The notes beneath the pieces are model-generated. The model saw nothing but the letters and a program-made list of their open reading frames with translations. It was not told where the DNA came from and made no database searches. From Sphingorhabdus sp. SMR4y (GTDB lineage: Bacteria; Pseudomonadota; Alphaproteobacteria; Sphingomonadales; Sphingomonadaceae): DNA of 64,000 bases. A program made the translations under genes and the position numbers. The first letter of the stretch is position 1. Each line of letters starts with the position of its first letter. Of this stretch, positions 1-64,000 are shown piece after piece. The DNA lies in NCBI RefSeq assembly GCF_002218195.1, contig NZ_CP022336.1:2599001-2663000 (forward strand). Reading direction: 5' to 3'.

Positions 1-1605
1 TACGGACTGGTGGCGCCGCTCTGGGAAATGTGCCGCGCCCTGGCAGATTTCATGACCAGCACTCCTAGCGGATATGCCGGTTCGGTCACCGCGACCAAGC
101 TGAAGGTCTCCGGAATCGATCTATTCTCGGCCGGTGATTTTTCCGGCGGCGACGACGCCGAAGACATAGTCATGCGTGACGCTTCCCGCGGGATTTACAA
201 ACGGGTGGTGGTGAAGGGAGACAAGCTGATTGGAGCCGTTCTGTACGGAGATACGGCAGATGGCAGCTGGTATTTCGATCTTCTGAAACGCGAGGAAGAC
301 ATATCGGATATTCGCGAAGCGCTGATTTTCGGTCAGGCTTTTGCTTCGGGAGGGGCCACGCTGGACCCTGACAGCGCCGTTGCAGCATTGTCCCCCGACG
401 CAGAAATCTGCGGCTGCAACGGCGTTACCAAGGGACAGGTGGTCGCATGCATCGATGCTGGTGCCAATGACCTCGACAGCGTTCGCGCCAGTTGCAAGGC
501 ATCCGCCAGCTGCGGTTCCTGCACCGGCCTGGTTGAAGGCCTGCTGAGTATCTCGCTGGGCGAAGACTATGGAGGCGCCCGAACGGTCACGCCGATGTGC
601 CAATGCACCAGCTTCACCCACGAAGATGTCCGGCGCAACATTCTCGAAAAAGAGCTGAAATCCATTCCGCAGGTGATGCAGGAGCTGCACTGGACGACGC
701 CGGACGGCTGCGCTTCCTGCCGTCCTGCACTCAACTATTATCTGCTGTGCGCCTGGCCCACGGAGCATGAGGAAGACCCGCAAAGCCGGTTTGTCAACGA
801 ACGGATGCATGCCAATATCCAGAAAGACGGCACCTACTCGGTGGTTCCCAGAATGTGGGGCGGGATAACCACGCCGAACGAGCTGCGGGCGATTGCCGAC
901 GCGGCCGACAAATATGAAGCGCGGCTGGTGAAGGTCACCGGCGGCCAGCGGCTCGATATTTTCGGCATCAAGAAAGAAGATTTACCGGCGATCTGGGCGG
1001 ATCTCAACGCCGCTGGCATGGTGTCCGGCCATGCTTATGGCAAGGCGCTGCGCACGGTGAAAACCTGCGTCGGCAGCGAATGGTGCCGCTTTGGCACGCA
1101 GGATTCAACAGGTCTGGGCATCAAGGCCGAACAGATGACCTGGGGCAGCTGGATGCCGCATAAATTCAAGATCGCCGTATCGGGCTGTCCGCGCAATTGT
1201 GCGGAGGCATCAATCAAGGACCTCGGCATAATCTGTGTCGACAGCGGCTATGAACTGAGCGTTGGCGGCAATGGCGGGATTCACCTGCGTGGCACCGATT
1301 TCCTGTGCAAGGTCGAGACCGAAGAGGCTGCGCTGGAATATATCGCGGCCTTCATCCAGCTCTACCGCGAAGAAGCGCGCTATCTCGACCGGACGGCACC
1401 CTGGGTGGAGAGGGTCGGCATGGACTATATCAAGGGTCGTATCGTGGAAGACGAGGCAGGTCGCAAGGAATTGCAGAAACGATTTCTGTTCGCCCAGTCG
1501 GTGCATCAGAAGGATCCCTGGGCGGAACGTGTCGGGGGCGCGGAAAGCCACTTGCACAAGCATATTGCTGAAATCCGGCCCTTTACTGTGCTGGAGCCGG
1601 CATGA
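1..1605 (+). CDS. nirB: Assimilatory nitrite reductase large subunit, 3' part
   Basis: Reduces nitrite to ammonium with NAD(P)H in the cytoplasm. The reading frame is open from base 1, so the N-terminal FAD/NADH-binding half lies outside the window. Numbering from the GTG at 10, the visible part has two BFD-like [2Fe-2S] cysteine sets (C134, C136, C168, C171 and C197, C199, C234, C237). The ferredoxin-like half-domain follows, then the sulfite/nitrite reductase siroheme-[4Fe-4S] signature with C353, C359, C393 and C397 (C-x5-C and C-x3-C). The stop overlaps the nirD start (ATGA), and nirD, nasA and cobA follow in one operon. No internal damage is visible. The GTG at 10 is only a frame landmark, not a credible start. 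Confidence 0.95.
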   Translation, partial: YGLVAPLWEMCRALADFMTSTPSGYAGSVTATKLKVSGIDLFSAGDFSGGDDAEDIVMRDASRGIYKRVVVKGDKLIGAVLYGDTADGSWYFDLLKREEDISDIREALIFGQAFASGGATLDPDSAVAALSPDAEICGCNGVTKGQVVACIDAGANDLDSVRASCKASASCGSCTGLVEGLLSISLGEDYGGARTVTPMCQCTSFTHEDVRRNILEKELKSIPQVMQELHWTTPDGCASCRPALNYYLLCAWPTEHEEDPQSRFVNERMHANIQKDGTYSVVPRMWGGITTPNELRAIADAADKYEARLVKVTGGQRLDIFGIKKEDLPAIWADLNAAGMVSGHAYGKALRTVKTCVGSEWCRFGTQDSTGLGIKAEQMTWGSWMPHKFKIAVSGCPRNCAEASIKDLGIICVDSGYELSVGGNGGIHLRGTDFLCKVETEEAALEYIAAFIQLYREEARYLDRTAPWVERVGMDYIKGRIVEDEAGRKELQKRFLFAQSVHQKDPWAERVGGAESHLHKHIAEIRPFTVLEPA

Positions 1606-1946
1606 TGGTGGATGCAAAATGGATCGATATCGGACCGGTCGAGCAATTGCCTGCGCTCGGCGCGCGAACCCTGCCGGTACAAGGTGGTCAGGAGATTGTA
1701 ATATTCCGCACTGCCACCGGCGGCATATATGCACTCGCCAACAAATGCCCGCACAAGGGCGGGCCGCTGAGCCAGGGCATGGTTCACGACACGAGTGTTA
1801 CCTGCCCCTTGCACAACTGGCGCATTTCCCTGCTGACAGGCGAGGCGTTGGGTGAAGACAAGGGATGCGTTCCGGTCATTCCGGTAAAAATTGACGCCGG
1901 GCGGATTTACATCGACCGAACAGCCGCTTTGGCCGGGGCCGTGTGA
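1602..1946 (+). CDS. nirD: Assimilatory nitrite reductase small subunit (Rieske-type)
   Basis: Small Rieske-fold subunit that pairs with NirB for NAD(P)H-dependent nitrite reduction. At 114 aa it is the usual length. The Rieske ligands are complete here (C49-P-H51 and C68-P-L-H71), whereas some enterobacterial NirD proteins lack them. The ATG overlaps the nirB stop by 4 nt (ATGA), and its own stop overlaps the GTG of nasA. This implies translational coupling of the subunits. Confidence 0.93.
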   Translation: MMVDAKWIDIGPVEQLPALGARTLPVQGGQEIVIFRTATGGIYALANKCPHKGGPLSQGMVHDTSVTCPLHNWRISLLTGEALGEDKGCVPVIPVKIDAGRIYIDRTAALAGAV

Positions 1947-4537
1947 CAAAGATTTGCACCACTTGCCCCTATTGCGGCGTTGGTTGCGGTATCAAGGCCG
2001 AAATCACCGGTGATCGCGAGATTATAATCAAGGGTGACAAGGAGCATCCGGCGAATTTCGGGCGACTTTGTTCGAAAGGCACGCACCTGGCCGAAACGGT
2101 CGGTCTGGAAGGACGGCTGCTCTATCCGGAAATTGGCGGCGCGCGCACGGAGTGGGGAACGGCTCTCGATCTGGTGGCAAGGCGCTTTGCCGATACCGTT
2201 CGCACATATGGTCCGGACAGTGTCGCATTCTACGTCTCCGGTCAGTTGCTAACCGAAGATTATTATGTCGCCAACAAGCTGATGAAAGGCTTTATCGGCA
2301 GCGCCAATATCGACACGAACAGTCGCCTCTGCATGGCCAGCGCTGTTGCGGCTCATGTCCGCGCCTTTGGCGAGGACGTGGTGCCTTGCAGTTATGATGA
2401 TCTGGAAGCCGCGGATCTGATCCTGTTGGTCGGATCGAACACCGCCTGGTGTCATCCGGTGATCTGGCAAAGGATCGAAAAGGCGCGCGCCGAACATGGC
2501 ACGAAACTGGTCGTTATCGACCCGCGTCGGACGGAAACAGCAGAATGCGCCGATCTGCACCTGCCGATCGCTCTCGACGGTGACGTCTCCTTGTTCAATG
2601 CCTTGCTGGCCGAGATCAGGAACCGGGGGTTGCTGGATGAAGAATATCTGCGCGCTCATGTAGCGATGCCGACAGGATTCTGGAACGGATTATCCGGCGA
2701 TCCGGCAGCAGCGGGTATCGATCCGGCATTGTTCGATCAGCTTGCGGATATGGTCGCCGCTCATCCCAAAATGGTCACTCTGTTCAGCCAGGGCGCAAAT
2801 CAATCCGCCGGCGGCACAGACAAGGGCAATGCGATCATCAACCTGCACCTAGCGACTGGCAGGATTGGCAAGCCCGGCATGGGGCCTTTTTCGATCACCG
2901 GCCAGCCCAACGCCATGGGCGGGCGCGAGGTTGGCGGGCTGGCATCTATGCTGGCCGCACATATGGGCTTTTCCGAAGCGGAATGCGATACCGCGCAAAC
3001 ATTCTGGGGCAGCCCGACAATCGCGCGCAAGGCAGGCCGCAAGGCGGTGGACATGTTCCGAGATGTGCACGAAGGAAAAATCAAGGCAATCTGGATAATG
3101 GCCACCAATCCGGCCGTCTCGATGCCGGATGCAGATTATGTCCGCGAGGCATTGCAAGGCTGCGATTTCGTTGTGGTGTCCGACGTCATCGCCGAAAACG
3201 ACACGACCGCTTTTGCCGACGTAAAACTGCCGGCGCTCGCATGGGGTGAAAAGGACGGCACTGTCACCAACAGCGAGCGGGTTATCAGTCGTCAGCGTCC
3301 ATTGTTCAAGCCTCCGGGAGAGGCGAAAGCCGACTGGTGGATAATCCAGGAGGTCGCTCGCCGCATGGGATTTGGCGACTCATTCGTGTTCGATAGTCCG
3401 GCGGCTGTCTTCCGTGAATATGCCGCCCAGACCGGATTTCGCAATGATGGCCAGCGCAAGCTGGATATGTCCGAATGGGCCGGCATCAGCGATCGCGAAT
3501 ATGATGATTGGGCACCAAAGACCTGGGGTGGTCGTTCCCCTTTTGCCGATGGGAAATTCAGCGCGCCCGATGGCAAGGCAAACCTGGTTGCTGTTGCGGC
3601 TCCCGTTCCAGCACCGGTTGATCGGGCATTCCCGCTGCGTCTCAACACCGGACGCTATCGCGATCAATGGCACACGATGACTCGCACGGGTCTCAGTCCG
3701 CGATTGTCACAGCACCGCCGCGAAGCGCTGGTCGAGATTCATCCGTATGACGCCCGGAAACGTGGCCTGGGTAACGGCAGTCTGGCACGGATTGCAACCC
3801 CGCAAGGCGAGAGCATCTTTCGCATTGAAATTACCGAAGCCCAACGCAAAGGCGAAATTTTCGTGCCGATGCACTGGACCGACCGGATGAGCAGCGGCGG
3901 CCGTGCGAACCGTCTGCCCGATCAGACGGTCGACCCAATATCCGGCCAACCGGCTTTCAAAAACAGTTGCTGCAATATCGAGGCCGTCGAACCGGAATGG
4001 CGAGCATTTCTGGTGAGCAACGAGCGACCGGCATTGCCGGCTCTGCTCTACTGGTCTGGTGCGCGTATTGCCGGCGGCTGGCTCACCGAATTGGCTGGCG
4101 AAGGCACTATTGACGTTGACGGTCTGCTGCCTCCTGGCGATCGCATCGAGGCCGTGGACATGAAACGCGGGATGCGCCGGATCGCTGTACGCGATGACGA
4201 GGGCAAACTGGCGGCCGCGCTTTTCGTAACCCGCAGCGGACAGCTGCCTTCGCGCGACTGGATCGCGGGTCAGTTAGTCAGCGATGAACGGGCTGATGCT
4301 CCATCCTTGCTCGCAGCACGCCCGAAAGTCCCCCGGCCGGACAAGGGGGCGATCATCTGCGTCTGCTTCGATGTCGGCGTCAAACAGATAGTCAGCGCCA
4401 TTGCCAGCCAGTCTTTACTCAGCGTCGAGGATGTCGGCGCAGCGCTGAACGCCGGGACCAATTGCGGCAGTTGCCGATCCGCGCTGGCCAGGCTGCTGGC
4501 GGACACTCAGGAACCGAATTTGGAGGCCGCTGAATGA
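1943..4537 (+). CDS. nasA: Assimilatory nitrate reductase, molybdopterin enzyme with C-terminal BFD domain
   Basis: Cytoplasmic nitrate reductase (nitrate to nitrite) that feeds NirBD. The protein is 864 aa. The N-terminus carries the [4Fe-4S] motif C8-x2-C11-x3-C15, with the distal cysteine in GRLCSKG. The body has molybdopterin oxidoreductase and molydopterin-dinucleotide-binding regions. The C-terminus holds a BFD-like [2Fe-2S] domain (C806, C808, C841, C844), typical of bacterial NasA that accepts electrons from a reductase partner. No Tat signal is visible, consistent with assimilation. The GTG start overlaps the nirD stop. A GTG start is accepted because the iron-sulfur motif begins four residues later and no upstream start is possible. 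Confidence 0.95.
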   Translation: MTKICTTCPYCGVGCGIKAEITGDREIIIKGDKEHPANFGRLCSKGTHLAETVGLEGRLLYPEIGGARTEWGTALDLVARRFADTVRTYGPDSVAFYVSGQLLTEDYYVANKLMKGFIGSANIDTNSRLCMASAVAAHVRAFGEDVVPCSYDDLEAADLILLVGSNTAWCHPVIWQRIEKARAEHGTKLVVIDPRRTETAECADLHLPIALDGDVSLFNALLAEIRNRGLLDEEYLRAHVAMPTGFWNGLSGDPAAAGIDPALFDQLADMVAAHPKMVTLFSQGANQSAGGTDKGNAIINLHLATGRIGKPGMGPFSITGQPNAMGGREVGGLASMLAAHMGFSEAECDTAQTFWGSPTIARKAGRKAVDMFRDVHEGKIKAIWIMATNPAVSMPDADYVREALQGCDFVVVSDVIAENDTTAFADVKLPALAWGEKDGTVTNSERVISRQRPLFKPPGEAKADWWIIQEVARRMGFGDSFVFDSPAAVFREYAAQTGFRNDGQRKLDMSEWAGISDREYDDWAPKTWGGRSPFADGKFSAPDGKANLVAVAAPVPAPVDRAFPLRLNTGRYRDQWHTMTRTGLSPRLSQHRREALVEIHPYDARKRGLGNGSLARIATPQGESIFRIEITEAQRKGEIFVPMHWTDRMSSGGRANRLPDQTVDPISGQPAFKNSCCNIEAVEPEWRAFLVSNERPALPALLYWSGARIAGGWLTELAGEGTIDVDGLLPPGDRIEAVDMKRGMRRIAVRDDEGKLAAALFVTRSGQLPSRDWIAGQLVSDERADAPSLLAARPKVPRPDKGAIICVCFDVGVKQIVSAIASQSLLSVEDVGAALNAGTNCGSCRSALARLLADTQEPNLEAAE

Positions 4538-5334
4538 GCGATACTGTCATCCCGCCAGGGGCCGTATGGCTGGTCGGTGCCGGGCCCGGCGATCCGGACC
4601 TGCTGACCCGCAAGGCCGAGAAACTGATCGGCGCTGCCAGCATCATTTTTTATGATGCGCTTGTCGGAAAAGCCGTGCTGGAACTGGCACCGCGCTCCGC
4701 AAGGCTCGTTCCGGTCGGCAAACGGTCCGGTCGCCATTCCAAGGACCAGCGCAGCATCAACGACATGTTGGTTGACGCGGTAAAAGCCGGAGAAAGCGTG
4801 GTCAGACTGAAAGGCGGTGATGTAGGGATATTTGGCCGCGCGACCGAGGAAATGGATGCGCTGGCCGCCCACGGCATTGCCTACCACATCTGCCCCGGCA
4901 TAACCGCCGCGTCGGCGGCTGCTGCGAGCGCAGGCATGTCGCTTACCTTGCGCGGTCTGGCCCGCAAGCTTGTATTGGTCACCGCTCACGCAAAAGCGGG
5001 CGAAGAGCTCGATCTTGATTGGCAGGCACTCGCAGATCCCAAGGCAACGCTCGCTATCTATATGGGTAAAGCGGCAGCGGCGACGATTTCACGCCAGCTT
5101 ATCGAAGCCGGCTTGCCCGCAGACACACCCGTGCTTCTGACAGAAAACGCCAGCCTGCCCGAAGAAAGTCAATTCAGCACACGCCTTGATCTGTTGGCAC
5201 TTTCAGCGAAATCGGCCCTGGGCGCAGGTCCTGCCCTGATGCTGATCGGCGAAGCGGTGAGGCAGCGGCGAGCGGTTCAATCTTCTCATAGACAGGCCAG
5301 CCACCGAAACGAGCGCCGTCCTGTCGTTGACTGA
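4534..5334 (+). CDS. cobA: Uroporphyrinogen-III C-methyltransferase (SUMT)
   Basis: Transfers two methyl groups from SAM to uroporphyrinogen III to give precorrin-2, the siroheme precursor needed by NirB. The protein is 266 aa, the single-domain SUMT length. Visible family motifs are the N-terminal GAGPGDPDLLT SAM-binding loop and the RLKGGD...IFGRATEE segment around residue 90. The ATG overlaps the nasA stop by 4 nt, so it is the last gene of the nitrate operon. It lacks the CysG-type dehydrogenase/chelatase part, so siroheme completion must be encoded elsewhere. Confidence 0.93.
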   Translation: MSDTVIPPGAVWLVGAGPGDPDLLTRKAEKLIGAASIIFYDALVGKAVLELAPRSARLVPVGKRSGRHSKDQRSINDMLVDAVKAGESVVRLKGGDVGIFGRATEEMDALAAHGIAYHICPGITAASAAAASAGMSLTLRGLARKLVLVTAHAKAGEELDLDWQALADPKATLAIYMGKAAAATISRQLIEAGLPADTPVLLTENASLPEESQFSTRLDLLALSAKSALGAGPALMLIGEAVRQRRAVQSSHRQASHRNERRPVVD

Positions 5335-5524
5335 TTTGCGAAACGTGAATTCAGTCTTGGATCATCGGCAATTGGAGCGGGTGCCGTCGTTTCAATCAGT
5401 CCGCCTTTATTGTCCGCTAGTGAGATCGACTGCTTGAAACCCGACAGTCGTCTCTCGGCCCAAGAACTGCCGTTGTCTTAGTCAGTTTTTTTGTGGGCGA
5501 TTTGCAGTTGGCTCCCAGTCCATC

Positions 5525-5565
5525 CGTCAAACTAGGTCATTCTGAAAATGACCTCACATTTGACG
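5525..5565. repeat. Two-part inverted repeat (hairpin)
   Basis: The arms are CGTCAAA (5525-5531) plus AGGTCATT (5534-5541), against AATGACCT (5547-5554) plus TTTGACG (5559-5565). All 15 base pairs are perfect, with a 5-nt loop and a small asymmetric internal bulge. No T-tract follows on either strand, so it is not a standard intrinsic terminator. Confidence 0.7.
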
Positions 5566-5610
5566 ACGAGCATGGCTTGTCACTGGAGCAGTAAAACTTG
5601 CCGTGAAATA

Positions 5611-5646
5611 GCTTGCCCTGAACTGGTGTTCCGGTTCGGGGCAAGC
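5611..5646. repeat. 13-bp hairpin, REP-like
   Basis: GCTTGCCCTGAAC (5611-5623) pairs with GTTCGGGGCAAGC (5634-5646) with one G-T wobble around a 10-nt loop. From general knowledge it resembles the CCTGAAC...GTTCAGG class of repetitive extragenic hairpins common in alphaproteobacteria. I cannot count copies genome-wide. There is no flanking T-tract. Confidence 0.6.
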
Positions 5647-5797
5647 CTGATGCGTGGTGCTGGGGTCATCTGATCTGTTCCTATCGCAAACGTCCGCGCC
5701 AAGGATTTCGTTCAAACATTCCCGGAACGCGCATACCCTGAAGATAACAGAGCCTGCAGGTGAAAAGCCACGGCTAGTTTTGCATATAAGGAGAGAT

Positions 5798-5827
5798 ATG
5801 GAAGTCCTAGGAGGATTTAGCCCGTAG
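5798..5827 (+). CDS. Possible 9-aa leader-type peptide
   Basis: ATG at 5798 reads MEVLGGFSP and stops at 5825-5827. It is preceded by an unusually good Shine-Dalgarno (AAGGAGA at 5788-5794, correct spacing). A terminator-like hairpin with T5 begins 11 nt after the stop. No co-directional gene follows within 1 kb, so a classical attenuator is hard to justify. The match may be chance. Confidence 0.2.
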   Translation: MEVLGGFSP

Positions 5828-5837
5828 TATCCGGATG

Positions 5838-5859
5838 GCGCCTATCAGGCGCTGTTTTT
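5838..5859 (+). terminator. Candidate intrinsic terminator (+ strand)
   Basis: GCGCCT (5838-5843), loop ATC, AGGCGC (5847-5852), then TG and five T (5855-5859). A competing outer hairpin is possible between CGGATGGC (5832-5839) and GCCATCCG (5869-5876). This gives two mutually exclusive folds. It lies 500 nt downstream of the nitrate operon. Confidence 0.45.
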
Positions 5860-6081
5860 GCCGTTTGTGCCATCCGCCGGCGCATCGGTAGCCCGATATA
5901 CGTTCTCGGATGCAGTCAGGAGGTGCAATTTCTCTAGATTGATTAACAGCTAGCCGATCAGTCTTTCGCATTTTCAAGATCGCAATGACGGGATAAGAAT
6001 TGATCTGGCGAGACGGTGAATATCGAAGCCAGTTCACCCTGATTTTGAAAATGCGGCCCCCTATGATTGGTCACCGCTATA

Positions 6082-6765
6082 TCATTTTCTCATCTGGCTG
6101 CGCATGATCTGCTTGGTATAGTCCAGAATCTCCTGGATTTCCCGGTCGGAAATCTGGCCGCCGATCTGGCCATATGCCATGCCCTCCAGAAGATAATGAG
6201 CGATATTGCCGCTGCGGGCGGTCTCGGGGTCTTCAGCCTGCCATCCGATCAGTTCGTGCGCGATATCATGCCACTTGCTGATGAAAGCGGAGTAGCTCGC
6301 GGACAGGAGGTTCGCCAGTTCCGGTTCGGAACGGGCGACAAGGATCAATTCCTGATAGGCGCGAAATTCCCGCTCGTTCAGATGCCGCCAGTGCGATTCG
6401 ACGATATGGTCGACCGCGTCCGTATCGGGATTGATGCTGGTAAGGTCTTTCCGGAATATCTCCAGTCGTTTGTGGTGGAGATGTTCGACCGTCGCGCCCA
6501 GTACGTCCAGCCTTGTCGGAAAATGATATTGCATCCCTCCGCGGGATACGCCGGCCCGCTCGGCGATGACCCCCATGGAAATTTCGGAATAAGGCATTTC
6601 CGCCAGGCAATCGATCGCCGCATCCAGAACCTGGGCCCTTAATATTGCGCCCTTTTCTGCCTGCCTCTGGCCGCTCCCACGCTTCATTTTTTGCGCAGCC
6701 GGTTTCGTTTCGGAAGTCTGTCCCGATTGCCCTTGTTGCGCTTTCAAATGGTCCGACTTGTACAA
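6082..6765 (-). CDS. TetR/AcrR-family transcriptional regulator
   Basis: 227-aa repressor-type protein. After a basic, low-complexity N-terminal tail of about 38 residues, the TetR helix-turn-helix lies at about residues 60-83 (EISMGVIAERAGVS...MQYHF). It is followed by an alpha-helical ligand-binding domain. It is transcribed away from the TonB receptor and the Rieske oxygenase cluster, with palindromes in the shared intergenic region. A local repressor of that cluster is the natural inference. A start at the internal methionine (residue 27) would remove the tail and cannot be excluded. Confidence 0.85.
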   Translation of the reverse strand: MYKSDHLKAQQGQSGQTSETKPAAQKMKRGSGQRQAEKGAILRAQVLDAAIDCLAEMPYSEISMGVIAERAGVSRGGMQYHFPTRLDVLGATVEHLHHKRLEIFRKDLTSINPDTDAVDHIVESHWRHLNEREFRAYQELILVARSEPELANLLSASYSAFISKWHDIAHELIGWQAEDPETARSGNIAHYLLEGMAYGQIGGQISDREIQEILDYTKQIMRSQMRK

Positions 6766-6804
6766 AAAAACTCTCTTTCACGGTCAGGTAACAGGGGCAT
6801 GCGT

Positions 6805-6831
6805 ATAACAGTAAGTTATCAAAAATGATAA
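6805..6831. promoter_or_regulatory. Candidate TetR operator: overlapping palindromes
   Basis: Two inverted repeats overlap: ATAAC-agtaa-GTTAT (6805-6819) and TTATCA-aaaa-TGATAA (6816-6831). They lie between the divergent TetR gene and the TonB receptor, where an autoregulatory operator is expected. Binding is inferred from position and symmetry only. Confidence 0.5.
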
Positions 6832-6842
6832 GAGCAAAATAA

Positions 6843-6854
6843 AGCAGAGCTGCT
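6843..6854. repeat. Direct repeat copy 1, AGCAG-AG-CTGCT
   Basis: A 12-nt element with 5-bp inverted arms, preceded by an A-rich run. It recurs exactly at 6892-6903, 49 nt away. Both copies lie upstream of the TonB receptor start at 6939. This is either a regulator binding pair or a leader hairpin pair. Confidence 0.5.
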
Positions 6855-6891
6855 TGACAATTGGTTCAATCCCATACACTCCTCAAAAAAA

Positions 6892-6903
6892 AGCAGAGCT
6901 GCT
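6892..6903. repeat. Direct repeat copy 2, AGCAG-AG-CTGCT
   Basis: Exact second copy of the 6843-6854 element, also preceded by an A run (8 of 8 A upstream). It ends 35 nt before the likely GTG start of the TonB receptor. Confidence 0.5.
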
Positions 6904-6938
6904 GGAATTATTTTGCAGCCGAATTTGGGAGAGCGATA

Positions 6939-9092
6939 GTGAAGATGAAAACGAGACGTGAACTGGCGTTGGCAACTGCAATGGGCTTTGCACTTTCCGC
7001 AAATGCGACAGCCTATGCCCAGGAGCAAGCTACCAATAGCAGCCCGGACCAGGATGGATATGCGTCTGCCCCCATCATTGTTACCGCCCAGCGCCGGGAC
7101 CAGGTTCTGGCTGATGTTCCGCAGGCCGTTCAGGCAATCGGCGGCGAGGCTCTCCAGAGCATGGGCGTCGAGCAACTGCAGGATGTGATTGCTCTGGTAC
7201 CAAGTGCGACCGTGGGCTCTACGATTTCTGTGGGATCCAACACCTTCCAGATCCGCGGGGTTGCTGCGTCCGAAACCGACGGCGATGCAACGGTTGGCTT
7301 CTATCTCGACAATTTTGCTTTTTCCATGCCGGGGCGCCCCTACGCGCCGGCAACCGATTTCTATGATCTGGACCGGGTGGAAATATTACGCGGACCTTCA
7401 GGGACATTATACGGTCTGGGTTCACTGGGCGGAACGATCAAGGTCCTGACCAACGATCCCGACATGTACGACGCAGAGCTGGCCACTCGGATGACGGCAA
7501 ATGTGACCAGCGGAGGCGAACCCGGGGGCGGCGCGGACGCGATGGTCAATGTTCCGATTTCGGACGGTAAGCTGGCATTGCGTGGTGTGGTTTCCTACAA
7601 GACCATCGGCGGGTTTGCCGACAATATCGCCACCGGCAAGGACGATGCAAATGACGCCAACAGTTTCTCGGCCCGAGTGAAGTTACGGGCAGAGCCAAAC
7701 GAAAGGCTGATGATCCAGCTGGCTGCCTGGCACAATCGCTCCAATCAGGACTTTTCCAACCGTATCACCACCACCGAACCGCCGATCCTCAATCAGACCT
7801 TCGGTATCGCAAATTCGCGCTATACATTGTTCACCGGCGACATCAGCTATGATTTTGATTTTGCAACCTTGCTCTCGACAACCGGCTATATCAAGAACAC
7901 GGTTGTCGTGAATAACGGCGGTTTCATACCGGGAATCGGCGACTTTGCGAGCTTCTGGCCACTCGAGACGAAGAATTTCAATCAGGATCTGCGGCTGGCT
8001 TCTAACGGCAACGGCCCGCTGTCCTGGATCGTCGGCTTCTTTTATCAGGATGGTAAAACCAAGGGTGGGCAGAGCGTCCAGCTGCCTGATTTCCCGACGG
8101 CGGGGCAACTCGGACTGGCGACCTTTAACGACAATACGCTGAAATCCGAAGCGTGGGCCGTTTATGGCGATGCAACCTATAGCATGCTGGACGGCTTGCT
8201 CGATGTCACGATCGGCGGGCGATATTATGAGGAAAAGCGTGTTTTTGACGAGAACAGCTCGATCACATTGGTTGAAGCCGGCATCGTGGTTCCGACCGTC
8301 GGAGTCGACCGGGCGAAGAGCAATACCTTCAACCCGCGCTTCAATATTTCCCTGCATCCGTCTGATGACGGAATGATCTACGCAGAGGTCGCCAAGGGAT
8401 TCCGCTCCGGCGCAATCACGTCCACCTCGATCGTGGCGGGGGCCAATGGCGCTTTGGGTACCAACTTCGACAACAGTTCGCCTCCCGACAGCCTGTGGAA
8501 TTATGAAGCCGGTGCTAAATGGTCATTCGGAGAGATGGATGTGTCGCTTTCTGGCTATTATTTCGACTGGGCCGGTGCGCAGATTGAATTGTCTCCCACG
8601 TTGCAAACGATCGTCGTTCCGATCGGTGATGTGAAGGGCAAGGGTCTTGATGCCGAGATCACCTGGCGCACGCCTCTGCAGGGACTGACACTACAGGCTG
8701 CAGGCAATATCAACGAGACCGAGCTGGAAAATGTTACGCCTGAAGTGGCTGCTGCCCTGCCCTGGCTGTCCAATGGCAGTCAGTTGCCCGGTACCGCCGA
8801 GAAAACCGTTTCGGCCACCGCAAGCTATGTGGGTGATCTTGGCAATGGCTGGGATCTGAAGATCAACGGGCGCTATTCCTACCGGTCGCGTCAGCAGAGC
8901 GTATTCAACGGCGTTTATGCACCCTGGAACGGTATCGGCTCCGCTCGTATCGGCGTTGCCAAGGACGATTTCGAATTTTCGATCTTCTCCAACAATATCG
9001 GCAATTCGGATCGCCCCATCTCCCGTCCCGGGGGCCAGAACCAGGTGCCCTATCCGCGCACCTTCGGTATTTCGCTCGAAAAGCGCTTTTGA
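6939..9092 (+). CDS. TonB-dependent outer-membrane receptor
   Basis: Energy-coupled outer-membrane uptake channel, 717 aa. The start is GTG at 6939 (GGGAG about 8 nt upstream) or ATG at 6945. An in-frame ATG at 6861 would put 26 hydrophilic residues before the signal peptide. A signal peptide ending near AYAQ is followed by a TonB-box-like IIVTAQRRD segment, a plug domain (LRGPSGTLYGLG...GTI) and a beta-barrel ending in KRF. It heads the oxygenase cluster, so its ligand is probably that pathway's substrate. The substrate itself cannot be read from sequence. Confidence 0.93.
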   Translation: MKMKTRRELALATAMGFALSANATAYAQEQATNSSPDQDGYASAPIIVTAQRRDQVLADVPQAVQAIGGEALQSMGVEQLQDVIALVPSATVGSTISVGSNTFQIRGVAASETDGDATVGFYLDNFAFSMPGRPYAPATDFYDLDRVEILRGPSGTLYGLGSLGGTIKVLTNDPDMYDAELATRMTANVTSGGEPGGGADAMVNVPISDGKLALRGVVSYKTIGGFADNIATGKDDANDANSFSARVKLRAEPNERLMIQLAAWHNRSNQDFSNRITTTEPPILNQTFGIANSRYTLFTGDISYDFDFATLLSTTGYIKNTVVVNNGGFIPGIGDFASFWPLETKNFNQDLRLASNGNGPLSWIVGFFYQDGKTKGGQSVQLPDFPTAGQLGLATFNDNTLKSEAWAVYGDATYSMLDGLLDVTIGGRYYEEKRVFDENSSITLVEAGIVVPTVGVDRAKSNTFNPRFNISLHPSDDGMIYAEVAKGFRSGAITSTSIVAGANGALGTNFDNSSPPDSLWNYEAGAKWSFGEMDVSLSGYYFDWAGAQIELSPTLQTIVVPIGDVKGKGLDAEITWRTPLQGLTLQAAGNINETELENVTPEVAAALPWLSNGSQLPGTAEKTVSATASYVGDLGNGWDLKINGRYSYRSRQQSVFNGVYAPWNGIGSARIGVAKDDFEFSIFSNNIGNSDRPISRPGGQNQVPYPRTFGISLEKRF

Positions 9093-9112
9093 GATTAGTT
9101 TAAGGACCGAAC

Positions 9113-10480
9113 ATGGCAAAAGTTGAAGGCGAGTTTCTGAAAGCGCAGAGATCGGAGGGTGAGTTTGAGACGCCCTCCTTCCTCCCGCGCAAGCCAATTC
9201 CCGACATCGGCACGCAGAAAATCGACGGTGAGCGTTTCCATTCGAAAGAATTTATGGACCGCGAATGGGAGATGATCTGGACGCGCACCTGGAACATCGG
9301 CTGCCATGTGACCGAGCTGGAAGAACCTGGCGATTTCCGGGTGCATTCGCTTGGCAAGGAATCGCTTCTCTTTGTCCGCGGCGCTGACGACGTCGTCCGC
9401 GGGTTCTTCAATGTCTGCCAGCATCGCGGCAATATATTGTGCCAGGTTCGCGAAGGCATGGTCAACCATTTCAAATGCCCGTTTCACGGCTGGGAATGGA
9501 ATCTCGACGGCAGTTTGAAGCAGGTTATGCACCCCGATCTTTTCCCGCAATTTCGGGACGGGATACCGGATGGCGACCTGGACCTGCCGGAGTTGAAGGT
9601 CGAGCAGTGGGGGGGGTGGATCTGGTTTAATATGGACCCGGACGCCGGACCGTTGCGCGAATTTCTCGGCGAGGCCGGTGCGCATCTCGAAACCTACGAG
9701 CATGAAAAATTCAACCTCATCGATTACAAAAGCTTCGAATGGCAGGGTAACTGGAAACATGCCCATGATGCCTTCAACGAAAGCTATCATTTCGAAGCTT
9801 TGCATCCCGAATTTCTGGATTTTGCCGAAGGCTTTGACGTGCCGATCGAATTGCTGGGCATCCACAGCCGGATGCTGAATTTCAACCATACGGTCAGTGA
9901 AATTCTCGAAGACAGGGAAAGCATGACGCCGATCCGGGAGAAAATGCTGGGCCTTCCGGAGGGATATCAGGGATCGGCAAAAGACGTCCATCTGGCGGTC
10001 GTCGCTCACAAGCGTTCGATCCAGGAAGAGAGCCATATTCCTTACAAGCGCATGAACGACGAGCAGCTCGCCCATCAATATCATTACACCTTCTTTCCGG
10101 GCACAACGATTACGACCACGCCGGAAATGTCGATCGTATTTCGCTATCGACCGCACGAGTCAGACCCTAATTATTGCTATTATGATTTTCTGATCACCCG
10201 TCACGACCCGCCGGGAGAGCCGCGCCCCGATTTCGAATATCGCCTTTATCGCCATGCGGAATTGCCAAGCTATGTCGAAGCTTTTGACGGCACCTTCGAC
10301 CCTGTTCTTGCCAATGTCCTTCAGCAGGATGGCACCAACATGCCGACCATGCAGCAGGGTACTTCCTCCCGCGGATTCAAGGGAATGATCCTAGGAGAGC
10401 AGGAGGTTCGCATCCGGAATTTCCACCAGACAATCGACCGCTATCTGAGGGGCGACTTCCCCCGGTGCGGCGATCGTTGA
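9113..10480 (+). CDS. Rieske non-heme iron ring-hydroxylating oxygenase, alpha subunit
   Basis: Catalytic subunit of a Rieske oxygenase, 455 aa. The Rieske [2Fe-2S] ligands are C102, H104, C122 and H125. The mononuclear iron site has H226 and H231 in NESYHFEALHP, with E223 as the probable bridging acid and D406 as the likely third ligand. No beta subunit gene is nearby, so it is presumably an alpha-only oxygenase. A stand-alone Rieske ferredoxin (15162-15512) in the same run could supply electrons. No flavin reductase is present in the cluster. It lies 20 nt after the receptor stop with an AAGGA ribosome-binding site. The substrate is unknown. Confidence 0.92.
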   Translation: MAKVEGEFLKAQRSEGEFETPSFLPRKPIPDIGTQKIDGERFHSKEFMDREWEMIWTRTWNIGCHVTELEEPGDFRVHSLGKESLLFVRGADDVVRGFFNVCQHRGNILCQVREGMVNHFKCPFHGWEWNLDGSLKQVMHPDLFPQFRDGIPDGDLDLPELKVEQWGGWIWFNMDPDAGPLREFLGEAGAHLETYEHEKFNLIDYKSFEWQGNWKHAHDAFNESYHFEALHPEFLDFAEGFDVPIELLGIHSRMLNFNHTVSEILEDRESMTPIREKMLGLPEGYQGSAKDVHLAVVAHKRSIQEESHIPYKRMNDEQLAHQYHYTFFPGTTITTTPEMSIVFRYRPHESDPNYCYYDFLITRHDPPGEPRPDFEYRLYRHAELPSYVEAFDGTFDPVLANVLQQDGTNMPTMQQGTSSRGFKGMILGEQEVRIRNFHQTIDRYLRGDFPRCGDR

Positions 10481-10488
10481 GAGGTCTG

Positions 10489-11289
10489 ATGTCAGAAGCA
10501 AAACATATCCATATTGTCACCGGCGGAAAATATCACGATTTCGATCTTGCCCGGCTGAAGCTGCTTGAAGCGATGGCGGAAGACGAACGCATACGCGCGA
10601 GTTGTGCGATGGACTATTCCGGGCTCGACATCCTTGATAAGTCCGCCGGTCTGATCCTCTATACCTGCGACATGATGCCGACCGATAGGCAGGCCGAGCA
10701 GATGGACCAGTTTGTCCGCAACGGCGGTCGGATTCTGGCGTTACATGCGGTAAACGCGCATCTCGAATTTACCGATGGTCCCGAAATCGTTACTAGCGGC
10801 GTTCGTATTCCGGGGCTGGTGAAATCGACTGCGGAATCTGTCTCTCCCTTGTTCATGCAATTGCTTGGAAGCCGGTTCGTTACCCATCTCGCCGCGCAGG
10901 AGGTCCATGTTCATGTCGAGGATCAAGACCATCCGGTGACGCGCGGTATGAGCGACTTTACCCTGATCGACGAACCCTATGTTGCAACTCCGCTCGGCGA
11001 ATTGCGGACCTTGCTGTCGGCGCGATATAAAGGGCCGACGCCTGGTTACGAAACGGGCGAGATCACCGACGACCCGCCGCGTCCTCAGCTTTATGTGAAG
11101 GATCATGGCAAAGGCGCTGTGCTCTATTCGCCACTGGGTCACGCGTGCGGCAAATATGACATGCGCCCGTTGATGGATGAGGCGCCGGTAGTCAGGGGAC
11201 CCTGGGACGATGAGAATTATCTCGAGATCATTAGGCGCGGCATCGCTTGGATCGCCAACGCTGACGTCGCGATCGCTGCCGCCCGATGA
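10489..11289 (+). CDS. ThuA-like domain protein
   Basis: 266-aa protein with a class I glutamine-amidotransferase-like (ThuA/DUF1037) fold signature. An N-terminal IHIVTGGKYHDF is followed by a helix and D-I-L...LILYTCDMMP, then FVRNGGRILALHAVNA and a late GKGAVLYSPLGHACGKYD. Such proteins are linked to sugar or trehalose utilisation but their reaction is poorly defined. The start at 10489 is chosen because GAGAGG lies 4-9 nt upstream; the longer in-frame start at 10465 overlaps the oxygenase gene. Occurrence inside an oxygenase operon is unusual and suggests action on a pathway intermediate. Confidence 0.75.
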   Translation: MSEAKHIHIVTGGKYHDFDLARLKLLEAMAEDERIRASCAMDYSGLDILDKSAGLILYTCDMMPTDRQAEQMDQFVRNGGRILALHAVNAHLEFTDGPEIVTSGVRIPGLVKSTAESVSPLFMQLLGSRFVTHLAAQEVHVHVEDQDHPVTRGMSDFTLIDEPYVATPLGELRTLLSARYKGPTPGYETGEITDDPPRPQLYVKDHGKGAVLYSPLGHACGKYDMRPLMDEAPVVRGPWDDENYLEIIRRGIAWIANADVAIAAAR

Positions 11290-11326
11290 ATAGCAACAGC
11301 AGCCAGATCAAATCGGAAGCTCGAGG

Positions 11327-11848
11327 ATGAAACCTCTAATCATAAGACAGTTGGGCTATGTTACAGATGATCTCGAGGCATCTGCTCTGGCCTGGGTAGA
11401 CACGACCGGGGCAGGGCCGTTTTTTGTCCTGCCGGGCATGGGTTTCCGGAGCTGGACCTATCAGGGCAAGCCGCAACAGATGACGCTTGATATCGCCTTT
11501 GGCCAAGCCGGCGACATGATGATCGAGCTGATCCGGCCCAACGGCCAGTGGCCCAATGTCTATGGAGATTCCATGCCGAAAGGATGCGTGCCGCATCACC
11601 ATGGGGTCCTCGTGAAAGATGTCGAAGCCAGTGCCCGATCAATGGGCGGGGAGGCAGTTACCCGCGCGGAACTCTCCACGGAAACCGAATTGCGCTATTT
11701 TGACTGCCGAGACCGCACCGGCCTGTTCGTCGAACTGATTACGGACAACGACGAAAGTCGCGGTTTCTTCGCCGCTGCGATCGAGGCAACGCAAAACTGG
11801 GATGGCCATACATGTCCGGTCCGTCCATTTTCAACAGGCGAGAGTTGA
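11327..11848 (+). CDS. VOC/glyoxalase-fold protein
   Basis: 173-aa protein of the vicinal-oxygen-chelate superfamily (Glyoxalase_4-like). It opens with IRQLGYVTDDLEASALAWVD and has the second-half repeat HHHGVLVKDVEAS. The end carries LFVELIT, a typical metal-site glutamate region. Family members isomerise, cleave or epimerise small metabolites using a metal centre. Operon position between the ThuA-like and SDR genes points to a catabolic step. The stop overlaps the next ATG (TGATG). Confidence 0.8.
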   Translation: MKPLIIRQLGYVTDDLEASALAWVDTTGAGPFFVLPGMGFRSWTYQGKPQQMTLDIAFGQAGDMMIELIRPNGQWPNVYGDSMPKGCVPHHHGVLVKDVEASARSMGGEAVTRAELSTETELRYFDCRDRTGLFVELITDNDESRGFFAAAIEATQNWDGHTCPVRPFSTGES

Positions 11849-12603
11849 TGGAACAGTCAAATACAGCCAGCGGTTTCCAAGACCTGGCTATCATCGTGAC
11901 CGGTGCGGCATCCGGTATCGGCGCGGCGATCGTTGACCGATTGCAGGGAGCTGGTGCAAACGTGGTGGCACTCGACCGGATGGCGCTTTCCGCCCCGGCA
12001 GCGCTTTCCATCCAGATGGATGTCACCAGTGAGGATGAATGGATCGCGGCTGTCAAGCAGGTGAGCAAGCAGTTGGGCCGGATTGATGGCCTGGTCAACT
12101 GTGCGGGCGTTATTCGCATGGGGGCGATCACCGACCTGCCTGCCGAAGAATTCCGGCTGAGCATGCAGGTCAATGTCGAGGGACCGTTTCTCGCCATGAA
12201 ACATGTTCTGCCGGTGATGTACAATCAAGCCTGCGGCAGCATCGTCAATATTTCCTCGACCGCGGGGATCGCGGGAGCTCCCGGCGCGGCCGGCTATTGC
12301 GCCAGCAAGGGCGCGATCCGGATGATGTCAAAGGCGGTTGCGCTGGAAGCCATTGCGAACAAATCGAATGTGCGGATCAATTCCGTCCATCCCGCAATGA
12401 CGGAAACCCCGATGGTCAAGGACATCGTCAGACAGCTCGGCGGCGATGACAATATTGAAGAGCAAATGCGGGCGCTTCAGCCGTCAGGGAATTTCATCCC
12501 GGTGGAGGCGGTCGTAGATGCCATCCTGTTCTTGCTTTCTGATGCTTCGCAGTTCGTCAATGGAACCGAGTTGATCGTGGACAATGGATTTACCGCTCAG
12601 TGA
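11848..12603 (+). CDS. Short-chain dehydrogenase/reductase (SDR) 1
   Basis: 251-aa classical SDR, NAD(P)-dependent oxidoreductase. It has the TGAASGIG cofactor motif near residue 18, NCAG, an active-site serine in NISSTAG, and Y-C-A-S-K as the YxxxK catalytic pair. The start at 11848 overlaps the VOC stop (TGATG). An upstream in-frame ATG at 11812 would lie inside the VOC gene. It is followed by a second SDR overlapping by 4 nt. Confidence 0.9.
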   Translation: MEQSNTASGFQDLAIIVTGAASGIGAAIVDRLQGAGANVVALDRMALSAPAALSIQMDVTSEDEWIAAVKQVSKQLGRIDGLVNCAGVIRMGAITDLPAEEFRLSMQVNVEGPFLAMKHVLPVMYNQACGSIVNISSTAGIAGAPGAAGYCASKGAIRMMSKAVALEAIANKSNVRINSVHPAMTETPMVKDIVRQLGGDDNIEEQMRALQPSGNFIPVEAVVDAILFLLSDASQFVNGTELIVDNGFTAQ

Positions 12604-13391
12604 ACGGCAACCGTCAGCATTTGCGACTGAAAGGTTGCCAGGCTCTGGTAACAGGTGCGCTCGGGGGGATCGGCATGGCGATCTGCGACCTGTTTGTCGC
12701 GCATGGGGCACGCGTCTGGCTCGCCGACCTCGAATCGGCAGATAGCGATAAAGCGCGGCTGGCGCTGGAGCAATTTGGTGATGCTGAATATCTCCGTCTC
12801 GATGTGACGGATCGCCGGGACTGGGATAGGGCGGCCGCCAGAATTGGCGACCGGCTTGACATTCTGGTCAACAATGCCGGCATAGCGCCGACTGGCGAAA
12901 TGGAAGATCTGCCGCTTGAACAATGGCAACAAGTGATGGCGGTCAACTGCCAGGGCGCTTTTCTGGCGCTCGCAACATTGGCCAGTCATCTCGAGCGCGC
13001 GGGAAAGTCGAATGATCGGTGGGCGAGCGTCGTCAATATCTCGTCGATTCTCGCGATGGTCGGGATGTCACAGGCCAGCGCCTATGCTGCCAGCAAGGGC
13101 GCCTTGCGCAGCCTGACCAAATCGGCTGCGATGGAATTTGTTCAGGGTGAGCGGCCAATCCGGGTAAATTCTCTCCACCCCGGCTTTGTAGAGACCGAAA
13201 TGACGCGGGCCGGCAGTGACGCAATGAGCGAAGCGGGAGATCTGCTGGCGTCACTGGGCCGCGAAACCCCGATGGCCCGCGTCGGAACGCCCGAAGAGAT
13301 CGCTTTTGCCGCACTGTTTCTTGCATCAAGTGAGAGCAGTTTCATCACAGGCAGCGAGCTGACCGTCGATGGCGGCTGGACCGCCCGCTAA
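12600..13391 (+). CDS. Short-chain dehydrogenase/reductase (SDR) 2
   Basis: 263-aa classical SDR with VTGALGGIG (cofactor), LVNNAG, an active-site serine in NISSILA and YAASK catalytic residues. The GTG start overlaps the stop of SDR 1 (GTGA), which indicates translational coupling. Two consecutive SDRs suggest sequential alcohol or cis-diol oxidations after the Rieske oxygenase step, an inference from context. Confidence 0.88.
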   Translation: MNGNRQHLRLKGCQALVTGALGGIGMAICDLFVAHGARVWLADLESADSDKARLALEQFGDAEYLRLDVTDRRDWDRAAARIGDRLDILVNNAGIAPTGEMEDLPLEQWQQVMAVNCQGAFLALATLASHLERAGKSNDRWASVVNISSILAMVGMSQASAYAASKGALRSLTKSAAMEFVQGERPIRVNSLHPGFVETEMTRAGSDAMSEAGDLLASLGRETPMARVGTPEEIAFAALFLASSESSFITGSELTVDGGWTAR

Positions 13392-13408
13392 AAATAAAAG
13401 GAACTGCC

Positions 13409-14077
13409 ATGATTTTCTATGATTTCGATCTGTTTGCTCCCAGTCCCTATGTTGTCAGGATGTTCGCCGCGGAGAAGGGCCTGAAGCTGGAACGAAAAAT
13501 CATCGATTTGCTGACCAGAGAGAACCGGCGTGCTCCCTTCACGACCGAGATCAGCCCGCTGGGCGAACTGCCCGCCGTGCAGCTTGATGATGGGACCGCT
13601 CTGACCGAGATCACCGCAATTTGCGAATATCTGGAAGAGATCCACCCGGAACCGCCACTGATCGGTTCCACGCCATTGGAGCGTGCGGAAACGCGTATGT
13701 GGGTGCGGCGCATCGACCAGAAAATCGCCGAGCCGATGGGCGAGGGCTTCTCGGCAGCCGAAGGGCGGGAGTTCTTCGAATCGGACCACAAGGATTCCGT
13801 ACTCATCACCAAGACGATATTGCCACCCGAAGCTGGACCAGCACTCAAGGCCAAGGCGAGAGAAAAGATCATCTGGATGGACGGCCAGCTTGAGGGGCGG
13901 CAATTTGTTTGCGGCGACCGCTTCACACTGGCGGATATATATCTCTATTGCTACCTGCAGTTTGGCGAACATCAGGGCCAGCCGATCCCGACCGAAACTC
14001 TCTGGATGCGCGATTTCTTCGACCGTATGAAGGCACGGTCAACAGCTTGGCATGGCGAAGGCGGCAGCCTGGAATAG
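13409..14077 (+). CDS. Glutathione S-transferase family protein
   Basis: 222-aa GST. The N-terminal thioredoxin-like domain runs to about residue 78 (GELPAVQLDDGTALTEITAI is the usual cis-Pro and Ser/Thr-rich glutathione site). An all-helical C-terminal domain follows, with FTLADIYLYCYLQF. A good AAGGA site precedes the ATG. In aromatic-catabolic operons such GSTs act as isomerases, dehalogenases or beta-etherases. The role here is not determinable from sequence. Confidence 0.88.
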   Translation: MIFYDFDLFAPSPYVVRMFAAEKGLKLERKIIDLLTRENRRAPFTTEISPLGELPAVQLDDGTALTEITAICEYLEEIHPEPPLIGSTPLERAETRMWVRRIDQKIAEPMGEGFSAAEGREFFESDHKDSVLITKTILPPEAGPALKAKAREKIIWMDGQLEGRQFVCGDRFTLADIYLYCYLQFGEHQGQPIPTETLWMRDFFDRMKARSTAWHGEGGSLE

Positions 14078-14126
14078 GCAGGACAATTCTCCTTATCCAG
14101 ACGTCAACAGACAGCAGGAATTCATT

Positions 14127-15089
14127 ATGAAAGCAGTATTCTACAGCGAGAACGGTGGCCCGGAGGTCATGCAATATGGGGAACGGCCGGATCCGACCTT
14201 GCAGGACGACGGCGTCCTGATCAGATCGGAAGCGATTTCTATTGAGGGCGGTGACCTGTTGAACCGGCTGATTTCTCCACCAGACCCAGTGCCCTTTATT
14301 CCGGGCTATCAGGCTGCGGGAATTGTCGAGGCGGTCGGACCATCAATTACGCTCTTCCAGCCCGGCGATCGCGTGGTGGCTTTCAACTGGTGCGGAAGTC
14401 ACGCGGAACTGTTCGCCGCACCGGAATGCTTCACTTATGCAATTCCGGAATCGCTGGATATCGCGCTGGCATCCGTTGCCCCGATCGCCTTCGGTACCGC
14501 TTATGACGCGCTAATCGAATATGGCAATCTGCAGCCGGGTGAGTTCGTATTGATTCAGGGTGCCGGCGGCGGCGTCGGGCTGGCAGCCGTGCAGATCGCC
14601 AAGGCCGCAGGTGCAACAGTGATCGGCACGTCTTCCAGCAATGAGCGTCTGGAGCGGATTCGTTCTTTCGGGCTGGATTACGGCGTCAACTATCGCGATG
14701 AGGATATTGCCGAGAAATGCCTGTCCCTTACCGGCGGCTCCGGAGTTGATCTCGCGGTTGATCTGGCCGGTGGCAAAGGCAAGGAGTTGCTGGTTAAAGC
14801 ATTGCGCCCGCATGGTCGCTACGCAGCCGTAGGCGCAGCAACTGGAGAGATACCCTCGTTCAGCTTCTTTGAACTGATCGGTGAAATGCTGCATGTGTTC
14901 GGCGTCTCCCTCGGCCAGGAAATGCACACCGGCCGGGTTCGCGCGCTGGTTGCCGATATCTTCGCCAAGCTGGAAGATGGCTCCTACCGAATGCCGATCG
15001 ACAAGACCTTTGCCTTGTCTGACGCGGTCGCTGCGCATCGCCATGTTGCAGAATCGCACCCATTTGGCCGGGTAATCATGAAGCCCTGA
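14127..15089 (+). CDS. Zinc-independent MDR: quinone-oxidoreductase-like NADPH dehydrogenase
   Basis: 320-aa medium-chain dehydrogenase/reductase. The N-terminal GroES-like domain (IPGYQAAGIVEAVG, GDRVVAF) precedes the Rossmann domain with GAGGGVGLAAVQIAKAAGA near residue 150. No structural or catalytic zinc cysteines are visible, which fits the QOR/enoyl reductase branch. The start at 14127 has AGCAGGAA upstream; an in-frame ATG at 14052 lies inside the GST gene. It is co-directional with the oxygenase cluster. Confidence 0.88.
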   Translation: MKAVFYSENGGPEVMQYGERPDPTLQDDGVLIRSEAISIEGGDLLNRLISPPDPVPFIPGYQAAGIVEAVGPSITLFQPGDRVVAFNWCGSHAELFAAPECFTYAIPESLDIALASVAPIAFGTAYDALIEYGNLQPGEFVLIQGAGGGVGLAAVQIAKAAGATVIGTSSSNERLERIRSFGLDYGVNYRDEDIAEKCLSLTGGSGVDLAVDLAGGKGKELLVKALRPHGRYAAVGAATGEIPSFSFFELIGEMLHVFGVSLGQEMHTGRVRALVADIFAKLEDGSYRMPIDKTFALSDAVAAHRHVAESHPFGRVIMKP

Positions 15090-15161
15090 ACAGATAATCA
15101 CTGATTTGATCGGATAAAACATTCGGTGGGTCGACGCACACAGAGAAAGGTAAAAGTCCGA

Positions 15162-15512
15162 ATGAGTAGTACATGGCACCCGATCATGGCGTTGGAGGAA
15201 TTTCCCGCAGATGGAAAACATGCAGCCTGTATCGGGGGCTGGTTCGTGCTCGTGGTGAAGGAAGGGGAGCGATTGGTTGCGGTCAACGACCGCTGTACCC
15301 ATCAGGCGTCCCGGCTGTCCGAGGGACGAATCCGTCGCGGCGCCATCATGTGCCCTGTCCATGGTGCCCGTTTCGAGGCTGCTACCGGCAAGTGTCTTGG
15401 CGGTGCCTACCCCGACCTGCGCACCTTTGAAACACGCATCATCGATAACAGGATCGAAGTGGCAGTGCCGGACGAGCCACCGGGCGTGCACGAACGACCG
15501 GCAGGCGTCTGA
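15162..15512 (+). CDS. Rieske [2Fe-2S] ferredoxin-type protein
   Basis: 116-aa single-domain Rieske protein. The ligands are in C-T-H (NDRCTHQA) and C-P-V-H (IMCPVHGARF), spaced like oxygenase ferredoxins. The start at 15162 is preferred (GAAAGG about 10 nt upstream) over a GTG at 15126. It closes the cluster that begins with the TonB receptor and is the likely electron donor for the Rieske oxygenase at 9113. Confidence 0.88.
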   Translation: MSSTWHPIMALEEFPADGKHAACIGGWFVLVVKEGERLVAVNDRCTHQASRLSEGRIRRGAIMCPVHGARFEAATGKCLGGAYPDLRTFETRIIDNRIEVAVPDEPPGVHERPAGV

Positions 15513-15994
15513 GCTCTGTCCGACGGCCGCCAGTTATTAATCTGCAGGGTAACCAATAATTCCACCATAACTCGACTGGAAAATATCAACCTGCGCAATC
15601 GATATTTTATTTCATGTAGAATGGTTATTGGGATGCGTTGAAGCCATGCACCACGACGATATGGTCGTCCGCATACTCGGAAGTATACCGGCATCAGGAC
15701 GAACGGAAGGCTGATCTGGATGCTCGCGTATCTTTGATGCGACAAAGGCGGAAACAGCCCTTTTTGAAAATCCTTTCTCTTGATTGGCTGTCTGATATCT
15801 CCAACATGGATTACTGAACTGTTCTTTCCACCCTTGAGCCATGGCTGTCTAACATAGCCTCATCCCTATTCCTCGCTCGCCGTCCCGGTAATCATGATGA
15901 TGACTACCGTTGGTCAATGGGGGTCATTGAATCCTCTTCAGGCACCAGCAGACTATTCGCTAAACTGATTGCCCGAATGACGGGTCGGGCCGCG
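15513..15994. other. Intergenic region between convergent genes
   Basis: About 480 nt, more A+T rich than its surroundings. It lies between the ferredoxin and the 3' end of the sensor kinase. Only short unconvincing ORFs are present. I see no RNA gene and no clear terminator. Confidence 0.5.
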
Positions 15995-17938
15995 TTATGC
16001 CGGCAGGTGCAGGACGGCAGTCGTGCCCTCTCCTGGTCGCGACGCAATGGTGAAACGGCACCCGTGGCGATCGGCAAGGTCACGCACGATGGCCAGGCCA
16101 AGACCATCACCGTCCGACGCATCGCCCTTTTTGCCAGCCTTCTGGACCGCTTTCAGGGTTGCGGCATCCATGCCGATACCATCGTCGCGGACTATGATCC
16201 GGCAATGCTTGCCCTCTCTTATTTCCAGGCTGATCGTCTGCGCCTCGGCGTGCCGCAGCGCATTGGCCACGAGATTGCTGGTCGCGCGGATCAGGGCGAG
16301 CGCCGGGACCCGCGTTTTGGCGTCCGATCCGGTAATGGCCAGTACCACGCCAGCTCTCTCGGCCTCGGCGCCGAACATCTCTTGGACGGCGCGCGTGATC
16401 AGGCCAAGAGAATAGATTTCCATATCCTCCGCGGCATCGGCGGGCGCTCGCTCTCCATCGACGGTATATTCCTTCGTCAGATGCTCCAGATAGTCGATCG
16501 CCTGATCGAACTGGCTTTGCAGGTCCGGTGAAAGGCTCCCCCGTTCCCTGGCCAATATGCTTCGCAGTCCGACGATCGGCTGGCGGATGTCGTGGCTGGC
16601 GGCAGCCAGTTGCGCCTTTCTGCGCGTGGCAGACTCTCTGGCACGGGCATATTCCCGCTCGGTCTGAAGCAGTCTGCGGTCGGTGTCGGCCTGGATTTCG
16701 AGTGCGGCAATCCGCTCTGCCGTCATCCGGTCTCTCTCGCGCCGCGTCCGAAGCACGTCGACGAGGACGAGCAGCAGCATGCCGGCACCGGCAAATAGCC
16801 GGATTGCATCCCGGATAAACTCGATCGCAAGGTCGGTGAACAGACGGCCCAGATAATAAGGCTCGACGAACAGTGCGGCGATGGCGGAAAATAGCAATAT
16901 GCCGCCGGCCAACAGGCGAAGGCGGGGCGCAATATCGAACCGGAGGGCTACGGTAATGGCGAACAGGAACAATACGACATAAAGGGACCACAGAAGATCA
17001 GGGGTAGAGTTGGAAATATAGGCGATCCAGACGAGCGGTAACGGCAGTGCAATTGCGACAATTCTGAACCAGATATTGTGATCCAGCCGAAAGTCGCTGC
17101 GGAATGCATAGAGGAAAACATAATAGCCGAAAAACACGGCGAGCAATGTGAACGCTTCCCATATGGATCGCCCCTGTTCGGGAGTCGCCGCCAGAACCGT
17201 CGAATAGAGAGACGCCTCGTTCTGCAACATCATCACAGCGTAGCCAATGCCGATCAGCATCGCGAGCGGCCGGTTGGTAAGAAAGGAAACGACCGCCAGA
17301 ATGATACCGATCATTACCAGCATCACGGTGAATCCCGACTTGAACAGGACAGCGACGACCTGATTGCTGCCCAGCTCCCCTTCGCGGAAAATCCCAATAT
17401 TGGGGTTGTCGCCACTCGCTGCGTTGATCAGCGCAAGACACGTCTGCCCGGGTGCGATGGCAAAATTCTGGGTGCGGATATAGGTGAAATAGCGAGCCTC
17501 GAGCTGTCCATCCGTCCCGGTCTTAGATGCCAGTATTTCCCGGCGAGGTTCGCCGGCGCATTCCAGATATACTCTTGGCGGAACCACGAAAATTCCGCCG
17601 AGCCCGATCACCCTGCGCAGCGTTTCGCCGCCTGTCTCGCCTCCATTGCGAAACTTCAGGGCTATCCAGCTGCGCCAGTCATGAAATGCGCCATCACTGT
17701 CCGTTGCTATCGGAGGACCGAACCGCCCCTCACGATAGGCTGCAAAAGCCTGGTCGACCGAAATTTCTTCGCCGCGGGGCTGGACGAGATAGCGCGCCGC
17801 ATATTCGACCTGCTCGGCAGATTGTCCGGTTTCGAGCAACACTGGACCGTCGAAGGCATGTGCGGTTTCTGACAGAAAAGGCGTCAGCCACAGCAAAAGC
17901 ACCGCAAGTGCCTGTCGGAAAAAGCACTTTTCTCCCAT
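15995..17938 (-). CDS. Membrane sensor histidine kinase, 7TMR-DISM type
   Basis: 647 aa from the ATG at 17938. A signal peptide (residues 1-28, ending TAHA) leads a periplasmic domain to about 195 with the look of 7TMR-DISM extracellular modules. Seven or so membrane segments span about 200-395, then a short coiled coil. The HisKA box has the phospho-acceptor H449 (SHDIRQPI). The HATPase has the N-box near N555, DDGIGMD at 585-591 and GDGLGLA at 610-616. The open frame continues another 819 nt upstream, but that part is antisense to the response regulator and lacks coding character. It is divergent by 51 nt from its presumed partner regulator. The signal sensed is unknown. Confidence 0.92.
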   Translation of the reverse strand: MGEKCFFRQALAVLLLWLTPFLSETAHAFDGPVLLETGQSAEQVEYAARYLVQPRGEEISVDQAFAAYREGRFGPPIATDSDGAFHDWRSWIALKFRNGGETGGETLRRVIGLGGIFVVPPRVYLECAGEPRREILASKTGTDGQLEARYFTYIRTQNFAIAPGQTCLALINAASGDNPNIGIFREGELGSNQVVAVLFKSGFTVMLVMIGIILAVVSFLTNRPLAMLIGIGYAVMMLQNEASLYSTVLAATPEQGRSIWEAFTLLAVFFGYYVFLYAFRSDFRLDHNIWFRIVAIALPLPLVWIAYISNSTPDLLWSLYVVLFLFAITVALRFDIAPRLRLLAGGILLFSAIAALFVEPYYLGRLFTDLAIEFIRDAIRLFAGAGMLLLVLVDVLRTRRERDRMTAERIAALEIQADTDRRLLQTEREYARARESATRRKAQLAAASHDIRQPIVGLRSILARERGSLSPDLQSQFDQAIDYLEHLTKEYTVDGERAPADAAEDMEIYSLGLITRAVQEMFGAEAERAGVVLAITGSDAKTRVPALALIRATSNLVANALRHAEAQTISLEIREGKHCRIIVRDDGIGMDAATLKAVQKAGKKGDASDGDGLGLAIVRDLADRHGCRFTIASRPGEGTTAVLHLPA

Positions 17939-17989
17939 CCGAATTGCTATACTGTACAAATTTGGCTTGGCAACCGGGGGTAAAGTTGC
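17939..17989. promoter_or_regulatory. Divergent kinase/regulator promoter region
   Basis: The 51-nt space between the divergent sensor and regulator genes is A+T rich, with GCTATACTGTACAAATT. TATACT is a plausible -10 element for the regulator strand. No clear operator symmetry was seen apart from the short TGTACA palindrome. Confidence 0.4.
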
Positions 17990-18646
17990 GTGAGTTTCGG
18001 AAGAACCTATACGGCGGTCATTGCTGATGACCATGCGATCATCCGCAGCGCCTTGTCGCATGCGCTCGTCGATCACGATGCGCTTGCCGGCTATCAGATC
18101 GAACCGGTCGCCACTGTCGATAATGGTATCGATGCGATTGCTGCTATCCGCAAGTATCGGCCCGACTTGCTGATGCTCGACATTTCCATGCCGCATGCCG
18201 GGGGAACCGAGGTCCTGCTGGAGGCCCGGCGCTGGTCCTCTGCGACGAAGGTGGTGATTTTTACCGGCGTTGAAGCGAGCGGCAAGATCGCCGAGCTCGT
18301 CGATATCGGGGCCGATGGCGTTTTCTGCAAATCCGACGACCTGGGAGAAGTCACCGATGCGCTCCCCGTCATTCTGGAGGGCGGACGAATGATCTGTCGT
18401 CGCTTCACCATGTTGTTGAAAAACAGCGCCACCTTCGAACCCCTGACCGATCGCGAGCGACAGGTGCTCAATCTGGTTGTTTCCGGCCGGACGAACAAGG
18501 AAATTGCCGGAATTCTGGGTATCAGCATCAAGACCGTAGACCGGCACCGCACCAGCGTAATGGGCAAGACCGGGTCGCATTCTGCCGCGGAACTGATTGC
18601 CTATGCCTTGCGGGAAGGTTTGATCGATCCGGCGCAGGCGCGCTGA
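17990..18646 (+). CDS. LuxR/NarL-type response regulator
   Basis: 218 aa. The receiver domain has D13/D14, phospho-acceptor D64 (LMLDISMP), the switch threonine in IFTGVEA and a lysine in FCKSDD. A LuxR-type HTH follows at about 145-205 (LTDRERQVLNLV...TNKEIAGILGISIKTVDRH). The GTG start at 17990 follows a GGGGG-rich ribosome-binding site. It is divergent from the sensor kinase and upstream of four exported-protein genes, which are the obvious candidate regulon. Confidence 0.92.
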   Translation: MSFGRTYTAVIADDHAIIRSALSHALVDHDALAGYQIEPVATVDNGIDAIAAIRKYRPDLLMLDISMPHAGGTEVLLEARRWSSATKVVIFTGVEASGKIAELVDIGADGVFCKSDDLGEVTDALPVILEGGRMICRRFTMLLKNSATFEPLTDRERQVLNLVVSGRTNKEIAGILGISIKTVDRHRTSVMGKTGSHSAAELIAYALREGLIDPAQAR

Positions 18647-18976
18647 AGCCACTGGCTCTTGCCGGGGTCGCTCGGGCGAGTCGTGGTTTCCGGAAGCGCG
18701 TATCTGCATCATGCAGGCGTGATGGGCCGGCCCGGTCGCATTGGGTATAGGGTGCACACCTCATATGCGGGCCGGTGGGCCAGAGAAATCCACTGGCGGG
18801 AGAGTTGCCTGGCCGGTTGAGGTGTTCACCCCATGTCGCGGAGTACAGGCTTGGTGTAACCACTCGGGCAAGGGGAGGCGGATCGTTCCGGTCAGCCTTT
18901 CCATACCGGAACAACCCAGGATTGGCGGCAGGAAATTGCAATGCCGGACATATCCTGTTGCCAGGAGGAAGCCGCA
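18647..18976. other. Leader/intergenic region with long inverted repeat
   Basis: 330 nt between the response regulator and the first exported-protein gene. It holds an inverted repeat, GGGTGCACACCTCA (18750-18763) against TGAGGTGTTCACCC (18818-18831), with 13 of 14 positions paired. The loop is itself rich in GGCC/CCGG. An AGGAGG ribosome-binding site (18963-18968) ends the region. No other gene is recognisable. Confidence 0.55.
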
Positions 18977-19891
18977 ATGATGACGTTTCTCAAGCCCACT
19001 ATTCTCGCGGCAATGCTGCTCGCAGGCCTGATCTTCGGATCATCGGCGGTCCTTGCCCAGATACCGGCATTCCTGCCCGACCATGCAAATGTCGAGCGCG
19101 GAAATCCGACGACGGCCGATGGCACTTATACCATTTCCAGCAATGGCAAGCGGATCGTCATCGAGGATGGACATGGCTTTGTCGTTGATCCGTGGACCCA
19201 TGCTCTTGTGCTCCGCATTCAGCCCGGCATGGTGGTGATGGATAATTTTCGCCAGACCGGCCCCGACAGGTTCGCAGCAGACGATCTGCCACTGATGGGT
19301 CCGGCAACGCTTTTTCGACAGCCCAATGGTGTGTTGCAAGTCGTTGTGAAGGGATCATTCGGTCCTGTGAAATATTTTCTGACACCGACCGACCCTGTCT
19401 TCGACCCGGTAGCGCCGTCACCAGAACCGCTGCCCCGCCCGGTGGTGGAACGCGACAGGATCTATCAGCTCCATATTGGCGTGGCGTGGTGTCAGGGAAA
19501 ATCGCTTTTTCGCAAACGGTATCGCGGAGGCGTCCATCTCGGTGTGAAAGATGCGAATGGCAAGGCGATGACATCGAAATCGCGGTCTTTTGATATTCAC
19601 TGTAATGACAAAAAGCAGCGGGTCGAGACCTTTGCCTTTGAATCAAGCGATATCGGTTCGCTCACGCTGGTGGTCCCTCCCGGGCAGAGCGGATTCCAGA
19701 ATTTGCAGATATCCGGGGTGATCAATGATATTCTGGGACCGGTCGACTTCATGAAGCCGAGCGGCCTGTTCGAGACGGCCCGCGCGCTGGGCCGCGATCT
19801 CGAGATCAACGAAAATGTCGATGAGCTCGTAGAGGTAATCGGCGGAAAGGCTTCGCTGAGTTTCCGCGTCTATATGAAAAGAGTGCAGTGA
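18977..19891 (+). CDS. Exported protein of unknown function (paralog A)
   Basis: 304 aa from the ATG at 18977 (perfect AGGAGG 8 nt upstream). A signal peptide ends at about VLAQ (residue 28). The first roughly 110 mature residues match the protein at 20991-21533: both begin QIP..LP, share W-T-H-A-L-V and D-D-L-P-L-M, and then K-G and Y-x-L-x-P. The remainder (about 140-304) is a separate domain with PRPVVERDRIYQLHIG, likely beta-rich. I do not recognise either domain. Probably periplasmic or surface-located. It lies downstream of the two-component genes and may respond to them. Confidence 0.8.
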   Translation: MMTFLKPTILAAMLLAGLIFGSSAVLAQIPAFLPDHANVERGNPTTADGTYTISSNGKRIVIEDGHGFVVDPWTHALVLRIQPGMVVMDNFRQTGPDRFAADDLPLMGPATLFRQPNGVLQVVVKGSFGPVKYFLTPTDPVFDPVAPSPEPLPRPVVERDRIYQLHIGVAWCQGKSLFRKRYRGGVHLGVKDANGKAMTSKSRSFDIHCNDKKQRVETFAFESSDIGSLTLVVPPGQSGFQNLQISGVINDILGPVDFMKPSGLFETARALGRDLEINENVDELVEVIGGKASLSFRVYMKRVQ

Positions 19892-19895
19892 TGAT

Positions 19896-19913
19896 GCGAC
19901 GGCGTGGCGTCGC
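19896..19913. terminator. Weak terminator-like hairpin between convergent genes
   Basis: GCGACG (19896-19901), loop GCGTGG, CGTCGC (19908-19913), then GTTTG. It lies directly after the stop of paralog A. The stem is short and the T-tract poor. Confidence 0.3.
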
Positions 19914-19979
19914 GTTTGAGACCCTGCTCCCAAACCGTCGGTCTTTTGCGGAAGCCGAAAGACGCTGGTCCATTCGGCC

Positions 19980-20801
19980 CTAGGGGCACCTGTCGGCGCC
20001 CCATTGACCTGCAGTCGTCCCGCGAGCGCACATTGCTTGCATGTAAAGCTGCTGGAGATACCATCCTGCAGCTCCCCGCCTGGCAATGCCGAAATAGCGC
20101 ATTGCCGCGACCGAATCGTCGGACAGGCCCTTCTGGGTGACTTCCACCGCCATCACCTCTTCCAGCTGACGCGGATAAGGGTAGCGCTTGTTGACGATGC
20201 CGGGATTCCATCGGACCTTCTCAACAGAAAGTCTTAGCGCCGGGCGGCCTTCCGGCTCGTTCGGGAAGTCGTCCAGCAGAGGCGCGAGCAGCGCAGGCAG
20301 GCTGTCGCCTCTCCAGGCGCGCCAGTCCGGTACCAGCTCCTGCGACCATTGGGCAAAATCGACGGATCGGACAATCCGGGAGGCGTGTCCCTGGGTCTTT
20401 GCATCAAAACAGGGAGTCTGCTCACCCGTTTCGAGCAGATCGGCCGTCCCGAGATAACGATCACCGAGCATCACGGCATAGCGCCGTGCCTCGACACCCT
20501 TTTCGCTGAACCGGAAAGCCGTGGATCCCATACAGTCCGCGGTGCCGATCCGATAGGTAGCGCCGGTGCGGAACTCGCCGGTCAGTCGAATTGTCGCCGT
20601 TGACTGGTCGACGTCGAGCGCAAGGCTGTTGGTCAGCGTCCGCTTGCCCGAGCCCAGACATGTCGATCTGACGGTCACCGCCAGCGCCTTTTGTTGCTGC
20701 TGATAGGCGATGCAGACAAAACCGATCTGTGAGCTCGCCGCCTGTGCCTGTCCTGCGATGCAACCCAGCGCGAAATATCCGGCCATCCATCCTGCTTTCA
20801 T
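19980..20801 (-). CDS. Exported protein of unknown function
   Basis: 273 aa from the ATG at 20801 (AGGAGG upstream on the minus strand). A signal peptide ends near QAQA (residue 22). The mature part holds at least six cysteines (for example FVCIAY, STCLG, ADCMG, TPCFD, AMCARG, DRCP), which suggests disulfides and an extracytoplasmic location. No family is recognised. It is convergent with paralog A and divergent from paralog B, in the same island as the two-component system. The open frame extends to 20915, but that region is an inverted-repeat leader. Confidence 0.7.
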   Translation of the reverse strand: MKAGWMAGYFALGCIAGQAQAASSQIGFVCIAYQQQQKALAVTVRSTCLGSGKRTLTNSLALDVDQSTATIRLTGEFRTGATYRIGTADCMGSTAFRFSEKGVEARRYAVMLGDRYLGTADLLETGEQTPCFDAKTQGHASRIVRSVDFAQWSQELVPDWRAWRGDSLPALLAPLLDDFPNEPEGRPALRLSVEKVRWNPGIVNKRYPYPRQLEEVMAVEVTQKGLSDDSVAAMRYFGIARRGAAGWYLQQLYMQAMCARGTTAGQWGADRCP

Positions 20802-20864
20802 TCCAAGCCTCCTTGTGGAATTTTGATCACGGAAAAGCCTAGGCAGCTTGACCAGTGGCCTGCC

Positions 20865-20915
20865 ATGGGGTCGATCCCCCAGTTTCTCCCGGGCAAGATG
20901 GGGGATAGACCTCAT
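20865..20915. repeat. 17-nt inverted repeat in divergent intergenic region
   Basis: The arms are 20865-20881 and 20899-20915. They pair over 17 positions with one mismatch and one G-T wobble, around a 17-nt loop (core ATCCCCCA / TGGGGGAT). It lies 76 nt upstream of paralog B. An inverted repeat of the same design precedes paralog A. Confidence 0.6.
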
Positions 20916-20990
20916 CGCTTTCGAGCCGGAATTGCCTCATCACAAGACGTGAGAAGCGGCCCAGACCGGCCGCAAGACAAGGATGGTGCC

Positions 20991-21533
20991 ATGCGAATAT
21001 CCCTTTCCCGCTCCAGATGGCTGCTTGCTGCAGCTCTGGCCGCGACCCTGAGCCACGGTGTCGCTGCGCCGGCACAGGCGCAGATCCCCGGCTTGCTGCC
21101 TTCGATAGAAGACGTGGTCCCGGGTGCTCCCCTGCCGATTGACGGGATATGGCGTATCCGCGAGATCGGCGCTCTCATCCTGATTCAGGAGGGGCATGCT
21201 TCTGCTATCGACGGCTGGACCCATGCGCTTGTTTTCCAGATTATGCCTGACCAGGTGGTCATTCGAAACCTGACCGAAACGGGTGATGGCAGATTTGTCG
21301 GCGATGATTTGCCGTTGATGTCGCAAGTCACTCTTACGCCAGCGAGCGACGGCACGCTGCGCGCCCGAACCAAAGGGCTGGTTCCGGCTTCCTACACGCT
21401 CGAACCCGTGTCGCCTGCAATCGGCAACCCGGGAGATGACGATCCGATCGGGCCTGTTCCGCCAATCGATGACCCGTGGGATGGCGTACCCGATGATCCT
21501 CCTCCACCTGACGACTGGGTCAGTCCCTGGTGA
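20991..21533 (+). CDS. Exported protein of unknown function (paralog B)
   Basis: 180 aa from the ATG at 20991. A signal peptide ends at about PAQAQ (residue 31). Residues 31-140 are clearly homologous to the first domain of the 18977-19891 product (shared G-W-T-H-A-L-V versus P-W-T-H-A-L-V, DDLPLM, TG..RF). The C-terminal 35 residues form a low-complexity Asp/Pro tail in place of the second domain of paralog A. No known function. The longer in-frame start at 20823 would run through the inverted repeat and lacks a signal peptide. Confidence 0.75.
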   Translation: MRISLSRSRWLLAAALAATLSHGVAAPAQAQIPGLLPSIEDVVPGAPLPIDGIWRIREIGALILIQEGHASAIDGWTHALVFQIMPDQVVIRNLTETGDGRFVGDDLPLMSQVTLTPASDGTLRARTKGLVPASYTLEPVSPAIGNPGDDDPIGPVPPIDDPWDGVPDDPPPPDDWVSPW

Positions 21534-21601
21534 ATTTCGGGATCGCAGATGGTCCCCCAAGATAACGTGATGAGCGCCCGATGGCGCAAAGGAGAAACAA
21601 G

Positions 21602-22729
21602 ATGAATATTTTTCGGATTATCACCCCGGCATTGTCGCTTGCCCTGCTCGCTATCGGAGCCGTTCAGCCACAGGTGGCTAGTGCACAGACCCAGCCCCAA
21701 AGGGTCATGCTGGCGGCAAAAGCGAAATGTGGCGGAGTGAACCAGAATAGCTGTTGGAGCGCAAATCCGAAGAAATGGTGCAATGCCGGTCTGCAATATA
21801 TACCGGGCGGATTGGGCCGGCGGGGCAAATGCATCAAGGTTGCCGAACGCGTGCGCGATACCGGCGGGGATCCAACGCCCAACTGCGGCGGGATCGGCCA
21901 GAAAAGCTGCTGGAGCCTCAGTTCCAAAAAATGGTGCGATGCGGGTTTGCTTTACAAGCCGGGCGTTCTGCCGGGCAAGGGGCGTTGTGAAGCCCCAAAG
22001 TCCGGAGACATTCTGGACCAGACGAGGGCCATGGCCTCACGTTTCGCCTCGCTTGACAAGGACAATGAACTCGCTCGCCTCCGTCGCTGCGTCAACAGTC
22101 CCAAAATCAAGGCCCGAATGATTGCGGCGATGCAGAAACAGTCTGCCATGTCTACAAACACGATCTTGCGGGAATGCAATATCAGCGTGCAGAAGCTCGA
22201 AGATGTTGCGGATACCGTGCTGGGCGAGAGCAGCCAGAGCGCGAGACGCATGAGCTATGGGTCGGACCAGGCCAATCCGCCGGATGTCGGACCTCCGGTA
22301 GATGATGATGAAGAAGTTTCCGTCGCTGATAAATATCGTCTGTTTTTCGAGGTATCGGCCGGTGCAGCGGCAGGCAGCAAAGGGCGCGACTTTACATTGG
22401 GATATGCCATTCCGCTGCACAGCAAAGCCGGATTCTCGCGCTGGTACAAGAATGATACGGATTACGACAGCGGCTTCGATCTGGGTGTAGGCGGAGATAT
22501 ATTCGTTGGACTCGGCAAGCCTGGTGTACCGTCGGGTGACTATGTCACCGAAAGCGGAACTTCTGGCGTATATGCAATCGCCGCGCTCGCAAAACTGGGA
22601 GTACTTGGTCGCCAGACCTTCGATGGCAAGATGGCATTTGGTCTGTTCGGCGGTATAGGTCTCGGTCTGACCGTTGCCAAATATGACTATACCAACGAAT
22701 TCTTCTACGATTTGGGTGGTGACCGTTGA
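21602..22729 (+). CDS. Exported protein with duplicated four-cysteine module
   Basis: 375 aa from the ATG at 21602 (AAGGAG upstream). The signal peptide ends near ASAQ (residue 29). Two copies of a 35-residue module follow, with cysteines at 43, 51, 60, 77 and 95, 103, 112, 129. The 8-9-17 spacing is identical in both, as are CGG...SCWS...KKWC.AGL.Y.PG....G.C. A helical, charged middle (135-220) follows. The C-terminal third is Gly/aromatic-rich and resembles an outer-membrane beta structure. I do not recognise a family. Probably secreted or outer-membrane. Confidence 0.75.
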   Translation: MNIFRIITPALSLALLAIGAVQPQVASAQTQPQRVMLAAKAKCGGVNQNSCWSANPKKWCNAGLQYIPGGLGRRGKCIKVAERVRDTGGDPTPNCGGIGQKSCWSLSSKKWCDAGLLYKPGVLPGKGRCEAPKSGDILDQTRAMASRFASLDKDNELARLRRCVNSPKIKARMIAAMQKQSAMSTNTILRECNISVQKLEDVADTVLGESSQSARRMSYGSDQANPPDVGPPVDDDEEVSVADKYRLFFEVSAGAAAGSKGRDFTLGYAIPLHSKAGFSRWYKNDTDYDSGFDLGVGGDIFVGLGKPGVPSGDYVTESGTSGVYAIAALAKLGVLGRQTFDGKMAFGLFGGIGLGLTVAKYDYTNEFFYDLGGDR

Positions 22730-22867
22730 TACACTGCCGGGGCTTTTGACAGACCACTCTGCCGGTAAGCGCCCGAACCGGGGCGCGGACGGCGGAGTGG
22801 CGAAGGCTTCGTTATCGGTCCAATTCCCGTTCGGGCCAATGGCGGCCGTCGAGCGGGATCGTGCCTT

Positions 22868-23623
22868 TCATCGCGAGCGGACTTCATGTTCGATGTCTGA
22901 CAATATCTTGCCGTCAGCCAGTTTCGCAAAATCCATGGGGTTACGATTCTTGATGACTTTCGCAAATTCCGCTTTGCCCTTTTCGGACAACAGGCTGCCA
23001 AGGCTGAGAGTGAAGATACGCGTTGATAAGACAGAATGGTCAACATCGGGACGCGTAATCAATTCGACCTGGCCGGTTATATACAGATGCGCTAATCCAT
23101 AGGCCGACGACTGCAGCACAGTGTGGGCAATTTCGAGGTCGGTTTCCGCCAGAAGGCCATTGGCAATGCAATCCTGCAGCAGATCGGTGATGCGCTTGAT
23201 GGAACGGCTACGCTCTTCGAGATAGGTTGAAGATGCCAATATTTCATTGGTTTCGAGATTCTTGATCAGCAGGAAATAGCCGGATCGCGTTATCGAAAAG
23301 AGCGTATAGGCTTCCAGAATGGCCAGAATGTCGGCCAATGCCGTGCCGCCGGTCGTCTTGATGGCATGCTCCCGCAATTCTCTTTGCAGCTGGTAACCGC
23401 GTACTGCGGTTTCGACCAACAGAGCGTCCTTGTTTTCGAAATGCCGGTAAATGGCGGGCTGGGATGTGCCGACCAGCTTGGCGACTTCCTTGAGGTGGAA
23501 GGCCAGGCTCCGCTTTTCCTCGATCAATCTGGCCACCGAATCAATGATGGCATTGCGCAAGTCACCATGATGGTAACGCATTTTTTTCAGAGGTTTGTCA
23601 GGTTTTTTGGGATGGCGATCCAT
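22868..23623 (-). CDS. TetR/AcrR-family transcriptional regulator
   Basis: 251 aa. The basic N-terminus is followed by the TetR DNA-binding domain: YHHGDLRNAIIDSVARLI, then the HTH at about 41-63 (AFHLKEVAKLVGTSQPAIYRHF). The ligand-binding domain is alpha-helical. It is divergent from the TonB receptor at 23786, with two palindromes in the shared promoter region. It probably represses the receptor-hydrolase-peptidase genes and itself. Confidence 0.88.
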   Translation of the reverse strand: MDRHPKKPDKPLKKMRYHHGDLRNAIIDSVARLIEEKRSLAFHLKEVAKLVGTSQPAIYRHFENKDALLVETAVRGYQLQRELREHAIKTTGGTALADILAILEAYTLFSITRSGYFLLIKNLETNEILASSTYLEERSRSIKRITDLLQDCIANGLLAETDLEIAHTVLQSSAYGLAHLYITGQVELITRPDVDHSVLSTRIFTLSLGSLLSEKGKAEFAKVIKNRNPMDFAKLADGKILSDIEHEVRSR

Positions 23624-23674
23624 GGTGAAGCTCTATCTACGAAGGCCCAAAAAGCGATGAGCGATTGTCAGGAC

Positions 23675-23703
23675 TTGACATCCTAATGTTAATCGCGATA
23701 ACA
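23675..23703 (+). promoter_or_regulatory. Candidate sigma-70 promoter for the TonB receptor
   Basis: TTGACA (23675-23680), 17 nt, then ATAACA (23698-23703). The interrupted palindrome TGTTA-N7-TAACA (23687-23703) sits over the spacer and -10, as expected for a repressor site. Confidence 0.5.
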
Positions 23704-23708
23704 ATCCA

Positions 23709-23727
23709 ATGTTAATTAAATTAACAT
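23709..23727. promoter_or_regulatory. Perfect 19-nt palindrome, candidate TetR operator
   Basis: ATGTTAATT-A-AATTAACAT, with 9-nt arms that are fully complementary. The half-site TGTTAA is shared with the weaker palindrome at 23687-23703. It lies in the divergent region between the TetR gene and the receptor. Confidence 0.6.
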
Positions 23728-23785
23728 AGCTTCAATAAGATCATTTGTTTCCTTCGGGCCCATTTGATCGGAATAGGGGGAAGTC

Positions 23786-25954
23786 ATGAAATTGGGATTG
23801 CTTTTGACCACAGGTGCCCTGGCGCTTGCCGCAACGAGCGCCGAGGTGCGCGCGCAAGCGGCGAACGGCGTTGCAGAAGATTCGTCCAACACAATCGTGG
23901 TAACGGCACGCAAGCGCGAAGAGCGCGCGATCGATGCTCCGCTATCCGTACAGGTCTACTCTGCCGAATCGCTGGAGCGCGACCGGGTCGACAATGTCGA
24001 GAATCTTGTCGGGCGTACACCCAATCTGTCGCTCAGTTCCAATGTGCTTTCACCGGGCAATGATTTTCTCAATATCGCGATCCGCGGGGTCGGCGCGCAA
24101 GGCGCCGGAGTGCCGGCCGTCGGAACCTTTGTCGATGGAGCCTTCGTGCCATCCCTGTCTTTCGACATCGGCTTCATGGATGTGGAGCGGGTGGAAGTCT
24201 TGCGCGGCCCTCAAGGCACCTTGTTCGGGCGCAATACCCAAGGGGGCGCTTTGAACATCGTGCTTCGTCGCCCGGACGAAGAGACGCGCGGACGGCTGGC
24301 GCTGACCTTCGACGAGTTTGAATCGGCGCGCGCGCAGGCTGCGCTGTCTGGTCAGATATCGGACAATTTCTTTGGTTCGTTTGCGGCGGATGTCTCCACA
24401 ACCAACGGCTATCTTCGCAACAATGTGGTGGCCAATGCCGCGGGGGCCAACGGACAGGGCCGTACGGTCTCGGCCAATGCCAGCGACAGATATTCCGGCC
24501 GTCTGGCCTTGCGCTACAATCCCGACAACGGTCTGGACATCAATCTGGCGATTGACGGGTCGCGCAAAAGCGGCCTCGATGGCTATCCCGGCGTTCCGCG
24601 CGGCAGCGAAGACTATATCGTGCGCAGCGATTTTCAGATTGACGGAACAACCGAGAATATCGGTGGCGCGCTGACGATCGAGAATGATTTTGGCGATGTC
24701 GCCCTGACGCTGATCAGCGCTTTCCGCGACATTTCCACCGAACTGCCGTTTGATTTCGACGGTTCGCCGGAGCGTGGCCCGAACCTGCAGGATATCCAGA
24801 GCGAACAGACGCTCTTTTCGCAGGAAGTTCGTCTCGACGGCGGATTTGGAGACAGGCTGAGCTGGCTGGTCGGCGCTTATGCCTTTCGCGAAGACTCGCT
24901 GACCGACAGATCGGTCCAGCTGCTGGACATTGATGCCTTTCCCGGAGGATTGACGGTCGATGCCCAGCGCCAGGATTTGACGCGCGACGGCTTTGCGCTT
25001 TTCGCTGATCTGCAATGGCGGCCGGTCGACTGGCTCGAAATCGGAGGTGGCCTGCGCTATGCTCGCGAGTCCGTTGATTCCGATGTGGTTCTGGATTTTG
25101 CCCTGCCCGGCATCGTAGCGATCAGCGAAACGGGAAGCGGGTCGTTGACCGATTCCAATATCTCGCCGACCGTTTCCGTAAGGGCCAATCTTACCGACAA
25201 TCTGGCTGCCTATGCGCGCTATGCTCGCGGCTTTAAGGCGGGGGGATTCCCGCTCGCCCCGGCCAGCGCCACGACCAATATATCCTTCGGGCCCGAAACC
25301 TCGGACAATTACGAAATCGGTCTGAAAGGATCGTCTCTTGGCGGTATTCTGGACTTCAATTTTGCCCTGTTCCGCATCGACCTTTCCGATCAGCAGCTTT
25401 CGACCATCGTCTTTCTCAATGGCGATCCGAATCTGCCGGTGGCTTCGGTCGGCAATGCCGGCAGCAGTCGATCGGAAGGCTTTGAACTTGATATGGCGAT
25501 CCGGCCGTCGCCCTGGATCACCCTGGGCGGAAACGTCGGCTATACCGACGCAACATATCGCTCCTACCTCGATACCGTGGGGGCGGACCGGTCCGGAGAG
25601 CGTTTTCCTTTCGTGCCCGAATGGACCGCCGAACTATATGGCCGGGCGACCATTCCGATCGGCGATTTTGGTGACCTGACGCTGGGCGCCAATTTTCGCC
25701 ACGTCGGCGATATTCTTTCGGGAAGCGGTGTGGATGTTGATCTTCAGTTTCCGGTCAATTCCTACGAGGTGCTTGACCTGACGGCGTCGCTTGAACATGA
25801 AAATTTCCGGCTCGATCTGTTTGTTGACAATGTGACGGACGAATTCATCGAAACGCGGGTGTTCAATGCGTTCTTCTTTGCAGATCCGCGACCTTTCTCG
25901 ATCACCCAACCGCCGCGCCGGTTCGGTTTTCGTATCGTCTATGATTTCCGGTGA
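23786..25954 (+). CDS. TonB-dependent outer-membrane receptor
   Basis: 722 aa. The signal peptide ends near VRAQ. The TonB box region is NTIVVTARKRE, and the plug domain includes VERVEVLRGPQGTLFGRNTQGG. A 22-strand-type barrel ends in IVYDFR. Uptake of an unknown ligand across the outer membrane is followed by a cytoplasmic-type hydrolase and an M14-like peptidase, so an ester-, amide- or peptide-like ligand is plausible. The start is a clear ATG with a GGGGGAAG site. Confidence 0.94.
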   Translation: MKLGLLLTTGALALAATSAEVRAQAANGVAEDSSNTIVVTARKREERAIDAPLSVQVYSAESLERDRVDNVENLVGRTPNLSLSSNVLSPGNDFLNIAIRGVGAQGAGVPAVGTFVDGAFVPSLSFDIGFMDVERVEVLRGPQGTLFGRNTQGGALNIVLRRPDEETRGRLALTFDEFESARAQAALSGQISDNFFGSFAADVSTTNGYLRNNVVANAAGANGQGRTVSANASDRYSGRLALRYNPDNGLDINLAIDGSRKSGLDGYPGVPRGSEDYIVRSDFQIDGTTENIGGALTIENDFGDVALTLISAFRDISTELPFDFDGSPERGPNLQDIQSEQTLFSQEVRLDGGFGDRLSWLVGAYAFREDSLTDRSVQLLDIDAFPGGLTVDAQRQDLTRDGFALFADLQWRPVDWLEIGGGLRYARESVDSDVVLDFALPGIVAISETGSGSLTDSNISPTVSVRANLTDNLAAYARYARGFKAGGFPLAPASATTNISFGPETSDNYEIGLKGSSLGGILDFNFALFRIDLSDQQLSTIVFLNGDPNLPVASVGNAGSSRSEGFELDMAIRPSPWITLGGNVGYTDATYRSYLDTVGADRSGERFPFVPEWTAELYGRATIPIGDFGDLTLGANFRHVGDILSGSGVDVDLQFPVNSYEVLDLTASLEHENFRLDLFVDNVTDEFIETRVFNAFFFADPRPFSITQPPRRFGFRIVYDFR

Positions 25955-25973
25955 TAGCGGTGGAGCAGGATGA

Positions 25974-26852
25974 ATGAACGCATCAGGTCATAGAGAGGTC
26001 TCGCAGCAGGCCTCTGCCCTGAGGCGGGTCGGGGAGGAGCGCGGAGCGACGATCGACGGGGTTTCCCTGCGCTACTGGGAAGTGCGCCGGGGACCGCGCT
26101 ATCTGATATTTCTGCATGGAAATTCCATGTGCAAGGAGGTGTTCTATCGCCAGTTTGACGGTTTCTCGGACGGCGAATGGTCGCTTCTTGCGATAGACCT
26201 GCCGGGTCATGGGGGGTCTTCCGACGCGGTCGATCCGGCCCGCCAATATACAATTCCCGGCTATGCCGATCTTGTGCTGCAATTGCTGGCGGACCTGGAG
26301 ATTGCCAATCCCGTCATTCTGGGCTGGTCGCTGGGTGGCAATATTGCTCTTGAACTGGCTGGCCGGGGGACGGCGATCGCCGGGATCATGCTGGTCGGCA
26401 CACCGCCGGTCGGGCCGGGTACGCGTGATTTTGCCGAAGCCTTCCAGGCCCGGGCGCTCGAATCGCCGGCGATGGGAGCGGAGGCGACAGATCAGGATCT
26501 TGTTGATTTCGTGCAGGATGCCGTGGGGTCTCTCGATCCTGTCCCCGAATGTTTTGCGACGGCGGCCATCCGCACCGATGGCCGTGCCCGGGAAACCATG
26601 GGAACGCACTGGGCCGAAGGAACAAGCGGCCATGACCAATTATCCGTCATTGCCAACTGGCAGGGACCGATCGCCTGCGTGATGGGACAGGACGATGCAC
26701 TGGCCAGGGTCGATTTTGTCGAGAAGGCCGACTGGGGCAATCTCTGGAAGGATGAAGTCCAAGTGCTTCCCGGTTGCTCGCACGCGCCCTTCCTGCATGA
26801 TCCGGGGCGGTTCAACCTGCTCCTGCAGGACTTTCTCGAATCTTCAGGCTGA
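25974..26852 (+). CDS. Alpha/beta hydrolase with canonical Ser nucleophile
   Basis: 292 aa. The oxyanion region is FLHGNSMC (about 47-54), and the nucleophile elbow is G117-W-S119-L-G121. The catalytic histidine lies in the C-terminal CSHAPFLHDP stretch. This is a complete Ser-His-Asp type architecture, unlike three other hydrolase-fold proteins in the window. It is 19 nt downstream of the receptor and likely co-transcribed. The substrate is unknown. Confidence 0.88.
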   Translation: MNASGHREVSQQASALRRVGEERGATIDGVSLRYWEVRRGPRYLIFLHGNSMCKEVFYRQFDGFSDGEWSLLAIDLPGHGGSSDAVDPARQYTIPGYADLVLQLLADLEIANPVILGWSLGGNIALELAGRGTAIAGIMLVGTPPVGPGTRDFAEAFQARALESPAMGAEATDQDLVDFVQDAVGSLDPVPECFATAAIRTDGRARETMGTHWAEGTSGHDQLSVIANWQGPIACVMGQDDALARVDFVEKADWGNLWKDEVQVLPGCSHAPFLHDPGRFNLLLQDFLESSG

Positions 26853-26900
26853 CCAGACGGCCTGAATTTTGCGAACAGCTCGATTTAAAGGAACATTATA

Positions 26901-28037
26901 ATGCCCCACCAGCCAGACGACCTCGCTGTCGGTCGCTGCTTCTCATCAAGCTACAAGGACGCGCGCGCCCGCTTTATTGCCGCTTGCAACAAGGCCGGCG
27001 CGCAGGTGAAAAGCTATGTTCACCCCGACCAGTTCGGACCCGATCAGGAAGAGCTGGCCACGGATGTGGCGCGGTTCGGGCCGGAAGGGGCCAGGCGTCT
27101 CGGCATTTTCCTATGCGGCACCCATGGGCTGGAAGCGGCAGCAGGTGCGGCGACCTTTCTCTACTGGATCGAAAATGGCGGACCGGCCACGTTGCCGGAT
27201 GATGTCTCTGTGGTGCTGGTGCACGCGGTCAATCCTTACGGCTGGGCGCATTCTACGAGGGGAGACGAGAATAATGTCGATGTGAATCGCAATTGTTTCG
27301 ATCACTCCATCCGCCCCGCCCATAACAAGAATTACCAAGCGTTGCATCCGTTGCTGACCCGATATGGCGCTTCGGAAAATGCTTTTGAAAAAGCGCTTGC
27401 CAACTTTCATGTCTATTGTGACGAATGGGGCGCTGCACAGGGTTTAGAGGGCTTTGCGGCGGGCCAATATGAATTCCCGGATGGGCTGAGCTACGGCGGA
27501 CGGGAAGCGAGCTGGTCTTACAAGAGCCTGCTGCGCCTATTGGACGATTTCCGGGGCAGGGCACAATCGGTCGTTGTCATCGACTGGCACACCGGCATCG
27601 GAGACTTTGGTGAACCCTTCATCATCGTGAACCCAGCGGGACAAAAGTCGGCATTTTCCAGTGCGGTGGACTGCTGGGGCCCGTCCCATGTCAATCCCGA
27701 TGATATTTACGGAGAAGGCGTTTCCATTTCGCACAGCGGTCTGGTCATTTCTGCTGCGGAAAAGGCATTGCGCGACGGGAAGGATAAAAAAATCCTGGGA
27801 GCGGTCATCGAATGGGGGACTTTCGATGTCGACACGATGTTCAAGGCATTGCTCATTGACCGCTTTCTGAGAAGTGATGCCGGCCCTATCAAGGATAGCG
27901 AGCGCCGGGCCCTGCAACGTCAGGCGGTAGACAGTTTCATCCCCCCCGATCCGGAGTGGCGCCGAGCGGTGCTTGCGCAGTCGACGGATATATATCGCAA
28001 GACAATCCGCTATCTCGTGGAGACGCCCTTGTATTAG
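26901..28037 (+). CDS. M14-like zinc carboxypeptidase family protein (DUF2817)
   Basis: 378 aa. The zinc-site pattern is H75-x2-E78 (GTHGLE) plus H230 (DWHTG), with the substrate-binding NVDVNRN segment near 125-131 and a probable catalytic glutamate E304 (VIEWGTF). This matches the DUF2817 branch of M14 metallopeptidases, whose substrates are poorly known. No signal peptide is seen, so it is presumably cytoplasmic. It follows the hydrolase by 48 nt with AAAGGAAC before the ATG. Confidence 0.82.
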   Translation: MPHQPDDLAVGRCFSSSYKDARARFIAACNKAGAQVKSYVHPDQFGPDQEELATDVARFGPEGARRLGIFLCGTHGLEAAAGAATFLYWIENGGPATLPDDVSVVLVHAVNPYGWAHSTRGDENNVDVNRNCFDHSIRPAHNKNYQALHPLLTRYGASENAFEKALANFHVYCDEWGAAQGLEGFAAGQYEFPDGLSYGGREASWSYKSLLRLLDDFRGRAQSVVVIDWHTGIGDFGEPFIIVNPAGQKSAFSSAVDCWGPSHVNPDDIYGEGVSISHSGLVISAAEKALRDGKDKKILGAVIEWGTFDVDTMFKALLIDRFLRSDAGPIKDSERRALQRQAVDSFIPPDPEWRRAVLAQSTDIYRKTIRYLVETPLY

Positions 28038-28161
28038 ATCATGATATTGCCGGTTTGCCGGAACATATCCTGGCTTGGCGTCAGGCTATTTGGCATCGGG
28101 CGCTGCGAAATTGGCCTCCATCGGGCATGGAGAATCCCGGTGCCTCGGGAACCGGTCGCAC

Positions 28162-28878
28162 CTACCAGGCCACTTCCTCGCCAAGCAGATTGAGAAAGCC
28201 GCCGCTTTGATCCGGTGTGGCGGCCTGAATGACCTTGATCTGCCTTGTGACGCTGTCCGGTGTTTCCCACTGAGCCCCGTCGCCACCCAGGTCCGTTTTG
28301 GTCCAGCCAGGTGCCATGGAAATGACGGACACGTCTTGTTCTGCCAGATCGATCGCAAGGCCACGCGTAATCATGTTCAAAGCGGCCTTGCTGGAACGAT
28401 AGGCATGGCTTTGTCCATGTTTATTATTGGTAATCGATCCGAGATCCGATGACATGTTGACCACCAGTTTGCGATCGCTGGCCACAAGATTTGGCAATAG
28501 CGCAACAATCAGGCGGAAAGGTCCCATCACATTGACCTTCATGATCTCTTCCCAGAGATCGTAATCCATCATGAGCGGGGTCTGGCGCTCGGAATCGGTA
28601 GACCAGCTGCCGCCGTAAAGACCGGCATTGTTGACCAGAATATCAATTGGTCTGCCGTCCAGGCGGTCAGCAAAGGCGGCAATGGATTGCGCATCACCCG
28701 TGTCCAGTTCTTGCACTTCGACAGCGTCGGGAAACTGGGATTTCACGGTGTTGAGCTCGTCAGCCTCGGCCGGTTTGCGTGCCGTCGCGATAACCTTGTC
28801 GCCACTCGCAGCTATCTGACGCACATATTCAAGACCGATGCCCCGATTTGTACCGGTTACAAGCCATGTTCTCTGCAT
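28162..28878 (-). CDS. Short-chain dehydrogenase/reductase (C-factor-like)
   Basis: 238 aa SDR with VTGTNRGIG, LVNNAG, a serine in NMSSDLGS and YRSSK as the YxxxK motif. It resembles the C-signal-type SDR group. It is convergent with the peptidase gene 124 nt away and may belong with the minus-strand genes upstream only loosely. The substrate is unknown. Confidence 0.87.
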   Translation of the reverse strand: MQRTWLVTGTNRGIGLEYVRQIAASGDKVIATARKPAEADELNTVKSQFPDAVEVQELDTGDAQSIAAFADRLDGRPIDILVNNAGLYGGSWSTDSERQTPLMMDYDLWEEIMKVNVMGPFRLIVALLPNLVASDRKLVVNMSSDLGSITNNKHGQSHAYRSSKAALNMITRGLAIDLAEQDVSVISMAPGWTKTDLGGDGAQWETPDSVTRQIKVIQAATPDQSGGFLNLLGEEVAW

Positions 28879-29147
28879 AATCTATTCCTGTCCTTCATCA
28901 CGCGCTGGTCTAGGGGTTAGAAAAGAGGGCACCCAGCCCATATCCTCAACTGCTCCATGGCTCCTGACCGTCTGGCGAGAAAATTCCTTCGCGGCTGAGT
29001 CGCCGAACGACAGGATGGCCCCAATCAGCGGCGTGACCGCATGAGCCGGGCTTCCGGATGGAGGCGAACGCCGGAACACGTGACCGGCATGGCGAGCCAT
29101 CTACTGGATCGCCGATCGCTATCAGCAGCGCGAATGCAACCGCCGGA

Positions 29148-30992
29148 TCATGTCCGCTCGCGCATATGAATGACAATTTTGCCAAATGCGCCATTGTTTG
29201 CAGCGCTATAGGCTTTTTCAGCCTCGGAGAATTCAAACTCGCTATCGATAACCGGCTTGAGATCGTGCTCTGCCATGAATTCAGACAGGGCCGCATGGTC
29301 GGCACGGCTGCCTACCATGACAGCGCTGACCCGCAAGGCAGCAAAGATCAGGGGGAGCGTGTCCAGTTCGCCACCAAAGCCGTCAAGAGCGCCGATCAAG
29401 GCAAGATGTCCGTTCAGTCCCAGCGCACCGACCGACATCGACAATGTGCCGGCACCGCCCAGTTCAACGACATGATCAACTCCCGCTCCCTTGGTCAGGT
29501 CGCGCACGGCTTCTGTCCAGTCGGGTACCTCGCGGTAATTGATGCATTCCTGCGCCCCCATCTTCTTGACCGTGGCGATTTTTTCTTCGCTGGAGGACAG
29601 CATGATCACCTTGGCACCGGATGCGACGGCAATCTGCAAGGCGAACAGAGCGACACCGCCTGTACCCAGGATCAGGACGGTATCTCCCTCTTGCAACTGA
29701 CCCAGCGTCTTCAGGGCCGACCAAGCGGTAACCCCGGCGCAAGGCAGGCAGGCGGCTTCGGCATAGGACCAGCCATCCGTAATGGGAACAATGCCGCCAG
29801 CCTGCAGAATGATGAAATCGGCAAACACGCCCGGGCCGCCCGCGCCCAGTGACGACATGACAGCCGGCAGGGTCAGCCGCCCGCCTGGATGGTTTTGAAA
29901 GAAGGCAGAGGCAACGCGGTCGCCGACGGCCCAGTCGGTCACATCACTGCCGATCGCGACGATTTCTCCTGCAGCGTCGGACAGGGGCAGGAAATCATCC
30001 GCACCATTGACCGGATAAGACAGATCCCGGACGCCGAGGTCACGGCGGTTCAGCGATACCGCATGAACTTTCACGAGCACTTCGCCTGGCCCGGGGGCAG
30101 GGATATCGCTGTCCGAGCGGACCAGATCGTAACCGCCATCGCGGGACTTGAGTGTGTAACGGCGGTTTTCGGTCATAAGATTCCTATCTTTGCAAAAATT
30201 GAGAATGGCGCGGCCAAATGCTCCCGGCTGGCGTTCTGGCGTGGCGAGGAAGGCCGGGCCGATGATGTGCACGGGGATGGCCGGATATCGCTCTCGGAAA
30301 CGCTGCAGCATGCCATTGAGAGTCAATGGATCATCAGCGGCTTGAACCGCCTGAATCCTGACGCGTCCATCAGACATGATATCATCGAGCAGCGTCTCCA
30401 GATCCTGATTGAAAATCGCATCGAAGGCCTGATCGCGGGCAGGGCCCGACTGGAGGGCACCCAATGTTTCGAGATGTACAAGTTCCGGCGAAGGATCGAG
30501 GAAGAGGCTGTCCATCAGCCGATAGGTCTTGCCAAGATACTCCCCTTTGGCATCTATGGGATCGGCATCACCAATATCCGCGCGCATCTTCCGGCGCTCT
30601 TCCGCCGGGCCCAGGAGAATGCCGGATAATGTAAGCGAGGTTATACGCTCCGGGGCCACGGCGGCCATTTCGCAGGCGAAATGCGTGCCGGTGTGATGGG
30701 CTACCAGATCGAATAGATCCACGCGAAGATCCTCCAGCGCTTCGAGAAACCACTGGCCATATTGTGCAGCTGTCGGATGCCCCTCGGGCTTGAATGACTC
30801 GCCAAAACCGGGCGTGTCCAGCGCAATCACATCATAATTTTCGCGCGCAAGGAATTGCATTAGCAATTCGAAACCCGACGAGTTCACCGGTGTCCGGTGC
30901 AGCAGCACGATGGGGCTGCCATTGCCTTCGATGCGTCGGCCATGCATCTGACCGGCCGAACATTGCGCATAGAATTTCTGTACCGGTTTCAT
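29148..30992 (-). CDS. Apparent hydrolase-fold / MDR dehydrogenase fusion (probably two genes)
   Basis: 614 aa open frame. Residues 1-270 are an alpha/beta-hydrolase fold (LLHRTP oxyanion region at 30-35) with an atypical elbow A98-H-H100-T-G102 in place of G-x-S-x-G. Residues 273-614 are a complete zinc-independent MDR dehydrogenase starting MTENRRY, with LILGTGGVALFALQIAVASGA as cofactor site. The MDR start (30176) has its own AGGAA site. Adding one T to the T5 run (plus-strand A run 30194-30198) would end the hydrolase as NFLQR-stop a few bases before that ATG. The fusion is therefore probably a 1-nt deletion or sequencing error. The two parts should be read as adjacent genes: hydrolase about 30183-30992 and dehydrogenase 29148-30176. 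Confidence 0.8.
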   Translation of the reverse strand: MKPVQKFYAQCSAGQMHGRRIEGNGSPIVLLHRTPVNSSGFELLMQFLARENYDVIALDTPGFGESFKPEGHPTAAQYGQWFLEALEDLRVDLFDLVAHHTGTHFACEMAAVAPERITSLTLSGILLGPAEERRKMRADIGDADPIDAKGEYLGKTYRLMDSLFLDPSPELVHLETLGALQSGPARDQAFDAIFNQDLETLLDDIMSDGRVRIQAVQAADDPLTLNGMLQRFRERYPAIPVHIIGPAFLATPERQPGAFGRAILNFCKDRNLMTENRRYTLKSRDGGYDLVRSDSDIPAPGPGEVLVKVHAVSLNRRDLGVRDLSYPVNGADDFLPLSDAAGEIVAIGSDVTDWAVGDRVASAFFQNHPGGRLTLPAVMSSLGAGGPGVFADFIILQAGGIVPITDGWSYAEAACLPCAGVTAWSALKTLGQLQEGDTVLILGTGGVALFALQIAVASGAKVIMLSSSEEKIATVKKMGAQECINYREVPDWTEAVRDLTKGAGVDHVVELGGAGTLSMSVGALGLNGHLALIGALDGFGGELDTLPLIFAALRVSAVMVGSRADHAALSEFMAEHDLKPVIDSEFEFSEAEKAYSAANNGAFGKIVIHMRERT

Positions 30993-31246
30993 TCCGCAAC
31001 ACCTTCAATCTGTCCCTCAACCCTGGTTTGTCGACTATTTAGAGGAATACAGCCGTCAGCAGATTCGAAAAGCAGGCGAACCAACTCGGCGGGCTGGAAA
31101 CCATAGACTTTGCCGGTGATGCGGACAGCCTTCGGCGTTGTGCAGTCTGGCTTTCCGCCGAACCCTGCGATTGCCCCGGCCGTAAAATCGACCAGCCGCG
31201 AGCTTTGCCTGTGATTGAATTCTGGCCTGCCCCACTGATCGTTCAC
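30989..31246 (-). CDS. Small protein of unknown function, coupled to the hydrolase gene
   Basis: 85 aa from a GTG at 31246 (GGGAGA upstream). The stop overlaps the hydrolase ATG by 4 nt (ATGA), the best argument that it is real. The sequence (VDFTAGAIAGFG, GFQPAELVRLLFES) has no motif I recognise and no signal peptide. It is divergent from the MalT-like regulator. Confidence 0.4.
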   Translation of the reverse strand: MNDQWGRPEFNHRQSSRLVDFTAGAIAGFGGKPDCTTPKAVRITGKVYGFQPAELVRLLFESADGCIPLNSRQTRVEGQIEGVAE

Positions 31247-31381
31247 ACTGATCTCCCAAACTGAACATGAGCGCGAGAAGTACCAAGCTCTGGACAATGG
31301 ATCACGGGCCGGGCCGGTTCTGGTCACTAGCCGGATAATCAGGCGGGGGCGTGATCCGGCCGCGTTGCTTGCATTCGATAC

Positions 31382-31395
31382 CTACTTGATAGTAG
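31382..31395. promoter_or_regulatory. Palindrome CTACT-TGAT-AGTAG, candidate LuxR-type operator
   Basis: It lies just before the MalT-like regulator gene, in the divergent region with the small gene at 31246. A near-identical palindrome, CCTACT-N6-AGTAGG, lies at 33914-33931 upstream of the hydantoinase gene. Confidence 0.45.
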
Positions 31396-31437
31396 CAAAT
31401 ATCCGGCATGGATAGAGTGGCAAGGACCGGGGCGCCA

Positions 31438-33912
31438 ATGGCAACAGACGGGCAGCAGGACGGGCTGGTCGATCGCATCGTGGCAGGGCGATCGATTGTG
31501 GCGATTTGTGCACCGCCAGGCTTTGGTAAAAGCCGCCTTGCGCGTGCTGCGGCAAGCCGGATGGTGTTTGACGGGAGCTCGCCGCTACGAATATTCAATC
31601 AGATAGAGCATAGGTCTGACCCACGTGCCGCAGCCGATGCGTTGCTCGCAGAGTCGAGGCAGGTGGTGATCATCGAGGATGTTCACCTCACAGACAGAAA
31701 ATATCTCGGTCTGGCGCTGGAACGGGCCAGCTTTGCTAATGCCGGTCAGCGCATATTGATACTGCTGAATCAGCCCGGCGATCTGGCTCTGGCGCGGATT
31801 GCCAGCAGGCAGTCGATCGATATTCTCGACGCGAGCGCTCTGCGTCTGCGGACCAAGGTGACCACCGATATGCTCAAATCGGTGCCACGACGGGCGGTCC
31901 GTTCGCGGCTGAGGGGACTGGTCGGCGACTGGCCTGTTGCAAGCGAGCTGCTGCGTGCCTGGGCTGCCAGTCTGCAGGACGGTTGCCAGAGCTGGAGCGA
32001 TCTTGATATCCTGCGGGAAAGTCGGCTTGGCGAATTTATCGCAGAGGAGGTTCTGCCGCTGTTCTCGGAAGCGGAAATATCCGCGCTTGTCTATGCCAGC
32101 CTGCTGGACGTGCCGGATCTCGACATCCTGACCTCGGTGAGAGGCCATCAGGATGACGGCCGAATCCTCGCAGATCTCGCGTTTCGGTTCAAAGGACTGG
32201 TCGACCGTCGCGAGAACCGCATTGAATTGCAGGGGGCCTTGCGAATCTGGCTGCGGGATGCGGTCGAGATATTTGATGCACAGGCGCGCGCCGGACTGCT
32301 GGTATCAATGGCCGACCAATGCTCGTCCAAGGGGCGGCTCGCCGAGGCGGCCACGCTCGCGAGAATGGCAGAGGATACCGGCCGAATTCGTGACTATGCC
32401 CATGCTCACGGCGCCTTGCGTATCTGGATCGTTCACGGATTTTCTGTCCTCAAAGAGCTGCTCGAAAATTCCCGGTCCGAGGATATTGCCGGTTCGATAG
32501 TGCTGCAAATGATTGAATGTATCGTTCATATGAAGGCCGGACGGATCCATGCTGCACAGGAACTGTTCGAATCTCTGGCCGGGAAAGTGGGGCCCGGCCA
32601 CCGGTTGATAAAGGATCTTGAAATCGTCCGTGTCACCCTGCTCGTTTATGGCTGCTCATTCGAGCGCACGGGGGATCTCGAGTTGATCAGGAGCCTGATC
32701 ACCGAGCAAGGCGATGATGCCGCGATGCGCACATTTCTCGCGACCCTGTCTGCCATATTGAACAGCCAGCGCGCGCGCTTCGATGCGGCTGTTGCAAATC
32801 TGAACGACGCGCGGGCGCAGGCAAGGAAGGTTTCCTCGCAATATAATCTGATGTTTCTTCTGATGCACGAAGCGTCGATCAATCTCGCGCAGGGAAAGTT
32901 GAAACATGCCAGGACCTGTCTTTCGGAGGCGCGGTCTCGCTGGCAGCGGGATTTCGCGGAAGATGTAGGGGTAGAGACGGTCCTCGCGGCTTTGAGCGCA
33001 TCCATTGAGTTTGAGTCGGGACGTTTGACCAGTGCCCGCAATTCGCTGAAGAAATCGGCCCATCGGATGCCGGAGGCCGAAGCCTGGTTTGACATTTATT
33101 TTGCCGCCTACGAAACAATGATACGGGTCAATGTCGTTGACCACGGGATCGGGGCGATGATCGAGGCCGTCGAGGACGAGGCGCGCAAATTGCGCGCGCA
33201 GGGATTGCCCCGGGTGGCCGATCTGCTGATGGCGATCCGCTTTTGCGTGTGCGCCGAAGCCAGCTTGCAGGGCCATTCGGAACTCATCTCCGATTTGGCC
33301 TGGGAAATCCCTGCTGTTGGCCCGACAAGCAGCTGGCAGGAGCAGGAGGTCTTTTCCCTGGCAAGGGCCTATGCGGATTACTTCTCCGGGAAATTCCAGC
33401 AAGCGCAAGCGCTGCTGGACGAATCGATCGCCCTGGCAGCGAGCCGCGGCCTCGAACGGTCGCGATTGCGCTATTTGCTTGTGGCCTCCGTCATGGCTGA
33501 AGCGCAAAATGACGAGATTGGTGCCCGCACCGCTCTGCGGAGCGCGATTGCAATTGGAGCTGCGACAGGCATGCGTCAGATTTTCCGGGAAATTGCCGGC
33601 GCCAGACTGACACCGGCGCTGCAGAAGCTGCGCGATGATCCGGACCTTAATGATCTTGAACTGGGGTTTCTCGAAATGCTGCTGAATCGGCTGGGTGACC
33701 GGCAGAGCGTTGCCAGCGGCAGGCTCTCCGCACGCGAACTCGAGGTGCTGAGGTTGCTGAGCGCGGGCGGATCTGACAAGCATCTCGCCCGGCTTCTCAA
33801 TCTTTCGGAACATGGCGTCCGGTTTCATCTCAAGAATATATTCAAGAAGCTGGGGGTGCATGACCGCCTTTCTGCCGTCGCTGCCGCCCGCAAATTGGAG
33901 CTGACAATGTAA
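31438..33912 (+). CDS. Large ATP-binding LuxR (LAL/MalT-like) transcriptional regulator
   Basis: 824 aa from the ATG at 31438 (834 aa if the ATG at 31408 is used). The second start is preferred because AAGGACCGGGG precedes it, whereas 31408 directly abuts the palindrome. The P-loop is APPGFGKSRL and the Walker B region is VVIIEDVH. A long helical-repeat (TPR-like) middle follows. The C-terminal LuxR HTH is at about 755-815 (LSARELEVLRLLSAG...HLARLLNLSEHGVRFHLKNIF). STAND-type activators of this kind are switched by small inducers. It is directly upstream of the hydantoin-type operon, so it is the likely activator. Confidence 0.9.
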   Translation: MATDGQQDGLVDRIVAGRSIVAICAPPGFGKSRLARAAASRMVFDGSSPLRIFNQIEHRSDPRAAADALLAESRQVVIIEDVHLTDRKYLGLALERASFANAGQRILILLNQPGDLALARIASRQSIDILDASALRLRTKVTTDMLKSVPRRAVRSRLRGLVGDWPVASELLRAWAASLQDGCQSWSDLDILRESRLGEFIAEEVLPLFSEAEISALVYASLLDVPDLDILTSVRGHQDDGRILADLAFRFKGLVDRRENRIELQGALRIWLRDAVEIFDAQARAGLLVSMADQCSSKGRLAEAATLARMAEDTGRIRDYAHAHGALRIWIVHGFSVLKELLENSRSEDIAGSIVLQMIECIVHMKAGRIHAAQELFESLAGKVGPGHRLIKDLEIVRVTLLVYGCSFERTGDLELIRSLITEQGDDAAMRTFLATLSAILNSQRARFDAAVANLNDARAQARKVSSQYNLMFLLMHEASINLAQGKLKHARTCLSEARSRWQRDFAEDVGVETVLAALSASIEFESGRLTSARNSLKKSAHRMPEAEAWFDIYFAAYETMIRVNVVDHGIGAMIEAVEDEARKLRAQGLPRVADLLMAIRFCVCAEASLQGHSELISDLAWEIPAVGPTSSWQEQEVFSLARAYADYFSGKFQQAQALLDESIALAASRGLERSRLRYLLVASVMAEAQNDEIGARTALRSAIAIGAATGMRQIFREIAGARLTPALQKLRDDPDLNDLELGFLEMLLNRLGDRQSVASGRLSARELEVLRLLSAGGSDKHLARLLNLSEHGVRFHLKNIFKKLGVHDRLSAVAAARKLELTM

Positions 33913-33913
33913 G

Positions 33914-33931
33914 CCTACTCGTTTTAGTAGG
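33914..33931. promoter_or_regulatory. Palindrome CCTACT-CGTTTT-AGTAGG
   Basis: Perfect 6-bp arms start 2 nt after the regulator stop and about 118 nt before the hydantoinase ATG. The half-site is shared with 31382-31395. It could be an operator or a weak transcript-end hairpin. The recurrence favours an operator. Confidence 0.45.
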
Positions 33932-34048
33932 TTCTATCAGTGCGCCAATAACCAAACCTATCGGGTAGAAGCTCCGACCTCCCAACCAGCGGCGTTGAGG
34001 AAATCAGGTTGCCGTATCATTCTCGCTGTTCATCAACGGAGGGTTGCA

Positions 34049-35602
34049 ATGCGGATTGGGGTGGACGTCGGGGGCACTAATACTGATGCTGTCCTGCTCT
34101 TGGGGAAAAAGGTGCTGGGGGCGGTCAAGCGTCCGACGAGCACTGACATCAGCAACGGTATCTCCGAGGCTATCGGCGCGCTGATCTCGGAATGTGACAT
34201 CCAGCCGGATGCCGTTACGGCCGTGATGATCGGCACAACCCACTTTACCAATGCCTTCATCCAGCGGCGTAAACTTGTTCCGGTATACGCTATCCGTATC
34301 GGCTTTCCCGCCGGACGGGGTATTCCGCCCTTTGCCTCGTGGCCGGAGGATCTCAAGGCGCTGGTCTGCGGTGGATTCGCAATGGTGCGCGGCGGCTTCG
34401 AATTTGATGGCCGTGAAATTTCTCCGCTTGATGAAGCGGCGATAGCCCGAGCGGTAGCGGATGCGCGGGCCAAGGGGATTGGCCAGATTGCCGTCTCCTG
34501 CATTTTCAGTCAGTTGAATCCTGGCCACGAAAATCGTGTTGCTGCCTTGGTGAGAGAGCTGGCACCGGAAATGGAGGTCTCCCTGTCGTCCGAGCTCGGC
34601 CGGGTTGGCTTGCTCGAACGCGAAAATGCGGCGATCATGAACGCCAGCCTCCGTCCGCTCGCCGATCAGATTACCGATGCCTTTGGCCGTGCCTTGAAAC
34701 AGCAGGGGATCGCCGCTTCTTTTTATATCAGCCAGAACGATGGTACATTGATGAGCGCTGATTATATGCAGCGTTATCCGGTGATGACATTTGCCGCCGG
34801 GCCAACCAACAGTATTCGCGGCGCGGCTTGGCTCACCGGTGCCGATGATGCCATTGTTGTCGACATTGGCGGTACCACTTCCGATGTCGGGGTGCTGGTC
34901 GGCAGTTTTCCGCGCCAGTCCACGGTGCATGTGGATGTCGGCGGGGTCCGCACGAATTTCCGCATGCCGGACATCCTGTCCATTGGTCTGGGCGGGGGAA
35001 GCCGCGTCCGCGAAGCGGATGGCACGGTAACCGTCGGACCGGATTCGGTCGGCTACCGTTTGCTCAGCGAAGCGCTGGTTTTTGGCGGGGATATAGTGAC
35101 CGCCAGCGATATCGCGGTTGCCGGCGGGCAAATATCTCTGGGTGATCCGGAGCGGGTCGCCAGACTCTCGCCGGACCTCGTATCGCAGGCGAGTGAGACA
35201 ATCAGCGAACTGATCGATGATGCCATTGACCGGATGAAAACAATGCCGGGCGATCTCCCGATGATATTGGTTGGCGGCGGTTCCATTCTGGTATCGAAGA
35301 CACCGAATGGCGTGAGCGAGATGCTGCATCCGGAACATGCCGGTGTGGCCAACGCAATCGGTGCGGCCATTGGACAGGTCAGCGGGGAAGTCGACCGCAT
35401 CTACAATATCGCTGGTCCGGACGAGCGAACTGCGGCGCTTGCGGATGCGGAGGTGCAGGCCAAGGCACAAGCGGTCAGCGCCGGAGCAGAGCCGGACAGC
35501 GTGAAAGTGGTGAATATCGAATCCGTACCGCTGCAATATCTTCCGGGCGGCGCTACGCGGGTGGTCTGCCGCGCAGTCGGTGATCTGGCTATGGCGGAGT
35601 AA
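34049..35602 (+). CDS. Hydantoinase/oxoprolinase family protein, HyuA-like
   Basis: 517 aa from the ATG at 34049 (GGAGGG upstream). The ASKHA-type ATP site is visible as GVDVGGTNTDAV at the N-terminus, and VVDIGGTTSDVGV near residue 275 is the second phosphate loop. The family drives ATP-dependent opening of hydantoin, oxoproline or related rings. No HyuB partner is present. Instead a DUF917/S-Me-THD protein follows after 5 nt, an arrangement known as a single fused polypeptide in some organisms. Substrate inference: a hydantoin- or thiohydantoin-like ring. Confidence 0.88.
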   Translation: MRIGVDVGGTNTDAVLLLGKKVLGAVKRPTSTDISNGISEAIGALISECDIQPDAVTAVMIGTTHFTNAFIQRRKLVPVYAIRIGFPAGRGIPPFASWPEDLKALVCGGFAMVRGGFEFDGREISPLDEAAIARAVADARAKGIGQIAVSCIFSQLNPGHENRVAALVRELAPEMEVSLSSELGRVGLLERENAAIMNASLRPLADQITDAFGRALKQQGIAASFYISQNDGTLMSADYMQRYPVMTFAAGPTNSIRGAAWLTGADDAIVVDIGGTTSDVGVLVGSFPRQSTVHVDVGGVRTNFRMPDILSIGLGGGSRVREADGTVTVGPDSVGYRLLSEALVFGGDIVTASDIAVAGGQISLGDPERVARLSPDLVSQASETISELIDDAIDRMKTMPGDLPMILVGGGSILVSKTPNGVSEMLHPEHAGVANAIGAAIGQVSGEVDRIYNIAGPDERTAALADAEVQAKAQAVSAGAEPDSVKVVNIESVPLQYLPGGATRVVCRAVGDLAMAE

Positions 35603-35607
35603 CGAAA

Positions 35608-36711
35608 ATGGTATCAGAAATTACGCTCGACAATATCGAACATCTGGCGATCGGCTCTTCGTTTCTCGGGACCGGCGGCGGCGGTGATCCCTATCTCGGT
35701 TCATTGCTCTGCCGGGAGGCCATTGCCAAATATGGGCCAATCCGGGTCATCTCGACAGAAGAACTCAAGGACGACGATAATATCTTCATTGCCGCAGCCC
35801 TGGGTGCCCCTACCGTCATGATCGAAAAGCTGTTCTCGATCGAAGACCAGCACCGGGCGGTGACTACCCTTGAGCGGTTCCTGGACAGGCAAGCCAGTGC
35901 GATAATCTCGGCCGAAATCGGGGGCTGCAACTCGATGATGCCGGTCGCTTACGCAGCGATGCGCGGGCTGCCTATAGTGGACGGCGACGGGATGGGCCGC
36001 GCCTTCCCGGCTCTGCAGATGACCAGCTTCAATATCGAGGGCGTGGCCTGTGCGCCTCTGACAATCGCCGACGAGCATGGCAACAGCGTGCTCTACCAAA
36101 CCACAACGGGGCTCAAGGCAGAGGAACTAGCCCGCCCCGTAGCGGCGGCGATGGGGGCGAGCGTGTGCATGTCATGCTATCCGATGACCGGGGAGGAGGC
36201 ACGGCGCGCGACGATAGCGAAAACGCTGTCGGGGGCGATAGCCATTGGCGAAGCCATTACGCGCAGTTCTGATCCGCGCTCACCGCTCGACCGGTTGGTC
36301 GCGGCGCTGCGCGGACATGAATATTACAAGGATTCGGCGGTCGTGTTTCAGGGAAAGATCTCCAGCCTGGAACGCGATACCACCCGAGGATGGGTATTCG
36401 GAAATTGCACAATCTCGGCAATGACCGGCACGGAAACGGCAGAATTGAAGTTTCAGAACGAAAATCTGCTGGTCACGGTAGACGGCCGGCTGCGTTGCGT
36501 GGTTCCGGACCTTGTCACGATCGTCGATCTGGAAACCGCCCATGCGATCCCAACCGAACGGCTGGCTTACGGGCAGCGGGTTGCCGTTGTCGTGTGCAGC
36601 GCGCCGCCGCTGCTCACCACCGCGCGCGCGCTTGCGGTCGTCGGGCCGCAATGCTTCGAACTGGACGAACAATATATACCCGTAACCGAGCTGATAAAGG
36701 ATCTGAGCTGA
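35608..36711 (+). CDS. S-methyl thiohydantoin desulfurase-domain protein (DUF917)
   Basis: 367 aa. It has the N-terminal glycine-rich GTGGGGDPYLG motif (21-31), then the usual AEIGG-C-NS and VDGDGMGRAFP segments of DUF917 (named S-Me-THD in Pfam). Members act with hydantoinase-A proteins, but few are characterised biochemically. Its stop overlaps the racemase ATG (TGATG), so HyuA, DUF917 and racemase are one translational unit. Confidence 0.85.
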   Translation: MVSEITLDNIEHLAIGSSFLGTGGGGDPYLGSLLCREAIAKYGPIRVISTEELKDDDNIFIAAALGAPTVMIEKLFSIEDQHRAVTTLERFLDRQASAIISAEIGGCNSMMPVAYAAMRGLPIVDGDGMGRAFPALQMTSFNIEGVACAPLTIADEHGNSVLYQTTTGLKAEELARPVAAAMGASVCMSCYPMTGEEARRATIAKTLSGAIAIGEAITRSSDPRSPLDRLVAALRGHEYYKDSAVVFQGKISSLERDTTRGWVFGNCTISAMTGTETAELKFQNENLLVTVDGRLRCVVPDLVTIVDLETAHAIPTERLAYGQRVAVVVCSAPPLLTTARALAVVGPQCFELDEQYIPVTELIKDLS

Positions 36712-37454
36712 TGCGTATCCACCTTATTACACCGATCGTGACCGAAGGTATCCGGACGCTGGACGATGTTGCCGCGCTCAACAGCGCCGACCTGTCCATC
36801 ACCCAATCGCTGATCGCCAGTGGCCCGGTTTCGATCGAATGCGAATTTGACGAAGCGCTATCGGTACCGGGGATTGTTGAGGAAGCAATTGCCGCCGAGC
36901 GTTCGGGAGCGGATGCAATCATCATCGACTGCATGGGTGATCCCGGCTTGAAGGCGGCGCGCGAAGTCGTATCGATACCGGTTCTCGGCCCTTCGGAAAC
37001 CTCGATGCACCTCGCCGCCATGCTGGGACATAAATATAGTGTGGTGACAGTGCTCGATTCGGTCGTACCGATGATCGAGAATCTGGCCAAAATATATGGA
37101 ACCAACGAGAAGTTGGTCTCGGTGCGCGTGATCAATATTCCTGTGCTCGAACTGGAAGCGGCGCCCGAGAGGCTGATGGGAGAACTGGCCAAAGCTTCTC
37201 TGGCTGCGGTTGAAGAAGACGGGGCGCACGCAATTGTTCTCGGGTGCACGGGCTTTCTCGGATGCGCCGAGGCGATCAGCGCCGAACTGGAGGCCAAGAA
37301 TCATAACCTGCCGGTGATTGACCCGATTCCCGCGACCGTCTGCGTCGCCGCCGGAATCGTTCGCGCCGGTTTGACCCACAGCAAACGCTCATACGCCCAG
37401 CCGAGATCAAAAGATCTCAAAGGCTATCCGTCAATCAAAATCCAGGGGGAATAA
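36711..37454 (+). CDS. Asp/Glu/hydantoin racemase family protein
   Basis: 247 aa from the ATG at 36711. The two catalytic cysteines of the family are visible: C74 (IIDCMGDPG) and C179 (LGCTGF). It interconverts enantiomers of hydantoins or amino-acid derivatives so that a stereospecific hydantoinase can use both. A long upstream in-frame extension overlaps DUF917 and is rejected. The TonB receptor starts 4 nt after its stop. Confidence 0.88.
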   Translation: MRIHLITPIVTEGIRTLDDVAALNSADLSITQSLIASGPVSIECEFDEALSVPGIVEEAIAAERSGADAIIIDCMGDPGLKAAREVVSIPVLGPSETSMHLAAMLGHKYSVVTVLDSVVPMIENLAKIYGTNEKLVSVRVINIPVLELEAAPERLMGELAKASLAAVEEDGAHAIVLGCTGFLGCAEAISAELEAKNHNLPVIDPIPATVCVAAGIVRAGLTHSKRSYAQPRSKDLKGYPSIKIQGE

Positions 37455-37458
37455 TATC

Positions 37459-39633
37459 ATGACCAAGACTGACATCCGTATCAGCAGCGCTATTGCGATT
37501 GCCGGGCTGGCTTGCGCCTCGCCAGCGTTGGCCCAGAATACCACCGGCGACCCGGCCGAAGCCGGCGAGAGTGACAATATGCTGGGCGAAATTGTCGTCA
37601 CCGCCCAGCGCCGCGAACAGCGCGCAGATGATGTTGGCGTGACGATCAACGTGCTGACCGGAAGTGATCTCAAGGCTGCCGGCACCCAATCGGTTGTGGA
37701 TCTGGCTGCGATTACGCCCAATGTGCAGATCAAGAATGTTCTCGCCAACAGCGTCGTCAATGTCAGCATTCGGGGCATTGGTCTGAACGATTATGCGGCA
37801 AATAATAATCCCGCTGCGGGCATGTATGTCGACAACGTCTATCTCGTGTCGCCCGCCATGCTGTCCTTCGGGCTTTTTGACGTCGATCGCGTCGAGGTGC
37901 TTAAGGGGCCGCAGGGCGACCTGTACGGCCGGAATACCACTGCCGGTGCCGTCAATATTATCAGCCGCAAGCCGTCTGCCACCACCGACATCATGCTCGA
38001 AGCCGGTTACGGAACCTATGATAGCTGGCATCTGGAGGGCGCAATCGGAGGCGCCCTGACATCCACTCTGACCGCCAGATTTGCCCTCCAGACGGTGCAG
38101 CAGGAATCCGGGCCGCAAACCAATTACGTCACCGGCAACCGGATCGGTAAAGTGGATCGGACGAATGGCCGGCTGCAACTGCAGTGGGATCCCAGCGACA
38201 GTTTCAACCTGCTTCTGAACGTCCACAAGGGTTATGACCGCTCCGATGTCACGCTCTACAAGGCGGACAATATCCTGACCACAGAAGAGGACGCGTTTGC
38301 CGGCCAGCCGCGGGTGTCGGGCGCCGGCGTTGACCCGTATATGGAACTGGAATCCACTGGCACGTCCCTGACTGCCAACTGGTCCGTCAGCCCAGATGTG
38401 ACGCTGACCTCGATCAGCGCCTATGAACATTTCACGAGATTGCACGTCGAGGATACCGACGGTACCTCTCTCGCCTATCTGGATGCCACCTATGACAACA
38501 ATATTGATCAATATTCCCAGGAAATGCGGCTCGCCTATCAGGGCGATGCTTTGAATTTCATCGGCGGCATATTCTACTCGCACGACAAGGTGAAAACGCG
38601 TGATACATTCTTCTCACCCGACCTGCTACCGCTCTTCGGCCTTCCGGGACTGGACACGATAGGCAACACCTATCGCCAGCGCACCGACGCCTACGCGGCC
38701 TTCATGCACGCAGAATGGACCTTTGCGCCGAATCTGACGCTGATCGGCGGACTGCGCTATACCGAGGAAGACAAGACATTTGACCAGGCGACGACCTTTC
38801 TTTGTACCGCCGGAGCCTGTTCGGATCTGTTCGCGCCGGTCAGCAATGATTATTCGACCTCGAATGTTTCGGGAAAAATCGGTCTGAACTACCAGGCGGG
38901 GGACCGCACATTGATCTACGCCAGCGTCAGCAGGGGCTTCAAGTCCGGTGGTTTCCAGGGCCAGCTTACGTTTGATCCAACCGTGCTCCAGCCCTTCGGC
39001 GACGAAAAGCTTACCGCATATGAGCTGGGCCTGAAGACACGACTTTTTCCCAACTTCCAACTGAATGCCGCGATTTTCAACTATGATTATAGTGATGCCC
39101 AGTTTTATGGACCGCTGTTCGATTCCCCGGTCGGTGTATTGTTTGGCATTGCCAATGTCGGCGATGCCCGCGTGACCGGGATCGAAGCGGACGCCCGGTG
39201 GCGGCCGACTGCGGGACTGGACCTCCGCTTCGGGGCAGGCTGGATCGATACCGAGGTCACCAAATCAGTGGTGGCGGGCGTTACCGAGGGCAGCGATTTG
39301 CCCAATTCTCCCCGTCTCACGCTCAACGGCCGGGTAAAATATGAATGGGCGCTTTCCGATCGGACTGATGCCGACATCACCCTTTCGGGCAATTACCAAA
39401 GCCGCGTGCGTTTCGATGTCGTCCGCAATCCTGCGGAAGCGGTCGAAGGCGGCTATGTCCTTGTCAATGGTGAAGTGGGGCTATCCTTCGCAGATCACTG
39501 GCGGGCTTCGATATGGGTCAAGAATATTTTCGACCGGCTTTACCGGACGCAAGCGCTCAATACGAGCGTAGGCTGGACAAGCCAATATGGCGCGCCTCGT
39601 ACCGCAGGATTCAATCTTTCCTACAGCTTCTGA
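37459..39633 (+). CDS. TonB-dependent outer-membrane receptor
   Basis: 724 aa. The signal peptide ends near ALAQ. The TonB-box region is GEIVVTAQRRE, the plug has VDRVEVLKGPQGDLYGRNTTAG, and the barrel ends LSYSF. It is embedded in the hydantoin-type operon (4 nt after the racemase), which ties its ligand to that pathway. AGGGGGA precedes the ATG. Confidence 0.94.
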   Translation: MTKTDIRISSAIAIAGLACASPALAQNTTGDPAEAGESDNMLGEIVVTAQRREQRADDVGVTINVLTGSDLKAAGTQSVVDLAAITPNVQIKNVLANSVVNVSIRGIGLNDYAANNNPAAGMYVDNVYLVSPAMLSFGLFDVDRVEVLKGPQGDLYGRNTTAGAVNIISRKPSATTDIMLEAGYGTYDSWHLEGAIGGALTSTLTARFALQTVQQESGPQTNYVTGNRIGKVDRTNGRLQLQWDPSDSFNLLLNVHKGYDRSDVTLYKADNILTTEEDAFAGQPRVSGAGVDPYMELESTGTSLTANWSVSPDVTLTSISAYEHFTRLHVEDTDGTSLAYLDATYDNNIDQYSQEMRLAYQGDALNFIGGIFYSHDKVKTRDTFFSPDLLPLFGLPGLDTIGNTYRQRTDAYAAFMHAEWTFAPNLTLIGGLRYTEEDKTFDQATTFLCTAGACSDLFAPVSNDYSTSNVSGKIGLNYQAGDRTLIYASVSRGFKSGGFQGQLTFDPTVLQPFGDEKLTAYELGLKTRLFPNFQLNAAIFNYDYSDAQFYGPLFDSPVGVLFGIANVGDARVTGIEADARWRPTAGLDLRFGAGWIDTEVTKSVVAGVTEGSDLPNSPRLTLNGRVKYEWALSDRTDADITLSGNYQSRVRFDVVRNPAEAVEGGYVLVNGEVGLSFADHWRASIWVKNIFDRLYRTQALNTSVGWTSQYGAPRTAGFNLSYSF

Positions 39634-39773
39634 CAAGGCCGGCTGTGGCATCAGGCTGAGAGGTGTCAGGCTGGCTGCGGCCCGTTTATCCGTTGATCGG
39701 ACAAGGTCGTCCTGCCTTGCTGCATCCGGCGCTTTTGCGAGGCAGGTTATATCCCAGCTCAGATCGCAGGGAC

Positions 39774-40400
39774 ATGGCCATTTCCGAAGAACAACCCGAT
39801 TCATGGACGCCTTTTGCGAGATGGCTGCACTGGACTGCTGCCGTCGCGTTGCTGGTGCTTGTCCCGGTCGGCTATGTCATGGCGAATACATATGGTAACC
39901 CGGATCCCGGTGTTTACCGGATCCATATTCTGGCCAGCCAGATTCATCAGACCCTGGGCCTGTCTCTGATCGCGCTGGTGATAGTGCGCTTTGGCTGGCG
40001 GATGACCCATCCTGCGCCGGTTGCGGATACGGCCATGGCTGGCTGGCAATTGCGTCTCGCGCGCGTTGTCCAATGGGCGCTATACGGCTTTCTGCTTGTC
40101 ATCCCGCTGCTCGGCTGGGCGGCCTTGTCGTCGCTGGCCGATGTCCCGGGATTCGGACCGACCCAGATATGGTTTTTTGGTCATGACGGTTTCGGTGCAG
40201 GCGGCATGATCCCGCGGATAGTGCCACCGGTGCCTTATGACGCGCCGCAAATACTGAGCTATTCATCGCTTGCTTCCGCCCATCGCTGGCTGGCCTATGT
40301 GGCGGGCGCAATCTTGACCTTGCACATCTTGGGAGCATTGCGGCATCACTTTATCCTGAAAGATAATGTGCTGCGGCGGATGCTGGGAACAAAAATATGA
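39774..40400 (+). CDS. Cytochrome b561 family protein
   Basis: 208 aa, four transmembrane helices. Candidate heme-binding histidines are H19 (WLHW), H58 (QIHQT), H170 (SAHRW) and H184 (TLHIL). Bacterial b561 proteins transfer electrons across the inner membrane. The start at 39774 avoids a hydrophilic 37-residue extension. The stop overlaps the next ATG by 4 nt. Its presence in a hydantoin-type operon suggests a membrane redox step or is incidental. Confidence 0.85.
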   Translation: MAISEEQPDSWTPFARWLHWTAAVALLVLVPVGYVMANTYGNPDPGVYRIHILASQIHQTLGLSLIALVIVRFGWRMTHPAPVADTAMAGWQLRLARVVQWALYGFLLVIPLLGWAALSSLADVPGFGPTQIWFFGHDGFGAGGMIPRIVPPVPYDAPQILSYSSLASAHRWLAYVAGAILTLHILGALRHHFILKDNVLRRMLGTKI

Positions 40401-40975
40401 ATGATCACAAAACTATCCATCTGCCCCTGCTCGAGGCCAGCGCCGAAGCATTGGCGCCCTTCGGGCAAATTATCGGTAGCGCTAGCGGCGTGAAGCCGGT
40501 CGCCGTCGACTTTTACAAGGGCGCGGTGGCGATGTCCTATCCGGTGAAATTCGAATGCGAGCATCCGGTCGAGGTGTCGCTTGCCAATCTTGGCCGTCGG
40601 CCCGGGGAAGTCCGTTATATGGAGCGGCATTTTCAGCATACGCAGGCTTTCATTCCGCTTGGCGGCAAGCCCTTTGTCGCGGTCATGGCGCCACCGAATG
40701 ATGATGATTTGCCGGATCTTTCGGCCGTGAAGGCGTTTCTGTTCGACGGGTCTGCGGGCTTCCAGCTCAATCTGGGAACCTGGCACGAATTTCCCTTTGC
40801 GCTTGAGCCTGACACCGAAATGATCGTTCTGCTTTCGAGCCAGACCGGCTATGATCTGAAAGCCAAGGATGCGGTGACCGAAGAAGCTTTCGGTCCCGAT
40901 CTGGACAAGAAGGATATCGCCGCGCGCACAGGCACATTGTTCCAATTCGATTTGAAGGAGTATAAAAATGGTTGA
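40397..40975 (+). CDS. Ureidoglycolate lyase-like protein (AllA family)
   Basis: 192 aa cupin-type protein with family hallmarks: FGQIIG near the N-terminus, MERHFQHTQAFIPLGGKPF, and GTWHEFPFAL near the middle. AllA-type enzymes release urea from ureidoglycolate at the end of allantoin breakdown. No allantoinase or allantoicase is in the window, so it may act on a different ureido acid made by the upstream hydantoinase. Overlaps on both sides (ATGA with b561, 8 nt with the next gene). Confidence 0.85.
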   Translation: MNDHKTIHLPLLEASAEALAPFGQIIGSASGVKPVAVDFYKGAVAMSYPVKFECEHPVEVSLANLGRRPGEVRYMERHFQHTQAFIPLGGKPFVAVMAPPNDDDLPDLSAVKAFLFDGSAGFQLNLGTWHEFPFALEPDTEMIVLLSSQTGYDLKAKDAVTEEAFGPDLDKKDIAARTGTLFQFDLKEYKNG

Positions 40976-41324
40976 GCGCAAGAATCAGGAGCGCACAAGC
41001 CGGTCCAAGGGCAGTCAGCCGATTGTTTTTGAAGACGAAAGGCAGGACGCGCTGGCCGGTATGGTCCTGTCGCTTCTGGGCGAGGTGATGGTTCTGAAAG
41101 ACCGTCTTGACGCGAACGAACGGATGCTGGAAGCTGCCGGCTTGCACGGTCCGGAAGATGTCGACCGTTTTACGCCCGATGCCGCCGTGAACCAGCACCG
41201 TGGAGGCTATCGGCAAGCCATATATGATCGTGTTCTGGGCAGTGCGCTGGAACGTTTGCTTCCGGACGCGCTGACGGAGCAAAAGGCCTATGACGGCGTT
41301 GTAAATGAAGTGGCATCTGACTGA
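40968..41324 (+). CDS. Small protein of unknown function
   Basis: 118 aa, charged and predicted largely helical, cytoplasmic. It includes ALAGMVLSLLGEVMVLKDRLDANERMLE as an amphipathic helix or short coiled coil. It starts 8 nt inside the AllA-like gene and ends just before the methyltransferase start, so it is firmly operonic. It is not recognised. It may be an accessory subunit of the methyltransferase or of the AllA-like protein. Confidence 0.75.
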   Translation: MVERKNQERTSRSKGSQPIVFEDERQDALAGMVLSLLGEVMVLKDRLDANERMLEAAGLHGPEDVDRFTPDAAVNQHRGGYRQAIYDRVLGSALERLLPDALTEQKAYDGVVNEVASD

Positions 41325-41349
41325 TATTATCGGCGAAAGGAAATACCCA

Positions 41350-42540
41350 ATGCAGAAACAGCTAAATCACAGCCATTTTGGCCATGAAATCATGCCGCAG
41401 GCGACCCATGATGAGCAGGCTATGGAAGATCATTTCCTGGCAATGCGGGCATGGACCAATCGCAATGTCGATCCGCTCGACCGCCGGCTGCTCGACGAGG
41501 TCATTGTGCCCGAGGTCGAGGCCGCGACCAGCAAGAAGCCGACCAGCAGCGCACATGTCCGCAAGCCACTGGAGGCCCATCCGCTGCACCAATATTGGCT
41601 CACTCTGTCGCTCCATTATCAGGATCGCATCTGGCGGTCGATCGACGGCTCCATCGCGCGCCAATATGACGAACTGGCAGAGAAGGTAGAGCAGCATAGC
41701 AAGGCGCCCATCGGTAGTCTTACACTTGACCCGGATCTTGAAATTCCGCGCTATATCGGCGAATTTGACCATCACCGGATGCCGGGCAGCTATACGGTTG
41801 ATACGGCTGAAGATGATTTCCGGGCCGGTGCGCTCTATGATCGCTTCTCCTCGACCTATTTGCGCAACATGAACGGTGGCTGGAAAAATGACGGCCGGGG
41901 GCACACGCTGGCCAGTCACATGAAGGATTTCTATCCGGATTTCCAGCCGAAGCGCATTCTCGATCTGGGCTGCTCGATCGGCCAGAGCACGGTTGCCATT
42001 GCCAGTGCCTATCCGGATGCAGAAATCCACGCGATTGATCTGGGTGCGCCGATGTTGCGCTATGGTCATGCCAGGGCCGAAGCCATGGGTGTCCCGATCC
42101 ATTTCAGCCAGCAGAATGCCGAATGCACCAATTTTGAAGATGCAAGCTTTGATCTGGTGACATCCTCCGCGATGTTCCATGAAACATCTGCCAAGGGCAT
42201 GCGCGCCATCATGCGCGAGTGCCACCGGCTGCTGCGTCCCGGCGGGATCATGTGCCATGTCGAGGTTCCACCGCGGCACGAGCATCTGTCTCTGTGGGAC
42301 CAGATGCGCTGCGACTTTGAATCGCACTATAACAACGAACCGTTCATGACCTCTCTCGCCCGGACCGACTGGGTAGAAGTTGCTGAGAAAGCAGGCTTTG
42401 AACGCGACAAGGTTCTGGTCGGCTACCGCAAGGGTGTGCCCGAACTGAAAGTCGATCGTAGCGATTTCTTCACGGAAGGGCATCCCGAAGGCCGGACTTT
42501 GCTGGGTAGCTGGTACGCCTGCTCGGCCGAAAAGACATAA
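41350..42540 (+). CDS. Class I SAM-dependent methyltransferase with long N-terminal domain
   Basis: 396 aa from the ATG at 41350 (AAGGAA 9 nt upstream). Residues 1-195 are a helical region without recognised motif. The Rossmann methyltransferase domain then has ILDLGCSIGQST (motif I), the acidic residue in HAIDLG, and FDLVTSSAMFHE. Closest in style to Methyltransf_11/25 proteins. It is the last gene before a 16-bp hairpin, so it probably ends the hydantoin-type transcript. The methyl acceptor is unknown. Confidence 0.85.
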   Translation: MQKQLNHSHFGHEIMPQATHDEQAMEDHFLAMRAWTNRNVDPLDRRLLDEVIVPEVEAATSKKPTSSAHVRKPLEAHPLHQYWLTLSLHYQDRIWRSIDGSIARQYDELAEKVEQHSKAPIGSLTLDPDLEIPRYIGEFDHHRMPGSYTVDTAEDDFRAGALYDRFSSTYLRNMNGGWKNDGRGHTLASHMKDFYPDFQPKRILDLGCSIGQSTVAIASAYPDAEIHAIDLGAPMLRYGHARAEAMGVPIHFSQQNAECTNFEDASFDLVTSSAMFHETSAKGMRAIMRECHRLLRPGGIMCHVEVPPRHEHLSLWDQMRCDFESHYNNEPFMTSLARTDWVEVAEKAGFERDKVLVGYRKGVPELKVDRSDFFTEGHPEGRTLLGSWYACSAEKT

Positions 42541-42550
42541 GCAAATGACA

Positions 42551-42594
42551 GCACCGACGGAGCAGGAAACCATGGCTCCCTGCTCCGTCGGTGC
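42551..42594 (+). terminator. 16-bp perfect stem-loop after the methyltransferase
   Basis: GCACCGACGGAGCAGG (42551-42566) pairs perfectly with 42579-42594 around a 12-nt loop. It begins 10 nt after the stop codon. It lacks a T-tract (CAGTCTCTC follows), so it may be a terminator, a 3' stabilising hairpin or a pause between the operon and the transporter. Confidence 0.55.
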
Positions 42595-42639
42595 CAGTCT
42601 CTCTGCAGACCGACAAAGTCTGGATAATTTGGAGGTCTG

Positions 42640-44031
42640 ATGACCGAATCGATCGTATCGGCAGACTCTCCGGTCTCGCAGGGGGTGATGCTAAAATATG
42701 GTATCGGGCAGCTCGGCGCCCAGATTTTCCGCGATACACCCGCTGTCCTCCTTCCCATCTTCATGATCACCATGCTCGGTATTCCGGCATGGCTCGCCGG
42801 TCTGGCGATTATGGCACCCAAACTCTGGGTGGTCATTTGCGATCCACTGGTGGGTTCCTTCTCTGACCGGCTCGAATCCCGATTTGGCCGTTCGCCGATG
42901 CTCGCGGTGGGTGCCGTGGCCTCTTCCATAGGGTTTTTCGCCCTCTTTACGGTCTCGGATTTCGGTTCCCCCTGGTTGGCAGCAGCCGTTGTCTCGCTCA
43001 CTTTCCTGTTGGCGCAGACCGGTTTCAGCGCTTTCTCCGTGCCCTATCTGGCGCTGGCCGGAGAGCTGTCCAGCGACACGCACGAGCGGACCAAGATCCT
43101 TGTTTACCGCATGATATTCACCATGATCGGCCTGATATTGGGGATCGGCGTGGCACAGCCGATGGCGGAATGGTTCGGGGGCGGTCGTTACGGCTGGATG
43201 GCGATGGGGGCTGTGCTCGGCATGGTCTGTGCTTCGACCATGTTGACGACGGCCTTCAGCCTTTGGGGATTTCGCGCGCCACGCAAGGTGCAGGAGCAGG
43301 TCGGGATGATCGAGCAGTTGCGGCGGGCCTGGCGGAACAAGCCATTCATGATGATAAACATGACCAATTTCTTCCAGTCTATCGGCTCCTCCTGCTCCTT
43401 TTCGGTGGTTGGGCTGATCTTCATCTATTCGATCGGAGACATTTCCCTGCTGTGGCCGTTCATGGTCGCGATGACCGTTGGTTCGTTGCTCAGCCAACCC
43501 GTCTGGCTCGCCAAGTCCAAACGTTATGGCAAATTGCCGGTGTTCGTCTTCGCCTGTATCGCCTGGGGACTGGTCACGCTCAGTTGGCTGGCTCTGGGCA
43601 GGTTCGGCGACTCCAGCTGGGCCGTGCCCCTGATCGGACCGATGCGCATCGAAGTGATATTGGTGATGGTACGCGCGGTGCTGATAGGGGTCTTCAATTC
43701 CGGTTTCATCCTAATGGCGATTTCTCTGTTCACAGATACGCTGAGCTACGGCAGCCAACCGGATCAGGCACCCCAGGAGGGAAGCCTGTCGGGAATGTGG
43801 TCCGCTTCCGAGAAAATGGCCTTTGCCCTCGGTCCGCTCATCAGCGGCGCGGTGCTGTCGCTGTTCGGCTTTGTGTCGTCGACGGGGGGCGCGATCGCCC
43901 AGTCGCAGACGGCAATCGACGGCGTGATTCTCTGCTATTCGGTCATTCCGGCTGCTATCGTCGTCATGAGCCTGGCCTGTCTGCGCAGTTACAGCAGGTT
44001 CATGCAGGACGAACCGACTGTCACCCGCTAG
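42640..44031 (+). CDS. GPH-type (MelB-like) sodium/proton symporter 1
   Basis: 463 aa, about 12 transmembrane helices. It carries the GPH/MFS_2 hallmarks IFRDTPAVLLP in helix I-II and DPLVGSFSDR in loop 2-3. The family imports glycosides and other small organic solutes with H+ or Na+. GGAGG lies 4 nt before the ATG. It is positioned after the hydantoin-type operon, so it may import the compound across the inner membrane. Clearly paralogous to the transporter at 53395. Confidence 0.9.
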   Translation: MTESIVSADSPVSQGVMLKYGIGQLGAQIFRDTPAVLLPIFMITMLGIPAWLAGLAIMAPKLWVVICDPLVGSFSDRLESRFGRSPMLAVGAVASSIGFFALFTVSDFGSPWLAAAVVSLTFLLAQTGFSAFSVPYLALAGELSSDTHERTKILVYRMIFTMIGLILGIGVAQPMAEWFGGGRYGWMAMGAVLGMVCASTMLTTAFSLWGFRAPRKVQEQVGMIEQLRRAWRNKPFMMINMTNFFQSIGSSCSFSVVGLIFIYSIGDISLLWPFMVAMTVGSLLSQPVWLAKSKRYGKLPVFVFACIAWGLVTLSWLALGRFGDSSWAVPLIGPMRIEVILVMVRAVLIGVFNSGFILMAISLFTDTLSYGSQPDQAPQEGSLSGMWSASEKMAFALGPLISGAVLSLFGFVSSTGGAIAQSQTAIDGVILCYSVIPAAIVVMSLACLRSYSRFMQDEPTVTR

Positions 44032-44193
44032 GCATCCCGTGTCTCCGGACGGACTCCGGTCGCGTCTCTGGCAGGGTGCAACACCACTGCCATAGCAGGA
44101 TGGTCGTTTCACTCCCTGTCAACGCGATGTAGCCCTTTCAGCGGCGAACGCCCGGCCAGAACATCTCGAGAGCGACAGCCGCTGCCGTTCGAC

Positions 44194-45570
44194 TCAGGGT
44201 CGCTTCACATCCGGATAGCGTCCGCCGATCTTGTAGAAGCTGATGCATATCGCGTTGCAGGCGAAGAAGAACACCGGCAGAATCGTGAAGCAGAAATACA
44301 GCGCGTTGACCGCGGATTCCGGCTGTTCCACAATCTCGCCACCGGTGGTTGGCAGATAATTGGAAAAGCTCAGATAGGCACCGACCGCCGCCACACCGAG
44401 CGCGAAAGTGGTCTTCTCGATAATGGCGATCACACTGGAGAGCAGGCCTTCCCGTCGCAATCCCGTGACTTCGCGGTCATAGGCCAGGCTGTCGACGAAC
44501 ATGGAAATCGAGAGCAGGATCATGCCGCCGGAACCAAGGCCGCTGATGACTCCGCGCCAGATAATCCCCCAGGTGGTAATCGAACTGTCGGTCGTCAGCC
44601 AGCTCAGTGAGCCGATCGCCATCATCAACAGCCCGATGATATAGGCATTGCGCTTGCCAAGCCGGCGTTCCATCCACAGCCAGAGGGGCATTGACACTGC
44701 GGTGGCGATATTTTGCGCCAGCGCAAGCTGCATCTGCCCGGTATAACCGATCAACAGGACGTTCAGCTTGAACAGCAGGCCGGTCGTGGCGAGGCTGGCG
44801 AAGGCGAGGAACTGGAATATCTTGGCTGCAACAATCGCGACGAACGGCTTGTTGCGATAAATCTGCTTCAGCGAGTCCCAGCTGATTGCAGGTTCCGGTT
44901 CTTTTGATGCCTCGATATGCGGAGCCTTGGCCGTCCCCAGAAAGGATGCGAACATCGCGGAGCCAATAACCAGCGCCATGACCCAGCCCATGATCATATA
45001 ACCATTGGCATCGGCGCCTCCCCAGGAGATCAGGGCCGCTGTTCCGGCCATGGCCAGGATCTGGCCGAGCGACACGAAGAGCGTCCGGAAAGACAATAGT
45101 CGGGAGCGCTGGTATTTTGACCCCGTCATCTCTGACGGCATGGCCATATAAGGCACATTGAAAAGCGAATAGCCGGTCGAATAAAGGATCAGTGCCAGAA
45201 ACATGTACAGCGAGATATAGTCGTCATCCATCGCCGGCGGCGAGAAGATGGCGAGAAAAGACAGCGCCGAAACGAGCGCGCCGGCGAGCAGATAGGGCCG
45301 GCGTCTGCCCCATTTCGACCGTGTCTTGTCGCTCATCGAGCCAATGACAAAATCGGCGACGGCATCATATAGCTTTGACGCCATCAGCAGATAGCCCGCG
45401 ATTTCCGCATCCTTGCCCAATACCGTGGTCATGAACGCCGGGAAATAGGTGGTGACACCGTTCAACATGATCGACACGCCGACCGTGCCCACGCCGAAGC
45501 CCAGGCACACGCTCATTGGCAATTTCGGGTCCGACGTGCCGTCCGGGTTGATATGTGGCTGGTTGCTCAT
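44194..45570 (-). CDS. GPH-type (MelB-like) symporter 2
   Basis: 458 aa, about 12 transmembrane helices. It has VADFVIGSMSDKTRSKWGRRRPY, the canonical GPH loop 2-3 signature, and NVPYMAMPSEMT in the following helix pair. It is convergent with GPH symporter 1 and is the only gene in its transcription unit. It is more canonical in the loop signature than the other two GPH proteins in the window. The substrate is unknown. Confidence 0.9.
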   Translation of the reverse strand: MSNQPHINPDGTSDPKLPMSVCLGFGVGTVGVSIMLNGVTTYFPAFMTTVLGKDAEIAGYLLMASKLYDAVADFVIGSMSDKTRSKWGRRRPYLLAGALVSALSFLAIFSPPAMDDDYISLYMFLALILYSTGYSLFNVPYMAMPSEMTGSKYQRSRLLSFRTLFVSLGQILAMAGTAALISWGGADANGYMIMGWVMALVIGSAMFASFLGTAKAPHIEASKEPEPAISWDSLKQIYRNKPFVAIVAAKIFQFLAFASLATTGLLFKLNVLLIGYTGQMQLALAQNIATAVSMPLWLWMERRLGKRNAYIIGLLMMAIGSLSWLTTDSSITTWGIIWRGVISGLGSGGMILLSISMFVDSLAYDREVTGLRREGLLSSVIAIIEKTTFALGVAAVGAYLSFSNYLPTTGGEIVEQPESAVNALYFCFTILPVFFFACNAICISFYKIGGRYPDVKRP

Positions 45571-45705
45571 TCGGTCATATCCTTATGCGAGCAGGCGGCG
45601 TGCGCCCTGATCGAATAGTTGAATTCGGTTGGAGAAAATTGCGCCGCTGCCAGGCGTCGCGGCTTGAAATGTTGCATAAAATTCTGGGCTATTGCCGGCG
45701 TCGTC

Positions 45706-45720
45706 ACCGGATGATCCGGT
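45706..45720. promoter_or_regulatory. Perfect 15-nt palindrome, candidate operator
   Basis: ACCGGAT-G-ATCCGGT lies about 136 nt upstream of the minus-strand GPH symporter 2. It is symmetric enough for a dimeric regulator, but no regulator gene adjoins it. Confidence 0.35.
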
Positions 45721-45983
45721 CCGGGCGACGGGGCTATCAGCAGGATGGTCGACAGTCCGGTCAAAATTGTAACATCCTGGCACCATATGCCGGGCTATGG
45801 ACAAGGCGCTGCCCGATGCCGCGCAAATTATACTCTTGTCGATCTGCCTTTGCCATTTGTAATGCAGTTACACCTTGGTGTGGGCTTCTCTCGCTCGTCT
45901 GGCCATTTGATCGCAGAACGGATAGCCGGCCCTGCTTGTCGTCGATCGCGATCCATCAGATGTGCGGAACGATGGTGAGCAGA

Positions 45984-46004
45984 CCGGGCCCGGTAAAGGC
46001 CCGG
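45984..46004 (-). terminator. GC-rich hairpin after the MFS gene
   Basis: CCGGGCC (45984-45990) pairs with GGCCCGG (45998-46004) around a 7-nt loop, just past the minus-strand stop at 46012. There is no T-tract, so termination may need Rho. Confidence 0.35.
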
Positions 46005-46011
46005 CCTGGTT

Positions 46012-47379
46012 TCAGTTCTGATCGACGAGCGCCGGATCCAGTAAAAGAGCGGTCTCTGTTTTCGCCAGACGGGCTCTTGTCATCCCGCGCCATGCAACCG
46101 CGTAGAGAATCGAGCCAATCAGCAGGCTGGGAATGGCGACAATGGCGATCGACCAGCCAACCAGTTCGGGATCACCGAGTATATGTTCGGTGACCGAAGC
46201 GATCAGCAAGGGGCCGCATGCCGCACCGATCATGGTGTTGAGGATCAGGGTCAGGGAAATGGAACTGCCCCGCATTTGCGGAGGCACGATGGCCTGCAAC
46301 GTCGCAAACATGACCGTCCCGACCACAGAGAAGATGGCTGCGCTAGAGGCAACCAGCAGGGCGGCCATATAGACATCCTCGAGCATCACGGCGAGCGCGG
46401 AAGGGATGGCCAGCAAAGGGACGAAGGTGAGAATAGCGAATCGCGCCATTATCTTGCCCGACTTCATCGACCGATCGAGCAAAATTCCGCCGAGCAGCGG
46501 TCCGATTGCGGCAAAACCGATAGAAAACGGTCCAAGCCATGCGCCGAGAAAGGCCGGAGAGGCGCCAAAAGCGCGCATCAGCATGGCCGGTGCCCAGGCA
46601 CCCGCGCCATAGGCGACGAGGAAGATGATTGCGAAACCAAAGTAGAGTGGCAGCAATACGCCCCGGTTGCGCCAGAAAAATTGGGCTTCTGCGACACCGG
46701 GCAGCGCTGCCTTCACCGGTTTGACTGCAGTCGCATTATGACGCCGTGGTTCGCGTGTCGTCGCCAGACCCATCGCCACGAGCAGTCCGACTGCTCCGCA
46801 GATGACAAAGGTGGTGCGCCACGGAGTCATGGTTCCGATAATGGGAATTCCTGCAAATCCGCCGGCAATCGCAACGCTGATGATGATGCCGGTGACAGAA
46901 ATTGCGATCCCGTTAGCGAGCCCCTGACCCATCATGTAAACGCTGATCGGGCGACCGCGTTTTTCCGGCGGGAACATGTCGGCGATCAACGAGATCGCGC
47001 AGGGGCCCAAGGCGGCTTCGCCAAGCCCGACCATCAAGCGGGCGGCAAATAATTCGCCAAAGCTGGTGGCATAGCCGCTCGCGATGGTGGCCAGACTCCA
47101 GATGGAAATACCGGCAATCAGCAAGCGCTTGCGCGACGTGCGATCGGCCAGCAGCCCCATCGGCAAGCCCATGAACGCATAGAACACCCCGAAGGCCAGG
47201 CCCTGCAACAGCCCGATCTGGACATCGGTGATGCCAAGATCCAGCCGGATCGGGTCCACCACGATATTGAGGATCGCCCGGTCAATGACGGAAAAAATGC
47301 CTGCCAGGAAAAGCAGGCTGACCATCCACCAGGCGCTACTAGCGCGCGGCCATGTCGAAGCGGGTGCAGCAGCGGTCAC
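46012..47379 (-). CDS. MFS transporter (spinster-like)
   Basis: 455 aa, 12 transmembrane helices. The start region FSVIDRAILNIVVDPIRLDLGI and loop 2-3 GLLADRTSRKRLL are typical of the spinster-like MFS branch common in sphingomonads. The ATG overlaps the upstream phosphotransferase stop by 4 nt. It is the last gene of a four-gene minus-strand operon. Direction of transport and substrate are unknown. Confidence 0.9.
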   Translation of the reverse strand: MTAAAPASTWPRASSAWWMVSLLFLAGIFSVIDRAILNIVVDPIRLDLGITDVQIGLLQGLAFGVFYAFMGLPMGLLADRTSRKRLLIAGISIWSLATIASGYATSFGELFAARLMVGLGEAALGPCAISLIADMFPPEKRGRPISVYMMGQGLANGIAISVTGIIISVAIAGGFAGIPIIGTMTPWRTTFVICGAVGLLVAMGLATTREPRRHNATAVKPVKAALPGVAEAQFFWRNRGVLLPLYFGFAIIFLVAYGAGAWAPAMLMRAFGASPAFLGAWLGPFSIGFAAIGPLLGGILLDRSMKSGKIMARFAILTFVPLLAIPSALAVMLEDVYMAALLVASSAAIFSVVGTVMFATLQAIVPPQMRGSSISLTLILNTMIGAACGPLLIASVTEHILGDPELVGWSIAIVAIPSLLIGSILYAVAWRGMTRARLAKTETALLLDPALVDQN

Positions 47380-48389
47380 AGCAGGCCTGCATCGCGCGCG
47401 CGGGTCTTGATATAGTCTCCGAGCCAGTCGAGATTACGGAAGCGCAATGTGCCGCGTCCGACCGATACCGAACTGTGAGCCATACCGGCGACAAGACGGA
47501 ATGCTTTGGCCATCATGAACAATTCACCGTTTTCGATTTCCAGCGGAGTGAACGGACGGACTGACTGATAACCGGCTTCGAACGCTTCGCCATAAGCAGG
47601 CGAGAAATCATAGAAGAGATTGCCCCAGACATAATTTTTGACATCCTGCATCAGGAAATCTTCGCCAGCGGCGTCAAAATCGAGGAATGTGATCGTGCCT
47701 TTATCGTCGACATGGACATTGCTCGGGTGGAAATCGCGATGGCAGATGCCCATCGGCACGCCAGCATCGGCCAGTTCCTGCAGTCTTTTGTCGAGGGCCG
47801 ATGCAATGATCGGGTAGTCCCGGAGATCGTCGGGCCGATCATAGACGAAATCGAGCAATGCGGGCAGGCAGATATTATAGTCGCGGGCCGTGTCGGGCGT
47901 GAATTTATGGCCGGGCCCGGCATGCTCGATTCCCAGCAGATGCATTTTTGCAAATTGCGCGCCAATCTGTGCGGCCGTATCCTCGCTCAGCATGTCGCCG
48001 AATTTCTTGCCCGGTGCCCAGTCGTACAGCGCAAGGGCCCGGTCACCTTCCGGTGAGGAGGCCTTGAAATAGAGACTGCCGTCATGTTGCGGTACCGCGA
48101 CCGAAGCAGGAAATTCACGATCTTTCAGAAAGGCGAGAAAATCGAGTTCATAGGCAACGTCATCCACGTCGCGATAGGTCTTGCGCCACACGCGCAACGC
48201 ATATTTTGTTTTTGCGTCCTGCACCAGATATACATCGTTCATCCCGCGATAGAGGAGCCACGCCTCGACCTTGCCCGAGACAGGATAACGCGCGGCCACC
48301 TCGCGGGCAATGAAGTCGGGGTGGACAACCGAGTGTGAAATCTGGGCGACCGGCAGATCGGAATCAATCGAAGAAGAGGCGAAGTTCAT
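47376..48389 (-). CDS. Aminoglycoside-phosphotransferase-fold kinase
   Basis: 337 aa, APH/choline-kinase/SrkA-like fold. The N-lobe has YLVQDAKTKYALRVWRK (ATP lysine region). The Brenner catalytic loop is CHRDFHPSNV, and the metal-binding acid is in FLDFDAAG. It phosphorylates a small hydroxyl-bearing molecule or a protein Ser/Thr. Between a hydrolase-fold gene (26-nt overlap) and an MFS gene (4-nt overlap), so it acts with both. A homoserine-kinase-II-like or detoxifying role are alternatives. Confidence 0.85.
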   Translation of the reverse strand: MNFASSSIDSDLPVAQISHSVVHPDFIAREVAARYPVSGKVEAWLLYRGMNDVYLVQDAKTKYALRVWRKTYRDVDDVAYELDFLAFLKDREFPASVAVPQHDGSLYFKASSPEGDRALALYDWAPGKKFGDMLSEDTAAQIGAQFAKMHLLGIEHAGPGHKFTPDTARDYNICLPALLDFVYDRPDDLRDYPIIASALDKRLQELADAGVPMGICHRDFHPSNVHVDDKGTITFLDFDAAGEDFLMQDVKNYVWGNLFYDFSPAYGEAFEAGYQSVRPFTPLEIENGELFMMAKAFRLVAGMAHSSVSVGRGTLRFRNLDWLGDYIKTRARDAGLL

Positions 48390-49167
48390 TGGCTATTCTT
48401 TCCTGTGCAAATTCAAAAATATCTCGGTTCAGATCCGGCATGTGACGTATGGTGATGCCGGGGATGAGTGCGGCCGCTTCGAGCGACGCTTCACGCAATT
48501 GTTCGTCGGGCTGTAGCAGCAGCGCTGGCAAAGTCAGCCCGGTTATTCGTGTATAGTCATAGGACCAGACACCGCGATAGGCCCAGCTGGACCGGTCCAG
48601 CATCCAGGCCTTGTCGGCGAACGACCGGATTGCCCGTTCGAGCGGTACGCGCCGGTCGCGCTGGCCAACGACATAGTCCCACAAGCGTGGCAGCATCGAC
48701 AATATCGCTGTGCCGGCATCGTCATTGGCCGGTGTCTCGACCACATTTTTCAATAACTCGGCGCGTTTTTCCTCGGGATACATCGGGATGCCGGTCATTG
48801 CGATGCGCGCAACCTTGTCGCCCCGCAGTAGCGCCAGTTCCATGGTCAGCAGTGCGCCGGTATGAAAGCCGTAAACATCAACCGGACCGGCGATGGCGAG
48901 CGCGTCGATGGCATCGGAAAAGCTTGCCGCATAGCCGGCCATATCGAGCGGCGCCGGCGGAGGATCGGACATGCCATAGCCCGGGGTATCGAATGCGATG
49001 ACCCGGCGGTCTGTTGCCAGAGCATCGATCAACAGTTCATATTCGTAGGAAGAAGAAGGATTCTGGTGCAGCAGGATCACTGTCGGTGCTGTCGGATTTT
49101 CCGGCGCGGCCTCGCGGTAGTGCATCTGGCCATACCGGCATTGTGTATAGGCGCGGGTCACCATCAT
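48364..49167 (-). CDS. Alpha/beta-hydrolase-fold protein with His in the nucleophile elbow
   Basis: 267 aa. LLHQNPSSS (32-40) is the oxyanion region and DTPGYGMSDPP (60-70) a usual loop, but the elbow reads G100-F-H102-T-G104 in place of G-x-S-x-G. The C-terminal catalytic histidine position also appears lost (LNRDIFEF where a GH-x motif is usual). It is probably not a normal serine hydrolase. Two other window proteins share the H-T-G elbow. Overlaps its neighbours on both sides in a four-gene operon. Confidence 0.85.
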   Translation of the reverse strand: MMVTRAYTQCRYGQMHYREAAPENPTAPTVILLHQNPSSSYEYELLIDALATDRRVIAFDTPGYGMSDPPPAPLDMAGYAASFSDAIDALAIAGPVDVYGFHTGALLTMELALLRGDKVARIAMTGIPMYPEEKRAELLKNVVETPANDDAGTAILSMLPRLWDYVVGQRDRRVPLERAIRSFADKAWMLDRSSWAYRGVWSYDYTRITGLTLPALLLQPDEQLREASLEAAALIPGITIRHMPDLNRDIFEFAQERIANELRLFFD

Positions 49168-50348
49168 TCGATACCCGCTAATATCATGTTAGGCAGCGCT
49201 GAATCGTCCCATGTGTAGCTTGGCGTTCCGATCCGGACGATCACCAGCTGCTCGGACGGGACGATATAGACCCGCTGGCCGGCCGAACCGTCGAGAAAAT
49301 AGACATCGTCACGGGCAAAAGATTCTGCGGCTGTGACCACGGCGCTGATGCCCCTGCCATATGTTCGGCCTGGGTTATGCGGGCTACCACGCCATATCTG
49401 CCAGCCGTAATTGGGATTGGCGGGGGAAGGGGCGAGCATCTGCTTGACCCAATGTTGTGGCAGGACCTGATCTGTGCCGACACGGCCGCTGTTGAGCAGC
49501 AGAAGCCCGATACGCAGCCAGTCTTGTGCGCTGGCAATCAGGCAGCAGGAATAGCGCGGCGATCCGTCCATCCGATCCAGCCACAAAGAGGCATCGCCAG
49601 CACCGATCGGTTGCCAGATCGAGCGGGACAGCCAGTCCGCATAGCGCATGCCGGTCGCGCCCTCGATGGCCCAGCCGAGCATCGCCGTATTGCCATTGGC
49701 GTAACAGAATTCCTGCAGCGGGACACAGCCGTCCGGCCAGTGGGCAACCGCCGCTCCGAGATCGTTTCCGAAACTATACTGCCAATAGGGACCATCACTG
49801 GCGCTAGCAAAAGGCGGTGTCTGCATGCCGCTGGCCATCTCAAGGAAGGCGCGAACGGGCCTGGAGCCCCGAGCGGTTCCCCGCATAGTGGGTATATAAT
49901 CGGAGATCGGGTCGTCGACGCTTTTGATATGGCCGGCCGCTACTGCCGTTCCCACTGCCAGAGCCACCACTGTTTTCGCCATCGATGCCGTTTCGTAGCG
50001 GGATTCCGGGCTAAAACTGTCCCAGTATTTCTCCAGTTGCAGCTTGCCGTCTTTCCAGATCAGAAGCGCATAGCTTTTTTCGGTTTCCGCGAGCCGGAGT
50101 GTTTTTCTGATAGCCTCCGGGCGGATCGAACTCTCTTCAACCGGCCGGAATTTTACCGCATTGCCGCCACGGACAGCCTCTTGCGGTTGATACCAGTCGA
50201 TGTCCTTGACCAGTGTCTGGACCGGAAAATCGGCGCGCCTTTGCTCAACCAGCTCGACCTGTTCCGCGCTCGGCCACGCGAGCGACGGGGCCTGAGCGGA
50301 TGCGGCGCTGGCCAGGGAAGCGATAAGTAAAGTGATGACCTTACGCAT
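49164..50348 (-). CDS. Exported serine hydrolase, class C beta-lactamase fold
   Basis: 394 aa. The signal peptide ends near ASAQA (residue 20). The SxxK catalytic motif is S122-M-A-K125 and the YxN motif is Y216-A-N218. This is the esterase/DD-peptidase-like beta-lactamase family (PF00144), likely periplasmic. It is first in a four-gene operon whose later products are a hydrolase-fold protein, a kinase and an MFS transporter. It may cleave an ester or amide in the periplasm before import. Confidence 0.9.
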   Translation of the reverse strand: MRKVITLLIASLASAASAQAPSLAWPSAEQVELVEQRRADFPVQTLVKDIDWYQPQEAVRGGNAVKFRPVEESSIRPEAIRKTLRLAETEKSYALLIWKDGKLQLEKYWDSFSPESRYETASMAKTVVALAVGTAVAAGHIKSVDDPISDYIPTMRGTARGSRPVRAFLEMASGMQTPPFASASDGPYWQYSFGNDLGAAVAHWPDGCVPLQEFCYANGNTAMLGWAIEGATGMRYADWLSRSIWQPIGAGDASLWLDRMDGSPRYSCCLIASAQDWLRIGLLLLNSGRVGTDQVLPQHWVKQMLAPSPANPNYGWQIWRGSPHNPGRTYGRGISAVVTAAESFARDDVYFLDGSAGQRVYIVPSEQLVIVRIGTPSYTWDDSALPNMILAGIE

Positions 50349-50463
50349 TGTGAACAGGAGGCCTCATGAATTGGTATTTTCAGGAGGCAACATGGCGCCG
50401 CATGACAGGTTTGGATATTCCGGGATAGTGAATGACCGTCTATCGGGCACCGTTCCAGGACAT

Positions 50464-50494
50464 AAAAAAGGGGCGGCACAATCGCGCCGCCCCT
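50464..50494 (-). terminator. Intrinsic terminator of the TonB receptor
   Basis: On the minus strand a 9-bp GC stem (AGGGGCGGC / GCCGCCCCT, plus-strand arms 50469-50477 and 50486-50494) with an 8-nt loop is followed by a run of six T. It sits 23 nt past the receptor stop. It separates the receptor from the downstream four-gene operon. Confidence 0.9.
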
Positions 50495-50516
50495 CTCGTC
50501 TAACCAGGCTTATAAA

Positions 50517-53105
50517 TTAGAATTTAAAGCCGGCCTTGATCCCGACGGTACGCAACTCGGGCAGACCAAGGTTCAGATATCCATAAGGACCGGTCAGGGA
50601 GAAGTCCGGTGTCAGCAATGAATTCTGCGCGATCGAAGTATATTGCTTGTTGTTGAGAAGGTTCTTGGCAAAAACTTCCAGCGTCAGATCGCCTCTGGTG
50701 AAACCGATCCGGCCGTTGACTACAGCTCTGCCCTTGATCCAGGTCAGGTTTGCAGCATCTACAAATTGCTTGGATTTGTAGTTTACGTCAGACCGGATGA
50801 ACCAGCCACCATTGTCCCAATTTTCAATGTCACCGAAAAACTCGATACCTACCGAACCCGAGTATTTGGATGTCAGAGCCAGCTGATTGCCTTCGAAACC
50901 ATCGTCGATGACACCGGTCAGCAAGGAGATGGACGGATCCGCGAAGCTCTGGATGGAGCTGTCATTGATCGCGCCTGCTGCGGTGATGTTGACGCCTTCG
51001 ACCGGGCTGGCAACAACATCAAGTTCGACACCCCAGAGATTCACATCGCCGGTATTGGCAACGCCGTTGATGATCTGTGGCAGGGAGGTCGTTGGGTCAA
51101 TGAAGATGGCTGACCGCAGGTTGTACTGGTCTGTCCAGTCGGCCTTGTAGACTGCCAGGCTGCCGCGAAGCAGGCCATTGAAGAACGAACCCTTGAGGCC
51201 GACTTCATAGTTGGTCAGCTTTTCTGGTTTCGTCAAAACGCCCAGTCCGATGCCGGCGGCCGCCGCTACTTCGCCCGCCGAACCGGTGAAGAAAGAGGTG
51301 TTGAACGAAGTGATGCTAACGTTCGCGGCTTTGGCCCATGACGCATAAATCATGACATCCGGATTGATGTCATAGTTGATGATCACGCGGGGCTGGAAGT
51401 TGTTGAACGTCTCGGAGTAGAAGGATTCCAGCGGTGCAAATGTTCCCGATGGCAATCCGAAGCTGTTGTTCGCAGCGATGGTCAGCGGCGTAGCACCGGC
51501 ATAAGCAAAAATCTCATCCTGCTGGTAGCGGCCTTCGGCACTGATCGTCAGGCTGTCGGTAACTTCGTAGCTGAGACTGCCGAATACGCTCTTGGTGACC
51601 GATTTGCCAGGCGCCTTGAGGCTATTGCCACTGCGCGGTGCAGAAAATTGCTCCTCGCCGTAGATGCTGACAAGGTCATTTTTGGTGATAGCTTTCAGAT
51701 AGCTGACGCCAAGCATCGCCTGCAGCGGGCCGCCATTGTCGTAGGATGCACGGAATTCCTGCGAGAAATCCTCGTTTTCCCGCTCAACAAGGAACGGGAA
51801 GCTGAATTCTGCACGGGCACCCGGGATACCAGCGCCCGGATTGTCGAGCGAAGTGCTGTCATAATTGTCGAGATCGGCCAACTGGCTATAAATTTCGTAG
51901 TTATAGCCGGTCAACGACGACAGCGTGATACCGGTATCACCAATTTCATAATCGATCGTCATGTTCAGGTGGTAATATTTGCGTTTCAAGCCATAGCCTT
52001 CGACACCTTCACCCGGAGAGGTGACGCGCGCGGTATAATCGTTCAGGCGGTCCGCAAGCTGGCCGTCTTCCACGGTATTCTGCGCAGGGCTGAAGCCGGC
52101 TGGCAGGCCTGGCGCAGCACCGCAGATATAAGGACGGACGACTCGGGATTCAGTGGCACTGACACCTGCCGTGTAGCCGTTGAGGTTACAGTTCGAGCTG
52201 CTGGGAACAATCACTGTGCCGTTTGTGGTGCCGGAATTAAAAGGAATATTCAGCGCGCCATTGTCGGACCGTATTTCATAGGCGGACAACATGCCCTGGG
52301 CCGACGGACCATCATCATCTTCGGAATAGAGGCCGAAAGTGCTGATCTTCAGGCTGTCGGACGGCGTGAATTCGAGCTGGAGCGTGCCGGTGCGGGTCTG
52401 CTGATCGCCCAGGGTTTCAGACGGGTTGGCCTGGTTGGTATAGGAGCCGTCCGTTTTCCAGCCGCGACCGGTTGCCCGGAAGCCCAGAACGTCTTCGATA
52501 ATAGGGCCTTCCAGCGACAGCGACAGATCATAGCTGTTGCGGGTGCCGGCTGAGGCACTGACCGAGCCGCCAAAATAGTCGGCGGGCGCTTTGGTCACGA
52601 CATTGACGGCACCGGCGAAGGTGTTCCGTCCGAAATAGGCCGATTGCGGTCCTTTCAAAATCTCGATTCGTGCTGGATCGGTCACTGCGTTGACAGCCGT
52701 GGCAGATGCAACGGGAACGCCGTTGATGAAGGTCGCAGTCAGCGTCGACGTAGTGGTCGATGGTGTGAACCCGCGCAGCGAAATCTGCTGGAACGAGCGG
52801 TCGTTTCGACCAGAGTTCACGTTGTTCACGTTAATGCCTGGCGTGTTTTCCACCAGATCATTGATCGATGTGATGCCCTTGGCTTCGATCGTCTCGCTCG
52901 TCATCGCGGTAATTGCGATTGGCGTCTTCAGCAGATTTTCTTCACGCTTACGTGCCGTAACCACGATAACGCCCGGAGCTGCTTCGGCTTCGGCTTCTGT
53001 TTCCTGTGCATGAGCTGCGCCAGTTGGCAAAGCCAAGCTGGTGGTCGCCGCAGCAATTGCTACTAGTGAGCAACTTAATTTGCTCGTCATTGTAAGATAT
53101 TTCAT
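50517..53105 (-). CDS. TonB-dependent outer-membrane receptor
   Basis: 862 aa from the ATG at 53105 (GGAAGGG upstream). A signal peptide ends near AHAQ. The TonB box region is GVIVVTARKREE, the plug has PARIEILKGPQSAYFGRNTFAG, and the barrel ends in AGFKF. It is the longest receptor in the window. It is transcribed alone (terminator at 50464-50494), divergent from the GPH symporter 3 operon. The ligand is unknown. Confidence 0.94.
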   Translation of the reverse strand: MKYLTMTSKLSCSLVAIAAATTSLALPTGAAHAQETEAEAEAAPGVIVVTARKREENLLKTPIAITAMTSETIEAKGITSINDLVENTPGINVNNVNSGRNDRSFQQISLRGFTPSTTTSTLTATFINGVPVASATAVNAVTDPARIEILKGPQSAYFGRNTFAGAVNVVTKAPADYFGGSVSASAGTRNSYDLSLSLEGPIIEDVLGFRATGRGWKTDGSYTNQANPSETLGDQQTRTGTLQLEFTPSDSLKISTFGLYSEDDDGPSAQGMLSAYEIRSDNGALNIPFNSGTTNGTVIVPSSSNCNLNGYTAGVSATESRVVRPYICGAAPGLPAGFSPAQNTVEDGQLADRLNDYTARVTSPGEGVEGYGLKRKYYHLNMTIDYEIGDTGITLSSLTGYNYEIYSQLADLDNYDSTSLDNPGAGIPGARAEFSFPFLVERENEDFSQEFRASYDNGGPLQAMLGVSYLKAITKNDLVSIYGEEQFSAPRSGNSLKAPGKSVTKSVFGSLSYEVTDSLTISAEGRYQQDEIFAYAGATPLTIAANNSFGLPSGTFAPLESFYSETFNNFQPRVIINYDINPDVMIYASWAKAANVSITSFNTSFFTGSAGEVAAAAGIGLGVLTKPEKLTNYEVGLKGSFFNGLLRGSLAVYKADWTDQYNLRSAIFIDPTTSLPQIINGVANTGDVNLWGVELDVVASPVEGVNITAAGAINDSSIQSFADPSISLLTGVIDDGFEGNQLALTSKYSGSVGIEFFGDIENWDNGGWFIRSDVNYKSKQFVDAANLTWIKGRAVVNGRIGFTRGDLTLEVFAKNLLNNKQYTSIAQNSLLTPDFSLTGPYGYLNLGLPELRTVGIKAGFKF

Positions 53106-53167
53106 AATTCGAACCCTTCCGGATATTTTCAAGTCCTGTGCCGGGACCTGCTGGATTTAAAAGTGCA

Positions 53168-53179
53168 AGCGGTAACGCT
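53168..53179. promoter_or_regulatory. LacI-like half-palindrome upstream of the receptor
   Basis: AGCG-GTAA-CGCT, with the extended context GACAGCGTTACCGCT on the receptor strand. It resembles LacI-family operator motifs found upstream of TonB receptors in related bacteria. No LacI gene is in the window, so this is a weak call. Confidence 0.3.
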
Positions 53180-53394
53180 GTCTTAAGTCCACCCCCGCTA
53201 TCCAAGTCGGGCCTTCTTGGCCTCAACTCGCCACCATATCTCCGGCGACACGTCCTTTGTTACAATCGCGTTTCGCCCACTATCCACCACGCGATCAATC
53301 GGCGTTAGTCTAGCACCGATTGCCCGTGAACGGTCCACTACCTTGCCGGCTAATGTAAAATTGCATCAGTCATTGGTATGGAGTCTTCAGCACT

Positions 53395-54786
53395 ATGACA
53401 GGATTACAAATCGCCAGCCCAGGGCATGCGCAGCGGTCGGGGCTGGCTGTCCAAACCAAGGCAGGCTTTGGAATCGGACAGATTGCCGGGCAATTGTTTC
53501 GCGATGCGCCATCGCTTCTTCTGCTATTTTATCTGACCAGTATATTGGGTATCGAACCAGCGCTGGCTGGAGCTGTGATTTTTATCCCGAAAGTCCTTTT
53601 CGGAGCGGGATTCGATCTGACGGTGGGGCTGGTGTCGGACCGCTATGCCGCGCGGTTTGCACGCCGCCGGTGGTTGCTGGTCGGTGCCATCGCTGCGCCC
53701 TTTGCCATGCTGGGCGCCTTTACCGTGCCCGAAGGCTCCCAGTTTCTGCAGCTGGCCTGGGTTTTCATCAGCTTCAGCTTCTATATGGCGGTCTTCTCCA
53801 CTTTTTCGGTACCCTATCTCGCGCAATTTGCCGAAATGACCGACAGTCCGGCTGAACGCACGGAATTGATGGCCTGGAAACACGGCTTTACCGGGGTCGG
53901 CGTGCTGCTCGGCTCGGCCGGCACACCGGTGATGATCCATATTCTGGGCGGCGGGCGTACCGCCTATATCTGGTCGATCGGGGTGATCGGGCTGATTTGC
54001 TCTGCGGCCTTGCTGATCGCATGGTATAGCGCCGGCAAGATTCCCGACCGGAAAAACACCGCCAGACCCCTGGAGCCCCGGGAACTGCTGAAGGTCTTTT
54101 CCGATCGGCGCTTTGTCATTTTATGCCTGTCGGCTGTCATCATGACCGTCGCCGCCGGTATATCATACGCCAGCTTCGCCTTTTTCGTCTCCTTCGCCAT
54201 GGGGCGCAGCGATGCCTTCGTACAGATCGGCATTATTTCGACGATCATGGCTTTTGTGGTCATGGCGGGCGCGCCGACCTGGGTTTATGTCGCCAAGTGG
54301 CTCGGCAAAAAGCGGACCTATATCGTCGCAGCAACCTGTCATGGTCTGGTCCTCATATGCTGGGGAACATATGCAGATAGTCCGATCTATTTCGCCTATA
54401 TCATGGCCGGTCTACTGGCGCTGTTCAATTCCGGATGGGGGCTGATCATCCTGTCGATGCTCTCCGACGCGATTGCGCGTTCGCGTGAGGAAAGAGGGGA
54501 AAACCGGGCGGGAGCCTATTCCGCGGTCTGGTCGATTATCGAAAAGGCCGGTATCGCGGCGGGCGGCACTCTGGTCGTTGGCGGCATTTTGTCGCTTACC
54601 GGCTTTGATACCGAATCGGCAAAACAGGGAATCGCCCAGAGCGCCGACGCTATTCAGGGAATTGTTCTCGCCTACGCCTTTATACCCGGCATCGCGAAAA
54701 TCGTGACGGCCGGTCTTATCTGGATATTCATGCCGGATGACGATCTTATGAAACCTGCGCCTGTCGAGTTTGTCGATGAAGACTGA
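53395..54786 (+). CDS. GPH-type (MelB-like) symporter 3
   Basis: 463 aa, about 12 transmembrane helices. It is paralogous to the 42640 transporter across helices I-IV (GIGQIAGQLFRDAPSLLL versus GIGQLGAQIFRDTPAVLL). Loop 2-3 is VGLVSDRYAARFARRR, and FSVPYLAQFAEMT follows. It is the first gene of a plus-strand unit with the Gfo/Idh and FGE-like genes; its stop lies inside the next gene start. The substrate is unknown. Confidence 0.9.
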   Translation: MTGLQIASPGHAQRSGLAVQTKAGFGIGQIAGQLFRDAPSLLLLFYLTSILGIEPALAGAVIFIPKVLFGAGFDLTVGLVSDRYAARFARRRWLLVGAIAAPFAMLGAFTVPEGSQFLQLAWVFISFSFYMAVFSTFSVPYLAQFAEMTDSPAERTELMAWKHGFTGVGVLLGSAGTPVMIHILGGGRTAYIWSIGVIGLICSAALLIAWYSAGKIPDRKNTARPLEPRELLKVFSDRRFVILCLSAVIMTVAAGISYASFAFFVSFAMGRSDAFVQIGIISTIMAFVVMAGAPTWVYVAKWLGKKRTYIVAATCHGLVLICWGTYADSPIYFAYIMAGLLALFNSGWGLIILSMLSDAIARSREERGENRAGAYSAVWSIIEKAGIAAGGTLVVGGILSLTGFDTESAKQGIAQSADAIQGIVLAYAFIPGIAKIVTAGLIWIFMPDDDLMKPAPVEFVDED

Positions 54787-55810
54787 ACCGATAGGCCTCG
54801 CCCTGGTGGGCTGTGGCAGAATCAGCGCCGCCCATCTTTCTGCCGTTGCCGAGCTCGATCCCGCCTTCCGGCTTGTCGTGACCGTCGATCCGGATCTGAC
54901 TGCAGCGCAAGCGGCTGCCGAACCATTTGGTGCAAGCGCTTTTGCCGATGTTCCCAAAGCGCTGGCCCAGCCAGGCATTGATGCGGTGCTGATAGCAAGC
55001 CCCAATGGCATGCATTTCGAGCAGGCTCGCATGGCTATCGCGGCCGGCAAACATGTGCTGGTCGAAAAACCGCTTGCCGAGACCGGCGCGCAGGCATTGC
55101 AGCTTAGTGAAGCGGCCGCTGCAGCCGGTGTAATACTGGCTGCAGGGCATACATTCCGGCACGGGGCGGCGGTCCGGACTTTGATGGAGCGATTGCCAGA
55201 TTTCGGGAAACTGCTCTCGATAGAAGTCAGCCAATGTGTTTTCTGGGATGGACCGCAAGCCCCCTGGTGGGCGGAGCGGACGCCGGAAGACGGCCTGATT
55301 CTATCGCTATTTGCGCCTCATGCGCTTGATTTTGTCCAGCTCGTCATGGGTGCCGCAGATCCGTTGCGCATGCATGTCGAAGCGGCGCGACACCAGACCG
55401 GGTGGCAGGCGGAAGACGAGGCTATGATGTTGTTCGCCTATCCGGACCGGAAGATGGCCACCGTACACATATCTTACAACCAGCCGCATGTTCATGATCG
55501 CAAGACGCTTTTCTTCGACAAGGGGGTCGTTGTGATTGAAGATGGCGAGCTGCTGCGCTGGAATGGCGAATCGCTTGTCGAGCCAGCAGCGGGTGTCTTG
55601 ACCGATAGCAGCAAGATGGGCGGTCGCGATCTGTCCCATTATTTCAGCGCCCAGCTATCGGAATTTGCCAAAGCCGTGAGAGGCGAGTCGCATTGCTGCC
55701 CGACGGGGCACGACTCGGCGCGGCTGATCGAATTGCTGGACCGCGTGCGCGAGCAGGCCCTGCTCAATAGCGGTGATGCGATCAGAGCCCAATCGGAGGA
55801 GAAAAACTGA
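54776..55810 (+). CDS. Gfo/Idh/MocA family NAD(P)-dependent oxidoreductase
   Basis: 344 aa from the ATG at 54776 (11-nt overlap with the transporter). The N-terminal Rossmann motif is LALVGCGRISAAHL, with the E-K-P signature in VLVEKPLAE near residue 95, then a C-terminal alpha/beta dimerisation domain. Enzymes of this family oxidise polyols, inositols or sugar derivatives, or reduce biliverdin-like compounds. Coupling to a GPH transporter fits a sugar- or cyclitol-like substrate. Confidence 0.88.
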   Translation: MKTEPIGLALVGCGRISAAHLSAVAELDPAFRLVVTVDPDLTAAQAAAEPFGASAFADVPKALAQPGIDAVLIASPNGMHFEQARMAIAAGKHVLVEKPLAETGAQALQLSEAAAAAGVILAAGHTFRHGAAVRTLMERLPDFGKLLSIEVSQCVFWDGPQAPWWAERTPEDGLILSLFAPHALDFVQLVMGAADPLRMHVEAARHQTGWQAEDEAMMLFAYPDRKMATVHISYNQPHVHDRKTLFFDKGVVVIEDGELLRWNGESLVEPAAGVLTDSSKMGGRDLSHYFSAQLSEFAKAVRGESHCCPTGHDSARLIELLDRVREQALLNSGDAIRAQSEEKN

Positions 55811-56634
55811 TGTCCCTGTTTCTAGTCGTCGCTTCGGCGGCAGCGAGCCCGGTCACAGAGCCACCGGCCTTTCCGCCGGTTCGGGCCGGCGCCGCCTTTG
55901 CCGAATGTCAGGAATGTCCGGAAATGGTAGTCATTCCGCCCGGCGAGTTTGTCATGGGTTCCTCGCAGGAAGAGCGCGACACGCTTGGTGTGATGAAGAT
56001 GTTCGATAAAATGGAATCACCGCGCCACAAGGTGTCGATCGGCTATTATTTCGCGGTGGGTCGCTACTCGATCACCTTCGATCAGTGGGATGCCTGTGTG
56101 GCAGACGGTGGGTGCAACGGCTATTCACCCGATGACTCAGGATGGGGACGGGGCCGCCGTCCCGTGATCAATGTGAATTATGCCGATACACAGGCCTATA
56201 TTTCGTGGCTGAGCGCCAAAACGGGCCAGCAATATCGGCTGTTGAGCGAAGCCGAATGGGAGCATGCCGGTCGCGGCGGGACGGATAGCTGGTATCCCTT
56301 CGGCAACAGTATCGATCCGGACAAGGCCAATTACGGTCATAATCTGGACCGGACAACGCCGGTAGGAAGCTATCCGCCCAACGGTTTCGGATTGCATGAC
56401 ATGACGGCCAATACGGCCCAGTGGGTTCAGGATTGTCACCATGATGATTATGTCGGCGCGCCGACTGACGGTTCCGCCTGGCTCAGCGGAGACTGTAAAT
56501 TGCGGAATGTCCGCGGCGGGGGGTGGAGTCTGCAGGGATGGAGCGTTCGTGTTGCGCAGCGCATTGGCGATCCACCCGAAGCCCGCAATGATCATCTCGG
56601 GTTTCGCGTGGCCCGCGATCTGCCGCAGCCCTGA
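55810..56634 (+). CDS. Formylglycine-generating-enzyme (SUMF1) family protein
   Basis: 274 aa. A short hydrophobic N-terminus (MSLFLVVASAAAS) may be a signal peptide. The FGE-sulfatase domain has MVVIPPGEFVMGS, YRLLSEAEWEHAGRGG, GLHDMTANTAQWVQDC, VRGGGWS and a terminal GFRVAR. The family includes sulfatase-activating FGEs, PvdO and EgtB-like enzymes. No sulfatase gene is in the window, so a non-sulfatase role is possible. The ATG overlaps the Gfo/Idh stop (TGATG), and its stop lies 2 nt from the convergent SDR stop. Confidence 0.88.
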   Translation: MSLFLVVASAAASPVTEPPAFPPVRAGAAFAECQECPEMVVIPPGEFVMGSSQEERDTLGVMKMFDKMESPRHKVSIGYYFAVGRYSITFDQWDACVADGGCNGYSPDDSGWGRGRRPVINVNYADTQAYISWLSAKTGQQYRLLSEAEWEHAGRGGTDSWYPFGNSIDPDKANYGHNLDRTTPVGSYPPNGFGLHDMTANTAQWVQDCHHDDYVGAPTDGSAWLSGDCKLRNVRGGGWSLQGWSVRVAQRIGDPPEARNDHLGFRVARDLPQP

Positions 56635-56636
56635 TG

Positions 56637-57419
56637 CTATCGTCCGCCGGCCACGTCCAATGTGCTGCCGGTGATATAGCTTGCTTCCGGTGACGCCAGG
56701 AAGCTGACGGCATTCGCGACCTCTTCCGGCGTGCCGAGCCTGTGCAACGGTACCATCCGGATCGGGCTATATTCCAGCCCGTCCTCGTGCATTTTCCGCA
56801 GATAGGGGCCGGCCAGTTCGGTGTCGATCGGTCCGGGCGCGACCGCGTTGATGGTGATAGCATGATCGGCGAGCTCGATCGCCAAATCGCGGACAAAGCC
56901 GATCACGCCGGCTTTGGCTGTGGAATAGGCGCAGGCTCCGGTATGAAAGGCATTCCACACCGTGCCGTTGCGGGCGCCGGATGACAGGCAAATGATCCGG
57001 CCATATTTCTGGTCCATCATCGCCGGAAGCGCCGCCCTGGTACAGAGGAACATCGACCGCAGGCTCAGCCGCATAGTGTGGTCCCAGTCGTCGACATCCA
57101 TGTCCCAGATGCGACCGGAACGTCCGCCCCCGACATTGTTGACCAATATATCAGGCGTGAACCCTTTCTCCTGTGCCTCGGCAAATAAAGAGGTGACAGC
57201 AGCCTCGTCGGTCACATCGCAGGTCAGGGCAAGCGCCTGTCTTCCGTCTTCGGCCAGAAGCGTTCCGGTTTCAGCGAGCCGTTGCGGATCCTTGTCGGCA
57301 ATGACGACGCGCGCACCCTGCCTGGCCATATGCAGGGCGCAGGCTTTGCCGATGCCCAGTCCGGCACCGGTAATCAGGGCTGTTTGCCCGGCAAGGCTGA
57401 AAGCGAGATTTTGTTCCAT
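56637..57419 (-). CDS. Short-chain dehydrogenase/reductase
   Basis: 260 aa classical SDR with ITGAGLGIG, LVNNVGGG, serine in CLSSGAR and Y-S-T-A-K as YxxxK. It has the C-terminal EASYITGSTLDVAGGR ending typical of the FabG-like group. It is convergent with the FGE-like gene and divergent from the NCS1 permease. The substrate is unknown. Confidence 0.88.
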   Translation of the reverse strand: MEQNLAFSLAGQTALITGAGLGIGKACALHMARQGARVVIADKDPQRLAETGTLLAEDGRQALALTCDVTDEAAVTSLFAEAQEKGFTPDILVNNVGGGRSGRIWDMDVDDWDHTMRLSLRSMFLCTRAALPAMMDQKYGRIICLSSGARNGTVWNAFHTGACAYSTAKAGVIGFVRDLAIELADHAITINAVAPGPIDTELAGPYLRKMHEDGLEYSPIRMVPLHRLGTPEEVANAVSFLASPEASYITGSTLDVAGGR

Positions 57420-57595
57420 CTGCCAACGCTAATATAGTCCCGGCCCAACGGGCGGGTCATTGCGATGCTGTCCGCTGTGCGGAATATTACCGAAATATCC
57501 GAACAGCGAGCAAGTATGACATTCGCGCGAACCGTCCTGCATCAAACATGGTCTCCTGAAAACATCGGCATATCGTCGCAAACAAGGGGGCGCAG

Positions 57596-58942
57596 ATGAA
57601 CTGGGATCTGAAAAAATGGTGGACGCTGGACGAAGCCATGGAAATCGAATCGGCCGACAATCCGTTTGCGCCGGTGACCGCTGACCAGCGCCAGGATACG
57701 ACGCCCATGCTGGCTCTGGCCTTCGGCTGGGGATTCCTGATCACGGGTCTGATTGCCGGAGGGCAGATCGGCTCCGGGCTCCCTTTCTGGCCCGATTTCA
57801 TTCTCGCGACCTTTGTCGGCAATATGATCAACTTTGCCATTGGCGCGCTGGTCGCGTTTATCGCCTATAAGACCGCCTGCAATTCAGGGCTACTCTATCA
57901 GTTCGTCTATGGGCGTGTCGGCGTCTATCTGCCGGTGGTCTTTGTCGCTCTGCTGCTGACGGGGTGGCAAGCCATCATCGTCGGTGCTTTCGGTTTCACA
58001 TTCGCCCAGAGTTTCGAAAGCCCGTTATTCTACGCGGTGGCCATCTTCGGCGGACTCCTGTTTACAGCCACGGCCTATTTCGGGGTCAAGGGCATCGAGA
58101 GGGTCAGTCTCCCGTCGGTCGTAGTGCTCGTGCTGGTGGGATTATATGCCATCTATCTCAATGTCGACAATGCGGGCGGCACGTCGGCTTTTCTTGCTTT
58201 GTCCCAGGATACAGCGGCAAAAACACCCATGTCTTTTCCCATGGCAGTCAATCTGATCGTCGGATCATGGGTGGTCGGCGCTGTCGTCATGGCAGAATAT
58301 GCCCGCTTTGCAAAAAAGGCATGGGTGGCGATCGCCATTCCCTTCATCGTGATGATTGTTGCCCAGTGGTTTCTGCAGGTTGTCGGGGCCATGGGGTCGG
58401 TGGTATCCGGTTCACCCGATTTTACCACCTATCTGCTCAACCAGGGCATGATCGTTGCCGGTCTCGGCATATTGGGAATGAGCCTGGCGCTCTGGACCAC
58501 CGGTAACGCCAATCTCTATTTGCCGGCAATCCAGACGTCAGCCGTGATGCGGCGCCCCAAACGGGTGATGGTCGTTGTGTGGGGCCTGCTGGGCACTGTG
58601 CTCGGGCTTGGTCTTTATCAATATTTCCTCGACTGGATCAATTTGCTCGCCGCTCTGGTGCCGCCGCTGGTGGGGCCGCTGATCGTCGATTATTATCTCG
58701 TCCACAAAGGACAGTATGATACGGATGATCTCCCCCGGCTGCACCGTTGGAACCGGAGCGCGATAGCCTCCTACCTGGCGGGCGCATTTTTCGCCTATGC
58801 GCATCTGGAAGGACTTCTGACTTTGCCCGAGCAGCTCATTCCCTCCCTGTTTGGACTGGTGGTATCGATGCTTTGCTATGCAGCCATCTGCGGTGTCGCA
58901 GCAGCGACGGGCAAAAAGGTCGGCTATTCCAGCCTCCGGTAG
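57596..58942 (+). CDS. NCS1/CodB-like nucleobase-type permease
   Basis: 448 aa, about 12 transmembrane helices. The N-terminal soluble stretch is followed by GWGFLITGLIAGGQIGSGLPF, where helix I of NCS1 cytosine/purine/allantoin/hydantoin transporters binds substrate and cation. It ends on VGPLIVDYYLVHKGQYD, a family feature. It imports a nucleobase-, hydantoin- or allantoin-like compound. It precedes the M24 and luciferase-like genes, whose enzymes may process that import. Confidence 0.88.
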   Translation: MNWDLKKWWTLDEAMEIESADNPFAPVTADQRQDTTPMLALAFGWGFLITGLIAGGQIGSGLPFWPDFILATFVGNMINFAIGALVAFIAYKTACNSGLLYQFVYGRVGVYLPVVFVALLLTGWQAIIVGAFGFTFAQSFESPLFYAVAIFGGLLFTATAYFGVKGIERVSLPSVVVLVLVGLYAIYLNVDNAGGTSAFLALSQDTAAKTPMSFPMAVNLIVGSWVVGAVVMAEYARFAKKAWVAIAIPFIVMIVAQWFLQVVGAMGSVVSGSPDFTTYLLNQGMIVAGLGILGMSLALWTTGNANLYLPAIQTSAVMRRPKRVMVVVWGLLGTVLGLGLYQYFLDWINLLAALVPPLVGPLIVDYYLVHKGQYDTDDLPRLHRWNRSAIASYLAGAFFAYAHLEGLLTLPEQLIPSLFGLVVSMLCYAAICGVAAATGKKVGYSSLR

Positions 58943-58956
58943 AGGCGAACCGGTGC

Positions 58957-59814
58957 CTATATCCGGTCGATATTCCGATCCAGAAAGGCGGTCATCGCCG
59001 AGGCCTTGTGTCCCGGGCCGGGCGCGATGCTGGCAACCTCGCCGCAGGGCAGCAGCTCCAGAGCTGTTTCGACGGCGGCCTTCAGTGTCGGGAGTTCGCC
59101 ATCGGGCTTGAGCAGAAGTGTAGGGGCGTTCAGCTGTGGCATCCGTTCAAACGCCCGATAGTTGAAAGCCGCCAGATAGGGTTTGGAATAGCTGTCGAGC
59201 GCCTTCAGCACGTCCAGCGTGATCCGGTGCAATATTGCCGGCGGCGGCATTGGAACTGATAAGCGGTTTTCCGGAACTTTCAGGAAATGGGGAAAATATA
59301 GCGCCTGATCCCGGCAGAAGTTGAAGGCCCAGATCAGATGGCGGCCATATTCATCCGGCTCCACTTTCGGCGCATAATTGGCGACAATCTGCTCGCGCAG
59401 TTCGTCCTCATATTCGGTAATACCGTCGAGCATTATCGCGCCGCTGTTTTGCGGAAAGGCGACCCCGAATTCACAGGCAATTCTGGCGCCGGTGTGAGTG
59501 CCATATATATGGGCCTTGTCGAGTCCCAGCCCGGCCATCATCCGCTTTATGGAATCTGCGAAATAGGGAATGTCCGGTGTCTCGGGCGCCGGCACATCGG
59601 AGTCGCCGTTGCCCAGCGTATCCGGTGCGATAATCGAACCGCGAAATCCGGCTCCGGCCAATTCCCGCATCATGTCCTGCATGAACCACGATGATGCGGG
59701 CGATGCATGAAGCAGGATGATTGGAACGATATCCTCGTCCCCTTTCAGGATTCGCAAGTGAATTTGCCCTTCGTCAAGTTCCACGAATGCACGGCTGATT
59801 TTCTGTTCTGTCAT
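58957..59814 (-). CDS. Alpha/beta-hydrolase-fold protein with GTHTG elbow
   Basis: 285 aa. The oxyanion region is LLHASPASS (34-42). The elbow is G105-T-H107-T-G109, with His at the usual nucleophile position. Unlike the two related window proteins it keeps a C-terminal G-H (PGPGHKAS). The annotation as hydrolase is therefore structural only. Divergent from the M24 gene, convergent with the NCS1 permease 14 nt away. Confidence 0.85.
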   Translation of the reverse strand: MTEQKISRAFVELDEGQIHLRILKGDEDIVPIILLHASPASSWFMQDMMRELAGAGFRGSIIAPDTLGNGDSDVPAPETPDIPYFADSIKRMMAGLGLDKAHIYGTHTGARIACEFGVAFPQNSGAIMLDGITEYEDELREQIVANYAPKVEPDEYGRHLIWAFNFCRDQALYFPHFLKVPENRLSVPMPPPAILHRITLDVLKALDSYSKPYLAAFNYRAFERMPQLNAPTLLLKPDGELPTLKAAVETALELLPCGEVASIAPGPGHKASAMTAFLDRNIDRI

Positions 59815-59862
59815 GATGGCAGACTAGAGCGTCATGCGACGGGGAATCCCTTGGCGCTGATC

Positions 59863-59881
59863 CTATCCAACAGTCGGATAG
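59863..59881. promoter_or_regulatory. Inverted repeat CTATCC-N7-GGATAG
   Basis: It lies between the divergent hydrolase-fold gene and the M24 operon. The arms are perfect 6-mers. It is a candidate regulatory site without an adjacent regulator. Confidence 0.3.
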
Positions 59882-59913
59882 CGACGAGACTTGTTCCTAC
59901 ATCGTTCGGGTAA

Positions 59914-61224
59914 GTGCGACATCGGGGCATGCCAAAATCGTTTCCGTCCGAAGATGCTTCCTTGCTCCGTGCCCTCGAAGGCCGCGGTCCGATGAACATG
60001 GAGCGCGCGTTGCAAGTGATGGATGTTCACGGGCTGGACGGGATTGTTGTCGGTGCGCCGGAAAATGTCTTTCACATGACCGGACATTGGCCGCAGATTG
60101 CGCGCACGCGCATCGGTCAGCCGCCGGGAACGTTCGCACTGCTGACCCGGCGGGATATCGAGCATCTTGGTCTGGTAACCAGCAGTTTTCTCTATTTTTA
60201 CACTTGGTCCGATGGCCGTACGCGCGAAGACGTAGAGCCGTGGCTCTACAATGGGCTGGGGGATGATGGCGATTTCAGCCCGGCGCCCCGCTACGATTTC
60301 TGTGCTGACCGGCAGGATGTGCCGCTAAGTGCGCTCGAGAGCCACCGCCGTGCGGTACTGGACACCGGGCTGGCGCAACGCCAGAGTTTTCATGATGCCG
60401 GCGCGGCGCTGGCAAGCGCCATGCAAGACATGGGTTTGTGGAAAGGGCGCATCGGTTTCGATGACCCGGTCATCCAGGAAGTTGCCAGCCGGCACGATAT
60501 GCCGGGCGATCTGGTCCAGGCTGACAATATCCTGCGGGAAATCCGGCTGGTTAAATCGTCGCTGGAAATCGCCTTGATGGGCCGTGCGGCAGAGGCCAAT
60601 GTCCATGCCCTGAACGCCGTCGGCGCGGCGGTCCGAGCCGGAGCCACCCACCGTGACCTGCAGGCGCTGTATCTTGCAGAGACGGCGGCGCGGGGAAACA
60701 AGGCTGTCTTCCTTAATGTCGATCGGGTCTCTTCCGAACTGTCCGGGGAAACCATCGCGGACGGCCAGGCTCTGTTCCTCGACGGCGTCAGCCATTTCAT
60801 GAATTATCATGGCGACTTTGCACGCACGGTGTTTGTCGGAGAGCCCTGCGCATCTGCGCGTCGGGCGGCGGAAGCCTCCGCGTTTGGCTGGTCCGCCATC
60901 CGCGAAAAACTGCGGCCCGGTCTCCGCTATTCCGAGATCGTGGCAATGGGGCAGGAAGCTGTCAGCAAAAAAGGCTATGGAGTCACGATCGGCTTTGGCC
61001 CGCACAGCGTCGGACTGGCTCACACGGACGAGCCCGGAGAGCTGGCTGGCGGCTTCTACCGCAAGCCCGATATCATTCTCGAGCCCGGCATGATTATCAG
61101 CGTCGATTGCCCTGTCCTCGATACGGGGATTGGCGGCTCTGCCCATTGTGAAGACCTGATGCTGATCACGGCAGACGGTGCCGAACCCATCCATTCCTTA
61201 CACGAACCGGTGATAATCATATGA
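59914..61224 (+). CDS. M24 (prolidase/creatinase-fold) peptidase homolog
   Basis: 436 aa from GTG 59914 (431 aa from ATG 59929). The N-terminal creatinase domain precedes the pita-bread domain. Metal ligands can be traced: D in LFLDG, D in HGDFARTV, H in GPHSVGL and E in HCEDLML. The fourth position (usually E in a T-I-E-P motif) reads V-D-C-P, a conservative E-to-D change. It may be a peptidase, a creatinase-like amidinohydrolase or an ectoine-hydrolase-like enzyme. The stop overlaps the first luciferase-like gene (ATGA). Confidence 0.82.
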   Translation: MRHRGMPKSFPSEDASLLRALEGRGPMNMERALQVMDVHGLDGIVVGAPENVFHMTGHWPQIARTRIGQPPGTFALLTRRDIEHLGLVTSSFLYFYTWSDGRTREDVEPWLYNGLGDDGDFSPAPRYDFCADRQDVPLSALESHRRAVLDTGLAQRQSFHDAGAALASAMQDMGLWKGRIGFDDPVIQEVASRHDMPGDLVQADNILREIRLVKSSLEIALMGRAAEANVHALNAVGAAVRAGATHRDLQALYLAETAARGNKAVFLNVDRVSSELSGETIADGQALFLDGVSHFMNYHGDFARTVFVGEPCASARRAAEASAFGWSAIREKLRPGLRYSEIVAMGQEAVSKKGYGVTIGFGPHSVGLAHTDEPGELAGGFYRKPDIILEPGMIISVDCPVLDTGIGGSAHCEDLMLITADGAEPIHSLHEPVIII

Positions 61225-62060
61225 ACAGACATTTTATACTATCGGCTACGATCGCGCAGCCGGAGCTCAACAACCCGGCGTGGGCCGACAGCGTGTTGAA
61301 CGGAGCAGACCGCGCCGGGATTGACCTCGCCGTGCTGGGGGCACCCGGTTCCCTGCCGTTTGATCCCATGGTGATAGCTGCATGGGCGGCACCGATGACC
61401 CAGCGGATCGGGCTTGTCCCCTGCGTGTCGACGGCTGTGGCACATCCTTTCCACTCGGCGCGGTCGCTGTCGGCGATCGACTTTCTGTCGTCCGGACGGG
61501 CAGCATGGAACCCGATAGCGGGAGCGGGGCACGACAATATAGTGGCTGCGGACATGGTATCTGCGGCCCGCAGTTTGTGGGACGGCTGGGCCAGTGATGC
61601 GCTGATTATAGACAAGGAAAGCGGTCGGTATCTGGACGGCTCCAAAGTGCGGCTCAGCAACTACGAAGGCCCGCATTTCAAAGTAAGGGGGCCGCTGAAC
61701 GCTGCCCGTCCCTTGCAGGGGCATCCATTGCTGGTCGCTGACGCTTCCGCGCCATTTGATGTCGCGGGCACCGACCTTGTGATCCTGGAGGAAGGACAGG
61801 CCGCATTGCCAGGCTCCAACTGCCTGAAGCGAGCCGGAAACAGTCCCGACCTGGCAGCACTGGTTGCTGAATTCGAAGCGGGCGAGATTGCCGGAGTGCA
61901 CTGGACACTTACTAATCCGGGCGATGATCTCCGGGAGATTGCAGAATTCTCTTCGGCGCTTTCCCGTTTCCGGCAGGCGCGGGAAACCGGCAGCACATTG
62001 CGCGAGAGACTAGGCCTCCCCCTCTCTGACAACCTGATTTCCGAAGGAGCGTTCGCATGA
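61221..62060 (+). CDS. Short luciferase-like (LLM) flavin-dependent protein
   Basis: 279 aa. LLM features in the first half are GADRAGIDLAVLG, RIGLVPCVST and LDFLSSGRA-type SAIDFLSSGRAAWN. The second half is shorter than in typical LLM monooxygenases of 330-450 aa. It overlaps neighbours by 4 nt on both sides. It may act with the full-length LLM enzyme next to it, or be a reduced paralog. Confidence 0.78.
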   Translation: MNRHFILSATIAQPELNNPAWADSVLNGADRAGIDLAVLGAPGSLPFDPMVIAAWAAPMTQRIGLVPCVSTAVAHPFHSARSLSAIDFLSSGRAAWNPIAGAGHDNIVAADMVSAARSLWDGWASDALIIDKESGRYLDGSKVRLSNYEGPHFKVRGPLNAARPLQGHPLLVADASAPFDVAGTDLVILEEGQAALPGSNCLKRAGNSPDLAALVAEFEAGEIAGVHWTLTNPGDDLREIAEFSSALSRFRQARETGSTLRERLGLPLSDNLISEGAFA

Positions 62061-63325
62061 CCAAACAGATACATTTATGGGCATTTCTTCAGGGCATCGG
62101 CCATTATCCGAGCGGATGGCGTCATGCTGATGCGACACCCGAGGCGGTCTTCAGCATGGATTATTACAAATCTGTCGGTCAGCTGGCCGAGCGCGGACGG
62201 TTTGATTCGATCGTTTTTGGCGATCAATTGCAGTCGCGCGGCGCAAACGGTCACACACCGGAACGCGTTGCCATCCCGACGCTCGATCCGATAGCGCTTC
62301 TGGCCGCGATGGGGGCGGTTACCGAACATATCGGGCTGGTCGCCACTGTCTCGACCACCTATTTCGAGCCGGAGGCGGTGGCAGAACGCTTTGCGACGCT
62401 GGACCGGATCACTGGTGGCCGTGCGGGCTGGAATATCGTGACCACCGCGCACCCGGCTTCGGCCTGGAATTTTGGCCAGGACGAGATGCCGGAGAAATCG
62501 TCCCGCTATGCCCGCGCCCATGAATTTGTCGAAGCGGCCTGCGAACTTTGGGACAGTGCAGAAACCGATGGCAATGCCGTACCGGTGCAATATCGCGGCC
62601 AGCATATCACGATGGACGCTACAATGCCCGGGCCTGCTCTGCCGCAAGGCCGCCCTATTCTGGTGCAGGCGGGACAATCACCCGACGGTCGCGCCTTCGC
62701 GGCAGCGACTGCGGAAGCGATCTTCTGCCCTGCTCCGACGAAAGAGGACGGCATCGCTTTCCGCAACGACATGCACGAGCGTATTGCCGCCGCAGGACGC
62801 GATCCGGAAGCGGTCAAGATCATGCCGGGACTGTCATTCATTCTCGCGGATTCAGAAGAGGAAGCGATTGCCAAGGACGAAGCCATACTCGATCTGGCAG
62901 ATGAAGCCTTGTGTATTGAATATCTAGGCGAATCGATCGGCTTCTGGTTGGGCGGCCATGATCCGAAGGAGCCGATTCCGTTCGACGATATCGTGGCCGG
63001 AACAGAATTCCCCGTTGCCGATATCACCCGCATGCTCGAAAAACCGGCGGCAAGCGGCATTGCGCTTGGCGAATTTGCTTCCCGCCATGTGCGGACTCCG
63101 CGCGGTCACACCGTGTTCCGGGGGACGCCGCAGCAGCTCGCCGACCGGATGATTGACTGGATCGATTCCGGTGCCTGTGACGGCTTCACCCTGCAACCGG
63201 CCTATATGCCCGGAGAGCTGGAAATCTTTGTCGATCAGGTTGTGCCCTTGTTGCAAAAAGCAGGCCGCTTGCGGCTCGACTATCCCGGACCGACGTTGCG
63301 CGATACGATGGGAATTGCGGCATGA
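62057..63325 (+). CDS. NtaA/SnaA/DszA-family FMNH2-dependent monooxygenase
   Basis: 422 aa LLM-class monooxygenase. Features are the N-terminal WAFLQGIGHYPSGWR, RFDSIVFGDQL, LDRITGGRAGWNIVTT, and PVLVQAGQS-type RPILVQAGQSPDGR. The family oxidises nitrilotriacetate, pristinamycin, dibenzothiophene sulfone and similar compounds, using reduced flavin from a separate reductase. No flavin reductase is in the window, so it must be downstream or elsewhere. Coupled to the short LLM gene (ATGA). Confidence 0.9.
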   Translation: MTKQIHLWAFLQGIGHYPSGWRHADATPEAVFSMDYYKSVGQLAERGRFDSIVFGDQLQSRGANGHTPERVAIPTLDPIALLAAMGAVTEHIGLVATVSTTYFEPEAVAERFATLDRITGGRAGWNIVTTAHPASAWNFGQDEMPEKSSRYARAHEFVEAACELWDSAETDGNAVPVQYRGQHITMDATMPGPALPQGRPILVQAGQSPDGRAFAAATAEAIFCPAPTKEDGIAFRNDMHERIAAAGRDPEAVKIMPGLSFILADSEEEAIAKDEAILDLADEALCIEYLGESIGFWLGGHDPKEPIPFDDIVAGTEFPVADITRMLEKPAASGIALGEFASRHVRTPRGHTVFRGTPQQLADRMIDWIDSGACDGFTLQPAYMPGELEIFVDQVVPLLQKAGRLRLDYPGPTLRDTMGIAA

Positions 63326-64000
63326 CCGGCCTGCGCCGGATTGGCGTAGCCCTTGCGTTGCTTCTGCTGGTTGCTGGCGGCCTCGTCCTGTCGATGCGGC
63401 TGGGGGCCTGGAACACGGAGCGCGCGGCCGTGACGGAAAAATGGGGCCAGGGCCCGTCGAAATTCACCTCGGTCGACGATGTCCCGATCCATTATCGGGA
63501 TGAAGGCGAGGGGCCTGTGGTAGTGCTCTTGCATGGCAGCATTTTGAACCTGCACGAATGGGATGCCGTAGCCGATCGGCTGAAGGGACGGTTCAGGGTT
63601 ATCCGGTTCGACTGGCCGCCTTATGGACTGTCCGGGCCGGACCCCAAGGGTGTCTACACGACTGCTCGAGCGGCAGAGTTGATGAACGGCTTGCTGAAGC
63701 AGATGGGAATCGAGAAATTCGCGCTGGTCTCGACGTCCAACGGGGCCAATGTGGCGCTGGAATATAACCGCCAATATCCTGGCAACGCGTCTGTCATGGC
63801 CTTTTCCGTATTGCCGCTCGAGCGGCCGAGCCAGGACCGCGAAATCGACTGGCGTTTGCGGATAATGCTGCCCTTCCACAAACATCTTGTGCCGAACTGG
63901 CATCCGCATCTGTTCTACCGGCTGATCCTGGAAGACACGACTCCGGACAGCTTCAAGCCGACGGCAACCATGGTTGATCAAATGTACGATATGAACAACC
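63322..64000 (+). CDS. Alpha/beta hydrolase, cut by the window end
   Basis: First 226 aa of an open frame that continues past 64000. The N-terminus has a membrane anchor or signal segment (residues 6-25). The oxyanion motif is LLHGS (69-73). The elbow is S137-T-S139-N-G141, so a serine nucleophile is present but the first glycine of G-x-S-x-G is serine. The start overlaps the LLM stop by 4 nt, making it the fourth or later gene of the M24-LLM-LLM-hydrolase unit. Confidence 0.85.
   Translation, partial: MTGLRRIGVALALLLLVAGGLVLSMRLGAWNTERAAVTEKWGQGPSKFTSVDDVPIHYRDEGEGPVVVLLHGSILNLHEWDAVADRLKGRFRVIRFDWPPYGLSGPDPKGVYTTARAAELMNGLLKQMGIEKFALVSTSNGANVALEYNRQYPGNASVMAFSVLPLERPSQDREIDWRLRIMLPFHKHLVPNWHPHLFYRLILEDTTPDSFKPTATMVDQMYDMNN

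Follow-up and report, generated by a model that had tools for sequence, protein, structure and literature searches.

Three hydrolase-fold proteins and the genes around them

The three proteins with an alpha/beta-hydrolase layout and an N-terminal GQ[MI]H that the initial annotation had pointed out were confirmed on the minus strand of the window (the whole stretch of Sphingorhabdus sp. SMR4y DNA that was analysed, 64,000 nucleotides), and the motifs AHHTG, GFHTG and GTHTG were read at the nucleophile elbow in their translations (Table 1). All three, named hereafter by their positions (30183, 48364 and 58957), passed the Pfam cut-offs for Abhydrolase_1 and Abhydrolase_6, and none reached a curated NCBIfam cut-off. 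The Ser-type hydrolases of the window, used as controls, have indeed kept the elbow Ser (GWSLG at 25974 and STSNG at 63322). The 30183 domain, which has a short C-terminus, forms the front part of a 614 aa open reading frame that continues in frame into a zinc-type dehydrogenase domain (PF08240 and PF00107), and to judge from the reading frame this would be either a true fusion or the outcome of a lost stop codon. Its nearest relatives (loci L051-L053, 35-37% identity) have frames of their own of 280-298 aa and are therefore unfused.

Table 1. Features of the window considered in this work; fractions give the number of loci with a homologue or relative among the 29 loci that carry a close relative of 48364.
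Feature	Position	Strand	Remarks
His-elbow domain P0002	30183-30992	-	Within ORF 29148..30992; GQMH; AHHTG; His100 codon 30693-30695
Ureidoglycolate-lyase-family protein	40397-40975	+	Relatives 15/29
Small unnamed protein	40968-41321	+	Relatives 16/29
Methyltransferase-like protein	41305-42540	+	Relatives 28/29
MFS_2 (GPH-type) transporter	44194..45570	-	Homologue 20/29
MFS transporter	46012..47379	-	Homologue 26/29
APH-family kinase-like protein	47376..48389	-	Overlaps 3' end of 48364; homologue 26/29
His-elbow protein 1 (P0001)	48364..49167	-	267 aa; GQMH; GFHTG; His102 codon 48862-48864
TonB-dependent receptor	50517..53132	-	Named from sequence reading; homologue 16/29
His-elbow protein 2 (P0003)	58957..59814	-	285 aa; GQIH; GTHTG; His107 codon 59494-59496
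M24-family protein	59914..61224	+	Relatives prolidase, ectoine hydrolase, creatinase; homologue 20/29
Small luciferase-like protein	61221..62060	+	Residues 29-112 of the 314-position PF00296 model only; homologue 20/29
NtaA/DmoA-family flavin monooxygenase	62057..63325	+	TIGR03860 above cut-off; homologue 20/29
Ser-elbow (STSNG) alpha/beta hydrolase	63322..63999	+	Runs beyond the window end; Ser-type relative 26/29

Relatives were collected in a one-genome-per-species scan with two peptide patterns, one of them containing HTG, so that the resulting loci are biased to the motif; 281 of the 310 matches were confirmed as relatives, and neighbourhoods were taken from the best 80 of these loci, with gene calls and neighbour clusters (35% identity) obtained partly from a simple script. 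Close relatives of 48364 (47-63% identity) were carried by 29 of the 80 loci (L054-L082), mostly from Novosphingobium, and also from Sphingomonas, Croceicoccus, Azospirillum, Niveispirillum and Nitrospirillum. In 20 of the 29 loci the relatives of 48364 and 58957 were accompanied by the M24-family protein, the two luciferase-like proteins and the GPH-type transporter; a second MFS transporter and the APH-type kinase also belong to the gene set of these orthologues, and in the nine other loci the stretch retrieved did not contain the 58957/M24/luciferase/GPH block. The window holds the same gene set in two blocks about 10 kb apart. Because this set is so conserved, a joint pathway of 48364 and 58957 is very likely, and the earlier assignment of each HTG protein to a different unit was wrong for these two, while the catabolic-looking context was borne out by the gene neighbourhoods.

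The small luciferase-like protein, which matches just the front of the PF00296 model and has a full-length NtaA/DmoA relative as its neighbour in 20 loci, is perhaps a degenerate partner subunit. The methyltransferase-like protein has a long N-terminal part and is paired with the small unnamed protein in the window, as well as in L137 (6386-7992) and L141 (13269-14704); no Pfam family was matched by the small protein in the copy scanned, that of L076. Elsewhere in the window, HyuA-like, DUF917-like and Asp/Glu-racemase-like genes, named from sequence reading, stand in a row (33995-37454), a hint of cyclic-amide breakdown within this island, and a sulfatase-modifying-factor-like gene (55810-56634), most similar to PvdO (206.7 bits, below the cut-off of 500), adjoins a Gfo/Idh/MocA oxidoreductase.

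Distribution of the elbow histidine

Whole-protein searches with no motif requirement were performed in 249 genomes of the same family, with at most 9-10 candidates scored per genome, and yielded matches for the three window proteins (E up to 1e-25, own genome included) in at least 17, at least 17 and at least 4 genomes. Among the 49 distinct members recovered by these motif-free searches (E up to 1e-20 against a three-protein profile), 48 carried His at the elbow and one, L042, carried Ala. A further scan, with six candidates scored per genome, gave a lower bound of at least 6 out of 398 genomes.

A set of 121 His domains (70% identity filter) was compiled for residue counts; it was picked for the elbow His, so its 100% at this position is uninformative, and the unbiased test was a masked profile built without the elbow columns. 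This profile was applied to the 255 domains, from all fetched loci, that the family profile recognised. The 182 His-elbow domains all reached 141 bits or more, and the Ser-elbow domains stayed at 112 bits or below, the top one of these being the second half of a di-domain protein. His was present in all of the domains at 200 bits or more (n = 157/157), in 21 of 24 between 150 and 200 bits, and in four of seven between 120 and 150 bits, the remainder having Gln, Asn, Tyr or Ala. In the genome of origin six members scored 158-305 bits, three of which lie outside the window and have the elbow GFHSG, and the next relative, of Ser type, reached 77 bits. The proposed conservation of H-T-G across homologues was thus confirmed for the elbow His by a profile that splits His from Ser without seeing the elbow, and the same separation led to the rejection of a chance motif in Ser proteins.

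In a quick maximum-likelihood tree (148 rows, elbow columns included) the His domains and the degenerate partner domains formed one clade (SH-aLRT 92), by which separate losses of Ser were rejected; the window proteins fell in three deep branches, 30183 on a long one. Judged from the masked profile and the tree, the His-elbow proteins are one family, in which the nucleophile position of G-x-Nuc-x-G holds a His (G-x-H-[ST]-G); the residue after it is Thr in 174 of the 182 domains and Ser in the other 8. Streptomyces, Mycolicibacterium and Rhizobium plasmid matches were rejected as members, those opened carrying Asp at the elbow.

Di-domain proteins of about 500-585 aa, with His-elbow domains in tandem, were observed in L098, L103, L104, L107, L113, L121, L127, L132 and others, and the second domain lacked the motif in some di-domain proteins (L096, L104, L113, L133, L136 and L146). 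Ala was found instead of the elbow His in the relatives L042, L083 and L151 (GAATG, GNATG and GRATG), so the His is dispensable in some relatives.

Structure models and catalytic residues

AlphaFold2 models of 48364 and 58957 (mean pLDDT 96.5 and 95.3) showed the alpha/beta core with its elbow between strand beta5 and helix alphaC, and in these two of the three proteins the His suspected to sit on the elbow (His102 and His107) was seen at the nucleophile position; no other residue of the Ser/Asp/Cys kind, named beforehand as the finding that would speak against the claim, stood there in either model. In 48364, residue 103 is the first of helix alphaC, and Glu222, the acid site, comes shortly after the strand 215-220. 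The structure searches covered the best 50 of 1893 Foldseek rows and the best 50 entries of 1000 VIA-align chains, listings that do not give the target residues at the elbow.

At the aligned column of the C-terminal catalytic His, the 29 rows of the 48364 group had Arg (n = 25), Lys (n = 3) or Asp (n = 1) and no His, L073 having a His one residue before it; in the window protein the loop that normally bears the catalytic His contains Arg248-Asp249. Glu222 was kept in all 29 rows, and Asp was found at the next column, 223, in 16 of them. In the 58957 group, Lys236 (20/21) and Glu240 (21/21), near the acid site, were conserved, as was Lys270 (20/21); His269, which adjoins Lys270 and sits in the last helix of the model, was present in one of the 21 rows, that of the window protein. 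According to these alignments the catalytic C-terminal His is lost in both groups with orthologues, so that the loss noted earlier by eye in two of the three proteins holds for the 48364 and 58957 groups, with His269 of 58957 as a private residue in the last helix; in 30183, which has no close orthologue, it is the short C-terminus alone that would indicate a loss. An elbow His is shared by the two groups, as are a Glu in the acid position and, close to where the former base would have been, a basic residue.

Across the 121 His domains, a C-terminal His was matched in 44 by a loose pattern and in 52 by a slightly wider one; by these patterns more than half of the members are without it, and other branches keep it. 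The strongest columns besides His102 include His34, His16, Trp163, Ser67, Thr103 and Asp60, together with glycines in the elbow and in the turn that follows strand 4. His is frequent as well at columns 154 (75/121) and 197 (37/121) and, in many members, after strand beta8, the corresponding residues of 48364 being Ala, Tyr and an Arg in the C-terminal loop. The acid is absent from some branches (L002 and L024), and for this reason, and because of the Asp at column 223, it is unsure which acid matters.

Known systems and a possible catalytic role

Homologues were found in the databases, as had been believed, and no solved or characterised member was among the PDB matches listed (the best 60 of 131, 78 and 440 distinct sequences). 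The Ser hydrolases 3-oxoadipate enol-lactonase and aryl esterase (PDB 2xua and 1va4) showed 16-17% identity. Compared with these and with canonical Ser hydrolases in general, all three window proteins have His in place of the elbow Ser and the 48364 and 58957 groups are without the His after strand beta8 at its usual place, whereas the acid after strand beta7 is present (Glu222). The best single-sequence PDB matches of 48364 came from the haloalkane dehalogenase/epoxide hydrolase/fluoroacetate dehalogenase branch, which uses an Asp nucleophile and whose LHGNPTSS loop resembles the LLHxNPxSS loop of the His-elbow protein; that protein has His where these enzymes have Asp and scores 44.6 bits, below the family cut-off of 241, and it falls outside the haloalkane dehalogenases and epoxide hydrolases. 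The elbow His likewise differs from the elbow Cys of dienelactone hydrolase. Alpha-(N-acetylaminomethylene)succinic acid hydrolase (PDB 3kxp), the third-best PDB profile match (E 1.2e-22), has a ring-opened N-heterocycle of vitamin B6 degradation as its substrate and, unlike the proteins with an elbow His, has a Ser nucleophile and a full triad.

In the available part of a 2024 survey of the superfamily (PMC11878206), the elbow residues are Ser, Asp and Cys, carboxy-lyases and CGI-58 are described as Ser-less, and the C-terminal His is totally conserved; that part makes no mention of an elbow His, and a family with an elbow His and, in part of its members, no C-terminal His fits none of the classes given there. 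Searches of openly licensed full text with the motif strings gave no alpha/beta hydrolase with the motif, by title or start of abstract, among the matches listed, and no elbow His or nucleophilic His was described among the literature matches listed from openly licensed papers. The nearest mechanistic parallels, from the available part of PMC10548524, are the cofactor-free dioxygenase HOD and the tomato decarboxylase MKS1, which have the same fold, no nucleophile and a His base. The base of HOD is the His after strand beta8 and its elbow residue is Ser (Ala in some relatives), whereas in the His-elbow family the elbow residue itself is His; the Ala-elbow relatives mentioned above recall the Ser-to-Ala change reported in that source. 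The His-Asp pair of the HOD type was not found, the His after strand beta8 being absent from the two window groups, which lowers the case for membership and leaves the analogy of mechanism, as an analogy, intact.

Since both the nucleophile and the C-terminal His are gone, classical covalent ester hydrolysis is unlikely, and a Ser-type mechanism at the elbow itself is excluded by the residues read there. The reading that we prefer, with a chance put a little below even, is a catabolic role in which the elbow His and the acid form a general base and no nucleophile is used, and it leans on HOD and MKS1 by analogy. The elbow imidazole would pair with the acid after strand beta7, which is Asp in much of the family and Glu222 or Glu240 in the window groups, and would act, next to the oxyanion hole, as the general base, while the neighbouring Thr/Ser hydroxyl (103) would serve as hydrogen-bond partner and help to hold the substrate. 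Such a base could activate water, general-base hydrolysis being possible, or could take a proton from the substrate, leading to C-N or C-C cleavage or to decarboxylation. A base moved to the elbow would account for the loss of the C-terminal His. As substrates we envisage intermediates that the flavin monooxygenase encoded in this gene set would make, with 48364 and 58957 acting in one pathway. Several observations weigh against the general base: the HOD base is not an elbow His (PMC10548524, available part), some relatives have Ala at the elbow, and the acid is missing in L002 and L024. Moreover, among 50 loci of other branches (L083-L133 minus the short L117) the luciferase-like and M24 partners were a minority, found in 15 and 12 loci, and the loss of the motif from the second domains of some di-domain members would fit a binding or structural role too.

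A role of that kind, in which the proteins carry out no catalysis and instead bind substrate, act as chaperones or serve as partner subunits in a pathway complex, would agree with the presence of two or more His-elbow genes in 21 of these 50 loci and of tandem di-domain proteins, some with degenerate second domains, in 12. We consider it improbable, given that His, Thr and the acid are conserved among proteins mostly 22-34% identical to 48364 and are invariant within the 48364 group; conservation of these residues at such divergence is unusual for pseudoenzymes. Its location in the two models and its conservation across the family would also suit the elbow His as a covalent nucleophile, through an acyl-, carbamoyl- or alkyl-His intermediate then cleaved by water, yet the C-terminal His that would activate water in the second half-reaction is absent from its usual place in the two window groups and no elbow-His precedent was among the literature matches listed, which makes this route unlikely. 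An ordinary hydrolase with Thr/Ser103 as nucleophile and His102 as its base would account for the hydroxyl retained in all 182 domains, but this residue opens helix alphaC in the model and the residue after the nucleophile is normally part of the oxyanion hole in this fold (PMC11878206, available part), so that we regard it as quite unlikely. A HOD-kind cofactor-free oxygenase, or a metal enzyme using His102 with the other common His (column 154 and C-terminal), is very unlikely, despite the frequency of His at columns 154 and 197 and after strand beta8 and the oxygenation that HOD carries out on this fold (PMC10548524, available part), because 48364 lacks all of these and there is consequently no shared His cluster.

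Leads on the substrate come from neighbouring genes. In plasmid loci hand-picked from 165 matches, NodB/PuuE-type deacetylases, isochorismatases and LeuCD-like subunits lie beside His-elbow genes (L136, L144 and L146), as do LeuCD-like subunits in L147. Both enzymes are in the minority elsewhere, with deacetylases in 5/29 orthologue loci and 3/50 other loci, and isochorismatases in 9/29 and 3/50, respectively. In the genome of origin, a His-elbow gene is no more than about 4 kb away from three of the five PF01522 matches and adjoins one of the three PF00857 matches (the other two are 11 and 14 kb or more off), and two of the four PF00296 matches are the luciferase-like pair of the window. A cyclic amide, imide or maleamate as intermediate is a lead and no more; nothing fitting the pathway was among the literature matches listed.

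With a chance somewhat below even, these proteins may represent a new catalytic class in which a His has permanently taken the place of the elbow nucleophile and, paired directly with Glu or Asp, acts as general base, that is, a nucleophile-free enzyme of several catabolic pathways of Pseudomonadota, used partly as neighbouring pairs or tandem di-domains. The fold itself is known, and should activity turn out to require His102, the catalytic class would be new; if active, the proteins would bring a new catalytic arrangement to one of the commonest enzyme folds. The conserved gene set offers a direct route to the substrate, and the elbow His, as far as the sequences tell, suggests unusual chemistry in pathways of nutrient breakdown.
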